A DNA stretch of 49,373 nt from Alloprevotella sp. oral taxon 473 str. F0040. Lineage in GTDB: Bacteria > Bacteroidota > Bacteroidia > Bacteroidales > Bacteroidaceae. How positions within the stretch are numbered: position 1 is the stretch's first letter; the number at the start of each line of letters is the position of its first letter. The notes under the pieces are model-generated. The model ran no database searches and was not told the origin of the DNA. It worked only from the letters and a program-made list of their open reading frames with translations. Positions 1-49,373 of this stretch are shown here, piece by piece. The stretch lies in contig NZ_KB290717.1 of assembly GCF_000318095.2 (NCBI RefSeq), positions 624,048 through 673,420 of the forward strand. Direction: 5' to 3'. The translations under genes were made by a program, and so were the position numbers.

Positions 1-88
1 GTTTTTTCTTTCACCACAAAAATAAGAACTTTGGGGCTTACACACAAATATGGGACACTAGCGGCAGACCCTGAGCTATGTCAGCTTA

Positions 89-523
89 TTAAGGATTTGT
101 TCTTTGCTCTTCAAATATTTTCTCCTCAATATCGTCATTAAGTTTTCTGATGTAAAAGAATACTCGTATCAGACTACTTAGGGAAATTACGATAGAGCCT
201 ATAAAAAAGTGATTTGGTTTAATCCAATATAGAGATAGATTATCTAAACAACTTAATGTGTAAAATAATACTGGTAAGAAAAAGTCTACAGTAGTAAATC
301 TTATTTTCTCTCTAATCAAGGCTTTAATCTTCTTTCTATATCGAGTTTTCTTGATATTAGTAGTAGAGAATGTAATAAGCAAACTCATAACAATAGAATA
401 TACAATTCCGAGTACAGTGAATAGTGTATCCGAAATACTCTCTCGTGGGGTATTAATAGTAAAAGCTATAAATATCCCAACAAGTAAAGACAATATTGTT
501 CTATATGCTATGGCACGTATCAT
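89..523 (-). CDS. Hypothetical four-helix membrane protein
   Basis: I do not recognise a family. The 144-aa product has four hydrophobic stretches, at about residues 5-23, 33-52, 76-94 and 106-124, with a basic loop (KKTRYRKK) between the second and third and a charged C-terminal tail, so it should sit in the inner membrane. Its ATG overlaps the stop of the upstream 304-aa gene in an ATGA arrangement, which indicates translational coupling. It is the last gene of the operon that begins with the type ISP restriction enzyme. Inference: a membrane partner of the cytosolic 304-aa protein, in the manner of defence pairs that couple a cytosolic sensor with a small multi-pass protein such as Kiwa; I see no sequence signature that proves this. 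Confidence 0.75.
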   Translation of the reverse strand: MIRAIAYRTILSLLVGIFIAFTINTPRESISDTLFTVLGIVYSIVMSLLITFSTTNIKKTRYRKKIKALIREKIRFTTVDFFLPVLFYTLSCLDNLSLYWIKPNHFFIGSIVISLSSLIRVFFYIRKLNDDIEEKIFEEQRTNP

Positions 524-1434
524 TCTCTCATTAATTCAGTGATGAAGAGTTCCATTTCTTGCATCAAGTTCTTTTCATTAACTCTACCCGTTACAGTTAT
601 GTCCACGGTTACTCTCTTTTCCCGGCGAATCATTTCGCCTGAAATCTTTTTGCCTTGTTTAGTTTCAATACAAATTCCCCTATCATCTAATAAAGGGCGC
701 GCCATCTGTCCAAGTAGTTGTTCATACTCTTCCTTGGGCATATCTGTCGGTTTCTTTCGGAACTTCAGCACTAAGTTTGCTTGTATGATGTCATTCTCAG
801 TAAGCTCGGTAATGTTAGGATTTTCACCTAATAGATGAGCAATGACCTCTTTTGACAATGTCTTTATTGAACTTCCAATGCCTTCTGTAGAGGCATGTAA
901 CGAGATGTTTTCCCCAATTACAATTTTCCTAATTTGAGACAAGGGAAGTTCTTCAGGAATTGTCATAACTGGTACAAACTTATAAATTCCTCTTCGTTGC
1001 TCGCTAACAAGGTAGTTAATAAACGTTTCCACCCTATTTATAGGCAAATTCCCAGGTAGATTTGTGACAAGAAACTTCTCATTAAGAGCTATGTAATAAA
1101 AGCTCTTACAAGTATCTACACTTTCTGCTCCATCAATATCTGAGATAGAAAAAGACTCTCTATCGTATAAGTCACTTGGAATCCCTTGTGTTATGTCATT
1201 TTTAAGAACTCTCATGATCATTCCAAATACAAAGTTTTTTTCAGAGTTCCATTTAAAGAACGGCAGAACATCTTCTTCGTCTTCAACCTCATTAAGTTGC
1301 ATTGTTCGGTCTTGGACAATAGAAGCAGGAGTGAAAACTTGTTGAAGTAGACTTATCAGTGAACGATCTTCTGTAGAGAGTTCGCTTGTCTGGTTTATTC
1401 TAAACGCTCTTAACTTGACTGGTTTTGTACTCAT
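520..1434 (-). CDS. Hypothetical 304-aa soluble protein in restriction operon
   Basis: No family recognised. The 304-aa protein has no signal peptide or membrane segment. The N-terminal 60 residues are polar with an acidic patch (NEVEDEED near 48-55); the middle is mixed alpha/beta; the C-terminal third is lysine/arginine-rich and ends in a predicted strand-helix unit (VTVDITVTGR, then an acidic helix). It lies 40 bp downstream of the type ISP enzyme and overlaps the next gene by 4 bp, so the three genes are very probably one transcript. The size and coupling to a four-helix membrane protein resemble two-gene defence modules such as Kiwa (KwaB is of similar length), but I cannot identify a DUF4868 motif. 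Coding status is well supported by length and operon spacing; function is open. Confidence 0.75.
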   Translation of the reverse strand: MSTKPVKLRAFRINQTSELSTEDRSLISLLQQVFTPASIVQDRTMQLNEVEDEEDVLPFFKWNSEKNFVFGMIMRVLKNDITQGIPSDLYDRESFSISDIDGAESVDTCKSFYYIALNEKFLVTNLPGNLPINRVETFINYLVSEQRRGIYKFVPVMTIPEELPLSQIRKIVIGENISLHASTEGIGSSIKTLSKEVIAHLLGENPNITELTENDIIQANLVLKFRKKPTDMPKEEYEQLLGQMARPLLDDRGICIETKQGKKISGEMIRREKRVTVDITVTGRVNEKNLMQEMELFITELMRE

Positions 1435-1474
1435 TTTATAGCTGTGTTAACTGATAAACGTCGTTTTACTTAAT

Positions 1475-4400
1475 TTATTGTTTCCCATTGCAGAACATCA
1501 ACTTAGGCAATGTTGCGACGATGCGGTGAGTTTCGAGACTCACGTGGATGATAGAGAGCAAGAGGTCGAGGATGTAGCGCGGTTTCCCCTGTTCGCGTGC
1601 CCAGAGGTTAGGGTCGTTTTTGATGCCACTGTCTTTGTGCGTCGTCACCGCATAGCGGTCCATCACCCATTCAATGGCACTTTTGCCATTCACCACGTAG
1701 TCATACGCCTCAGCAGGAATGTTGTGGATGGCAATGTGCGGATTGACGATGATGGTGTGTCGTTCGTCCTTTGGGGCAAATCTCATCTTCTCCACGGCAT
1801 AGAAAGCAAATTCATCGGTAGCGGAGTAGTCCGTTTCTTCCACTTCCACGCCCGCAAGGTTGGCATAGTCCTCATAGTGGAGATGGAGATGCGCCAACTC
1901 CCGTCCCGCTTTGGCAAAGGCGATGAACTCCTCGGCACGCTCCACGATGGGAATGCGTGGCAGCGCTTTTCGTAGGTCGTCGGCAAATCGTTCTCGATAG
2001 TGCGGACTGTGAAGCAATCCATAGACATAATAGAAGATGTCTTCTTTGGTGATGCTTTTCGCTCCCGCAAATCTGCTGCGCACCTCTTGTAAGCACCAGT
2101 CGGTGATGCCATCACGTTTTGTCCATCGCTCCTCGTTGGTCGTACCAAAGAGCGACACTTCCTGCTCACCCTTGTTTTCATCATACCAATACAGAGGGAA
2201 ACATTGGATGGCATCACTCATAATATGCAAGTCAGGAAGATGATTGGTTATAATCATTGAAAAATCCCCTCTACCTCCAGCTGCACTCACACAAATCACA
2301 AGATTCTTGTGCTGGGGAGTGGGAAAGAAACGCTCTTTGGTGGCTGGATATTCTACCCAAAATTTATCTGTATAGACATAGGATTTGGAAAATGGGCGAT
2401 ACAAACCTATTTGCACCGTTTCTGGGTGGTGCGATAGTACAATACCTTTCTCAAAAGTCTTTCTCAATCCTCTTGTCCAACTTATCTTGGTTTTGTCCAT
2501 AGAAGGTTCTTCCTTCCCTAATTGTTCATTATAGAAGGCTATCATCGCTTGCATATTGCTCTCGAGTGCTTTTTGAGAGTATTGATAGACCCAAGTATCT
2601 CTGTTTGTTTGAAATCCATTAGAAATCCCTATAAACACACTCTTTGCCTTTGCATCAAACTTCTTTTCGGGAGCAAGTGGCAGGAGCGTATCGAAGAGTC
2701 CATCGCGTTGGTTGATCCAGTCGTGCTTCTCGTTGGGCGTGATGAGTGTCCAGTCTAAACCGCGGTAGGATTGGGCTTGCGTGATTTTGCGGAACTTCTC
2801 TTCGCGACTGAGGTAGTCGCCAATGTCGTGATAGAAGATTTGGCAGTTGTCTGAACGCTGGGCTTCGGGATAGCGCACCAACAAGGTGATGGCAACGCCC
2901 GTCATAATGTCGAACACGTTCTGCCCTTCTCGTTTGACTGCTTCTCCCCTTCTGCCTCGGATAGAGCCACGTAAATTAAAGATATAGATTTTGTCGAATT
3001 CTTTTTCAAGAGAAGCACGGAAGCCGTCTGTTGAACTTTTGTCTATCCAACCAGCATTGGTGATGAAGGCTATCACACTACCTTCTTCGGGAGAAAGACG
3101 GTCGGTTGCCCAGCGATAGGCGCGGATGTAGCTGTCATAAAGCGCATTGTTGTTGGTGGCAGTAGAACCCGCCACATAGGTTTCGGCAATGCGTTGGTCG
3201 AGGATGGGATAACTTTGGTTTTGCGCATTGTCGTTGGCAGACTTCTGCCCCACGGAATAGGGCGGATTGCCAATGATGACACGGATGGGTGTGCGACGCT
3301 GCGCTTCCACCGCTTCGGAGTTTTGGCGGAAGAAATGTTTGAAGATGTCCTCTCCATCACTGTTTTCCCCCAGTTGGAAGGTGTCGGTCAGGCAGATGCC
3401 ATTGTAGGGCAGATATTCCGACTGCGGACACACCTCTTGAAAGACACTCTCGATGTTGACATCCGCAATGTAGTACGCCAGCAACACGAGTTCGTTGGCG
3501 TGAATCTCTTGCGTGTATTTGCGCACCATATCTTCCGGACGGATGAGTCCCGACTGCAAAAGGCGCGTGATGAATGTGCCAGTGCCGGTGAAGGGGTCTA
3601 GCACGTGAACGTTTTCTTGCGTGAGGGCTGCACCAAATTCCGATTTCAGCACCTCGTCCACCGAATGGAGAATGAAGTCCACACACTCCACGGGGGTGTA
3701 GACCATGCCGAGTTTTTCGACCGTGAGGGGGAAGGCGCGTTTGAAAAATTTCTCATAGAGATTTTTGATCACCGTCTGTTTCCCCTCGAGGTTGTCGATT
3801 TTGCCCACGTTGGTGCGCACCGATTCGTAGAAGTTGGAAAGCACCGTGAGGTCCTTGTCCACGGCTTCCGATTCGAGCAAGTCGATCATCAACTGCATAG
3901 ACGAGGAGATGGAGTTGTTGCTCACAAATTGGTAGTCGGCAAAGAGGGCTTCAAAGACAGGGCGCGTGATGAGGTGCTGCGCCAACATCTCGATGCACTG
4001 TTCGGCAGTGATGCCCGGATTGAGGTTGTGGCGGAGGGTGACGACAAATTCGTCGAACTCATAGGAGTATTTTCCCCCATTGCTGGTGACAAGGCGCGCA
4101 ATGCGGGCGATGTATTTCTTGGCAATTTCTCCCACTTCGGCAGCCCAGTTTTCCCAATAAAGGCGGTCGCCACATTTCTCCACGAGTTTGGCAAAGATGC
4201 TCTGTTGGGTGGCACCAAATTGAAGGGCGAGTTGGTGGGCAATCTCTTGGTTGGAGATTTCCTGCGCATCGTGGTCGTCGTTGGCGTCGCCACTGAGCGC
4301 ACTGCCACCGACACCGGTTTGCCCCAGTCCAGGCAGCCCGACAGTGACCTTCGCCCCTTTGTCTTTGTTGAGCGCGATGGTGTTGACGTGGGCATTGAAG

Positions 4401-6400
4401 TGGTCGTCGTGGGCACGGAGGGCATTGAGGATGGACCACACCACGGAGAACGTCTTGTTGTCGTTGAGGGCTTCTTCGGGGGTGGTGCCTTCTGGCACGA
4501 TGATAGGGATGATGATGTAGCCATATTTTTTCTCGTCGGGCTTTCCACGACGGAAGGAGCGCATCACGCGTCCCACACTTTGCACCACATCCACCTGCGA
4601 ATTGCGGGCAGAGAGGAAGAGCACAGCATCGAGGGCAGGCACGTCGACACCCTCAGAAAGGCAGCGCACATTGGTGACCACGCGACATTCTTGTGGGTCG
4701 GTGGTGTCTTCTGCCAGCCACGCCAAGGCGTCGTTGCGCTGGGCTGCCCCCATACTGCCATCCACGTGGCGCGCCTTGATGTGCACCACGCTTTCGCGCT
4801 CTTGGTCGGAGAGACTCTCGTTGTAGAGGGCGGAGATGCGGGGCAACACGTGCTCAATGTTGCGCGAGCTGCCAGGTTCGTCGGCTTTGCCAATTTTGTG
4901 GGTGAACGCCAAGGCTCTGCGCATGAGCCGTGGGTCGGCATCCCAAGTGACGCCTTTGTCGCCCATAATCTTTTTGGAGAGTCCGTTGATCACGCCAATG
5001 AGACGTCCCGTGTCGTCATAGTTGAGTTCTTTGGCTTGGAGGTCTTTAACCTGCTGCATGAGGGTGTCGGGAATCATGTCTTCCGACACGGTGAGCACCA
5101 GCACCTTGTAGTCGGTGAGGATGCCATGTCGCACGGCATAGGAGAAATTGACGCGGAAAAATTCTTGTCCATAGATTTTCTCATCGTCCATGGAACAGAG
5201 TGTCGCATCAGCCTTGTTGGCACGAAGTTTGGCATCGTCGGTGTAAAGACGCGGAGTGGCAGTCATGTAGAGTCGCTTCTTGCCACGGATGAAGTCATCG
5301 TTGTGAATCTTGATGAAGTTGCTCTCGTCTTGCTTCGCTATTTTGAGTCCTGTGGTGCGGTGGGCTTCGTCGCAGACCACAAAGTCGAAAGTGCCAAACG
5401 CGCCGTGGGTTTGCTCCAAGAGGAGGGCTTGCGCGGTGGCGATGACCTCGATGCTCTGATAGGTGGAAAAGACCACGGTGAGCCCTTGGTGGGAGCGACA
5501 GGCGTCGAGTTGTCGGACAATGGAATTGACGTTGGTGGAAGCCGGCAGCGCGAGGTCCACAGTGGAGTCGTCGAGTTCATCGCTCGCATTGCCACGTTTG
5601 ATTTTGCGTGAAGCTCTGCTGTCCGAACAGATGCAGATGGCTTTGATGGGCGTTTCGGCATCTCCCATCCAGTCGTTGAGCGATTGTCCCAAGAGGGCGA
5701 TGCTGGGCACGAGGAAGAGCACCAAACCTTTGCCTTGGAGTTCTTGTTCGATGAGTTTGAGCGAGGTGAAAGTTTTGCCGGTGCCACACGCCATGACGAG
5801 TTTACCGCGGTCGTGGTTTTGGAAGTGCAGATGTGCTGCTTCGAGGGCTTCACGCTGATGCGCTCTGAGTTGTTTTTTTCCAGCCAAAGCCGCCTTTCCT
5901 TCTAGTCCTTCAAAGAGTTTGCCCCAGTCGACAGAGGAATGGTCGAGGTCGTAGAGATTGACACGCGACACGGGTGGATTTTGGTTTTGAATGGCTTCCT
6001 CGGCATTGGGTCCCCAGTGGTTGGTGGTGGAAATCCAGAGTCGATGGGCAAAGGAAGTAGTTTGAAACGTCACCTCGTTGTTGAAGGTGCGGCTCGATGT
6101 TGCCAAGAACGAATCGACCGAAGGTTTGTCGATGACGGCATTTTCCGCATAGCATTTGCACTGAATCGCCCAGTAGTCGCCATCGTGGGTTTTCGCCACG
6201 AGGTCGATGCCAGTGTCTTTCCCTCCGAAGTCTTGTCGAGCGGGAAAATCTTCCCAGAGCCAGACGTGTTCAAATCGATCGGCATAGCGTGGGTCAGTGC
6301 GTAGCCATGCGCGCATAAGCCGTTCAAACTGCGTGCCTTTTTCTTTTTCGGTGAAAGACTTTTCTCTGAAATGCGAAAGTATGTCGTAGATATTGTTCAT
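1475..6400 (-). CDS. Type ISP single-chain restriction-modification enzyme
   Basis: A 1641-aa polypeptide that should combine DNA cleavage, ATP-driven translocation and adenine methylation, as in the LlaGI/LlaBIII class. Domains in order: an Mrr-type nuclease (GIDLVA with D66, then QCKC with Q80 and K82 forming the D-QxK site); a superfamily 2 helicase with Walker A ACGTGKT near 204-210 and DEAH at 344-347, followed by the second RecA fold (SVGRVMRSFRRGK); a gamma-type N6-adenine methyltransferase with motif I DPFTGTGTF near 935 and motif IV NPPY near 1040; and a C-terminal part that in this class recognises the target site. All key residues are present, the frame is uninterrupted, and the length is typical of the family. 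It is the first gene of an operon with two unknown genes. Base composition is richer in G+C than those two followers, which suggests the genes have different histories. Confidence 0.93.
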   Translation of the reverse strand: MNNIYDILSHFREKSFTEKEKGTQFERLMRAWLRTDPRYADRFEHVWLWEDFPARQDFGGKDTGIDLVAKTHDGDYWAIQCKCYAENAVIDKPSVDSFLATSSRTFNNEVTFQTTSFAHRLWISTTNHWGPNAEEAIQNQNPPVSRVNLYDLDHSSVDWGKLFEGLEGKAALAGKKQLRAHQREALEAAHLHFQNHDRGKLVMACGTGKTFTSLKLIEQELQGKGLVLFLVPSIALLGQSLNDWMGDAETPIKAICICSDSRASRKIKRGNASDELDDSTVDLALPASTNVNSIVRQLDACRSHQGLTVVFSTYQSIEVIATAQALLLEQTHGAFGTFDFVVCDEAHRTTGLKIAKQDESNFIKIHNDDFIRGKKRLYMTATPRLYTDDAKLRANKADATLCSMDDEKIYGQEFFRVNFSYAVRHGILTDYKVLVLTVSEDMIPDTLMQQVKDLQAKELNYDDTGRLIGVINGLSKKIMGDKGVTWDADPRLMRRALAFTHKIGKADEPGSSRNIEHVLPRISALYNESLSDQERESVVHIKARHVDGSMGAAQRNDALAWLAEDTTDPQECRVVTNVRCLSEGVDVPALDAVLFLSARNSQVDVVQSVGRVMRSFRRGKPDEKKYGYIIIPIIVPEGTTPEEALNDNKTFSVVWSILNALRAHDDHFNAHVNTIALNKDKGAKVTVGLPGLGQTGVGGSALSGDANDDHDAQEISNQEIAHQLALQFGATQQSIFAKLVEKCGDRLYWENWAAEVGEIAKKYIARIARLVTSNGGKYSYEFDEFVVTLRHNLNPGITAEQCIEMLAQHLITRPVFEALFADYQFVSNNSISSSMQLMIDLLESEAVDKDLTVLSNFYESVRTNVGKIDNLEGKQTVIKNLYEKFFKRAFPLTVEKLGMVYTPVECVDFILHSVDEVLKSEFGAALTQENVHVLDPFTGTGTFITRLLQSGLIRPEDMVRKYTQEIHANELVLLAYYIADVNIESVFQEVCPQSEYLPYNGICLTDTFQLGENSDGEDIFKHFFRQNSEAVEAQRRTPIRVIIGNPPYSVGQKSANDNAQNQSYPILDQRIAETYVAGSTATNNNALYDSYIRAYRWATDRLSPEEGSVIAFITNAGWIDKSSTDGFRASLEKEFDKIYIFNLRGSIRGRRGEAVKREGQNVFDIMTGVAITLLVRYPEAQRSDNCQIFYHDIGDYLSREEKFRKITQAQSYRGLDWTLITPNEKHDWINQRDGLFDTLLPLAPEKKFDAKAKSVFIGISNGFQTNRDTWVYQYSQKALESNMQAMIAFYNEQLGKEEPSMDKTKISWTRGLRKTFEKGIVLSHHPETVQIGLYRPFSKSYVYTDKFWVEYPATKERFFPTPQHKNLVICVSAAGGRGDFSMIITNHLPDLHIMSDAIQCFPLYWYDENKGEQEVSLFGTTNEERWTKRDGITDWCLQEVRSRFAGAKSITKEDIFYYVYGLLHSPHYRERFADDLRKALPRIPIVERAEEFIAFAKAGRELAHLHLHYEDYANLAGVEVEETDYSATDEFAFYAVEKMRFAPKDERHTIIVNPHIAIHNIPAEAYDYVVNGKSAIEWVMDRYAVTTHKDSGIKNDPNLWAREQGKPRYILDLLLSIIHVSLETHRIVATLPKLMFCNGKQ

Positions 6401-6505
6401 GTTGTAACGCTTCGAGCAAAATAATCCCTACCTCAATGTCCTATGACGAGAACATTAGCGTGGCAGAAACAATGTCCTTTTGTGTTATAAATTGGAATAT
6501 TGTGA

Positions 6506-6513
6506 CAAAGATA
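6506..6513 (-). promoter_or_regulatory. Putative -7 box for restriction operon
   Basis: On the minus strand this reads TATCTTTG, matching the Bacteroidetes -7 consensus TAnnTTTG, about 105 bases upstream of the restriction gene start. The expected TTG 20 bases further upstream is TCG here, so the match is only partial. The long leader would leave room for regulation. Confidence 0.4.
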
Positions 6514-6703
6514 AGGATAAGAAATGAGTATAACGAATAAACGGCTAAGTATTTCCGACTTCCTTCTTTATCCCTATTGTTTCCTATTATCCCCAATCGG
6601 TCATTAGCCGTTATGGTGACTCTAGTTGTTGATAAGATAACTTCCTGCGATCTTTCATTTTCGTGTTGACATCTTGTTTTCCGTTCGTTCTCGACTTAAA
6701 AAC

Positions 6704-6808
6704 GTACGAGCTATAGAAGAAAATCTCCTACGTTTTTGGAAAAATGTCGGAGATTTTCCAAAAAACGTGGGAGTTTTTTCAGCATACGTCGCACGATTTT
6801 TCCAGCCC
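6704..6808 (+). repeat. 21-bp imperfect tandem array, locus A
   Basis: Five consecutive 21-bp registers start at 6704, 6725, 6746, 6767 and 6788. The clearest units begin GTCGGAG, GTGGGAG and GTCGCAC and continue with a T-rich then A-rich stretch; the second unit (CTCCTACG) is the same motif on the opposite strand. A related array in inverted orientation lies at 46928-47007 beside repeat locus B. The 21-bp spacing is two helical turns, which would place every unit on one face of the DNA, as in arrays of protein-binding sites. Confidence 0.65.
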
Positions 6809-6997
6809 TTACTAGATGATGCAATGAGGAGTCTCACGAAATTGGTGCACTTCATTAAACCTAAATCGGTGATTTGGGTTAAACAAACAGCTTCATCACA
6901 CAACAATTCTAACGCTAAAATCACCAAAAAACGCGCTCGAAAACCAAGGAGGAAAAAAGAGGGTGTTCATCGCACATCGGACAATCTAAAAAGAGCT

Positions 6998-7061
6998 CCC
7001 TCGCGCGCGCGTACGCGCGCACCCACTGCAATTTTCAACTTTTTGCTTTCACAACCTTCAC
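6998..7061 (+). repeat. Repeat arm A-left with alternating CG tract
   Basis: An alternating purine-pyrimidine tract (CGCGCG and TACGCGCGC at 7002-7020) is followed by an arm at 7027-7061 ending in TTGCTTTCACAACCTTCAC. This core is found again inverted at 7241-7259 and at locus B (29782-29800). Just upstream, GGACAATCT at 6979-6987 plus CTCCCTCGCGCG near 6996-7007 match the outer flank of locus B (reverse strand, 46834-46851). Confidence 0.75.
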
Positions 7062-7240
7062 AAAATCCTCTGTAAAACAATCATATTCTGATGATTACAG
7101 CCTTATTAGGAACGAAGTTCATCAAACAAGCAGCAAATAGCGCTAAAAGGTGCTCCTCCAATGCTCCAAAGGTAGGAAACTCTTCCATCCATGAGCCTGA
7201 TAGGGAACATGGTATTATGACGGTAAAAGCCGCCCTCTCC

Positions 7241-7304
7241 GTGAAGGTTGTGAAAGCAAAAAATCAAAATTCCCAGGGAATGCGCGCGCGTCACACGCAC
7301 GCAT
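7241..7304 (-). repeat. Repeat arm A-right with alternating CG tract
   Basis: Inverted partner of the arm at 7027-7061: it opens with GTGAAGGTTGTGAAAGC and ends in an alternating tract (GCGCGCGCGTCACACGCACGC, 7282-7302). The two arms enclose 179 bp. The inner part of the arm is perfect and the outer part imperfect. Confidence 0.7.
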
Positions 7305-7377
7305 GAGAAAAAGACAACATCGCTCAACCTTTGTCACCCCTTTTCCGCACCGCCTAGTCTCAACTTTTGGATTGGCT

Positions 7378-7398
7378 GGCGTTTTCTTAAAAAACGCC
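7378..7398. other. Small hairpin upstream of EF-G-like gene
   Basis: GGCGTTTT and AAAACGCC form a perfect 8-bp stem around CTTAA. There is no T run on the + side, so it is at best a weak terminator or a structured leader element. Confidence 0.4.
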
Positions 7399-7835
7399 TT
7401 CTACGGGGGCGAGATTTGAGGCAAAAGCTAAAAGTCGTTATAGAGCAGCAAATATAAACATCATTTATATTTTCTGGATCCTAGTTTTTAGTTTCATTCA
7501 CCCATATATAAATGAAGATGATACGCTAGAGCGACATCTTTCTTCCACTCCAATCTCTTTTCATTCTACCTCAACATATACCCAATTCTTTCGATGAAAT
7601 CACCTCAAACCAACAAAATGCTATCTAGAGTTTGAAATTTTCATGGAAAATATTGGTCAATTCGGATGTTCTTCGTAATTTTCGGTCGAAAACGGAGCTA
7701 TCCCATCGCAACCACCATGAAACAGGGCTTAGCTCTTCCCTATTTTGACCTCCGATTTTCTCAATCGGGCAATCTTTACCCACCACGATGTGCCTTTCCT
7801 CAAGTCTGTGCACACCGCCTAAATCTTTACCTCGC

Positions 7836-9989
7836 ATGAAAGTTTATAACTCTCACGACATCAAAAACATTGCCCTACTTGGCAACGACCGTTCTGGTAA
7901 AACCACGCTCACAGAATGCATGCTCTATCATGCTGGTGCTCTCCCACGTCGCGGTCGTATCACTCAGAAGAATACCGTTTCCGACTACTTCCCAGTCGAA
8001 CAAGAATATGGCTACTCCGTTTTTGCCACTGCATTTCATGTGGAATGGAACGAGAAGAAGCTCAACCTCATCGACTGCCCAGGATCTGACGACTTCGTGG
8101 GCGCAGCGATGACCGCACTCAATGTGACCGACACTGCTATCCTTCTCATCAATGGTGCTTTCGGTCCTGAAGTAGGTACACAAAACCACTTCCGCTACAC
8201 CGAAAAACTCAATAAGCCCGTTATCTTCCTCGTCAATCAACTTGACCACGAGAACTGCGACTACGACACCATTCTCGATGACCTTCAAACGATCTATGGT
8301 GAAAAAGCAGTGCCTGTGCAATATCCTCTTGCCACTGGCCCTGGTTTCAATAGTCTCATCGACGTGATTTTGATGAAAAAACTCACGTGGAAGGAAGAAG
8401 GCGGTGCCCCCGTCATCGAAGAAATCCCAGCAGAAGAAATGGAACGGGCTACGATGCTCCACAAAGCGCTCGTAGAAGCTGCTGCAGAGAACGACGAACA
8501 ACTCATGGAGAAGTTCTTCGAAACAGAACAACTCACCGAAGATGAAATGCGTGAAGGTATCCGCAAGGGTATGGTGACTCGTAGCATCTTCCCCGTATTC
8601 TGCGTTTGTGCAGCCAAAGATATGGGCGTGGGTCGCTTGATGGAATTCTTAGGTAATGTGGTACCTTACGTAGACGAAATGCCAGTCGTTTACAACTCTC
8701 GTGGTGAAGCAGTTGCTCCAGTGGAAGACGGGCCTACAAGCATCTATTTCTTCAAGACTGGTGTTGAACCTCACATCGGTGAAGTGCAATACTTCAAAGT
8801 GATGAGCGGCGTGGTGAAAGAAGGCGACGACTTGCAGAATGCCGACCGCGGTTCTAAGGAACGCATGGCTCAACTCTTCGTGTGCTCTGGCGCAAATCGT
8901 GAAAAGGTGAGTCAACTTTCTGCTGGTGACATCGGTTGCACAGTGAAACTCAAGGATGTGCGCACCGGCAACACTCTCAATGGTAAGGGTTGTGAGCATC
9001 GTTTCAACTTCATCAAATATCCTAATCCTAAGTTTACTCGCGCCATCCGTGCGGTGAATGAAGCAGAGACTGAAAAGATGATGGCTGCGCTCACTCGCTT
9101 GCGCCAAGAAGACCCCACTTGGGTGGTGGAGCAAAGCAAGGAGTTGCGACAAGTGCTCGTGCATGGTCAAGGTGAATTCCACCTCCGCACACTGAAATGG
9201 TGCTTGGAAAACATCGACAAGATTCAAATCGAGTTTTACCAACAACGTATCCCCTATCGCGAAACCATCACGAAGGCTGCGCGCGCAGACTATCGTCATA
9301 AGAAACAATCGGGCGGTGCAGGACAGTTTGGTGAAGTGCACCTCATCGTAGAACCCTACTTTGAAGGTATGCCAGACCCCACCTGCTTCACTTTCAATGG
9401 TCAAGAAATTCGCATCACTCCTCGTGGCAAAGAAGAGATTTCTCTCGAATGGGGTGGCAAACTCGTCTTCATCAACAGCGTAGTTGGTGGTGCCATCGAT
9501 GCTCGATTCATGCCTGCTATCCTAAAGGGTGTGATGAGTCGTATGGAACAAGGGCCGCTCACTGGCTCTTATGCTCGCGATGTGCGCGTCATCGTTTATG
9601 ATGGTAAGATGCACCCCGTAGACAGTAACGAAGTTTCGTTCATGCTTGCTGGTCGTCATGCCTTTGCTTCTGCTTTCCGCGAAGCTGGTCCGAAGATTCT
9701 CGAACCTATCTACGATGTGGAAGTATTCGTACCCTCCGAAAAGATGGGCGATGTGATGAGCGACTTACAAGGCCGTCGCGGAATGATTGTGGGCATGAGC
9801 TCTGAAAATGGCTATGAGAAGTTGCAAGCCAAAGTGCCTCTCAAGGAAATGAGCAACTACTCTACTGCTCTCTCAAGCCTCACTGGTGGCCGAGCTTCCT
9901 TCATCATGAAGTTTGCGAGCTACGAACTTGTTTCGGGCGACATCCAGCAGGCACTGATAGCCGAACACGCTCAGAAGGAAGAAGAATAA
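7836..9989 (+). CDS. fusA2: EF-G paralogue lacking catalytic His (EF-G2-like)
   Basis: A 717-aa translational GTPase-family protein with the full EF-G length and domains I-V. The start at 7836 (MKVYNSHDIKNIALLG) is chosen over the ATG 16 codons upstream because the family begins a few residues before the P-loop. The P-loop GNDRSGKT (16-23) is intact, but other G motifs deviate: G3 is DCPGSDDF (80-87) where EF-G has DTPGHVDF, so the catalytic histidine is Ser84; the switch I RGIT is replaced by YGYS; G4 is NQLD instead of NKxD. Known background: Bacteroides thetaiotaomicron has an EF-G2 that supports translation without GTP hydrolysis under starvation and is needed in the gut; the substitutions here match that class. 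Codon use is strongly biased, as in highly expressed genes. It stands alone, with a terminator after it. Confidence 0.9.
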   Translation: MKVYNSHDIKNIALLGNDRSGKTTLTECMLYHAGALPRRGRITQKNTVSDYFPVEQEYGYSVFATAFHVEWNEKKLNLIDCPGSDDFVGAAMTALNVTDTAILLINGAFGPEVGTQNHFRYTEKLNKPVIFLVNQLDHENCDYDTILDDLQTIYGEKAVPVQYPLATGPGFNSLIDVILMKKLTWKEEGGAPVIEEIPAEEMERATMLHKALVEAAAENDEQLMEKFFETEQLTEDEMREGIRKGMVTRSIFPVFCVCAAKDMGVGRLMEFLGNVVPYVDEMPVVYNSRGEAVAPVEDGPTSIYFFKTGVEPHIGEVQYFKVMSGVVKEGDDLQNADRGSKERMAQLFVCSGANREKVSQLSAGDIGCTVKLKDVRTGNTLNGKGCEHRFNFIKYPNPKFTRAIRAVNEAETEKMMAALTRLRQEDPTWVVEQSKELRQVLVHGQGEFHLRTLKWCLENIDKIQIEFYQQRIPYRETITKAARADYRHKKQSGGAGQFGEVHLIVEPYFEGMPDPTCFTFNGQEIRITPRGKEEISLEWGGKLVFINSVVGGAIDARFMPAILKGVMSRMEQGPLTGSYARDVRVIVYDGKMHPVDSNEVSFMLAGRHAFASAFREAGPKILEPIYDVEVFVPSEKMGDVMSDLQGRRGMIVGMSSENGYEKLQAKVPLKEMSNYSTALSSLTGGRASFIMKFASYELVSGDIQQALIAEHAQKEEE

Positions 9990-10057
9990 TCTTTACTTCT
10001 CAGCTCCCGACACAAACAGTTCTAACTTAAGAAACGACATAGACCTCTCTATACAGA

Positions 10058-10093
10058 CATCCCCCTCAGCACTGATAGGTGTTGAGGGGGATG
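10058..10093 (+). terminator. Hairpin terminator between convergent genes
   Basis: The arms CATCCCCCTCAGCAC and GTGTTGAGGGGGATG form a stem of about 14 bp around a short loop, 69 bp after the EF-G-like stop and just before the stop of the convergent B3/B4 gene. It has no strong T run, so it may act in both directions. Confidence 0.7.
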
Positions 10094-10121
10094 AATTTAA
10101 GCAGAACTAGAACTGAAGAGA

Positions 10122-10787
10122 CTAGAACTTCACGATTCTTACCTCGTCTGCATGAGCATAGCGTTGGAGTAAATCAAGTGCCAAGTCGATACTCTCTTGC
10201 AGCAGTTGCTCATCACCATCATAAGCATTGATAATGAAAAGTAGACGTTGCGTAGTGGGTGAAAGCATGGTACGTGTGCTGTCGGAAGTGGGCGAAGCTA
10301 TAGCTCCCACAGCATCGCGATAGACGGGAAGTCCTTCGATATTGAGCCTTCCACGACCAATGCCTTCATAAGGTTCATCTGCTCTGCCTATGCCCAACTC
10401 CACAGATGTTCCCACTATTTTATCTGCATCAAGCAGCCCTGTGGGATAACCACTAAAAATAGAGACTAAATTACCGAGATCGACTAAAGTGTCTACACTA
10501 TACAAACCTTTCCCTTGTAAGACGCGTCGTGAAAGTTGCTCACTCGCAGGGCGATAGCGCGAAGGGTCTTTGCCACAAGCCTTATAAGCTGCGCGAGTGG
10601 CAGCTATGCTCGAACGTGATTTGATGGTTTCGGTGGTGAAATCTGCTTGCAATTTCTCGCAACTCGCTTCGATTTCAGCCCAAAGTTTGGGAGAAGTGGC
10701 AGAGTTCTGCACAGTCACCTCTAGAAAAGCCCCTCTGAACTGGGGCACTCGTTCAGAAAATTCGGAAGAAACGGATATAGTAAGCAT
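10122..10787 (-). CDS. B3/B4 tRNA-binding domain protein
   Basis: A 221-aa protein of the family that resembles the B3/B4 editing domain of phenylalanyl-tRNA synthetase beta chain (typical core: AYKACGKDPSRYRPASEQLSRR near 65-86, then LVDLGNLVSIFSGYPTGLLD). Stand-alone members are thought to act on misacylated tRNA, but a substrate is not established. I take the ATG at 10787 (MLTISVSSEF) rather than the upstream frame opening at 10868, because the longer version would overlap the end of the upstream nuclease gene and adds a non-homologous tail. The gene follows the nuclease stop by 13 bp, so it is probably co-transcribed with it. Confidence 0.85.
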   Translation of the reverse strand: MLTISVSSEFSERVPQFRGAFLEVTVQNSATSPKLWAEIEASCEKLQADFTTETIKSRSSIAATRAAYKACGKDPSRYRPASEQLSRRVLQGKGLYSVDTLVDLGNLVSIFSGYPTGLLDADKIVGTSVELGIGRADEPYEGIGRGRLNIEGLPVYRDAVGAIASPTSDSTRTMLSPTTQRLLFIINAYDGDEQLLQESIDLALDLLQRYAHADEVRIVKF

Positions 10788-10800
10788 ATAAATGGTCTTA

Positions 10801-13593
10801 TTATTGATAACACAAAGAATAGTAAGGGCAAGTATTACACATCTGCATTTCTTTGGTATTGGGCTCAAAGGGTAGAGCTGGATTTAGGATTTCTGCCACT
10901 AACTCGCCTAGTCGTTCACGAAACTCTGGAAATCTAGCCTGAAAATCTAATACTTCCTCTTTATCCACTTGCAAATAAGGCGAATAATCCTTTTTGCGGA
11001 GTCTGTGAACAAAAAATAGCGATGGAGCTATGGGAAGACGAGAAAGCTCAGTGGGTAAATGAGGCACACTATTTCCCTTTTGCTGACGTTCAAACTCATC
11101 TTCTAGTATAGCCGCGTAGATGAAAGTTTGCAGCATGTAATGCTTTTGCTTGGCTCCTCGAGTGGTGAACAATTCGTCTAAATCTTTGGATTCCTCTACT
11201 TTTCCTCCAGTTTTATAATCAACAATACGGAGGAATTCCTGCCCTTGATGGATGATTGTATCTAATCGGTCGATGATACCTCCGATAGCAACTTGCGAGA
11301 TAGGAGCTGACGAGGGAAGATTGAGCCACATCGACTGATAACTCTCCAAGGCTTTAATGCGAAAATCAGGGTATTTAGCATCATGCTCGAGAAGCGACTG
11401 TAGGAAAATTTCAATAATGTTGAGCAACAGAGGAGTACACTTCACATTCTCTTTCTCGATAGCCTCTCTAATATAACCTTGTAGTAGTAGTGGATGAGCA
11501 ACCAAGTGCTTAAAGTAGTCGCTGTCCCCTTTTCCGCCTCGTTGTTCGAGGAGGTTTGTATAAATCAACTCAGCTGCAGTGTGGAAGATAGTACCTAACG
11601 TGTTAGGTTGCACCTCATCTTCACTGGGCTTTGGCTGCTGGATGCGGAGCACTCGTTCATAATAGAAGCGAAGTTGACAACGCAGATAGCTGTTAATGTC
11701 GGAAGGTGAAAGAGATACATGCTCTTTCTTTTCTTTCTTATGGTTGATTTTTAAAAGTTCTATTAAATCAGCAGGCTTCTCCACAGGTTGGGGAGTATCG
11801 TGCAATGAAGCTGGATCGCTGGAAAGTGCAATATGCTGGATGGGCAACTGAGATTCCACCATGAGTTGGGTTAAGAACCTAGATTTTTCACCATCCACGA
11901 TTCCCTCGGACGAAGAATTATAAAGGAGGCGCAAGCGTTTGGCACGCTGTATCAAACGATAGAAATAATAGGCATAGACTGCAGTCTTGCGCTCGGGTGT
12001 GGTGAGTCCAAAAGCTTTGCGCAAGAGATAGGGAATGAATGAGTTGTCACTAGACTTCTGTGGCAATACTCCTTCGTTGACAGACAACATGATAATATGG
12101 TCGAAATCTAGACAACGAGTCTCAAGCACACCCATAACTTGCAATCCCACTGCGGGTTCTCCAGCAAAAGGTATAACAGATTGGCGGACAATCTGGCGGA
12201 CAATACGTCGCAACGTAGTGGGATTCACCATCAAACGCCCACTCTCTGCGATCAGTAACAGACGATTGAGCAAGGCATTCATCTGGGCATAGGCTTCTGA
12301 CTGCAAGATGTGTTCAAAACGTTCGTTGTCGAAATCTGATTTAACCACCAAAGCTTGAGCTGTCGTTTCCACAGCCTTTACCAAACTTCTGAGCGATTCT
12401 ACAGTGGAAGGGGCTTGGGCTTGTCGCTCCATCTTACCTAGTTCTCTCTCCACGAGAGTAGCTGCAGCCGTGTGGTTCAGCGGAAACCCTTTGGTTACAT
12501 TCACTTCCTCAACATTGAACGGTAAGGTATGAAGTAAAGGCTGCAACAAAGACTCATTGCAGAGTACTACAGCAGTGCGCTTCGCATCGGGAGTGAGATT
12601 TTCCTTAAGCCAAGGCGACACACTCTGCACCTGCATTGTTTCGGTGGAAGCTGCCACCATCTCAATATATTGAATGTGACGAAGATTGTCGAAATGTTCT
12701 TCAGAAAGCGCGTTGGGAAACTGTTGTAGATTTTGTCGCAAGAACAAACCTGCTTCGGCATCTTCCCACAGCAGCTGACTGAAACGTCGCTCTTCGGGAG
12801 TGAGTTGTCGATCGTCGTCAGACAAGAAACGCTCTTTCTCACTGGGCAAATAGTATTTGTCGTAATCCCAATAGAAAAGAGCTTTCTCCATCTGCTGGAG
12901 TTGTGAGAATAGTTGCCATTCTACTCGATCGAGCACATTGAACCCCACAAATACGTACTTATCTACATGAGCAGGTGGAGTGACAGCTCCTGATTTTAGA
13001 CGTTCTACCGTACGACGGAAGGCTGCTCCTTCATAGGCTAATCCTTCGGCAGCCAGTTCAACATTGAGTTGCTCGTAAATGGGCAAGAGTGCATTCCACA
13101 ATCTGCTGAATCGCTCGCGGATCTCACTTTGATGCTCGGGATTAAACTCCTTAAAAAATCGCTTCAACACCTCAGTCTGCTCCTCCGTCAAATAGTCTGT
13201 ACGCTCTAATTCTCGTAAATCACGGATATTCTGAAAGAGCGCACTTGCATCTGCCATGTTTTTATCAACATCATCAAAATCAGAAAGCAGTCGTTCGGCC
13301 CATCCATAGAAATTGTCGAGCGAAACCATATCTCCAGTGGCTTGCATATAATGCTGATGCACGCGACAGATGGTATCAATAGGACCATTGATTTGAGTAT
13401 CACCCAGAGAACGGAAAAGTTCATTGATAGTGATATACCTTGGTGCCCAAATAGGCTGTGATGCATCGACAGAAAGATAATCATTCAGAAAGAGCGATGC
13501 GCGCTTATTGGGGAACACCACCACAATCTGGCTGAGATCATGACCAAACTTCTGAAGAAGATCTTTTGCAACAATTTGTAGGAATGCTGGCAT
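10801..13593 (-). CDS. AddB-like PD-(D/E)XK nuclease, Fe-S type
   Basis: A 930-aa protein with the layout of AddB/RecB-family exonucleases that take part in double-strand break repair. The N-terminal region (VVFPNKRASLFLNDYL) and the central inactive helicase-like folds are recognisable; the C-terminal nuclease carries RIVDYKTGGK, the active-site DYKTG motif. A cysteine in CQLRFYYERV and three in MCNTCPYYSLCYQ at the C-terminus are placed like the four ligands of the AddB iron-sulfur cluster. The start at 13593 (MPAFLQIVAKDLL) is preferred to 13674 because the longer version would cover the promoter at 13644-13674. It heads a two-gene operon with the B3/B4 protein. Confidence 0.88.
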   Translation of the reverse strand: MPAFLQIVAKDLLQKFGHDLSQIVVVFPNKRASLFLNDYLSVDASQPIWAPRYITINELFRSLGDTQINGPIDTICRVHQHYMQATGDMVSLDNFYGWAERLLSDFDDVDKNMADASALFQNIRDLRELERTDYLTEEQTEVLKRFFKEFNPEHQSEIRERFSRLWNALLPIYEQLNVELAAEGLAYEGAAFRRTVERLKSGAVTPPAHVDKYVFVGFNVLDRVEWQLFSQLQQMEKALFYWDYDKYYLPSEKERFLSDDDRQLTPEERRFSQLLWEDAEAGLFLRQNLQQFPNALSEEHFDNLRHIQYIEMVAASTETMQVQSVSPWLKENLTPDAKRTAVVLCNESLLQPLLHTLPFNVEEVNVTKGFPLNHTAAATLVERELGKMERQAQAPSTVESLRSLVKAVETTAQALVVKSDFDNERFEHILQSEAYAQMNALLNRLLLIAESGRLMVNPTTLRRIVRQIVRQSVIPFAGEPAVGLQVMGVLETRCLDFDHIIMLSVNEGVLPQKSSDNSFIPYLLRKAFGLTTPERKTAVYAYYFYRLIQRAKRLRLLYNSSSEGIVDGEKSRFLTQLMVESQLPIQHIALSSDPASLHDTPQPVEKPADLIELLKINHKKEKKEHVSLSPSDINSYLRCQLRFYYERVLRIQQPKPSEDEVQPNTLGTIFHTAAELIYTNLLEQRGGKGDSDYFKHLVAHPLLLQGYIREAIEKENVKCTPLLLNIIEIFLQSLLEHDAKYPDFRIKALESYQSMWLNLPSSAPISQVAIGGIIDRLDTIIHQGQEFLRIVDYKTGGKVEESKDLDELFTTRGAKQKHYMLQTFIYAAILEDEFERQQKGNSVPHLPTELSRLPIAPSLFFVHRLRKKDYSPYLQVDKEEVLDFQARFPEFRERLGELVAEILNPALPFEPNTKEMQMCNTCPYYSLCYQ

Positions 13594-13643
13594 AGCAATG
13601 TATATATGCAAGAATAGAGGATTCGTGAGAAATATAACAATAG

Positions 13644-13674
13644 CAAAGTTAAGTATTCTAGGCATAATAGACAA
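13644..13674 (-). promoter_or_regulatory. Promoter of AddB-like nuclease operon
   Basis: On the minus strand, TTG (13672-13674), 20 bases, then TAACTTTG (13644-13651). This is an exact Bacteroidetes promoter and places the transcript start some 45 bases before the ATG at 13593. Confidence 0.75.
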
Positions 13675-13789
13675 ACCTTCTCTGCTCTCATTTTTGGGAA
13701 CGAACTGTCATCAGCAAAAAAGTGAATGAATCTGCATGAAGAAGCCGAAAAAAACTTAATTATTCGATATACAAAATGAAATAAAGTCG

Positions 13790-13797
13790 TACCTTTG
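13790..13797 (+). promoter_or_regulatory. -7 box of galE promoter
   Basis: TACCTTTG fits TAnnTTTG. The -33 element is not a clear TTG at the usual spacing. Transcription would start near 13804, only a few bases before the first hairpin of the leader. Confidence 0.55.
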
Positions 13798-13807
13798 CTG
13801 TATAATT

Positions 13808-13861
13808 CAAGCCTATATAGCGTATGCCATTCTCCCTCTGAAAGCAAGCATACGTGGCTTG
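13808..13861 (+). promoter_or_regulatory. Structured 5' leader of galE
   Basis: Two nested stems: CAAGCC (13808-13813) pairs with GGCTTG (13856-13861), and inside it CGTATGC (13821-13827) pairs with GCATACG (13848-13854). The structure begins almost at the predicted transcript start and leaves about 65 nt before the galE ATG. It may stabilise the mRNA or regulate; I recognise no known riboswitch. Confidence 0.5.
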
Positions 13862-13927
13862 AAGGCATGGGGCTGGACTGTCACCACCTCACTGTAAAAT
13901 AGTCATTCAACGACACATATTAATGAT

Positions 13928-14968
13928 ATGAAAAAGACCATCCTTGTCACTGGTGGTACGGGCTTTATTGGTTCGCACACCACAGTTGAACTTCAAGCCG
14001 CAGGCTACGAAGTGGTTATTATTGACAACTTGAGCAACTCTAAAGCTGAAGTTGTGGAAGGTATTGAAAAAATTAGTGGCGTGCGTCCTGCTTTTGAGGA
14101 AGTGGACTGCTGTGATCTTCCTGCTCTCGAAGGAGTTTTTCAAAAATATCCTGGCATTGAAGGTATCATCCACTTTGCAGCTTCTAAAGCTGTAGGTGAA
14201 TCTGTGGAGCAACCTCTCAAGTATTATGAGAATAACCTTCTGAGCCTTATCAACTTGCTCAAACTGATGCCAAAGTACAATGTGAAGGGGATTATCTTCT
14301 CTTCTTCATGCACTGTTTATGGCCAGCCTGATGCTAAGGATCTCCCAGTGAGCGAACAAGCTCCTATCAAGAAGGCTGAATCTCCCTATGGTAACACGAA
14401 GCAAGTGAATGAAGAAATCATCCAAGATTTCATCCACAGCGGTGCTCCGATTTCAGCTATTATCCTCCGCTACTTCAATCCTATCGGGGCACACCCCACG
14501 GCCCTCATTGGTGAAGTGCCCAATGGTACTCCTGCCAACCTCATTCCATATCTCACTCAAACGGCTATCGGCATCCGCGAACAACTTGCTGTCTTTGGTG
14601 ACGACTACAACACCCCAGACGGCTCTTGCATCCGCGACTTCATCTATGTCGTTGACCTCGCGAAAGCTCACGTGGCTGCTATGGCTCGCATCGTAGAAGG
14701 TAAAAACGAAGAACCAGTAGAAATCTTCAATGTTGGTACTGGTAAGGGTGTGAGTGTGTTTGAACTCATCAACACCTTCGAAAAGTGCACTGGCGTGAAG
14801 CTCAACTACAAGGTTGTTCCTCGTCGTGCTGGAGACATCGAACAGGTTTGGGGTAATGTGGACAAAGCTAACAAGGTGCTCGGTTGGAAGGCTGTTCACA
14901 CGCTCGAAGAAGCGCTCTCATCTGCTTGGAAGTGGCAAGAGAAACTTCGCGCTGATGGCGTGATGTAG
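13928..14968 (+). CDS. galE: UDP-glucose 4-epimerase
   Basis: A 346-aa short-chain dehydrogenase fold enzyme that interconverts UDP-glucose and UDP-galactose in the cytosol for sugar-nucleotide supply. The N-terminus has the NAD-binding GGTGFIGSHT; the catalytic YxxxK is in SPYGNTKQ; SSSCTVYG is the serine loop, and RYFNPIGAHP and DYNTPDGSCIRDFIYV are typical GalE signatures. The length is normal for the family. It is a single-gene unit with its own promoter and a structured leader, closed by a strong terminator at 15059-15106. Confidence 0.95.
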   Translation: MKKTILVTGGTGFIGSHTTVELQAAGYEVVIIDNLSNSKAEVVEGIEKISGVRPAFEEVDCCDLPALEGVFQKYPGIEGIIHFAASKAVGESVEQPLKYYENNLLSLINLLKLMPKYNVKGIIFSSSCTVYGQPDAKDLPVSEQAPIKKAESPYGNTKQVNEEIIQDFIHSGAPISAIILRYFNPIGAHPTALIGEVPNGTPANLIPYLTQTAIGIREQLAVFGDDYNTPDGSCIRDFIYVVDLAKAHVAAMARIVEGKNEEPVEIFNVGTGKGVSVFELINTFEKCTGVKLNYKVVPRRAGDIEQVWGNVDKANKVLGWKAVHTLEEALSSAWKWQEKLRADGVM

Positions 14969-15058
14969 TCTATCGCTCCTTAAAGTATTTAGTTTTTTTT
15001 TAGGGTGACCAGTTATAATTCCTCCCTATCGAAATGGTCGAAATAGACCATGCCTAGA

Positions 15059-15106
15059 AACAACAGAGTCCGTGTCAAATCAATCTATAACACGGACTCT
15101 GTTGTT
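15059..15106. terminator. Strong bidirectional terminator after galE
   Basis: A 17-bp perfect stem, AACAACAGAGTCCGTGT (15059-15075) with its complement at 15090-15106, between the stops of galE and the convergent nucleotidyltransferase gene. T-rich sequence follows on the + side. Confidence 0.85.
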
Positions 15107-15124
15107 TGTTGTTTATAAGAAAGG

Positions 15125-16234
15125 CTATTTCCAACGGCAGACTTGTTTTAAGGCACGTTTTAGCATTTGAGGAGGACTAGCCACAAACTCTGTGGGTGAC
15201 CATGAGTAAAAACGGAAAGTGTTTGTGAGGAACTCTGCATAATATTGTAAATTTCCTTTCCACCCTATCTCTTGTTTACGGATAGAACCATGCTTGCCTG
15301 TGCTCATAATCCACTGAAGCAATTGCTGCGCTCGTTGACAATCAACGGAATCATAAGGTTTGCCTCGGAAATGCAACAAAGCACTTGCATTTGCACCAAG
15401 ATACTCCATTGATATTACGGAAAGCATCCGATAAAATCTCGTGAGATGAAGCTGTTGCAAGCCTTGCCTGAGCAATGATGCATCAAGCTTTTCGTGAAAA
15501 TGCTGTTGTACCAACATCCAGTCTACGACTTCACGCAATCCTACACCGCCATGACTAGCGTGCACTAAAGCATGAGCAGTAAGCAGAATTACATTAAGGT
15601 GGGGAGGAAGAACAGCTACTTTATAGTTGTTGATTTCAACGTAATGCTGCCATTCACTCACTTCGTCGACTTCATGCTCTACCATTTGTCGCAATCTTCT
15701 TGCTGTGCCTGGCCATTGCATAGGTTGGAGTGCACGATGCATTTCTACTTCTATATTTCCCTTTCTAAAAGTGTCGTGCAGATCCGTTTGATGATCAGGC
15801 ACATATCCACGATGAAGAAGCAATTCAGTAGCTTTTTTAAAATGGTGAGGAGCAACATAGATATCAATATCTCCAGGACGGCGTAACAAAGGATGAGGAT
15901 AAACTACAGCAGATGCTTGTCCTTTGAGCACTACATAACGAATCTGAGCTGCATCGAAAATCTTGGCCAAAGCTACTACCTCGGCATTAAACTCATGACT
16001 CACCTTCTCTAACATTGGCCAACCTCCAAGCCATTGCATTAGTACTGCACGCTCTTCGGGGATTACCTCCATCTTTGCTAGCCCATAAAGCAACCCATCG
16101 ACTGTTTGACGACGTGCTTCACGTATGATTGCCGAGAAATTGGAAATACTTGGGGTGCTCTCATCGCTGTGAAGAGCATTACGTAACAAAGAGAAAAGGG
16201 TTTCGTATGTGTGAGGAAGAGCAAGGTTAGACAT
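15125..16234 (-). CDS. Nucleotidyltransferase family protein
   Basis: A 369-aa protein of the uncharacterised nucleotidyltransferase family (PF14907 type). The diagnostic stretch lies at about 95-140: IRYVVLKGQA, then LRRPGDIDIYV, in which the DxD-like acidic pair matches the metal site of polymerase-beta-fold nucleotidyltransferases. Two histidine-containing helices follow (LLTAHALVHASHGG), also typical. Substrate unknown; family members often lie near polysaccharide genes, but none are adjacent here. It starts 11 bp after the ABC-F gene stop, so it is read from the ABC-F promoter. Confidence 0.8.
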   Translation of the reverse strand: MSNLALPHTYETLFSLLRNALHSDESTPSISNFSAIIREARRQTVDGLLYGLAKMEVIPEERAVLMQWLGGWPMLEKVSHEFNAEVVALAKIFDAAQIRYVVLKGQASAVVYPHPLLRRPGDIDIYVAPHHFKKATELLLHRGYVPDHQTDLHDTFRKGNIEVEMHRALQPMQWPGTARRLRQMVEHEVDEVSEWQHYVEINNYKVAVLPPHLNVILLTAHALVHASHGGVGLREVVDWMLVQQHFHEKLDASLLRQGLQQLHLTRFYRMLSVISMEYLGANASALLHFRGKPYDSVDCQRAQQLLQWIMSTGKHGSIRKQEIGWKGNLQYYAEFLTNTFRFYSWSPTEFVASPPQMLKRALKQVCRWK

Positions 16235-16245
16235 ACTCTTAGATA

Positions 16246-17883
16246 TTACGATTTACGTTCAAGTTCTTGGAGGTTTTCCAAACGCTTCGTTTCCAAAAAG
16301 TCATAGATGCCTCCTAAATGTTCCTTCACCTTTCCTCCCCCAAACTCATAGACTTTGGTTACCAATCCATCGAGGAAGTCGCGATCGTGACTCACCACAA
16401 TGAGTGTGCCGTCAAAGTCTTGCAATGCTTGTTTGAGTACGTCTTTTGTACGCAAATCAAGATGGTTGGTAGGCTCGTCAAGAATGAGCAAATTGAAAGG
16501 TTCAAGCAACAGTTTGAGAATTGCCAAACGCGTACGTTCACCTCCAGAAAGCACTTTTACTTTCTTGGTTCCTTCTTCACCGCCAAACATGAAGGCTCCG
16601 AGTAGATCACGAATTTTTAATCTGATTTCTCCCTTTGCCACACTGTCGATGGTGTCATAAACGGTGATTTCTCCGTCCAACAAAGTCGCTTGGTTTTGTG
16701 CAAAATAACCAATCTGTACGTTATGCCCTAGGGTAAGAGTACCTTCATGTTCGAGTTGTCCCATGATACACTTGACTAGCGTGGATTTACCTTCACCGTT
16801 TCGTCCAACAAAAGCCACTTTGTCACCACGCTCTACCATGAGCGAAGCGTTTTTGAATACCACGTGGTCGCCATAGGTCTTGCCCACTGCATCCATCGTC
16901 ACAGGATAACTGCCGGAACGTGGAGAAGGAGGGAATTTCAGACGCAAACGCGAAGTGTCTTCTTCGTCTACTTCTACCAATTCCAGTTTTTCAAGCATGC
17001 GCACACGGCTCTGCACCTGGTTCGTTTTGGAATAAGTGCCTTTGAATCGCTCAATATACAACTTGGTTTCAGCAATCATCTTTTGCTGATCTTCGTATTG
17101 TTTTTGTTGTTGCTCACGACGCTCCTTACGCAGTTCAAGGTATTGCGAATACCCTGCCTTGTAGTCGTAGATGCGACCGAGAGTAATCTCGATGGTGCGC
17201 GTAGTGATGTTGTCAACAAACTTACGGTCGTGGCTAATCACTACCACTGCTTTGCCAGAAGTCATGATGAAATTCTCCAACCATCCGATACTTTCGATAT
17301 CCAAGTGGTTAGTGGGTTCATCGAGCAGGAGCACATCAGGATTTTGCAAGAGCAATTTTGCTAACTCAATGCGCATGCGCCAACCACCAGAGAAGTCGCT
17401 TGTAGGGCGTTGAAAGTCAGCACGTTCAAATCCTAATCCGAGAAGCATTTTCTCCACATCTTCCTCAAAGTGAGTAAGATCAATCGCATAAAACTTCTCA
17501 CTCATCGCAGCCACTTTCTCAATGAGACTCATGTATTCTTCGCTCTCATAGTCGGTGCGCGTCATGAGTTCTTGATTCAGTTCCTCGATTTCACCTTCCA
17601 TCTCCTTGAGATGCTCGAAGGGCAAACAAGCTTCTTCAAAAACTGTGCGACCATCTTCTGTAAGTAAGTGCTGAGGAAGATAGGCAATTACCGTATCTTT
17701 AGGCGCGCTCACACGTCCACGCGTAGGTTGTCGTGCACCTGCAAGAATTTTCAAGAGTGTGCTTTTGCCTGCTCCGTTCTTCCCCATCAACGCGATGCGG
17801 TCTTTCTCGTTAATCTGAAATGAAATGTCTTTGAAGAGGGTTGTTCCTCCAAATTCTACGGTTAAACCGTCAACTGAAATCAT
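16246..17883 (-). CDS. ABC-F family ATPase (first of two)
   Basis: A 545-aa protein with two ATP-binding cassettes and no membrane domain, the ABC-F layout of ribosome-associated ATPases (EttA/Uup/YbiT type). NBD1: Walker A GKNGAGKST (about 35-43), signature SGGWRMR, Walker B LLLDEPTNHLD. NBD2: GRNGEGKST, signature LSGGERTRLA, LILDEPTNHLD. A charged linker, rich in Q/K/E, joins them near 245-300. Family members remodel the ribosomal P/E site or protect against antibiotics; which applies cannot be read from sequence. It has a consensus promoter and is followed by the nucleotidyltransferase gene. Confidence 0.92.
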   Translation of the reverse strand: MISVDGLTVEFGGTTLFKDISFQINEKDRIALMGKNGAGKSTLLKILAGARQPTRGRVSAPKDTVIAYLPQHLLTEDGRTVFEEACLPFEHLKEMEGEIEELNQELMTRTDYESEEYMSLIEKVAAMSEKFYAIDLTHFEEDVEKMLLGLGFERADFQRPTSDFSGGWRMRIELAKLLLQNPDVLLLDEPTNHLDIESIGWLENFIMTSGKAVVVISHDRKFVDNITTRTIEITLGRIYDYKAGYSQYLELRKERREQQQKQYEDQQKMIAETKLYIERFKGTYSKTNQVQSRVRMLEKLELVEVDEEDTSRLRLKFPPSPRSGSYPVTMDAVGKTYGDHVVFKNASLMVERGDKVAFVGRNGEGKSTLVKCIMGQLEHEGTLTLGHNVQIGYFAQNQATLLDGEITVYDTIDSVAKGEIRLKIRDLLGAFMFGGEEGTKKVKVLSGGERTRLAILKLLLEPFNLLILDEPTNHLDLRTKDVLKQALQDFDGTLIVVSHDRDFLDGLVTKVYEFGGGKVKEHLGGIYDFLETKRLENLQELERKS

Positions 17884-17927
17884 AAATATCTATATTATAC
17901 TGCGATAGTCTATATGTAATGCGGCTG

Positions 17928-17958
17928 CAAAGTTACTCATTCTTCCTCGCTTCGCCAA
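17928..17958 (-). promoter_or_regulatory. Promoter of ABC-F/nucleotidyltransferase operon
   Basis: Minus strand: TTG (17956-17958), 20 bases, TAACTTTG (17928-17935), about 45 bases upstream of the ABC-F ATG. Confidence 0.75.
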
Positions 17959-18036
17959 ATGCGACGGAATAGATCGGTCAATGCAATCGGGGCTTTTGCT
18001 CAATACCATGGAGGCATTAAGCTAAAAGAACCGACT

Positions 18037-19041
18037 CTATCCCTTGGAAGTTGCATATAAGTTAGCAATAATCCAATTGCGATAGAAAAACTCGGCCGTT
18101 TGCTGCCAAGAGAAGTCAATGCCTTTTTCAGAATTATCCTCTATATAATAGTGGAGAGGAGGCGCAATCATCACCCCCTTAGCCAAGTCACGACGGTATT
18201 CTCCGTCTAAAGTATCGGCTTTGTACTCCAAATGTCCAGTAACAAACGTTTGGTATCGTGCGGCATCAATAAAGATACTCTGCCCCACTTCACTGTCTGC
18301 AAGCACCTCCAAACCTTCTGGAAGAAATTGATGATCACTTCCCAACAATGCGGCTTCGACTTCTGCATCTCCCCAATTAATTTCGGTGTGACGACTGTGC
18401 GGCATGGGAAATGTTTCATCTAAACCATCCAGCAAAGGATGATGCGGAGCTAGATTGCGCTGCATAAAGATGCCAAAACATTTTTGAGAAAGTGGACGTT
18501 TGTCAATGCCATAAAAATGATAGAGTGCGGCTTGTGCTGCCCAGCAAATATTGAGCGTTGGAATGTTCATCTTGGCTGTCCAATCCCAGATATGTTGCAA
18601 CTCACCCCAATAGCGTACCTCCTCGAAGGGCATTTGTTCCAAAGGTGCTCCCGTGATGATGAGTGCGTCTATGTGAAATGGATTGAGAGTGTCAGAGGAA
18701 TAGGAAGAACACGCAACACTTTCGGCAGAACTCTTCGAGGTTTTAGTTTCCGCTCTCAACACTCTGTCACAACCTGTAGGAGAAAAATCCACATAGTGCG
18801 CATCAACATATTCCTGTGGCGTGGTTTTATATTGCTGCCCTGGGATTTTCAATAGCACAAGATTAAGATTAATGCCCGAAGCTGCAAGCATGCGACAAAA
18901 ATCTTGCTCAGTCTCTGCTTTCTTTGGCATAAGATTGAGTAAACCCACAGTAGGCAAAGTGGGTTCGTGCCCTACTCTGAGAGAATATCCTAAACTCGCT
19001 AAGGATTCAATGGCCGGAATCAAACTATTTACGTGGAGCAT
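18037..19041 (-). CDS. metA: Homoserine O-acetyltransferase, MetA family
   Basis: A 334-aa MetA-fold enzyme that activates homoserine in methionine synthesis. The nucleophile is the Cys in LNICWAAQAALYHF; the glutamate and histidine of the triad are in the TGHLEYK region and nearby. The acyl-donor loop reads ITGAPLEQMPFEEVRYW: the residue that is Gly in succinyl-CoA-using E. coli MetA (GAPLG) is Glu here, which in characterised MetA proteins goes with acetyl-CoA. I therefore infer acetyltransferase activity although the gene is often annotated as a succinyltransferase. I see no clear promoter; a strong hairpin stands 36 bp upstream, so expression may depend on read-through. Confidence 0.9.
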   Translation of the reverse strand: MLHVNSLIPAIESLASLGYSLRVGHEPTLPTVGLLNLMPKKAETEQDFCRMLAASGINLNLVLLKIPGQQYKTTPQEYVDAHYVDFSPTGCDRVLRAETKTSKSSAESVACSSYSSDTLNPFHIDALIITGAPLEQMPFEEVRYWGELQHIWDWTAKMNIPTLNICWAAQAALYHFYGIDKRPLSQKCFGIFMQRNLAPHHPLLDGLDETFPMPHSRHTEINWGDAEVEAALLGSDHQFLPEGLEVLADSEVGQSIFIDAARYQTFVTGHLEYKADTLDGEYRRDLAKGVMIAPPLHYYIEDNSEKGIDFSWQQTAEFFYRNWIIANLYATSKG

Positions 19042-19077
19042 CAGAAAGAGAAATGAGAAATGAGGAAAGAAAAAGAA

Positions 19078-19114
19078 AAGGTGGTCAGCTGCAAAGGAGT
19101 GTGCTGACCACCTT
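19078..19114 (-). terminator. Terminator of M13 peptidase gene, or metA attenuator
   Basis: A 12-bp perfect stem, AAGGTGGTCAGC (19078-19089) with its complement at 19103-19114, followed on the minus strand by a T-rich run. It lies between the peptidase stop and metA, 36 bp before the metA ATG. It could be simple termination or an attenuator controlling metA. Confidence 0.75.
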
Positions 19115-19196
19115 ACTGATATGTGAACTTTATTGGGATATGTAAACTTAGCTAATAGACTAACCTAACGACTAGGCTACAAACTAAAGCTAAGCC

Positions 19197-21221
19197 TTAC
19201 CACACATCCACTCGTTTTGACTTGGGCACAAATAGTTTATCACCTTTCTTGATATTGAATGCCTTATACCACGCATCGATTTGGGGTAAAGCAGCATTCA
19301 CACGCCAACGACCAGGAGAGTGAGGGTCGGTACGTACGCGGTTGCGCAAAGCTTCTGGACGCGCATTGCCAGCCCACACCAAAGAGTATGCCAAGAAGAA
19401 GCGTTGTTCGGGAGTGAAACCATCATTCACAGTCGAAGGATTTTGTGCTTGCGCTTTCTGGAAAGCTTGATAAGCAATCTTCAAACCACCATGATCGGCA
19501 ATATTTTCACCACAAGTGAGTGCGCCATTCACGTGCAAACCTGGTAAAACTTCCACTGCATCAAAAGTCTTCACCATGCGTTGTGTGCGCTGCTCGAAGT
19601 TCTTCTTATCTTGCTCCGTCCACCAGTTACGAAGGTTGCCATTCTTATCAAATTGTGCTCCTTGATCGTCGAAACCGTGTGTTATCTCGTGACCAATCAC
19701 CACACCGATAGCACCATAGTTCAGAGCATCGTCACCATCTGCCATGAAGAAAGGAGGTTGAAGAATGCCTGCAGGGAAGCAAATTTCGTTGGTGGTGGGG
19801 TCGTAATACGCATTGATAGTTTGAGGAGTCATACCCCATTCATCGCGATCCACAGGCTTGTTCACCTTGCGCTGAATCATATCATCATTGGCAAAGGCAG
19901 CTGCGCGTTGGAGGTTCTCATAGAAAGAGAGCGACTCATCAATGTTCAAGCCATCATAACTGCGCCATTTTTCGGGATAACCGATTTTGACGTAGAAACT
20001 ATTGAGTTTTTCGTGAGCTTGTGCCTTTGTGGCTGCGCTCATCCATGTTTGTTGATCGATGCGCTCACCGAGAGCCACTTGAAGGTTCTTCACTAGTTGA
20101 AGCATACGCTGCTTGGAAGATTCAGGGAAATAGCGTTCCACATACATCTTTCCCACAGCCATGCCCAAAACGCTTTCCACTGTGCCAACGGCACGCTTCC
20201 AACGTGGACGATCTTGCTGAGAACCCGACATCACTTTGCCATAGAAATCGAAGTTAGCACGACGGAAATCATCGCTCAAAGCACTAGCTGCATCATCAAG
20301 TACCTGGAATTCAAGATAATTTTTCAAAGATTCCAGAGAGCTCTCACTCCACACTTTCTCCACTTCATGGATGGGTTCGAGCTGATTGACAGAAACTTCT
20401 GTGATTGCAGGGAAATTCTGCTGCAAGAGATAAGCATTCCAGTCGAAACCAGGGAAATCACGGAGCAAATCATCGTAGCTCATCTTGTGGTAATTACCCT
20501 CAACATCACGCAACTCTGTGCTAGAGAAAGAAGCCTTTGCGATGCGTGTCTCGATTGCCAACACATCTTGCATCTTCTTTGCCGCATCAGCCGAAGAATA
20601 GCCTACAAGTTGAAACAACTGTTGGATATACTTCTTATATCCTTCACGGATTTTCACCGTCGCTTCATCATCATTGACATAGTAATCTCGGTCGCCGAGT
20701 GTGATACCACCTTGGTTGATTTGCACCAAGTTCATTTTGGCATTCTTGATGTCGGCATAAACCCCAATCTCGAGGAAGGGAGAAAGTCCCAAACGCGACA
20801 ACCTCGACATCGTCATGAAGAGTTCGCGCTTGTCTTTTGCCCCATTGATAGTAGCCAACACAGGACGAACTGGAGCTGCACCTTCTTTGTTCAAGCGCAC
20901 ACTATCCATTGCCAAGCGATAGAGTCCACCGATTTTCTGAGGCAAAGAGCCTTGTACGGCCTTTTGCTTTGCAAGATCTTCGATAAGCGTGAGGATGCGC
21001 TTACGATTCGCCTCATCTAGGGCATGAAACTGCCCAAACTCAGCATGTTCAGCCGTGAGGGGATGAGCTTTCATCCATCCACCACCAGCATATTCATAGA
21101 AGTCTTGCCCAGGACGAGCCGACAAATCCATATTGCTCTTATCGTAGCCCTTCAGTGTGGTCTGCGCAAAAGCACTAGTAGCCACCAAAGCTGCGGAGAG
21201 CAAAGCTTGTTTTAATTGCAT
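19197..21221 (-). CDS. pepO: M13-family zinc metallopeptidase (PepO/neprilysin type)
   Basis: A 674-aa exported endopeptidase. Start at 21221 (MQLKQALLSAALVATSAFAQ) gives a clean signal peptide; the longer frame from 21311 adds a non-homologous tail. The zinc site is GHEITHGFDDQG (HExxH) with the third ligand in ENIADHGG, and the substrate-binding NAYYDP is present. The C-terminus RVRTDPHSPGRWRVNAALPQ and the final tryptophan region are typical of M13. No lipobox, so it is expected in the periplasm or secreted. It probably cleaves oligopeptides, in keeping with the peptide-based nutrition of many Bacteroidales. It is followed by a terminator. Confidence 0.92.
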   Translation of the reverse strand: MQLKQALLSAALVATSAFAQTTLKGYDKSNMDLSARPGQDFYEYAGGGWMKAHPLTAEHAEFGQFHALDEANRKRILTLIEDLAKQKAVQGSLPQKIGGLYRLAMDSVRLNKEGAAPVRPVLATINGAKDKRELFMTMSRLSRLGLSPFLEIGVYADIKNAKMNLVQINQGGITLGDRDYYVNDDEATVKIREGYKKYIQQLFQLVGYSSADAAKKMQDVLAIETRIAKASFSSTELRDVEGNYHKMSYDDLLRDFPGFDWNAYLLQQNFPAITEVSVNQLEPIHEVEKVWSESSLESLKNYLEFQVLDDAASALSDDFRRANFDFYGKVMSGSQQDRPRWKRAVGTVESVLGMAVGKMYVERYFPESSKQRMLQLVKNLQVALGERIDQQTWMSAATKAQAHEKLNSFYVKIGYPEKWRSYDGLNIDESLSFYENLQRAAAFANDDMIQRKVNKPVDRDEWGMTPQTINAYYDPTTNEICFPAGILQPPFFMADGDDALNYGAIGVVIGHEITHGFDDQGAQFDKNGNLRNWWTEQDKKNFEQRTQRMVKTFDAVEVLPGLHVNGALTCGENIADHGGLKIAYQAFQKAQAQNPSTVNDGFTPEQRFFLAYSLVWAGNARPEALRNRVRTDPHSPGRWRVNAALPQIDAWYKAFNIKKGDKLFVPKSKRVDVW

Positions 21222-21372
21222 AACTGTATAAGAAATTATGAGTAGATACTTTATAAATTGTGTAACGTTACGAGCAGAGTAAGAATAAAAACACAAAGCA
21301 AGTTGCTTCAATCCCCCTTCGCCATTCGTACCTCAGGGAGTGCGTTAGCTTCCCCATGCTACTTTGGGTGCA

Positions 21373-23319
21373 TTAATCTCCGAGTGCCTCGACGACTTCG
21401 CTCCACACCTCCTCAGCCGCCGCAAGTTGTTTACGCAACTCACCATGTTGCGTGAAGAGTTCCACGTTTGCTGCTCCTTCAGGAGTGGAAAGTTGCGATT
21501 CCACTTCAGCAATCTGCTGTTCAAGCTGTTCGATGTTTTTCTCTGCCTCTTTCACAGCTTGTTCCAGTTTACGACGCTGCTTAGCAGCTTCTTTTTGTTC
21601 GGCATAGCTCAAAGCCCCTTCCGAAGGTGCGTTGTTATTCACATTCGTCGAAGAAGAGGCAGAAGGTGAGGTGCCATTGTTGGAAAGTTGCGTGCCTATT
21701 TCGTCAAGACTCGTAATTTCTTTTTGACGAAGGAAATCGTAAATACCTCCTAAGTGCTCGCGCACTCTTCCACCTGCAAATTCATACACCTTGGTCACCA
21801 ATCCATCAAGGAATTCACGGTCGTGACTCACCACAATCACCGTGCCATCAAATGCCAGAATTGCCTCTTTAAGCACATCTTTGGTGCGCATATCGAGGTG
21901 GTTCGTCGGTTCGTCAAGAATCAGGAGGTTCACAGGTTCGAGGAGGAGCTTTATCATGGCCAAACGACTACGTTCACCACCCGAAAGTACCTTTACTTTC
22001 TTCTCCGAGGCCTCACCACCAAACATAAAGGCACCGAGGATATCACGGATTTTCAGTCGAATATCTCCCTTTGCCACATGATCTATCGTGTCAAAAACGG
22101 TGAGTTCGTCATCGAGCAGTTGTGCCTGATTCTGCGCATAATAACCGAGTTGTACATTATGTCCAATCTTCAACACTCCTCCATGGGGAATCTCCTCCAT
22201 GATACACTTCACGAGCGTAGATTTGCCTTCACCATTCTTACCGACAAACGCCACTTTTTCTCCACGCTTGATGGTAAGATTCACTTGTTCAAAAACAACA
22301 TGCTCACCATAGTGCTTTTCCACTTCATCACAAATCACTGGATAGTCACCACTCCTGGAGCATGGTGGAAATTTAAGATGAAGGCGCGAAGTGTCAATTT
22401 CATCAATCTCAATGGGAACTATTTTTTCCAACTGTTTGATGCGGCTCTGCACCTGCACAGCTTTGGTAGGCTTATAACGGAATCTTTCGATGAAATCCTT
22501 CAAATCCGCAATTTCTTTCTGCTGATTTTCATAAGCACGAAGCTGGCTCTCTCTGCGTTCAGCACGGAGCTGCACATATTCATCATACGACACACGATAG
22601 TCCACCACCTTGCCACAAGAAATCTCTAGCGTGCGATTCGTCACATTGTTGATAAAGGCGCGGTCGTGACTCACCAAAATCACAGCACATCCACTGTGAG
22701 CCAAAAATTGCTCCAACCAGCGAATACTCTCTATGTCGAGGTGATTAGTAGGCTCATCGAGCAATAAGACATCATGACGCGCCAAGAGCAACTTTGCCAG
22801 TTCGATACGCATGCGCCATCCTCCGGAAAACTCCTGAGTGGGTCGTTCAAAATCACTGCGTAAAAATCCCAAACCAGAGAGAGTTCGTTCGATTTCGGCA
22901 TGATAGTTCTGCGCACCCATCATCTGCAATCGGTCGTTCTCGCGACTAAATGCCTCGACAAGTTCCATATAATCTGGCGATTCGTAATCCGTGCGCTCCA
23001 TCAATTCCTGATTGAGTTGAGCCACATGATCACGAAGTTCATGAAGATGCGCAAAGGCTTTCTCCACCTCTGCCACCACGGTGGTGTCATCACTGAGCAC
23101 CATCACCTGCGGCAAATAGCCCACACTGACCTCTCGCTGCACTGCCACTCGCCCATCAGTGGGCTGCTGCAATCCAGCGATAATTTTGAGCATCGTGCTT
23201 TTGCCAGCACCATTTTTACCGACCAATGCTATGCGGTCGCGCTTGTTCACCACAAAACTCACATCATCGAAGAGAGCCTTAGCGGAAAATTCAACTTTGA
23301 GGTGTTCAACTGAAATCAT
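21373..23319 (-). CDS. ABC-F family ATPase (second), with C-terminal coiled coil
   Basis: A 648-aa paralogue of the ABC-F protein at 16246-17883; the two share the linker and cassette order. NBD1: GKNGAGKST, SGGWRMR, LLLDEPTNHLD. NBD2: GKNGEGKST, LSGGERSRLA, LILDEPTNHLD. Beyond residue 540 it has a Ser/Asn-rich spacer (NNGTSPSASSSTNVNNN) and then a lysine/glutamate-rich coiled coil of about 80 residues, as in the C-terminal domain of Uup-type proteins that can bind branched DNA or the ribosome. Single-gene unit with a consensus promoter. Confidence 0.92.
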   Translation of the reverse strand: MISVEHLKVEFSAKALFDDVSFVVNKRDRIALVGKNGAGKSTMLKIIAGLQQPTDGRVAVQREVSVGYLPQVMVLSDDTTVVAEVEKAFAHLHELRDHVAQLNQELMERTDYESPDYMELVEAFSRENDRLQMMGAQNYHAEIERTLSGLGFLRSDFERPTQEFSGGWRMRIELAKLLLARHDVLLLDEPTNHLDIESIRWLEQFLAHSGCAVILVSHDRAFINNVTNRTLEISCGKVVDYRVSYDEYVQLRAERRESQLRAYENQQKEIADLKDFIERFRYKPTKAVQVQSRIKQLEKIVPIEIDEIDTSRLHLKFPPCSRSGDYPVICDEVEKHYGEHVVFEQVNLTIKRGEKVAFVGKNGEGKSTLVKCIMEEIPHGGVLKIGHNVQLGYYAQNQAQLLDDELTVFDTIDHVAKGDIRLKIRDILGAFMFGGEASEKKVKVLSGGERSRLAMIKLLLEPVNLLILDEPTNHLDMRTKDVLKEAILAFDGTVIVVSHDREFLDGLVTKVYEFAGGRVREHLGGIYDFLRQKEITSLDEIGTQLSNNGTSPSASSSTNVNNNAPSEGALSYAEQKEAAKQRRKLEQAVKEAEKNIEQLEQQIAEVESQLSTPEGAANVELFTQHGELRKQLAAAEEVWSEVVEALGD

Positions 23320-23383
23320 TCAACTATCATTACAAACAAGTTGTTTGTCTACTTTTAGCAGACCGAATCGACTACTTTAGCTG

Positions 23384-23414
23384 CAAAAATACAAAATTCT
23401 CAACTACTGGACAA
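23384..23414 (-). promoter_or_regulatory. Promoter of second ABC-F gene
   Basis: Minus strand: TTG (23412-23414), 20 bases, TATTTTTG (23384-23391), about 65 bases upstream of the ATG. Confidence 0.7.
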
Positions 23415-23746
23415 TTTTCTAGGGCATAGTCCGTTATTATCATTGTCGATTTTATTTTTCTGCCCGCTTCATTTCATTTTCAAGTCACTCTCAGAGACGA
23501 ATACTTTTGAAGCATTCGTTAAGGCTCCCTCTCCAAAGCAAATTCATCCCCTCACATCAAGCTCCATGATGCTTTAGAACGCCCTTTCCCACTCAGGTAT
23601 TCATTCGCAAGAATCAATCATTCTCTAAATAGCAACAAAATATTGCGTTCAAAAAGAAGCACTTCCTTTTCACCCGATACTGTATGCTAAGAGATTGCAT
23701 ATTAGGACACACGTAAGATTTTAACATTGAAAAATAGAATATCTGC
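23415..23746. other. Gene-free stretch between divergent promoters
   Basis: About 330 bp, A+T-rich, between the ABC-F and M23 promoters. I see no open frame with credible coding character and no strong hairpin or repeat. Confidence 0.5.
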
Positions 23747-23777
23747 TTGGCAGAATGTAGGGAAATCAATATATTTG
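23747..23777 (+). promoter_or_regulatory. Promoter of M23 peptidase gene
   Basis: TTG (23747-23749), 20 bases, TATATTTG (23770-23777), 27 bases before the ATG. Exact match to the Bacteroidetes consensus. Confidence 0.8.
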
Positions 23778-23804
23778 CAGAATTGAAACTTATTATCCGT
23801 TCCA

Positions 23805-24764
23805 ATGAAACCTCTTTTTTCTCGATATTACCTCTTATTTATCCTTATAGCAAGCAGTTGTTTGTCAGTAGCTGCGCAAGATCTTATTGCACGTCAAGCC
23901 CCTATTGACCGACGTATCAAAGCTGTAGATTCGCTCACAATCAATCGTGTAATTCACAAAGCGAGTTTCACTAACTACGAGAGCAACGACCTCTACAATT
24001 CTTGGAACACATCAAAAGTCCACTGCTATTCTGGGGTGGAGCTTCCCGAAACACATCGTATTGACTTGCGTGGCTTTCACATGCCCACCCCAAGCCGTAT
24101 GGTCACCTCTCGTTTCGGATATCGCCCCACTTTCCGTCGTCTCCATAAAGGACTTGACATCAAAGTCTACACTGGCGACACCATTGTGTCCGCCTTTGAT
24201 GGAAAAGTACGCATCGTAGGTTATGAGGCTTCTGGATATGGCAACTACGTGGTCATTCGTCATAAGAACGGACTCGAGACTATTTATGGTCACCTCTCTA
24301 AGAGCATCGCTCAAGTAGGTGAAATCGTTAAAGCAGGTCAAACCATTGGACTCGGAGGCAATACAGGCCGCTCTTTCGGTTCTCACCTCCACTTTGAAAC
24401 GCGCTTCCTCGGTGTCGCTATCAACCCTACCCTACTCTTTGACTTCCCTAATCAAGATGTCACAGCCGACTACTTTGTTTTTAATCGCAGCGACTGCGAA
24501 GGTGGTCTGCTCAGCCAAGTGGGAGGCTCCAACCGCCACGAGGATTTAGCACAATTAGACAATCCCAGTCGTAAAGATTTTCCTACCGAACCAGCTCGCA
24601 CCAAGCCACAGCCACAAGTTACGGGAAATTTCTACCAAGTAAAGAATGGCGACACACTCTACAGCATTGCACGCAAAATTGGTGTTTCTGTAGACAACAT
24701 CACTCATCTCAACAATCTTGGCAAAAAACCAGTGCTTCACACAGGACAAATCCTCCGCTACTAA
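23805..24764 (+). CDS. M23 peptidoglycan endopeptidase with LysM domain
   Basis: A 319-aa exported cell-wall enzyme. A signal peptide spans about residues 1-24 (ends SVAAQ). The M23 (LytM/lysostaphin) domain covers about 95-210: the zinc ligands are in HKGLDIK (HxxxD) and SHLHFE (HxH), both complete, so it should be an active endopeptidase. A Pro/Thr-rich linker leads to a C-terminal LysM repeat (YQVKNGDTLYSIARKIG, near 277-318) that would anchor it on peptidoglycan. Likely role: cutting crosslinks during growth or division. Single gene with a consensus promoter and a terminator. Confidence 0.92.
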   Translation: MKPLFSRYYLLFILIASSCLSVAAQDLIARQAPIDRRIKAVDSLTINRVIHKASFTNYESNDLYNSWNTSKVHCYSGVELPETHRIDLRGFHMPTPSRMVTSRFGYRPTFRRLHKGLDIKVYTGDTIVSAFDGKVRIVGYEASGYGNYVVIRHKNGLETIYGHLSKSIAQVGEIVKAGQTIGLGGNTGRSFGSHLHFETRFLGVAINPTLLFDFPNQDVTADYFVFNRSDCEGGLLSQVGGSNRHEDLAQLDNPSRKDFPTEPARTKPQPQVTGNFYQVKNGDTLYSIARKIGVSVDNITHLNNLGKKPVLHTGQILRY

Positions 24765-24860
24765 CTTTTAAACAAGAAACTACATCTGTATTAGCAGATT
24801 ACATTTCAAATAGAGAGAAGTTCATCTTCATCTAAAGAATCGAGAAAATCAAATTGCAAA

Positions 24861-24895
24861 CACCACTTGACAATCATTTGTCGAGTGGTGTTTTT
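24861..24895 (+). terminator. Rho-independent terminator of M23 gene
   Basis: CACCACTTGACA (24861-24872) pairs with TGTCGAGTGGTG (24879-24890), one mismatch, followed by TTTTT. Confidence 0.85.
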
Positions 24896-24994
24896 CCTTA
24901 TAACTAGCTGCAAAATGAACTTTACACAATAGGATATTACAAACTGCAAAACGCTAGAAAATAGCACTATTACAGCAAATTGCAGCGGTTTTAG

Positions 24995-25025
24995 TTGTCA
25001 AGTACACCTAGATTTACTATATTTG
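24995..25025 (+). promoter_or_regulatory. Promoter of glycogen operon
   Basis: TTG (24995-24997), 20 bases, TATATTTG (25018-25025), 24 bases before the glycogen synthase ATG; same spacing as the M23 promoter. Confidence 0.8.
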
Positions 25026-25049
25026 CAGCAGACAATGAATTAACCCATC

Positions 25050-26704
25050 ATGAATCAAACAACAATACTTCCCGACGTCGTATTTGAAACGAGCTGGGAA
25101 GTCTGCAACAAAGTCGGTGGCATCTACACCGTGCTTTCGACTCGCGCAAAGACGCTCCAACAGCAACTTCAAGATAACCTCATCTTTATTGGACCTGATC
25201 TCGGTCAAGGAGGAAAGGATAACCCTCTTTTTATCGAAGACAAAAAAATCCACAAGGATTGGAAAAAGAGTCTTCAAGACAGCGGTTTGACCATTCGCAT
25301 CGGTCGTTGGGACATCCCAGGACAACCCCTCACCGTGCTTGTAGATTTCCATCCGCTCTTCACACAGAAAGATGAGATTTATGGTCGTGCATGGGAACTT
25401 TTCCAAGTGGACTCCCTCCACGCCTATGGTGACTACGATGAAGCCTCCATGTTTTCGTATGCGGCAGGTAAAGTAGCTGAAATAATTACGAAACAATCCT
25501 TTGCCGACAAACGCGTGATTTATCAAGCTCACGAATGGATGTCTGGCCTTGGTATGCTCTTCCTCCAGCACAACTGCCCAGAGGTGCGCACCATCTTCAC
25601 CACACACGCCACCAGCATCGGTCGTTCCATCGCTGGAACAACAAATTGCTCTATGCCTATTTTGAAGGCTATAACGGAGACCAGATGGCGAGTGAACTCT
25701 CCATGGAAGCCAAGCATAGTATCGAAAAGCAAAGTGCTCATCGCACCCACTGTTTCACTACCGTGTCTGACTTCACTGACCGCGAATGTGCTCAACTGCT
25801 CGACAAACCTGCTGATGTGGTTCTTCCCAATGGTTTTGAGCTTGATTTCGTGCCCAAGGGTGCAGCCTTCACGAGCAAACGTCGCCAAGCTCGTCAGCGT
25901 ATCTTCCAAGTGGCGCAAGCCTTGACTGGACAAACCTTTGACAACGACACACTGATTATCTCCACCTCAGGTCGTAATGATTTTCGCTGCAAAGGCTTCG
26001 ATGTCTACATGGAAGCAATGAAGCAGCTTAACGCACAACTGCGCGGCACTAACCAACAAGTGCTCTCGCTCATTGAAGTCCCCTGCTGGCTTCTAGGCCC
26101 TCGTACGGACGTGCAAGAACGCCTTCAACTCAAGGGCAAAAAAGCGGCTGCCATTGACACTCCGCTCCACACCCCTATCATCAGTCACGACCTTCATAAT
26201 CTCAACGAAGACCGCATCGTCAATCTCATCAAGAGCATGGGCTTTGAAGACTGCGCGAATAACAACGTGAAAGTCATCCTTGTGCCCTGCTATCTTGATG
26301 GCAATGATGGTATCTTCGACCTTCACTACTACGACCTGCTCACGGCCAACGATCTCACCATCTACCCCTCCTACTACGAACCTTGGGGCTACACTCCCCT
26401 TGAGAGCGTAGCGTTCAAGACTCCTTGCATCACCACTGACCTCAGTGGATTTGGACAATGGGTAGATAGTGTGCTCGGTCACACTGGCACCCTAGAAGAT
26501 GGCGTGAGCGTACTGCACCGCGACGACAATAACTATTTTGAATGCGCTGCCGAGATTAGCCAAGTCATTCAGCAATTTCTGGCTGCCCCCAAGACAGCTC
26601 GCGACAAGATGCGTCGCAATGCCGCAAAATTTGCCAACAAGGCACAATGGGAAAACTTCATAGCCTACTATCATAAGGCCTATGAGTTTGCCCTCAACAA
26701 GTAA
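25050..26704 (+). pseudogene. glgA: Glycogen synthase (GT3 type), frameshifted
   Basis: The reading starts at 25050 with ETSWEVCNKVGGIYTV, a hallmark of the GT3-type glycogen synthases of Bacteroidales, and runs in frame to about 25636 (FTTHATSIGRSIAG). Homology then continues one frame over (NNKLLYAYFEGYNG) to the stop at 26704, with the conserved acceptor-end motif YYEPWGYTPLES near the C-terminus. One base is missing after 25636: GGN AAC AAC became GG AAC AAC. No homopolymer is at the site, so simple slippage is unlikely. If real, the product stops as a truncated 291-aa protein and glycogen synthesis by this enzyme is lost; a sequencing error is the alternative. The intact protein would be about 551 aa. 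The phosphorylase gene follows 22 bp later. Confidence 0.88.
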
Positions 26705-26726
26705 GCAATAACAACATATACACAAC

Positions 26727-29366
26727 ATGAACGTAAAAATCACGAACGCCAACCAACCTAGTTGGAAGAATGTGACTGTCAAGAGCCACATCCCCGCTGC
26801 GTTCCAACCCCTCGATGAGATTGCACACAACCTTTGGTTCTGCTGGAACCAAGAAGCTCTCGATCTTTTCCGCAGCTTAGATGCTAAAATTTGGGATGAA
26901 GTAGATCAAAATCCCGTTGAGCTCCTCAATCGCATCTCTTACAAGCGTCTCACAGAACTGAGCGAAGACAAAGAAGTTTTGGCACGCATCAAAAAAGTGT
27001 ACAAACTCTTCCGTGACTACATGGATGAGAAGCCCAATGCTAAACGCGCTTCTGTGGCTTACCTCTGCATGGAGTATGGTATGAACCACAATGTGAAGAT
27101 CTATTCTGGTGGTCTTGGCGTACTCGCTGGTGACTACGTAAAAGAGGCTTCAGACTCCAACGTAGACATGTGTGCCGTAGGCTTCCTCTATCGTTATGGC
27201 TACTTCACACAGACCCTCTCTATGGATGGTCAGCAAATTGCCAACTACGAAGCTCAGGATTTCGACCGCATGCCCATCGAGCGCGTGCTCGATGCCAACG
27301 GCAATCAAGTAGTCGTAGATGTTCCCTTCTCTACCTTCACAGTTCATGCCCTCATCTGGCGTGTCAATGTAGGTCGTGTCCCTCTCTATCTTCTCGACAC
27401 TGACAATGAGATGAACTCTGAGTTCGATCGTCAAATCACTCACGCCCTTTATGGTGGTGACTGGGAAAACCGCATGAAGCAGGAGTACCTCCTCGGTATT
27501 GGTGGTATCCTCGCACTCAAGAAGCTCGGCATCGAAAAAGACGTATATCACTGCAACGAAGGTCACGCAGCACTTGCCAACTTGCAACGCCTCGCTGATT
27601 TCGTAGAAAGTGGTCTCAACTTCGACGAAGCTCTCGAACTCGTTCGCGCTAGCTCACTCTACACTGTGCACACTCCCGTGCCTGCTGGACACGACTACTT
27701 CGATGAAGCCCTTTGTGGTAAGTATCTTGGTCAATTCCCTGGCCGCCTTGGCATCAGCTGGGACGACTTCATGGGTCTTGGTCGCCAAAATCCCAACGAC
27801 AAGGGCGAACGTTTCTGCATGTCCACCTTCCTCTGCAAGACTTGTCAAGAAGTCAATGGCGTAAGCTGGTTGCATGGTAAGGTGTCACAGCTCATGTTCC
27901 AAGAAATCTGGCCTGGCTATCTCCCTGCTGAATGCCACCGCGACCACAAGATTCTCACTCACGATGAGTATGCGGAAGTTTACAATGTGAATCCCGATGA
28001 AAGCCATGTGGGCTATGTCACCAATGGTGTCCACTACCCTTCTTGGTGTGCTAGCGAGTGGAAAAATCTTCACAAGAAGTATTTCGGTGAGGGATTCATC
28101 AAGGATCAGAGCAACCAATCTCTTTGGGAAAACATCTACAAGGTCTCAGACAAGGAAGTTTGGGAAACTCGTGTTGCCCTCAAGAAGAAGCTCATCGACT
28201 ACATCCGCGATCGTTTCCGCGACAACTGGCTCAAAAACCAAGGTGACCCTGCACGTGTGATGTCACTCCTCGACAAGATCAACCCCAACGCCCTCATCAT
28301 CGGTTTTGCTCGTCGTTTCGCGACTTACAAGCGTGCGCACCTCCTCTTCTCCGACCTCGATCGTTTGGCTAAGATTGTCAACAACCCTGACTACCCTGTG
28401 CAGTTCCTCTTCGCTGGTAAGGCACACCCCGCTGACGGTGCAGGTCAAGGTCTCATCAAGCACATCCACGACATCTCTCAACGTCCTGAGTTCATCGGTA
28501 AGATTATCTTCCTCGACAACTACGACATGGAGTTGGCTCGTCGCCTCGTGAGCGGTGTGGACATCTGGATGAACACCCCCACACGTCCTCTCGAAGCCTC
28601 TGGTACTTCTGGCGAGAAGGCACTCATGAATGGTGTTGTAAACCTCTCTGTACTCGACGGTTGGTGGTACGAAGGCTACCGCGAAGGTGCAGGTTGGGCA
28701 CTCACCGATGTGCGCACTTACCAAGACCAAGGTCAGCAAGACAAACTCGACGCAGCTACCATCTACAGCTTGCTCGAAAACGAAATCATTCCTCTCTACT
28801 ACAGCCGCAGCGCATCTAAGGGCTACAGCGAAGGTTGGGTGAAGACCGTGAAGAACTCTATCGCGCAAATCGCTCCTCACTACACGATGAAGCGTCAGCT
28901 CGATGACTACTACGATCGCTTCTACAACCCTCTCCGCGACCGCTACACCATCATCTCAGCCGAAAACAACCGCCTCGCTCGTGAAATCGCAGCTTGGAAG
29001 GAAGCCGTGACCCAGCGTTGGGACAATATCCGTGTGGTTGAATCTCAGCTTTGCGACAGCCTCTATGGTGGCAATCTCGTGAGCGACACTGAATTCACCG
29101 TGCGCCACGTTGTTGACGAACAAGGTTTGGACGATGCTATCGGCATTGACCTCGTAGTGATGCGTCAAGATCCTGAAACTGGCAATGATGTAATCTACAA
29201 GACCTACCCCATGCAGGTAGTTAAGAACGAAGGCAATCTCTACACCTTCGAACTCAAGACCGCTATCGACGTGGCTGGTTCGTTCCGCACTGCCTTCCGC
29301 ATGTACCCCAAAAACAAGCACTTGTCTTCTCGTCAAGACCTCTGCTACGTTCGTTGGTTCAACTAA
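26727..29366 (+). CDS. glgP: Alpha-glucan (glycogen) phosphorylase with DUF3417
   Basis: An 879-aa GT35 enzyme that releases glucose 1-phosphate from glycogen or maltodextrin. The N-terminal 100 residues are the DUF3417 domain ([19 protein letters not shown]); the catalytic core has [22 protein letters not shown] and, at about 625-650, [14 protein letters not shown] with the lysine that binds pyridoxal phosphate. Full length and uninterrupted. Codon choice is strongly biased, so expression should be high. It is the second gene of the glgA-glgP operon and follows the frameshifted synthase by 22 bp, so any polarity from the frameshift could reduce it. Confidence 0.93.
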
Positions 29367-29422
29367 TCTAATTTTCCGTGCGACAGCAACTCCACTTCTC
29401 TCGCACAGGACATCCCCTTTTG

Positions 29423-29456
29423 CTCCTCACTGCCACGCAGTGGGGAGTTTCTTTTT
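29423..29456 (+). terminator. Terminator of glycogen operon
   Basis: CTCCTCACTGC (29423-29433) pairs with GCAGTGGGGAG (29437-29447, one G-T pair), then TTTCTTTTT. Confidence 0.85.
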
Positions 29457-29728
29457 CATGCCCCTATTATATACAGCATTAATAAAACACAAAAGTGGAA
29501 CTCTCAAATATAACATTCGTTGCTTTTCGCTGAAAATTAAAGTTATTTATATTATCAGGGCAGTTTTCGTTATTCTATCACCAGTTCACTTCAAACAGAA
29601 AAAACTATTAGTCCATTGACTTGGCAACTGCGATTAACTAACCTACCGCATTGCAACAGTTTTCCTCGCCAATGGGGAAGATTACCCAGGTGCTATTCGC
29701 TCACCTCATCAGTAAGCTCTGATTATTG

Positions 29729-29800
29729 CATGCAGCTCGCGTGCGCATGTCACGTGTGCACGTACAGCAATTTCGCACTTTTTGCTTTCACAACCTTCAC
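29729..29800 (+). repeat. Repeat arm B-left with alternating tract
   Basis: An alternating purine-pyrimidine tract (GCGTGCGCATGTCACGTGTG within 29738-29759) followed by a 41-bp arm at 29760-29800 that ends in TTGCTTTCACAACCTTCAC. Its exact reverse complement is 30071-30080 joined to 46799-46829. The core also matches the arms at locus A. Confidence 0.85.
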
Positions 29801-30070
29801 AGGCCCTATCATAAATCACTGTTTATCAACTAGTAACAGAGCTATTCAGCAATCCAAAATGCGATGTACAGAAAAAGTCTACTTCTATCCCCAAAAGTAT
29901 AGTGTGATTAAGCCATCGTCTCCCTACTTCTTAAAAAAACTCCCCTTTCTTCTCAAAGAGAGAAACAAGCATTTTTCCAACATTTTCAAACTAGTAATTC
30001 GTCATTCTTTAAAATCCCCTAAATTCACTGCTATATCGCTCTATTTTTCAAGCTATTACAAAGCAAAGTG

Positions 30071-30090
30071 TGAAGGTTGGTGTAGCAACT
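30071..30090. other. Left junction (attL) of mobile element
   Basis: Chromosomal GTGAAGGTTG (30071-30080) meets element sequence GTGTAGCAAC (30081-30090). GTTGGTGTA occurs across the junction (30077-30085) and again at 30119-30127 inside the element. The crossover could lie a base or two either way. Confidence 0.75.
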
Positions 30091-30214
30091 AATCAACGAA
30101 AATGAAGAAATATCGAAGTTGGTGTAAACTGACTGATAATGAGCAGGAAACGAAATAATTTGCATAGAAGTGCTCTTTTCAAAAAGAGTTATAATATGCA
30201 GATTTAGGCAGAAG

Positions 30215-30279
30215 TTCAGTTACCAGAGCGTTACCCGATTTTGCCATAGGTAACGATGGAGTAATATTCGGTAACTGAA
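30215..30279. repeat. Nested GTTACC/GGTAAC inverted repeats, left end
   Basis: Outer arms TTCAGTTACC (30215-30224) and GGTAACTGAA (30270-30279); inner arms CGTTACC (30229-30235) and GGTAACG (30249-30255). The same hexamer recurs near the right end, so this is a plausible set of integrase or excisionase arm sites. Confidence 0.55.
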
Positions 30280-30335
30280 TTATTTTTACTCGTGTGGCTG
30301 TTGCTGCGGTCGGCAGTTTTCTGCATAAGAGAGAA

Positions 30336-30377
30336 ACGCTTTGAAATTGGTAATTTTGCCACAAAACATCAAAGCGT
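30336..30377 (+). promoter_or_regulatory. Integrase promoter inside an inverted repeat
   Basis: A -7 box TAATTTTG (30351-30358) is bracketed by ACGCTTTG (30336-30343) and CAAAGCGT (30370-30377), the latter touching the integrase ATG. A similar bracketed promoter lies at the right end (46623-46677). The dyad could be an operator that lets a regulator shut the integrase off. Confidence 0.5.
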
Positions 30378-31607
30378 ATGAAAACAGAAAAAATGAAGGT
30401 GTTGCTCTACCTCAAAAAGAGCGGTCTGGACAAGTCGGGCAAGGCTCCGATTATGGGACGGATAACCATTGGGCGTTCCATCGCACAGTTCAGTTGCAAG
30501 CTCTCCTGCAATCCTGACTTGTGGAATCCCCGTGAGAGCAGAATGGACGGAAAAAGTCGTGAGGCGGTGGAAGTGAATGGCAGGTTGGAGAATTTGCTGC
30601 TGTCCATTCAGTCAGCCTATCAGTCTTTGCTTGCAAGAGGTTGCCCATTTGACGCAACCGATGTGAAGAAACAGTTTCAAGGAAGTGTGCAGACACGGTG
30701 CATGCTCATCGAAAGACTTGATATGCTCATAAAGGAGAAAGAAAGTCATGTCGGTGTAGACATCAGAAAAGAGTCAATGGCAAACTATCACTCCACGAGA
30801 ATCCACTTGCAGGAGTTCATCCAAAAGAAGTATAAGGTTTCTGACTTAGCCCTCTCACAACTGACAGAGAACTTCATCCATGAGTTTCAGCAGTACTTCT
30901 TAGGGGAGTGTGGATTTCAGGAAAGCTCATTCTACAATGTCGCCACCCATTTGAAGACGGTATGCAGGCTGGCTTACCGTGAGGGATTGGCAGACATCCT
31001 GCTTTTCGACAAAGTCAAAATCAGCAAGGGTAACAAGAAACTCCCCAAAGCACTTGACAGAGGGGCATTTGAGAAGTTAAAGACTCTCCACTTGGAGGAC
31101 TTGGAGGAGGAAATGGAAACGGCAAGGGATATTTTCCTCTTTGCCTGTTATACGGGTGCTGCATATTGTGATTTGATGGAACTGGACAAGTCCCATCTTG
31201 TGCGTGATGACGAGGGTAGCCTTTGGCTGAAGTTCAACCGCCAAAAAACAGGTGTGCCTTGTCGTGTCAAACTGCTGCCTGAAGCCATATGGCTGATGGA
31301 GAAGCTCCACAGCGATGAAAGGGAAACATTGCTCCCTTTCATGGGATATGCCACTTACCAATCTTATTTGAAAGCCCTGCGGCTTCGTGCTGGCATCTCG
31401 TTTCCTTTTACCACACATACAGCAAGGCACACATTTGCCACGCTCATCACGCTTGAACAGGGTGTGCCTATTGAAACGGTAAGCAAGATGCTGGGGCATT
31501 CCAACGTGAGCATGACCGAGCGTTATGCAAAGGTAACACCGCGGAAACTCTTTGAGGAATTTGACCGTTTCCTTTCTTTCACTGAAGATATGCAGTTGGC
31601 TATCTGA
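30378..31607 (+). CDS. Tyrosine recombinase (integrase 1)
   Basis: A 409-aa phage-type integrase with an Arm-DNA-binding domain (about 1-100, VLLYLKKSGLDKSGKAPIMGRITIG), a SAM-like core-binding domain (110-215) and a catalytic domain. The catalytic box II HTARHTFATL and the nucleophile in MTERYAKV are present. Box I reads CYTGAAYCDL, with Ala where most tyrosine recombinases have Arg; loss of this Arg is known from Bacteroides integrases such as IntDOT. It starts directly after an inverted repeat and is followed 41 bp later by a second recombinase. It presumably drives integration and excision at the ends defined at 30081 and 46798. Confidence 0.92.
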   Translation: MKTEKMKVLLYLKKSGLDKSGKAPIMGRITIGRSIAQFSCKLSCNPDLWNPRESRMDGKSREAVEVNGRLENLLLSIQSAYQSLLARGCPFDATDVKKQFQGSVQTRCMLIERLDMLIKEKESHVGVDIRKESMANYHSTRIHLQEFIQKKYKVSDLALSQLTENFIHEFQQYFLGECGFQESSFYNVATHLKTVCRLAYREGLADILLFDKVKISKGNKKLPKALDRGAFEKLKTLHLEDLEEEMETARDIFLFACYTGAAYCDLMELDKSHLVRDDEGSLWLKFNRQKTGVPCRVKLLPEAIWLMEKLHSDERETLLPFMGYATYQSYLKALRLRAGISFPFTTHTARHTFATLITLEQGVPIETVSKMLGHSNVSMTERYAKVTPRKLFEEFDRFLSFTEDMQLAI

Positions 31608-31648
31608 CCATTTCTTTCATTCAACATTGTTTTATCGTTAAATAAAAC

Positions 31649-32995
31649 ATGAACAATTCAATCAAGACCATTATGAGAAGTACATTCAAGATACTGTTCT
31701 ATATTAACAGACAGAAAACAAAGGCAGACTGCAATACCGCCATTCTCTGCCGTATCACCATCGACGGAAAGAACACAGCCATTACCACAGGCGAAGAGTG
31801 CCATCCTGTCGAGTGGAACACCAAGCAGGGTTTGACAACCAACAAGAAGACAAACCAAAGAATCAAAGAATTCAGGGATTTGGTGGAAAAGACCTATCGG
31901 GACATTCTTGTAAAGGATGGAGTGGTAAGTGTGGAGCTTATCAAGAACCGCTTACAGGGTATTGCCACCAATCCGACCACGCTCCTTGCCATGAGCTGGG
32001 CGGAACTCCAAACAGTCAAGGAAAGTGTTGGCAGATCAAGGGCAGAGGGAACTTACCTGAATTTGTTTTATTCTGACAGAAATCTCCGTGAATTTGTAGA
32101 AAACAAAGGAGTACAAGACATATCCATCGGAACAATTACAGAGGACTTGTTCGAGGAATACCGTTTCTTTCTCAAAAAGCGTGGACTGAAAGCATCCACC
32201 ATCAACAGCAACCTCTGCTGGCTGAGCCGACTGATGTTCCGTGCGGTCAGCAAGAGGATTATCCGCTGCAATCCGTTTGAGAATACCAAGTATGAGAAAG
32301 AGGAAAAGAAGATACGCTTTCTGCAAAAGAGCGATGTGATGAAACTTATGGCAATGAAGATGAACGACAAGGAAGCGGAGCTGGCAAGACTGATGTTTGT
32401 CTTTTCATGCTTCACAGGCTTGGCTATCTCAGACATGGAGAATTTAGAAAACAAGCATATCCAAACGACAGCGGACGAACAGATGTATATAAGAAAGGAA
32501 CGTCAGAAGACCAAGGTTGAGTTCATCGTGCCGTTACATCCCATAGCGGAAGCCATCATCAGTCATTGCCAGAAAGAGCAGGAAAGAAGTGAAGAATATC
32601 TGCTGGTGAAAGAAAAAGGGGATCACCTTGTCTTTCACCGTGATTGCAGCCGCAGTGTCATGGATGCCAAACTGAGTATTGTGGGAAAGGCTTGCGGTAT
32701 CTGCCAAAGACTTTCCTTCCACATGGCAAGACATACATTCGGCACGATGAGCCTAAGCGCAGGTATTCCCATTGAGAGCATAGCCAAGATGATGGGGCAT
32801 GCCTCCATATCAAGCACTCAAGTTTATGCGCAGGTGACGGACAAAAAGATATCAGAGGATATGGACAGACTCATCGCCAAACATCAGGAAAAGAACAAAG
32901 AGGATGATAAGGTAACGGTAAAGGAAACTATTACCATAGGTACAATGGCTATTGCCAACACAGGCAGAAACAAAAGCATGGAGGAAACGGCATGA
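31649..32995 (+). CDS. Tyrosine recombinase (integrase 2)
   Basis: A 448-aa second integrase of the same class: N-terminal arm-binding region (STFKILFYINRQKTKADC), core-binding domain, and catalytic domain with HMARHTFGTM and the tyrosine in STQVYAQV. Box I is CFTGLAISDM, again without Arg. A later ATG at 31673 (MRSTFKILFYIN) is an equally good start and matches the usual beginning of this family. The sequence is clearly diverged from integrase 1, so the pair is not a recent duplication; the two may act together or have separate integration and excision roles. The stop overlaps the next gene by 4 bp (ATGA). Confidence 0.9.
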   Translation: MNNSIKTIMRSTFKILFYINRQKTKADCNTAILCRITIDGKNTAITTGEECHPVEWNTKQGLTTNKKTNQRIKEFRDLVEKTYRDILVKDGVVSVELIKNRLQGIATNPTTLLAMSWAELQTVKESVGRSRAEGTYLNLFYSDRNLREFVENKGVQDISIGTITEDLFEEYRFFLKKRGLKASTINSNLCWLSRLMFRAVSKRIIRCNPFENTKYEKEEKKIRFLQKSDVMKLMAMKMNDKEAELARLMFVFSCFTGLAISDMENLENKHIQTTADEQMYIRKERQKTKVEFIVPLHPIAEAIISHCQKEQERSEEYLLVKEKGDHLVFHRDCSRSVMDAKLSIVGKACGICQRLSFHMARHTFGTMSLSAGIPIESIAKMMGHASISSTQVYAQVTDKKISEDMDRLIAKHQEKNKEDDKVTVKETITIGTMAIANTGRNKSMEETA

Positions 32996-33417
32996 ATACG
33001 GAAGATGGAATAAAGACCAAGGCTGCAATCCGTCTGGACACGGGGCGCAGCTACTTCGAGTGGGGAAATGGTATGCAGGTTATCCGCAGGGGAAAAGGCG
33101 AAGTAGCCATGACCGAGGGCGAGCTTGCAAGGTTCTTCGGAGTTACATGGAGAAAAGTCAATGGCAGACTTCGGACGATAACCGAAGAATCCGTCCTGCA
33201 TCCAGAAGAAAGGGACGCAGACGAAAGGAAAATAGTCACGGATAAGGAGGTAAGGGGCTACGCACCGCTCTACCCATTACCTACAATTATCGCCCTTTCC
33301 TTCTTGCTTGACAGCGTAGAAGCCCACCTGTTCAGAAAGCATGTGTGCAGTGAGTTGATGCATCCAAGGAGTTCTGTCATTCCTATCATCATATATGACA
33401 GGGGTGTCAATAGCTGA
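32992..33417 (+). CDS. Small HTH-like protein coupled to integrase 2
   Basis: A 141-aa protein without a family I can name. Residues 40-65 (MTEGELARFFGVTWRKVNGRLRTI) have the spacing of a helix-turn-helix. The C-terminal part contains a hydrophobic helix (YPLPTIIALSFLLDSVEAHLF) that looks amphipathic rather than membrane-spanning. Its ATG overlaps the stop of integrase 2, so it is translationally coupled and may regulate or assist recombination. It is the last plus-strand gene before the cargo. Confidence 0.7.
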   Translation: MNTEDGIKTKAAIRLDTGRSYFEWGNGMQVIRRGKGEVAMTEGELARFFGVTWRKVNGRLRTITEESVLHPEERDADERKIVTDKEVRGYAPLYPLPTIIALSFLLDSVEAHLFRKHVCSELMHPRSSVIPIIIYDRGVNS

Positions 33418-33700
33418 ATATGTACCAATCCTTTTTCTTTCACTGTTATCTTACTACATTACTACAAAACAAGGTAACACAGTGACAGAGAAGGTATTAC
33501 GTTGTAGTTGGTAGATGACTATATGTGCAACTACGGTATGACTACATACTACCAATCCATGAACGGAAAGGATATGTTTTTTAGCCGTGGAATGCGGTCA
33601 GAGAGGATTGTGAACTTTCGGATATGGCTATGTAGATAAGATTGACAAATACAAGAAGGTTTTTCTTAGCTGTCGTGCATATTCCTTGAAGGCAACAATT
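33418..33700. other. Junction between recombinase module and cargo operon
   Basis: 283 bp without a gene. It is rich in GTAGT/ACTAC motifs, including TTGGTAG (33508-33514) opposed to CTACCAA (33549-33555); a similar cluster with TTGGTAGT occurs at 43026-43140 on the far side of the cargo and helicase gene. Convergent transcription ends here. Confidence 0.5.
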
Positions 33701-34339
33701 CTATTGCCACAAATAGTCGTAATTATGGTTACTAAACATCTCATTTTCCCCTCGCTCAAAATATATTGTCTTAATAATGAAACCTTCCCTTGCTTTGGAC
33801 ATCGAATACGGAAAGAGAGATTGGTCAACAAATCCTATAGAGTTTACATATCTGCCCAGCGGAGTGTCTATGTATTTGTATTCCTGATGAAGCGACAACT
33901 TTTCTCTGCTGATTTGCCTGATGGTATCAATTATATGGAAACTTCTGTCATCAACCAAAAATGCTGAAACAGGCTTGCCTATTTTCCATTCAAAATCATA
34001 GACAAGTAAGGGTTTGGGAATGAACTTGTCGTAATAAAAAATTTGTTTTCCCTGCTCGTGGAGGTAGAAAACGGCATTTTTCTTGCCATTTACATAAACT
34101 TTCCTGTATTCGACTCCCTTAATGATGGTGTCTTCCCTGACAGTATATAGATAAATCTGATAGAAAAAAGGACGGAAAGGGTCTGTCACTATTTCTTTCC
34201 ATGAAGTGCCTTCAGGGTAATAGATGTACTCATATTCTTCCCTGTCGTTTCCACACCCGGAGAGACAAAGAAATTCCACGAGTCCCAAAAGCAATTCCAA
34301 AATAAGCAACATGACAGAGAGTCCCTTAGTCCTTATCAT
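33701..34339 (-). CDS. Hypothetical lipoprotein, last gene of cargo operon
   Basis: A 212-aa protein with a lipoprotein signal: hydrophobic stretch at 9-26 and lipobox LSGC with Cys29, followed by an acidic tail (GNDREEYEY). The body is rich in beta strands and aromatic residues; the pattern of repeated short strands (TIIKGVEYRKVYVNGKK, then LVYDFEWKIGKPV) resembles secreted proteins that are common in Prevotella and relatives, but no named family is clear. It begins 9 bp after metK, so it is part of the cargo operon. Being surface- or periplasm-anchored, it might hold, receive or protect against the secreted product of the first gene; this is inference only. Confidence 0.75.
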   Translation of the reverse strand: MIRTKGLSVMLLILELLLGLVEFLCLSGCGNDREEYEYIYYPEGTSWKEIVTDPFRPFFYQIYLYTVREDTIIKGVEYRKVYVNGKKNAVFYLHEQGKQIFYYDKFIPKPLLVYDFEWKIGKPVSAFLVDDRSFHIIDTIRQISREKLSLHQEYKYIDTPLGRYVNSIGFVDQSLFPYSMSKAREGFIIKTIYFERGENEMFSNHNYDYLWQ

Positions 34340-34348
34340 CGTCCCTAA

Positions 34349-35608
34349 TTATTTTATGCGGAAACTATCTTTTATCGTATCCACCATGTCTAATTTCTCC
34401 CATGTAAACAATTCCACCTGAATGTTTTTTGTTCCATGATACCTGCTTGTAAATGTTTTGTTCACAACTTCATTTTTCCGTCCCATGTGACCATAGGCTG
34501 CCGTTTCCGTGTACATCGGCTGGTTTAGTTTAAGCTGCCTTTCAATGGCTTTAGGGCGCAGGTCGAACATTTCAAAAATCTTCTGTGCAATTTCTCCGTC
34601 CGACATTCCGACATTATTGTGTCCATATGTATCAACCGATACGCTGACAGGAGCAGCCACACCGATGGCATAAGCCAGCTGCACAAGAATTTCGTCCGCA
34701 ACCCCTGCTGCTACCATATTTTTGGCAATATATCGTGCCATATAAGCAGCACTGCGATCTACCTTGCTTGGATCCTTTCCAGAGAAAGCACCTCCGCCAT
34801 GTGCTCCTCGTCCCCCATATGTATCCACAATTATTTTTCGCCCAGTAAGCCCCGTATCCCCATGCGGACCTCCTATAACAAATTTTCCTGTTGGATTTAC
34901 AAGATACTTTATGTTACTGTTGAACAGCTTTTGTATTTTGGAATCACATTGGGAAATGACACGAGGCATAAGAATGTTAATCACATCGTTCTTAATCTTG
35001 TCCAGCATCTTCTTGTCGTCCACGTCAAAATCGTCATGCTGAGTACTTACCACTATTGTGTCAATGCGCAGAGGTTTTTTGTTCTCGGTGTATTCTATTG
35101 TTACCTGACTTTTTGCATCGGGGCGTAAATAAGTCATTTCCTTGCCCTCCTTGCGTATGTCGGAGAGTGTTCTCATAATGAGATGTGCCAAATCAAGAGA
35201 AACTGGCATATAATTTTCGGTTTCATTGGTAGCATAGCCGAACATCATACCTTGGTCACCTGCACCCTGTTCGTCCGTATCTTTATTGGAAACGCCTCTG
35301 TTTATATCATCGCTCTGCTCGTGAATAGCCGTGAGGATACCGCATGAATCACCGTCAAACTGATATTCAGCTTTTGTGTAACCAGCCTTGTTTATTGTTT
35401 CGCGGGCAACATTCTGAAGGTCGATGTATGTACTGGAACGCACTTCACCCATAATGACCACCTGCCCCGTCGTTACGAATGTTTCTATTGCACAGTGAGC
35501 ATTTCTGTCATAAGCAAGGAAATAGTCAAGCAACGCATCTGAAATCTGGTCTGAAATCTTATCGGGATGTCCTTCTGAAACGGACTCCGATGTAAATAAA
35601 TGTCTCAT
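34349..35608 (-). CDS. metK: S-adenosylmethionine synthetase on mobile element
   Basis: A complete 419-aa methionine adenosyltransferase, making SAM from methionine and ATP. The signature segments are all present: [16 protein letters not shown] at the N-terminus (ATP/metal site), [12 protein letters not shown] near 115-127, and [19 protein letters not shown] near 270-290, with the catalytic Lys and Asp residues in place. The length is normal for Bacteroidota MetK. It lies 4 bp after the oxidoreductase gene and two genes after a radical SAM enzyme, so the likely role is extra SAM for that enzyme. MetK is normally a single essential housekeeping gene, and a copy inside mobile cargo is unusual. 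It might alternatively confer resistance to an inhibitor of the host enzyme. Confidence 0.95.
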
Positions 35609-35612
35609 CTTT

Positions 35613-36674
35613 TTATCTTATATTGTTTAATTCTTCTAATATAGCGTATGTGGAACGCAGCGTCATGAAATCCGTATATTCTTCTGCTGTACCATTTTTC
35701 ATTTCCGTCATTTCCACGAACATCTTTATCTCGTTAAAATATCCCTGTGTGTAAATCTGGTTGTTTGCCAAAATGGGATTGAAGTTGTTTCTTGATAAAA
35801 GACACTCGTTGGATAATTTGGTGGGGAGCACTTTTTCGATTGGTACTCCACCTATGGTACATACTGATGGCACAAATGACAGTCGCTCCATCTGGTCTAT
35901 TTCATACGTTCCGTCCTGCGTGTTCACTCTGACATTTTCACTAGCATCTTTCCAAGAATAAAGTGTGGATAATTCCAAAGTACCAATAATATTGTCATGT
36001 TCCAGCATCAGCAGGTAGGTCACACCACCTTTTTTTGTACTTTTGACTTTATGCATCGCCAGTATCTTAGCCCCTCCAAAAAGAAAAACGACCAAGTCGA
36101 TAGGGTGTATAAACAAATCGTATATCTCATTGCCTTCGGGGTACAATCCCGTTTGGTAACGTAGGCTGTAACTATTTAATTCCCTGCCTTTTATTTCCTT
36201 TCTCAATCTGGAAACAAGCGGAGAATGTCTTTTTTGCATTCCGACAACTGTGGTATTAAATCCAAATAACCTTTGCTTGTCAATAAGGCTGTTTAGTTCC
36301 TTTAAACACATACAGGGAGGTTTTTCTATAAAAAGAGATTTCCCCGATTTTATAACTTCTGATGCAATTTCAAAATGTGACGCAGGTGTGGCTGACACAA
36401 ACACTCCTGCGACTGTCTCGTCATTGAGAATATCCTTTATAGATGTTGTCCCTATTATGCCCTTGAATTTTTTCCCTATCAGTTCTGCCTTTTTCGTGGA
36501 AGAACAGCACACATACTTCACGTTGACTTGTAGAAATTGGATGACGGGGAAAAGGTTGTGGATGGTGTGGTTTCCAAAACCAATTATAGCATAGTTCTTC
36601 TCATAACAGTCGGAGAGATATTTATTATCCCTTCTGCGCTTGTAAAGTCTGATGATTTTCTGAATGTCTGTCAT
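35613..36674 (-). CDS. Gfo/Idh/MocA-family oxidoreductase
   Basis: A 353-aa NAD(P)-dependent dehydrogenase-like protein. An N-terminal Rossmann fold begins about residue 28 ([10 protein letters not shown], a variant of GxGxxG), with [11 protein letters not shown] and the family marker EKPPCM near 118-123, where the lysine of EKP is catalytic in the family. The C-terminal alpha/beta domain contains histidines ([14 protein letters not shown]) of the kind that help catalysis. Family members oxidise or epimerise sugars and related alcohols. It is packed between radical SAM (5 bp) and metK (4 bp), which suggests it acts on the same pathway, for example on a sugar or a modified peptide; the substrate cannot be read from the sequence. 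Confidence 0.88.
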
Positions 36675-36679
36675 TTAGG

Positions 36680-37741
36680 CTATATTAATCCTTTGAAATA
36701 TTTGCGGTACGTGCATTTTTCATCAGCAGTCCACTGATATTTCCCGTAAAACGCTTCGATAAGTTTTTTAGGGAAAAACCTCTCGGCTGTACGGAGAAGT
36801 ATTATGTCAAATTTACGATGGTAGTTAATCCAGCATTTGTTGCAGTCATGGGAATACTCACATTGAATCTTAGCAGTCCTTTGTGAATTGAAGATTTCGT
36901 CAAGAGTATTGTTGTGAACATTGCCGAGAATCACATCCAGATTTTGGCACAGGGGAACATTCCCATTGGAATGGATTACCAGTTCATTGTATATACTGTG
37001 GCATCTTAGGCGCAGATTTCCTTTTTTCCATTCATCGTACAGAGCCACAAAGTCAAAATTTTCCTGTGTTTTATGGATAGATTGCGGAATCTTTTTTATG
37101 TAGTCATTTCCGACCTCCATTAGGTCCTCGGTGGTATCAAAGAAATCCATCGTATTGTAAATGCCTATTCTGACATCAATGTTATAGTGTTTGGCAAGCT
37201 GAATAACATAGTCCATGTCCTCAAACGTGTTCCATGGAGTAAGGCAGAACATGAACGATATGGGAACAAAGTCCTTACAGCTTTCCACCACCTGAATGAC
37301 CTTGTCATATCCGTCACGCCCTCTTAGAGTTTTATATGTTTCCTTGTTCCCATCTAAGGAAATATACAGATGTTTGGGCTTGTATTTCTTTACAGCTTCG
37401 ATAACTTTAGAGGGTGCAAGGCAATTTGATAGCAGGGTGTAGTTTGTATGGTTGTTGTGAAACCAGTTCAGTATTGCATCAGCTTCAGGATGTAAAATAA
37501 ATTCCCCCCCCTCCAGACCGACGGTTGTCCGTTTTGTTACGCACTTGCTCGACATTATCCGAATGATGTCCGATAATGACAAATGCTCTATTGGCTTTTT
37601 CCAAATAGAGCAATGTTTACACCGTGACTGACAAAGTGATGTGGAATAAATCATCAAGGATGATAAAGTCTTATCTGTAGGTACTGTTATGTTTTTTACA
37701 AATGCACCTCCAGTTACGAGATAGTCTAAAACGTTATACAT
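36680..37741 (-). CDS. Radical SAM enzyme with SPASM-like C-terminus
   Basis: A 353-aa radical SAM protein. The cluster-binding CxxxCxxC is C37-QSR-C41-KH-C44, followed by the GGE motif (GLEGGE, 75-80) that binds SAM. In the C-terminal third, Cys247, Cys265, Cys294, Cys300 and Cys303 (the last two in CNKC) are spaced like the auxiliary-cluster ligands of SPASM/twitch enzymes, which modify ribosomal peptides or proteins, or act on sugars. No short precursor peptide is evident next to it; the only upstream operon partner is the secreted 799-aa protein, across a 59-bp gap with a perfect palindrome. The operon also supplies metK. I infer a protein- or carbohydrate-modifying role; a target has not been shown. 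Confidence 0.88.
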   Translation of the reverse strand: MYNVLDYLVTGGAFVKNITVPTDKTLSSLMIYSTSLCQSRCKHCSIWKKPIEHLSLSDIIRIMSSKCVTKRTTVGLEGGEFILHPEADAILNWFHNNHTNYTLLSNCLAPSKVIEAVKKYKPKHLYISLDGNKETYKTLRGRDGYDKVIQVVESCKDFVPISFMFCLTPWNTFEDMDYVIQLAKHYNIDVRIGIYNTMDFFDTTEDLMEVGNDYIKKIPQSIHKTQENFDFVALYDEWKKGNLRLRCHSIYNELVIHSNGNVPLCQNLDVILGNVHNNTLDEIFNSQRTAKIQCEYSHDCNKCWINYHRKFDIILLRTAERFFPKKLIEAFYGKYQWTADEKCTYRKYFKGLI

Positions 37742-37758
37742 TGATTATGTTTATAGTA

Positions 37759-37794
37759 TTCTCCGCATACCAAGTTAACTTGGTATGCGGAGAA
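37759..37794. repeat. 36-bp perfect palindrome inside cargo operon
   Basis: TTCTCCGCATACCAAGTT (37759-37776) is followed immediately by its exact reverse complement (37777-37794). It fills most of the 59-bp gap between the secreted-protein gene and the radical SAM gene. As RNA it would be a 16-bp hairpin with a 4-nt loop and no T run after it on the minus strand: a partial terminator, an mRNA-end stabiliser, or a DNA operator. Confidence 0.85.
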
Positions 37795-37800
37795 AAAGAA

Positions 37801-40200
37801 TTATTCAACGATTATCTTTTGCTGTTTTGTCTTGTTATTTTCACTATAACTTATAACGTATGTACCGCTATGAGGCAATGTCGCCTTGTATGAATAAGAA
37901 CCCTTGTACTTATTCTGTTTATAAGAGGTAACAACATGCCCATAAACATCTGTTATAGTCATCGAGAATTGACAATCATTCTCAAGGGTGTAGCTTATGC
38001 TAAGAGTGTTCCCTGAGACTTCTACACCAAAGCTGCTGCCATTTTTTGTAGGATTGGCTGAATCCTCTTGAACCACAGGAGTTAAATCCATACCGCTGAG
38101 CAATCCTTTCACATATAGCATCGTGTTTGCATAAGGAGAAACCAGCTCGCTTTCCGTAATGACCACAGGAGCGGTCAGCACAGGCTTAGCCCCAAATTTT
38201 GTCTCTTTTTTGATTGTTGGAATTTGTGGTACCAAATCTTCCAACAGTTTAGTCATAAAGATGTTGCCTTCTCCCAGTTCCTTATATACCAAGAATTGAC
38301 TGGACGGAACAGATGCGCAATAAGATTTAAGCTGACGATAACTGTCATATTCTCCTAATTGTTCAAAACTGCTATAAGGAGATTGGTTTATATCCTTATC
38401 CCAAAGTGCAACTAAACTCTTGAACTTGCTTTCTGTTCCAGCAGGCAGCAAGGCAATTCTGCTTTCAATGAGACCTTGCTCCAAATCGGTAAACGAAACC
38501 TGTGCTACTTTTGCATCGGCACTTAACTGTGGTTTTGTTCCCAACGAAGTGTCTTTACGGTAATATTCTACGATTTCCCCATAGGAATTACCTCTCACTC
38601 CGTTTCTAGGATGGAAAGTTCGTGCCAAAGCACCAGGCTTACTTTCCCAGTCATATCCATGCAAATTGCCATCAGCCCCATCCCGAACAGAAGCATGTGT
38701 ATATTCTCTTTTTCCATTCCGCACGATAGCCCATAAAGCAACTGTCCCGTTTTCAGCATTTGCACCAACCCTTGTAAGTCCTCTTGACGCATAGAATTTG
38801 TCAAAAGCCCTCAACGGGTCAGGGTCGTAGAAGTTAGAATGCGTCGAAGGAGGCCATTCCCAATAGGATGTTATTCCTCCAGACCAGCTTATACAGTTAT
38901 AGGTTCGAGACTCGGGAGCGGACATAATCGCATCGTCTTCCTTCAAGTAAGGAAAAGAGCCAGCATATGTAACGTTATTTACGCTGCTTTTTTTACATTT
39001 TATGTAAACATTGCAAAGAACTTCTGGCTGATAAGAGCTGTACTGCGACAACAAAACGGCATTGCCTGCTACTGAGTACTTTTTGTTAATTCGCGCCCAT
39101 CTTCCCCAATCAAAGTCTCCATTCCCTTGATAATCATCATTGTAAGCGATAATTCCAGATGGATTTCCGTAAGATTCTATCCAAACCATCGGATCACCTC
39201 CCTTGGAGCATACAAAAGTGTTATATACTTGATCTGTTCCTTGATTACATACTATTCCCAAACTAAACAAAGGGACATTGCTGTAATAATTTTCTCCGTT
39301 GATATTGACATTAGCAAGTCCGCTTGTGGCATTGAGCCATGAACGTACTCTGACGTAGTAAAGTCCCGTCTCAGGAATGTTGACATTCAAGGAAGCAAGG
39401 CATTGATTGTTGGAATGTGCATTCCATGTGTATCGCTCAGGATTGTTTGCACTGAACAACTCAAGAACATGGTCATAGTTGTCAATTCCGTTTGTCGCTA
39501 TAAATATTTGCTGTCCTCTCTGGAAAGAAACTGTCTTGAAAAAAGAGTACTTTATTTTGCAATTTCTAATGTATTCAAAATCATACAAAGGAGAGTCGTA
39601 GGAAACACTTCTTGCTTTTGCAAACAAAGGTATAGCCAATGTGTCTCTGCCACAGAAATTCAAAGACGGTTCTGCATTACTGAGTGCATTCTCATGAGAT
39701 AAGGTCTTAAGTTCTACCTTATAGTCATTGTAATTTTGAGACGAAATGGTAGAATTTCCCAAATCCTTAGAAAGTCTGACAAATTCAACCTCTGGAACGT
39801 CAGGAGCAGTCCCAACAATAGAGATGGTGTTCTTGCCTTTTCTCAGGAACACCTTTGAAGACTTCTTCAAGCCTATCGCCTGCCAGTCGTTTGACACAGG
39901 GGCTAAGACATCATCTTGCAACTCGTTGTTTACCATTACTTTGTAAACAGATAGTGTGCCATCTGCTTTCTTCGTCCCTAACACCCAGAAGTTGGCATAA
40001 TGAAGCCCCGAAACTGGAGCTTCGACTTCAAAGGTGGTGAAAGTCTGAGCCTCTGTAATTGATTTTGTACACTTGAGAATCTTCACATCGCCACCTAAGC
40101 TTGGATTCTTCTCGTAATAACTAATGCTCTCCACACTTTGTGAGAAAGCAGCAACTGTTGTTGCAAATAAAATTAACAATGTAGTAATACCTTTTTTCAT
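37801..40200 (-). CDS. Secreted Cys/His papain-like protein with T9SS tail
   Basis: A 799-aa exported protein, first gene of the cargo operon. A signal peptide covers residues 1-20 (AAFSQ). Residues 20-400 are beta-rich, probably adhesin- or carbohydrate-binding-like modules. Residues 425-550 carry TYNCISWSGG (Cys436), YTHASVR (His502), DWESKPGALARTFHP (Trp518, His530) and SYGEIVEYY; this order matches the DUF7689-type domain, which looks like an NlpC/P60- or papain-like Cys/His fold, though activity is not established. The last 75 residues (TLSISYTLEND through GTYVISYSENNKTKQQKIIVE in parts) have the form of a type A T9SS sorting domain, so the protein should be exported across the outer membrane and released or anchored. 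It has its own consensus promoter and is followed by a palindrome and four tightly packed genes. Confidence 0.85.
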   Translation of the reverse strand: MKKGITTLLILFATTVAAFSQSVESISYYEKNPSLGGDVKILKCTKSITEAQTFTTFEVEAPVSGLHYANFWVLGTKKADGTLSVYKVMVNNELQDDVLAPVSNDWQAIGLKKSSKVFLRKGKNTISIVGTAPDVPEVEFVRLSKDLGNSTISSQNYNDYKVELKTLSHENALSNAEPSLNFCGRDTLAIPLFAKARSVSYDSPLYDFEYIRNCKIKYSFFKTVSFQRGQQIFIATNGIDNYDHVLELFSANNPERYTWNAHSNNQCLASLNVNIPETGLYYVRVRSWLNATSGLANVNINGENYYSNVPLFSLGIVCNQGTDQVYNTFVCSKGGDPMVWIESYGNPSGIIAYNDDYQGNGDFDWGRWARINKKYSVAGNAVLLSQYSSYQPEVLCNVYIKCKKSSVNNVTYAGSFPYLKEDDAIMSAPESRTYNCISWSGGITSYWEWPPSTHSNFYDPDPLRAFDKFYASRGLTRVGANAENGTVALWAIVRNGKREYTHASVRDGADGNLHGYDWESKPGALARTFHPRNGVRGNSYGEIVEYYRKDTSLGTKPQLSADAKVAQVSFTDLEQGLIESRIALLPAGTESKFKSLVALWDKDINQSPYSSFEQLGEYDSYRQLKSYCASVPSSQFLVYKELGEGNIFMTKLLEDLVPQIPTIKKETKFGAKPVLTAPVVITESELVSPYANTMLYVKGLLSGMDLTPVVQEDSANPTKNGSSFGVEVSGNTLSISYTLENDCQFSMTITDVYGHVVTSYKQNKYKGSYSYKATLPHSGTYVISYSENNKTKQQKIIVE

Positions 40201-40240
40201 AAGTTCTTTATTAAAAGGGTTTATACTAAATTAGACGGTG

Positions 40241-40271
40241 TAAATTTAGGGAATTTGTGTGACATTTCCAA
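40241..40271 (-). promoter_or_regulatory. Promoter of cargo operon
   Basis: Minus strand: TTG (40269-40271), 20 bases, TAAATTTA (40241-40248; the last base deviates from TAnnTTTG), about 40 bases before the ATG of the secreted protein. The spacing equals that of the chromosomal promoters, so the operon should be read by the host housekeeping polymerase. The rest of 40201-40484 holds only the terminator at 40384-40417. Confidence 0.7.
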
Positions 40272-40383
40272 GTTTTTAGTATGATTTCTGAGAAAAATAC
40301 TGCGTTTTAGGTACATATAAACAGAATTACGAAGAAAGGAGTTTGTTAATGCGTTTGATGGCACTGTGTTTCATTCCTATAAA

Positions 40384-40417
40384 AAAAGAAAAGGTCAAGG
40401 AGAAATACCTCCTGACC
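40384..40417 (-). terminator. Terminator of HTH gene pair
   Basis: On the minus strand a stem (GGTCAGGAGG with CTCCTTGACC, one bulge; 40393-40417) is followed by TTTTCTTTTTTT. It separates the excisionase-type genes from the cargo promoter. Confidence 0.75.
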
Positions 40418-40484
40418 CAAACATTATGTTACAAAATATTTCTATAATTAAGGCTGTATCTTTCCCTTAAATATTTCATAACAT

Positions 40485-40775
40485 CTACGCAATGGAATTT
40501 TCTTCTAATAACTTCTCCAAATCCGAAGCCTTGTATAGTATTTTCCCTGCGAATTGCGTGTAGGGGATAACTTTCCTGTCCCGATAGTCCTGCAAGGTAC
40601 GAGGGCTGATATACAGCCGTTCGCATACTTCCTTGCCTGTCAGGAAATGCTCACCGCCAAACAGCGGTTTGTGTGTCTGTGCCACTTCCTTTATCCGTCT
40701 GTTCATTCCTTCAAGTGCGGACAGCACCACCTGCATATCATCCGCTTCCATATTCAAGTCCTTTACTGATTCCAT
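40485..40775 (-). CDS. Excisionase-type HTH protein 1
   Basis: A 96-aa DNA-binding protein of the helix-turn-helix 17 / excisionase class. After an acidic N-terminal helix it shows FLTGKEVCERLYISPRTLQDYRDRKVIPYTQFAGKILYKASDLEKLL, a winged-helix of the MerR/Xis kind. Such small proteins in Bacteroides elements act as excisionases or regulators of mobilization genes. It is the second of a pair with the gene at 40788-41090 (12-bp gap), probably one transcript ending at the terminator near 40393. Confidence 0.85.
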   Translation of the reverse strand: MESVKDLNMEADDMQVVLSALEGMNRRIKEVAQTHKPLFGGEHFLTGKEVCERLYISPRTLQDYRDRKVIPYTQFAGKILYKASDLEKLLEENSIA

Positions 40776-40787
40776 AATACCCTTGTC

Positions 40788-41090
40788 TTATTTGTTATTC
40801 TTTAATCTGTCTGTTTTTGTCTTCTCCGATTTAGTCTGCAACAGCCGCTCCACGTCCTCACGCCTGTAATAGCACTTATGCCCTATTTGCGTAAACGGCA
40901 GCACACCTGTATCCCGATAGTGCTGCAATGTACGCTTGCTGATATTAAGCAACCTGCATACATCGCCGTTGTGCAGCCAATCGGTGTGTCTGCTCTGTTC
41001 TCCGAATGCCTTGTGGCAGGTCTCGGCAAGACTGAGTATCTCGTTTCTCAACCTTGCCCAATTTGAATCCGTAATGATAAAATATCCCAT
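40788..41090 (-). CDS. Excisionase-type HTH protein 2
   Basis: A 100-aa paralogue of the adjacent HTH protein, with WLHNGDVCRLLNISKRTLQHYRDTGVLPFTQIG and then KCYYRREDVERLLQ. I start it at 41090 (MGYFIITDSNW) rather than 41141, because the added residues (mostly Asn/Lys) do not look conserved and the promoter lies just upstream. The pair is transcribed away from the VirE/VapE-type gene, the usual arrangement in Bacteroides mobilizable elements, where such proteins control excision. Confidence 0.85.
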   Translation of the reverse strand: MGYFIITDSNWARLRNEILSLAETCHKAFGEQSRHTDWLHNGDVCRLLNISKRTLQHYRDTGVLPFTQIGHKCYYRREDVERLLQTKSEKTKTDRLKNNK

Positions 41091-41179
41091 AGTTTTATTG
41101 TTATTTTGTTTGTAATTCTGTCTTATTGGTATTGACAACACCTTTGTCTGTTCTACGTTTCACTGCACGTTTATGCCTG

Positions 41180-41209
41180 CAAAGGTATGATGAGTTTGTC
41201 ACACTTCAA
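41180..41209 (-). promoter_or_regulatory. Promoter of HTH gene pair
   Basis: Minus strand: TTG (41207-41209), 19 bases, TACCTTTG (41180-41187), about 90 bases upstream of the first HTH gene. Confidence 0.65.
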
Positions 41210-41683
41210 AGCAGCAGGGAACAGCAGGGAAATATCGGGAACTTCAAGGAAAAACTAACGCATTTTATCGGCAGCCGTTTGCGCATTCTTTCCCTGTTTT
41301 CTTCTTTCGCCGTCTGTTTGGCGCAAAGATAGGGCGGTGCATGTCCTATTCTATCATACTTCTTTTAAGTGGCACCTTGTAGCACTCTTGGTGTGGACAA
41401 AAGCTACCCTATTTCTGTGCTGATTCTTATTGTTTGCAATATCGGTGCAGAATACCGCAAACGTGTGCAAAAGGGTACACTTCTACCTCTATCTTTCCTT
41501 GCTATTTTATCCCCTGTTTTGATTTAATTCGGGCTTAAATCAGTTATTTCTTTTCCTGTCTCTTCAAAAATCCGTGCGAACTTTATTGCGAATGAACGCA
41601 ACATTATGCAAGCACTCTCCGAATGCTTGGAACTTTCCAGTTCTCTTCATAACTTCACTCTCGGAAACCAAACCAAGCATATA
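41210..41683. other. Divergent gene-free region before VirE/VapE-type gene
   Basis: About 470 bp without a supported gene. It contains an imperfect 31-bp dyad with outer arms GTTTGC (41432-41437) and GCAAAC (41457-41462), a possible operator, and a second minus-strand TATCTTTG box (41324-41331) lacking a -33 partner. Confidence 0.45.
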
Positions 41684-43039
41684 ATGAAAAGGAATGCAGA
41701 TAAAGGCAATTCAGTGGACGAAAATAATACGCCCAAGCAAAGGAAGACTTCCTCCAAAAATGGTGAGATAGAAACCTATCTCTCCTCTTATTATGAGTTT
41801 AGGTACAACACGGTGTTAGGTAGAACCGAATACCGAAGTAAGGAAGATGCTCACTTCTCAAAAGTGGGTCGCTATGAAAGCAACACGCTCCGCAGGGAAC
41901 TTGACAACGATGTGGGGATTATCACATCTTCCGACAACCTCTATTCCATTATAGAGAGCAGCTTCTCTCCACGTGTCAATCCCATACAGGAGTATTTCAA
42001 TGGATTGCCTTTGGTGGATATTGGTAATAGCAGAGGTAATTATAGTGGCAATAGCGATAGTTGTAGTCATGGCAGTAGTGGTAATGGTAATAATGAACAC
42101 AATAACCATTGTGATATTTCTTCCCTTTCACTGAAAGCCATTCCCGAATTGGCAAGTTGCGTAGTTGTGCGCAACTCTGACAAGTGGCTGCCATACCTTA
42201 CCAAATGGCTCGTGGCAGTGGTCGCCAACGCCATGGACGACCGTGAATGCCGTAACCATACCTGTCTTGTACTGACAGGCGAGCAGGGCAAGTTCAAGAC
42301 AACTTTCCTTGACTTGCTCTGCCCACCTGCCCTGCATGGTTACAGCTACACGGGAAAGATATATCCGCAAGAGAAGGACACGCTTACCTATATAGGGCAA
42401 AACCTCATCGTAAACATTGACGACCAGCTCAAAGCCCTCAACAAGCGTGACGAGAACGAACTGAAAAACCTCATCACCTGTCCGATGGTCAAGTACCGTA
42501 TGCCTTACGACAAGTATGTGGAGGAACACCCACACTTGGCGAGTTTCGTTGCATCGGTAAATGGTAACGATTTCCTTACCGACCCCACAGGCAGCAGACG
42601 GTTTCTGCCCTTTGAAGTGCTTTCCATAGATATTGAGAGAGCAAAGGCTGTTTCTATGGATAATGTCTATGCGGAAGCGAAAGCCTTGCTGAGCATAGGT
42701 TTCCGCTATTGGTTTGACGATGAAGAGATAACGGAACTATACAGGGAGAGTGAGGATTTCCAAGTACAGACGGCAGAAATGGAACTACTGTTGCGCTGTT
42801 TTGAGAAACCTACGGAGGATAGTCCCAACTGTACCTATATGACTACCACAGAGATAATCACCTACTTGGGACTTTACACGCATCATCCCTTGTCCTTAAA
42901 GCACATGGGCGAAGCCCTGAAAAGGGCAGGCTTTGAGAAAGTGAGCAAGAGGCGAGAGGGTGGCAGTCCCATCTATGTATATAAGGTAAGGAAGATATTG
43001 CCTTGTCCTTTATTAGGCAGTTGCAACTATCAGATGTAG
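41684..43039 (+). CDS. VirE/VapE-type ATPase (replicative helicase-like)
   Basis: About 451 aa from the ATG at 41684 (MKRNADKGNS); an in-frame ATG at 41606 would add 26 residues of poor character. The N-terminal part (IETYLSSYYEFRYNTVLGRTEYRSK) is typical of this Bacteroidales family. The ATPase domain has a P-loop LTGEQGKFKTTFLD, a Walker B-like NLIVNIDDQL, and sensor region SVNGNDFLTDPTGSRRFLPFEV, as in VapE/VirE and D5-like superfamily 3 helicases. Between them is an Asn/Ser/Gly linker encoded by triplet-repetitive DNA. The gene precedes iteron-like repeats and a primase, so a role in copying the excised circle is likely. Confidence 0.87.
   Translation: MKRNADKGNSVDENNTPKQRKTSSKNGEIETYLSSYYEFRYNTVLGRTEYRSKEDAHFSKVGRYESNTLRRELDNDVGIITSSDNLYSIIESSFSPRVNPIQEYFNGLPLVDIGNSRGNYSGNSDSCSHGSSGNGNNEHNNHCDISSLSLKAIPELASCVVVRNSDKWLPYLTKWLVAVVANAMDDRECRNHTCLVLTGEQGKFKTTFLDLLCPPALHGYSYTGKIYPQEKDTLTYIGQNLIVNIDDQLKALNKRDENELKNLITCPMVKYRMPYDKYVEEHPHLASFVASVNGNDFLTDPTGSRRFLPFEVLSIDIERAKAVSMDNVYAEAKALLSIGFRYWFDDEEITELYRESEDFQVQTAEMELLLRCFEKPTEDSPNCTYMTTTEIITYLGLYTHHPLSLKHMGEALKRAGFEKVSKRREGGSPIYVYKVRKILPCPLLGSCNYQM
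42023..42109 (+). repeat. Triplet-repetitive linker within VirE/VapE-type gene
   Basis: About 29 codons made largely of GGTAAT, AGTGGT and AATAGY triplets, encoding a Gly/Asn/Ser/His stretch between the N-terminal domain and the ATPase. It looks like slippage-expanded DNA that keeps the frame. Confidence 0.7.
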
Positions 43040-43275
43040 TAGGCACATGTAGTAGGTTGGTAGTATAACTTGGGACTAAAAAATAATATTGGAAATCAAC
43101 TACTTATGTCAAAATAGTATGTAGTAAGAAGAAAGATGAAAAAGTTTGGAGGGGAAAAACTTCTGAAAAAAGATTTTCTTTCAATAAGCATTCACCTACC
43201 ATTCAAATATCATTCAAATACACCATTGTCATTCAAACACAAATTATTCAATCCATTCAATTAAAACATATCACA
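43040..43275. promoter_or_regulatory. Iteron-like ATTCAA repeats, candidate replication origin
   Basis: Upstream of the primase the core CATTCAMA recurs at 43189, 43200, 43211, 43230 and 43254, with a further ATTCAA at 43245, all in the same direction. The first three are 11 bp apart, one helical turn. Just before them, 43026-43140 is rich in GTAGT/ACTAC. Directly repeated sites in A+T-rich DNA between a helicase-like and a primase gene are what an iteron origin looks like. Confidence 0.5.
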
Positions 43276-44268
43276 ATGAAAGAAGAAGATTTATCACGCA
43301 TCAAGCAATACCCCATCGTGGAGTATCTTGAAAGTAAAGGCATCAAGCCTGTACGCAGAACATCAGTCTATGCGTTGTACCGCTCACCGCTGCGTGCAGA
43401 AACACATCCGAGTTTCAAAGTGGACACAGAGAAGAACCTTTGGATAGACTATGCCGAATGCAGGGGCGGAAGTATCATCGACCTCTGTATGCGTTTGGAG
43501 GGCTGCACGCTATCGGAAGCCATCCACCACTTGGGGCAGAACGCTCCCGATAATACAGTATATAGTTCTCACAAAGACTTCTCACAAAACAATCTCCAAC
43601 CAACGATGGCTGCAAACGAGACAAGGAAACTGATAAGTATATCAGACACCCTACCGCCACATTTGCAGGAGTATCTTACAAAGGTACGCTGCATTGATTT
43701 GGAAAAGGCAAAGCCTTTCCTTAAATGTATCAGCTATGAGGTAAGGGGCAGGCGCTATCAATCCATCGGCTTTGCCAATCAATCAGGAGGGCATGAACTT
43801 CGGGACAATGGCACGTTCAAGGGAACGATAGCTCCGAAGGACATTACTCCTATATTCACCGACAAGATAATAAACCAAATGCAGCCAACTTGTGTGTTCG
43901 AGGGATTTATGGATTTTCTTTCTTTTCTTTCAATGAAAGAAGAAGTAACAAGTGCCTGCCTTGTGCTAAACTCCGTGAGCAATACCGCCAAAGCAATTCG
44001 GTATATGAATGCGCAGGGAATATCTTCCATTCGTACCTTCCTTGATAATGACGATGCTGGGCGGAGGGCTGTTCAAGATTTCATAAAGGCAGGCTTCCAT
44101 GTTGAGGACATGAACATACATTACAAAGACTTCAAGGATCTCAACGATTTTCATGTCAGTCGTGTCCGTGAGCGACAGAATCATAAAGAGCAGATACTGG
44201 CACACATGTCGGTTACAGAACAAAATCAAAGCAATAAATCAAAACAAGTCAAACATAAAATGAGATAG
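43276..44268 (+). CDS. Toprim primase with CHC2-like N-terminus
   Basis: A 330-aa mobile-element primase. The N-terminal part is like the DnaG zinc-binding region (SPLRAETHPSFKVDTEKNLW, then DYAECRGGSIIDL), although few of the usual cysteines remain. The toprim fold follows: the glutamate in VFEGFMDFLS (about 210-219) and the DxD-type acidic pair in FLDNDDAGRRA (about 255-265), which bind Mg for primer synthesis. It lies after iteron-like repeats and 4 bp before a DUF3408 gene. With the upstream VirE/VapE-type ATPase it would form a minimal replication set for the excised or transferred strand. Confidence 0.88.
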   Translation: MKEEDLSRIKQYPIVEYLESKGIKPVRRTSVYALYRSPLRAETHPSFKVDTEKNLWIDYAECRGGSIIDLCMRLEGCTLSEAIHHLGQNAPDNTVYSSHKDFSQNNLQPTMAANETRKLISISDTLPPHLQEYLTKVRCIDLEKAKPFLKCISYEVRGRRYQSIGFANQSGGHELRDNGTFKGTIAPKDITPIFTDKIINQMQPTCVFEGFMDFLSFLSMKEEVTSACLVLNSVSNTAKAIRYMNAQGISSIRTFLDNDDAGRRAVQDFIKAGFHVEDMNIHYKDFKDLNDFHVSRVRERQNHKEQILAHMSVTEQNQSNKSKQVKHKMR

Positions 44269-44272
44269 AGAA

Positions 44273-44743
44273 ATGAAAAAGAAAACAATGATGAATGACA
44301 AAGACCTTTCATGGTTCTTGGAATGCCAAGATGATAAAATGGACAATGAGGTAATCTCACAGACGGAAGCACAATCCGTTCCTGTGGAGGAAACAACAAC
44401 AAACGCAGAAATGAAGAAGGACCGTATTACTCAAGGAGAAGCGGACATCGCTTCAGAGCAATCCGAGCATACACTGAACACGGAGAACGTAACCGTTCAA
44501 AGACGCGTCAGTGCCAAGATGAGGAAAAAGACACTCGAATCCTACAAGCAAGCCTATCTTGTGCCGACCAAGTTGAGTGACCGAAAGGCGGTCTATCTGA
44601 GCAGGGAGACACAGGAACGTGCCGACTTCATCGTGCGCAGGCTGGGTGACAGGGGCAGCAACCTCTCAAGTTTCGTGGAGAATATCGTGCGCCTGCATCT
44701 GAAGGAATACGGTGAGGACATAGAAAAATGGAGAAGGCTGTGA
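44273..44743 (+). CDS. DUF3408 mobilization-associated protein
   Basis: A 156-aa protein typical of Bacteroides conjugative and mobilizable elements. The N-terminal half is acidic and probably disordered; the C-terminal half (KAVYLSRETQERADFIVRRLGDRGSNLSSFVENIVRLHLKEY in parts) has the strand-helix-helix form of a ribbon-helix-helix DNA-binding domain. Family members are encoded next to mob or tra genes and probably belong to the relaxosome or regulate it. It sits 4 bp after the primase gene and just before the oriT-like region. Confidence 0.85.
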   Translation: MKKKTMMNDKDLSWFLECQDDKMDNEVISQTEAQSVPVEETTTNAEMKKDRITQGEADIASEQSEHTLNTENVTVQRRVSAKMRKKTLESYKQAYLVPTKLSDRKAVYLSRETQERADFIVRRLGDRGSNLSSFVENIVRLHLKEYGEDIEKWRRL

Positions 44744-45102
44744 GTCACAGAAACAAGGTCGAGGGTTTTAAGGAAAGGGACAAGCATTCCATTCAAACCC
44801 CTCAACCTTTTCAGAGAACATGCCAACGGACACTTACTGAACATACTGAACGGTGGGAATGCCACGAATACAGTTATGCATGGAATGCACGGCATTCGCT
44901 TTCAAGCAACAAAACGCTTTATGCGTAAACGTTTCGTTAGCTGACACCAGCAAGACGTCAGTTTGTACCCACAAACTGCGCTTGCTCCCCTTGTCCTACT
45001 GTCGGGGAGATAAGACCGTAATCACTCCGTTCTCATCGGTCAGCGTTCAGGAATTAAGCAACAACGAATCATCTACAATGATTAACTTTCAAGGAAACTT
45101 AT
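44744..45102. other. Candidate oriT region
   Basis: 359 bp without a supported gene, directly before mobA-mobB. It contains a strong interrupted hairpin: AGCAAG (44949-44954) pairs with CTTGCT (44981-44986), and within it CAGTTTGT (44959-44966) pairs with ACAAACTG (44971-44978) around ACCC. CCCC (44987-44990) and GGGG follow around TTGTCCTACTGTC, a non-repeated stretch that could hold the nick site. Confidence 0.55.
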
Positions 45103-45528
45103 ATGAACAGATATAAAGGAAAAGCTGCCCGATGGCAGCAACAGGATAAAGAAGAACAGCGGATGAACAAAACGGAGTTCATCAAGGTAAGATGTACCAG
45201 TGAAGAGAAGAAACGTATCAAATCAAGGGCGGAAAGCACGGGACGGAAATTCTCCGATTATTGTCGGGAAATACTCCTTAACGGAGAAGTAACAGCCGTT
45301 CCCAAGATGACAGACAATGAGAGGGAAGCCATTGCCATTCTCCAACATACAGGAAGGTTCTATGGGCAGATTTCCAATCTCATCAAGCTCAAGGACGAGG
45401 ATTGGCTACATATCACCAAGAACCTTTCGCTATGTGCCAAAGAGGCATTTAAGCGGTTTTACGACCCGCATTTTCGGGTGGATGATGAAATATATAAGGT
45501 CTTAAATCTAACAAGAAATGATAGGTAA
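45103..45528 (+). CDS. mobA: Relaxosome accessory protein MobA (MobC-like)
   Basis: A 141-aa protein. FIKVRCTSEEKKRIKSRAES and then GRKFSDYCREILL form the ribbon-helix-helix of the MobC-like relaxosome family; the C-terminal part (HTGRFYGQISNLIKL) is also characteristic. In Bacteroides elements this protein binds oriT and helps the relaxase to nick. An internal ATG at 45163 (MNKTEFIKV) is an alternative start. The stop overlaps the relaxase gene by 11 bp, so the two are coupled. Confidence 0.87.
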   Translation: MNRYKGKAARWQQQDKEEQRMNKTEFIKVRCTSEEKKRIKSRAESTGRKFSDYCREILLNGEVTAVPKMTDNEREAIAILQHTGRFYGQISNLIKLKDEDWLHITKNLSLCAKEAFKRFYDPHFRVDDEIYKVLNLTRNDR

Positions 45529-46579
45529 ATGCAAGGCGATAGCGCACGGAAGCACAGCTTTGGACTATATTTTCAGGGAAGGCAAACTCGGTAGTCGGCT
45601 TGCATTCCACAATCTTTGCAGCAGAGATCCAAAGACTATCTATGAGGAAATGAAAGTGGTCAGTAACTACAACAGCCGTTGCAGGAACAAGTTTCTCCGT
45701 ATCGAAATTGGCATCGCACCGCAGGACGAGAAAAAGCTGTCTGTGTCCGAATATATGTGGATAGCACATTTGTTTGCCAAGCAAATGGGACTTGACAACC
45801 ACCAATGGGTGGCAGTAACGCACAAGGACACCGATAATAGACACATTCACATAATTGCTAACCGTATCAGTCTGTATGGAGAAGTCTATGATACCACCTT
45901 TGTGAGCAATAGGGCTGCAAGGGTGGCAGAGGAAATCAGCAGGGAGAAAGGCTTGACCATTGCAAAAGAGGTCAAGGCAGAAAGGAAACACCAAAAGGAA
46001 AAAGCCAGCCCTACAAGAGAGCAAACAAAGCAGCAGGTGCAGAAGATTTGCTACACCTTGCTTGACAAGTACAAAGGAACAGGTGTCACGGGGCATTCCA
46101 TGTTCCTTTATGAATTGAACAAAAACGGCATTACCATAAAGCGTATGAAGAACAAGCAGGGCAAGGTATATGGCTTGAAGTTCTCATACGCAGGGCAATC
46201 CTTCAAGGCTTCCGAAATCGGCAGGGAGTTCGGCTACCATTCCTTGCAGAAGAACTTTGAAACAACCAACAAGGAAGAATCAAGGAAACCACATCTAACA
46301 GTACAAGAGCCTACAGAAAAGAAAGAACAATCTGATACAGGCTACCAACTTGTACCTCCAAGCCGCTCCTCTATCTCACGAGACAATGATACCTCACAAG
46401 TGCAGAATCCCATTGGTGCAGTGGCAGACACCATCGTTAGCGCAGCCGATGAAGTGGTGGAAGGGTTAGGCGATTTAATTACACCAAGTACACAAGGCAA
46501 TGACTTAACCGAAGCTGCATGGCAGCGCAAACTCAGATACCAAGCTAACAGAAAGAAGAAACGTGGAAGGGGAATATAA
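45518..46579 (+). CDS. mobB: Relaxase MobB
   Basis: A 353-aa relaxase of the Bacteroides MobB type (Pfam Relaxase). The N-terminus MIGKCKAIAHGSTALDYIF is typical. The metal-binding histidines are in VTHKDTDNRHIHIIANR, matching the HxDxxNxHxH-type motif; tyrosines near the N-terminus (for example Tyr17) are candidates for strand cleavage. The C-terminal 100 residues are polar and probably flexible. It should nick the oriT upstream of mobA and lead the strand into a helper's secretion channel. It is the last gene of the element; no coupling-protein gene follows. Confidence 0.9.
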   Translation: MIGKCKAIAHGSTALDYIFREGKLGSRLAFHNLCSRDPKTIYEEMKVVSNYNSRCRNKFLRIEIGIAPQDEKKLSVSEYMWIAHLFAKQMGLDNHQWVAVTHKDTDNRHIHIIANRISLYGEVYDTTFVSNRAARVAEEISREKGLTIAKEVKAERKHQKEKASPTREQTKQQVQKICYTLLDKYKGTGVTGHSMFLYELNKNGITIKRMKNKQGKVYGLKFSYAGQSFKASEIGREFGYHSLQKNFETTNKEESRKPHLTVQEPTEKKEQSDTGYQLVPPSRSSISRDNDTSQVQNPIGAVADTIVSAADEVVEGLGDLITPSTQGNDLTEAAWQRKLRYQANRKKKRGRGI

Positions 46580-46622
46580 ACATAGCATACAAAAAGTGCA
46601 TAATAAAGAATATCTCATCAAA

Positions 46623-46677
46623 AACGCTTGCTATTCGGTAACAAAGTATTATCTTTGCAAACAGAATAACAAGCGTT
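46623..46677 (+). promoter_or_regulatory. Outward-facing promoter within inverted repeat, right end
   Basis: TTG (46628-46630), 19 bases, TATCTTTG (46650-46657), bracketed by AACGCTTG (46623-46630) and CAAGCGTT (46670-46677). The layout copies the integrase promoter at the left end (ACGCTTTG ... CAAAGCGT). In the integrated form it points into flanking DNA; in a circle it would point at the integrase. Confidence 0.55.
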
Positions 46678-46727
46678 CTTTGTTAGGCAGAAAACAGCGA
46701 AGCCAAGTAGTTCGCTCGTTTCCAAAT

Positions 46728-46759
46728 CGTTACCAGTTTAGTTGTACAAACAAGGTAAC
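46728..46759. repeat. GTTACC/GGTAAC inverted pair, right end
   Basis: CGTTACC (46728-46734) faces GGTAAC (46754-46759); another GGTAAC is at 46637-46642. These match the hexamer cluster at 30215-30279 near the left end. Confidence 0.5.
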
Positions 46760-46798
46760 TTCTTTATTTTCAGACAGATATATTTTTATAATTATCTT

Positions 46799-46851
46799 TG
46801 AAAGCAAAAAGTGCGAAATTGCTGTACGTACGCGCGCGAGGGAGATTGTCC
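46799..46851 (-). repeat. Repeat arm B-right (distal part) and attR
   Basis: Starts TGAAAGCAAAAAGTGCG at the element border and continues to 46829 as the reverse complement of 29760-29790, then an alternating tract TACGCGCGCG and GAGGGAGATTGTCC. The missing first 10 bases of the arm are at 30071-30080, on the other side of the element. The outer flank matches 6979-7015 of locus A on the opposite strand. Confidence 0.85.
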
Positions 46852-46927
46852 ATTCCACGATTGTTAAAGAAAACCACAGGCGTGTTTCGGCCCCTTAGGG
46901 CACTATTCATAGTTTCTCCAAGTAGAA

Positions 46928-47007
46928 GTCAAGAAACATCGACTTTTTCCCAAAAAACATCCGACATAATTCAGAATTTCTCCCACGATTTTGAGAAAAA
47001 CTCCGAC
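46928..47007 (-). repeat. 21-bp imperfect tandem array, locus B
   Basis: Read on the minus strand from 47007: units beginning GTCGGAG, GTGGGAG, GTCGGATG and GTCGATG at steps of about 21 bp. The first two agree with units 3 and 4 of the array at 6746-6787 at most positions. Its position outside the CG-flanked arm, and its orientation relative to that arm, are the same as at locus A. Confidence 0.6.
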
Positions 47008-47216
47008 CTTTTGATCGACAACTAGGAAGATTGATTCCCAAACTCTGAGGATACTTTCGCAACCTTCAAATCACCAAGAATTTAGAACCCTCACCCTTAT
47101 AATCGAAAGGAACTGCATAGCCTACACCGTTTGAAAATCGCAAGTCCTACTGCTAAAAGAATAAAAAAACAGAGATTATACATGGCATCAAGAAGCTCCA
47201 TTTTTCTGTAAATTGC

Positions 47217-47224
47217 TAACTTTG
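47217..47224 (+). promoter_or_regulatory. -7 box of exported-protein gene
   Basis: TAACTTTG, 28 bases before the ATG at 47252. I do not find a TTG at the usual distance upstream. Confidence 0.5.
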
Positions 47225-47251
47225 CATCAATACAATCATTCCAGATTCACT

Positions 47252-49373
47252 ATGAAACTCTTTTTGCAGAGCCTTTTGCATCGTTTATATTCATCACGCA
47301 TTCGTTTTGCCGTGATAATATTATTTTGTCTGCTCATTTCTCCTATTAAAGCCCAAAACGTCAGTTGTTCAGTCTCTAACAAAGTATATGTAGCTTCTGG
47401 TCAAACAGGGAAAGCCCGTGTCTTATTAAACAATTGGGAACGCAACTACCCGGTAAAGAGTATCAGCTATACCCTATATTTGAATGGAACCACAAGCGAA
47501 GAGCGCAATATAGAATTGTCTAAACCATTGACCTACGATGAAAATGTCTCTATTGACATTGAAGTTCCAGCGGCTAATAGACCAGGCTTTGATGCATTCT
47601 CAGTAACAATAGTCAAAGTCAATGGTCAACCTAATCGTAATGGTTTCGCCACAAGCGGAAGTGAGCGATTCACTTTGTCACGCGCAGTATGGCGTAAGGC
47701 CGTAGTCGAAGAACTAACAGCAATGGATTGCCCACATTGCCCAAGTGGTATAGCATCTTTAGAACGTCTCAATCATATTGCTTCCGACCGTGTTATTGGC
47801 CTAGCTGCACATGCTGACCACTTATTGGGGGCTGGAGATTACTATAATGTATTCAGAAAGTTTCCAGGTCGCCCCAAAATTGTATTGAATGGCAAAGACG
47901 TAGTTTCTGCCTATATGGGCAAAAGTAGTACCAATCAATACTCTTTCGGTTTGCTAAATGATGTAGAGCAAGTGTCGGGATTCCAGCAAACACCTGTAGA
48001 GGTCAAAATACAGGCTGCCTGGTCTGCAGATCGCAAATCTATAGAAGTGCGCAGTTCTACCACATTTCGCTGCCCAATAGAAGAAAACCCCTACCGCTTG
48101 GCCTATGCGCTGACCGCCGACAATCTAAAAGACCCTTCATTCTTTCAGTACAACAATTTTTCTCATGATTCAGAGTGGGCCAATAGTGTACCTGAAATGC
48201 AATTCTTCTATCATGCAGATCGGGTAGTTAGAGGCATGCCATTTAATGATGTTGTACTTAGTGCTACAGGTATCGACAATGGCATTATAAACAGCCTTCC
48301 CAATAAGATGTCGCTTGATAAGTCTTTCGAGCACACCCATCTTTTTGGAAATTTGCCTTATTACAAAGGGTTTCGCTTTGTCAAAAAAGATACGAAAGTC
48401 CACGCCATCGTTCTTGTAATTGACCCAAAAACCAGAGAGATCATCAATGCAGAACGTTGCGTAGTCGGAGACAAAATTGAACCATTCCCTAAAGATCCAG
48501 TGCCCGTTCCGAATGTGCAGAAAATCATCTTGCCTGAGAATCAAATACAACAACTCAACAACGAATTTACACTGCAAGCGAAGACTTTCCCCCAAGAAGC
48601 AACCAGTGCCATCGTATGGGAAGTAGCAGACAATACCATTATCTCCTCTCTGGGTGGTGGCAAATTCCGCGCCATCAAACCAGGAAAGACGACCATCATA
48701 GCGCGTGCACAGGATGCAGGAGGAGCTATGGCTAAATGTGTAGTGACTGTGCTTGCCCCCAATGTAGCACACATCGAATTGCCTGCGACATTGACACAAC
48801 AGCTTAATAGCGAATTCAACCTAACGGCGCAAGTTTCTCCCAAAGAAGCTACGAGTACCATCGTGTGGGAAGTCCAGGACAAGAACATTGTCGCCATGCT
48901 TGCTGATGGCAAATTCCGCGCCATCAAACCAGGAAAGACGACTATCACTGCGCATGCTCAAGATGCAGGCGGAGTGACGGCACAATGTGTAGTAACCGTG
49001 CTTGCCCCCAATGTGGCACGCATCGAATTGCCTGCGACATTGACACAACAGCTTAATAGCGAATTCAACCTAACGGCGCAAGTTTCTCCCAAAGAAGCTA
49101 CGAGTACCATCGTGTGGGAAGTCCAAGACAAGAACATTGTCGCCATGCTTGCTGATGGCAAATTCCGCGCCATCAAACCAGGAAAGACGACCATCATAGC
49201 GCGTGCACAGGATGCAGGCGGAGTGACGGCACAATGTGTAGTGACTGTGCTTGCGCCCAATGTGGCACGCATCGAATTGCCTGCGACATTGACCCAACAG
49301 CTTAATAGCGAGTTCAACTTAACGGCGCAAGTGTCTCCTAAAGAAGCTACGAGTACCATCGTGTGGGAAGTCC
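47252..49373 (+). CDS. Exported Omp28-like protein with BIG2 repeats (partial)
   Basis: Open from the ATG at 47252 to the window end (707 codons, no stop); the 3' end is outside. A signal peptide covers about residues 1-36 (hydrophobic VIILFCLLI, ending IKAQ). Residues 37-145 are beta-rich. Residues 150-420 resemble the Omp28 type of thioredoxin-like outer-membrane proteins of Bacteroidales: EELTAMDCPHCPSG carries a CPHC pair (Cys160, Cys163). From residue 421 on there are 83-aa bacterial Ig-like (BIG2) repeats, each with the ATSxIVWEV core, a K-F-R-A-I-K-P-G-K-T-T segment and CVVTVLAPN. At least four are seen, the last cut off. The protein is likely a surface adhesin or redox protein displayed on a repeat stalk; a T9SS tail may lie beyond the window. 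Confidence 0.88.
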   Translation, partial: MKLFLQSLLHRLYSSRIRFAVIILFCLLISPIKAQNVSCSVSNKVYVASGQTGKARVLLNNWERNYPVKSISYTLYLNGTTSEERNIELSKPLTYDENVSIDIEVPAANRPGFDAFSVTIVKVNGQPNRNGFATSGSERFTLSRAVWRKAVVEELTAMDCPHCPSGIASLERLNHIASDRVIGLAAHADHLLGAGDYYNVFRKFPGRPKIVLNGKDVVSAYMGKSSTNQYSFGLLNDVEQVSGFQQTPVEVKIQAAWSADRKSIEVRSSTTFRCPIEENPYRLAYALTADNLKDPSFFQYNNFSHDSEWANSVPEMQFFYHADRVVRGMPFNDVVLSATGIDNGIINSLPNKMSLDKSFEHTHLFGNLPYYKGFRFVKKDTKVHAIVLVIDPKTREIINAERCVVGDKIEPFPKDPVPVPNVQKIILPENQIQQLNNEFTLQAKTFPQEATSAIVWEVADNTIISSLGGGKFRAIKPGKTTIIARAQDAGGAMAKCVVTVLAPNVAHIELPATLTQQLNSEFNLTAQVSPKEATSTIVWEVQDKNIVAMLADGKFRAIKPGKTTITAHAQDAGGVTAQCVVTVLAPNVARIELPATLTQQLNSEFNLTAQVSPKEATSTIVWEVQDKNIVAMLADGKFRAIKPGKTTIIARAQDAGGVTAQCVVTVLAPNVARIELPATLTQQLNSEFNLTAQVSPKEATSTIVWEV
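48512..49373 (+). repeat. Near-identical 249-bp repeats (83-aa BIG2 modules)
   Basis: Units start at 48512, 48761, 49010 and 49259 (cut by the window end), a constant 249-bp period. Unit 1 is diverged; units 2-4 are nearly identical in DNA. The last quarter of unit 3 is identical to unit 1 rather than unit 2, a sign of exchange between units. Confidence 0.9.

Follow-up and report, generated by a model that had tools for sequence, protein, structure and literature searches.

A radical SAM and Gfo/Idh enzyme pair carried with a SAM synthetase gene on a mobilizable Bacteroidota element

Layout of the element and its cargo

The window, i.e. the whole stretch of 49,373 nucleotides that was analysed, contains a 16.7 kb block that is 99.2% identical to a block of Segatella buccae (blastn), and the limits of this identity were taken as the ends of the element, at 30085 and 46798 (Table 1). 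It holds recombinase and relaxase genes, as a mobilizable integrative element does, and its cargo is flanked by two tyrosine recombinase genes and by a HTH/VapE/primase/mobilization block. The initial annotation had placed the cargo on mobile DNA, and these genes, together with the S. buccae block, agree with it. The identical block points to a recent movement of the element between genera, a transfer that we infer from this copy in another genus. In Hallella colorans, identity over the cargo by itself (33591-40209) is 99.9%.

Table 1. Features of the element, with positions in the window
Feature	Position	Strand	Basis
Mobilizable element, carrier of the cargo	30085..46798		limits of blastn identity block vs S. 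buccae
Tyrosine recombinase 1	30378..31607	+	Phage_integrase, Phage_int_SAM_5, Arm-DNA-bind_5
Tyrosine recombinase 2	31649..32995	+	Phage_integrase, Phage_int_SAM_5, Arm-DNA-bind_5
212-aa lipoprotein, final gene of the enzyme operon	33701..34339	-	lipobox LSGC by eye
MetK, S-adenosylmethionine synthetase, 419 aa	34349..35608	-	TIGR01034
Gfo/Idh/MocA oxidoreductase, 353 aa	35613..36674	-	PF01408
Radical SAM enzyme, 353 aa, twitch/SPASM-type C-terminal domain	36680..37741	-	Radical_SAM + SPASM
Perfect 36-bp palindrome (hairpin) between secreted-protein gene and enzyme operon	37759..37794		
799-aa T9SS-tailed DUF7689 protein	37801..40200	-	DUF7689, TIGR04183
Bacteroidota-type promoter-like site TTG-N20-TAAATTTA	40241..40271	-	pattern match
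HTH_17 protein of element	40485..40775	-	family match
HTH_17/MerR-type protein of element	40788..41141	-	family match
VapE-like domain protein	41606..43039	+	family match
Toprim/primase-like protein	43276..44268	+	family match
NikA-like mobilization protein	45103..45528	+	family match
MobA/VirD2-type relaxase	45518..46579	+	family match

The two recombinases and the HTH, VapE, primase and mobilization genes resemble those of Bacteroidota mobilizable elements with tyrosine recombinases and NikA/MobA; what sets the present element apart is its cargo, a metabolic pair plus metK. Related elements (L009, L021, L020, L022 and the partial L036) carry another version of the cargo, regulator-radical SAM-Gfo/Idh, in the orientation opposite to the recombinases. 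In L009, two ORFs upstream of the cargo (4309-5965) resemble, by eye, an abortive-infection or toxin-antitoxin pair. An Rfam scan of positions 30000-47000 gave nothing above gathering scores. Two inverted arms, 90% complementary, were seen at 29750-29790 and 46799-46839; as the right arm begins precisely where the element ends on that side, the element may sit in or beside an inverted repeat of the host. Further on (48500-49297), three 300-nt direct repeats with a spacing of 249 nt fall inside an ORF open from 47213 to the window end, which encodes a secreted-looking, repeated-domain protein.

The five cargo ORFs have the order, strand and place (33701-40200) first described for them, and the family names proposed for them hold, for the other four by profile scores above cut-off, while the lipoprotein gave no family match above cut-off among Pfam and NCBIfam profiles. 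A resemblance of this lipoprotein to that of locus L025 (E 0.032) was discarded, and no relation is claimed. The cargo had been taken as one five-gene operon. The order, strand and close packing of the last four genes (gaps of 5, 4 and 9 bp) stand, but a single transcript for all five does not follow, as the 36-bp palindrome was found in the 59-bp gap between the secreted-protein and radical SAM genes. The palindrome stretch (62 nt) folds to -27.8 kcal/mol (z -9.65); no T-run lies behind it, so that a terminator, an attenuator and an RNA stabiliser are indistinguishable. The full palindrome was detected in 8 of 230 loci, which represent four places (the genome of the window, S. buccae, H. colorans and oral taxon 376). 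Seventeen exact matches to its half-site in viral contigs were put down to chance, on a rough estimate. The promoter proposed ahead of the cargo is present as a promoter-like site, and the window holds 8 instances of the pattern TTG-N20-TANNTTTR, where shuffled sequence has 1.35 on average.

The 799-aa protein belongs to DUF7689 (84.5 bits, cut-off 22.6). Its tail scores 32.3 bits with TIGR04183 (cut-off 23) and 22.3 with the Pfam T9SS tail, under the cut-off of 27. With this sorting domain and a signal peptide seen by eye it has the features of a T9SS cargo and is predicted to be secreted. A GldL-type T9SS part scores above cut-off in the host, which makes its export plausible. Of the two residues singled out in the initial annotation, His502 was found in all 6 aligned family proteins and Cys436 in 5 of them. 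The AF2 model of the protein was poor (pLDDT 60.2, pTM 0.32).

The conserved enzyme pair and its usual regulator

The radical SAM enzyme scores 49.5 bits with Radical_SAM (cut-off 29.5) and 37.5 bits with SPASM (cut-off 21.5), and has the CxxxCxxC cluster motif (C37/C41/C44) and core fold of the superfamily. Five further cysteines had been noted in addition to this motif. The motif holds, but four extra cysteines are invariant, C247, C265, C300 and C303 (25/25 aligned relatives), followed in conservation by C67 (24/25) and C166 (23/25). At the level of sequence this is the one-auxiliary-cluster (twitch) pattern of four cysteines, as in BtrN, and not a full SPASM set. Twitch radical SAM enzymes of the BtrN and BlsE type belong to sugar and nucleoside antibiotics (for BlsE, as in its PDB title), and dehydrogenases of the BtrN type oxidise a small-molecule alcohol by two electrons. 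According to PMC9012708, the auxiliary cluster of BtrN is ligated by four cysteines, about 165,000 genes encode radical SAM enzymes that have a twitch or SPASM domain, and very few of these have been examined by EPR spectroscopy. The enzyme described here is 10-11% identical to BtrN and BlsE and differs from them by its constant Gfo/Idh partner; no antibiotic cluster was recognised, and its activity is a prediction from sequence. A pVip (viperin) match of 30.5 bits covers residues 32-152 only, and the shared radical SAM core would account for it. Scans of viral contigs gave no relative of this enzyme or of the 799-aa secreted protein. At the scale of the phylum, 3 of 395 genomes, including that of the window, had a match at E 1e-25, so that the family is mainly a Bacteroidales trait in the genomes sampled.

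Its neighbour is a Gfo/Idh/MocA protein (PF01408, 42.9 bits, cut-off 24) that retains the motifs EKPPC and HPxD in 20/20 aligned sequences; we take these to be the EKP of the N-terminal NAD-binding domain and the C-terminal catalytic histidine region. A contig search for the radical SAM gene yielded 36 loci, 33 full-length and 3 partial. To these 33 were added 17 loci from 200 relatives and 8 new ones from 393 genomes of the order, giving 58 full-length rows (56 distinct loci). The Gfo/Idh gene adjoins the radical SAM gene on the same strand in all of them (33/33, 17/17 and 8/8), its match spanning just 226 aa in L111. The reverse search found a Gfo/Idh of this radical SAM-paired family in 19 of the 200 genomes. 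Of these, 17 coincide with the genomes that have the radical SAM gene, which leaves G082, with a fragment at a contig end, and G057, where the Gfo/Idh gene (L252:6850-7923) stands alone, a member of the pair's family without radical SAM partner. Over the 33 full-length loci, MetK accompanies the pair in 4 (one truncated), the secreted protein in 3 and the lipoprotein in 3. We conclude that the conserved unit is the radical SAM and Gfo/Idh pair, not the five-gene set. It makes a good candidate for a two-enzyme pathway that has not been described. In the titles and abstract beginnings of the literature searched, no report was found on such a pair, nor on the fused sigma-Dma protein described below.

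In relatives, the pair usually follows a regulator in which an ECF sigma factor (Sigma70_r2, r4) continues into an outer-membrane beta-barrel (OMP_b-brl_2) in one polypeptide, with a hydrophobic segment, seen by eye, after the sigma part. A match to it was present at most 400 bp upstream of the pair in 26 of the 33 contig-search loci, and in 8 of the 17 loci from the 200 relatives. In the genome of the window (L076:8822-10528) it is split into a 171-aa sigma protein and a 395-aa remainder, and in L021 it is likewise split into two ORFs. This Das-Dma-like fusion, encoded at L012:3355-5067 and in 25 further contig-search loci, has its own promoter motif: GCAGTCT(T/A)T, mostly TGCAGTCTTT, plus a second box of CTC/TCT type. 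The motif lies upstream of the regulator in 36 of the 41 rows with enough flank. Among the 43 rows with a regulator match, 34 have the motif ahead of the radical SAM gene, compared to 2 of the 18 rows without match; the count covers 61 rows, partial and duplicate ones among them, and in L090 and L114 just a sigma fragment is matched. Apart from these places the motif is rare (19 hits in 1.75 million strand-bases).

Over 6 genomes, the pattern TGCAGTCTTT-N11-17-CTC matched 14 times and its backward control 3 times. Both matches of G291 and two each in G000 and G041 lie before regulator or radical SAM genes, and one match in G038 precedes the radical SAM gene. The remaining matches look scattered, so that a wider regulon of the sigma factor, which we had considered, is not established.

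The regulator resembles the Dma/Das trans-envelope sigma regulation of Bacteroidota (PMC13088901) by its ECF sigma, hydrophobic segment, long linker and outer-membrane barrel; in the pair's regulator, however, sigma and barrel usually form one polypeptide, placed before the radical SAM pair. The cargo of the window differs further: neither the sigma-barrel regulator nor its promoter motif was found there, nor are the sigma partner, membrane helix, tether and barrel of a Dma/Das system encoded with the operon. The mobile version is thus uncoupled from the usual switch.

The SAM synthetase

MetK is full-length, with all three MetK domains and a score of 508.8 bits with the metK equivalog TIGR01034 (cut-off 309.4). 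The host has its own metK besides the mobile one, the two being 69% identical. In a tree, the mobile MetK and a Prevotella veroralis copy form one clade within a mostly Prevotella-genus metK group (support 98/94), and the host metK falls outside it. Between the mobile and P. veroralis copies, dS is 0.33 and dN 0.022 (dN/dS 0.065): MetK is intact and under purifying selection.

The P. veroralis MetK, 96% identical, stands beside a different radical SAM operon, its former neighbours having decayed. In L037, a radical SAM remnant in which 99 residues could be matched is followed by pieces that resemble transposases by eye, and then by an unnamed ORF, ThiF, a different radical SAM gene, GTP cyclohydrolase II, MetK and the start of a lipoprotein with broken frame. 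This retention is the best evidence that MetK serves radical SAM chemistry, which it supports as a single derived case of the same lineage, and a mobile metK is in itself no rarity.

The initial annotation had seen MetK as a dedicated SAM supply. That the gene is complete, selected and retained beside another radical SAM operon speaks for this role, which we hold to be more likely than not. The accompanying statement that a mobile metK fits no named system was too strong, since metK was found on phage-type contigs (170 stretches), in 167 of 72,556 records of a plasmid collection, some of them chromosome-sized, and in phage-like DNA of Prevotellaceae. Among 301 genomes of the family, 292 had a metK match and 28 were counted with two; on re-examination of 27 of these 28 (all but G000), many turned out to be a single metK split in two. 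Six genomes (G412, G254, G120, G407, G097 and G367) were left with an extra metK, complete or nearly so, outside window-type cargo. Genes tested from three of the extra-metK regions L206-L213 belong by their matches to phage families, the clearest being an endolysin in L206 and a ParB-like protein in L208. The extra metK copies of Prevotellaceae genomes (L206, L208, L210-L213) lie partly in phage-like or conjugative-looking DNA; an integrase-like ORF is close by in L212, L211 looks conjugative by eye, and L213 was assigned to neither kind. The gene described here shares with these phage and plasmid copies the presence of an additional SAM synthetase on mobile DNA, but it adjoins a radical SAM operon and is nested in the Prevotella-type group. 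To find metK in the same gene row as a radical SAM pathway, and this on an integrative element, looks unusual.

Proposed pathway and rival readings

The reading that we prefer, and to which we would give nearly an even chance, is a two-enzyme pathway acting on a small polar metabolite, which stands outside the envelope-sensing control found in most relatives and has been given a SAM synthetase of its own. The radical SAM enzyme, whose four conserved cysteines would hold an auxiliary cluster like that of the dehydrogenase BtrN, would take a hydrogen atom from a small polar substrate of the sugar, cyclitol or nucleoside type; the paired redox step would fall to the Gfo/Idh enzyme, dependent on NAD(P), and MetK would make SAM from methionine and ATP, sustaining the radical step. 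Since the usual regulator is laid out as a trans-envelope sensor, the product is probably destined for the cell envelope.

In a model first proposed in the initial annotation, the radical SAM enzyme would act on the secreted protein, and the lipoprotein would confer immunity or be a receptor. In each of the four intact mobile copies (the window, L003, L004 and L005), the secreted-protein and radical SAM genes are neighbours that point the same way, and the T9SS tail and the GldL-type part of the host fit such a model. Still, the secreted protein lies beside the pair in just 3 of the 33 full-length loci, all near-identical copies, and the hairpin separates the genes. Its family occurs in 6 of the 200 genomes and the radical SAM enzyme in 17, the only shared genome being that of the window, and the chance of at least one overlap between 17 and 6 genomes out of 200 is 0.42. 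The five other genomes (G018, G025, G102, G111 and G150) have no match to the pair's radical SAM enzyme; no enzyme of the pair was found in the surroundings of the relatives L120, L121 and L122, and L118 and L119 are at contig ends, with context seen on one side. Alloprevotella tannerae keeps an intact pair without the secreted protein, between transposase-like pieces on both sides. Among the loci examined, the claim that the protein travels with the enzymes fails outside one lineage; we rejected it as substrate for this lack of linkage, and the model as a whole seems very improbable. The protein is probably an unrelated neighbour of the pair, either an independent passenger or a separate effector. 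Maturation of a ribosomal peptide whose precursor is encoded elsewhere is also unlikely, if less so. The radical SAM enzyme resembles SkfB and SuiB in fold and profile, and its NCBIfam matches include sactipeptide maturases, but the curated sactipeptide/RiPP models all score far below cut-off (e.g. SbtM 54.7/350, SkfB 47/300), the constant partner is a Gfo/Idh enzyme, and there is a single four-cysteine auxiliary set. Clustering of small ORFs (at least 18 aa) gave 33 clusters present in at least 4 of 31 loci; 29 lie wholly inside large ORFs and 4 straddle their edges, so that none is clear of large genes, and a conserved precursor of this size beside the pair was rejected.

Modification of an envelope lipid or glycan, in surface remodelling or self-recognition, with the mobile copy acting with or against a chromosomal one, is a somewhat better but still doubtful reading. 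It would agree with the Dma domain order of the usual regulator, Dma1 and Dma2 being reported to control vesiculation (PMC13088901). A second regulator-radical SAM-Gfo/Idh locus is present in 4/4 genomes with intact mobile cargo (mobile/second loci: window/L076; S. buccae, L003/L008; H. colorans, L004/L014; oral taxon 376, L005/L023), compared to 54 of 249 genomes with the radical SAM family in the genus of S. buccae, or 35 of 108 among the best genomes. At 0.32 each, four out of four would be expected, by our own arithmetic, about once in a hundred. Against it, these are four genomes only and shared ecology may account for the pattern, which is held as a lead for that reason, and no lipid or glycan pathway was recognised among the neighbours read by eye. 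That MetK travels along by accident, picked up in a recombination event and without specific link to the radical SAM step, is unlikely too, though the least so of these rivals: its presence at just 4 of 33 full-length loci, the truncated A. tannerae copy and the phage and plasmid copies in other settings would fit, but purifying selection, the 4 bp to the Gfo/Idh gene and its survival, whole, beside another radical SAM gene in P. veroralis, where its neighbours decayed, argue otherwise.

Returning to the two-enzyme pathway, a broader formulation, put forward a shade more tentatively, is that an undescribed Bacteroidota pathway is as a rule switched on by a sigma/trans-envelope sensor in one polypeptide, and that mobile elements freed the pair from this switch and added a portable SAM-supply gene that can pass to other radical SAM operons. 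If true, a mobile element can carry a pathway together with the supply of its cofactor. This near-obligate pair, its dedicated-looking regulator, the promoter motif and, on this element, a private SAM synthetase would allow the substrate, the partner step and the cofactor supply to be tested together in one compact system, and the fused sigma/outer-membrane-barrel regulator is exposed with an obvious local target.

As a separate observation, the P. veroralis run L037:9874-14374 holds the unnamed ORF, ThiF, radical SAM, GTP cyclohydrolase II and MetK on one strand, in DNA that looks conjugative by eye. The best NCBIfam match of its radical SAM gene is PapB, below cut-off, and the run may represent a further natural-product pathway.
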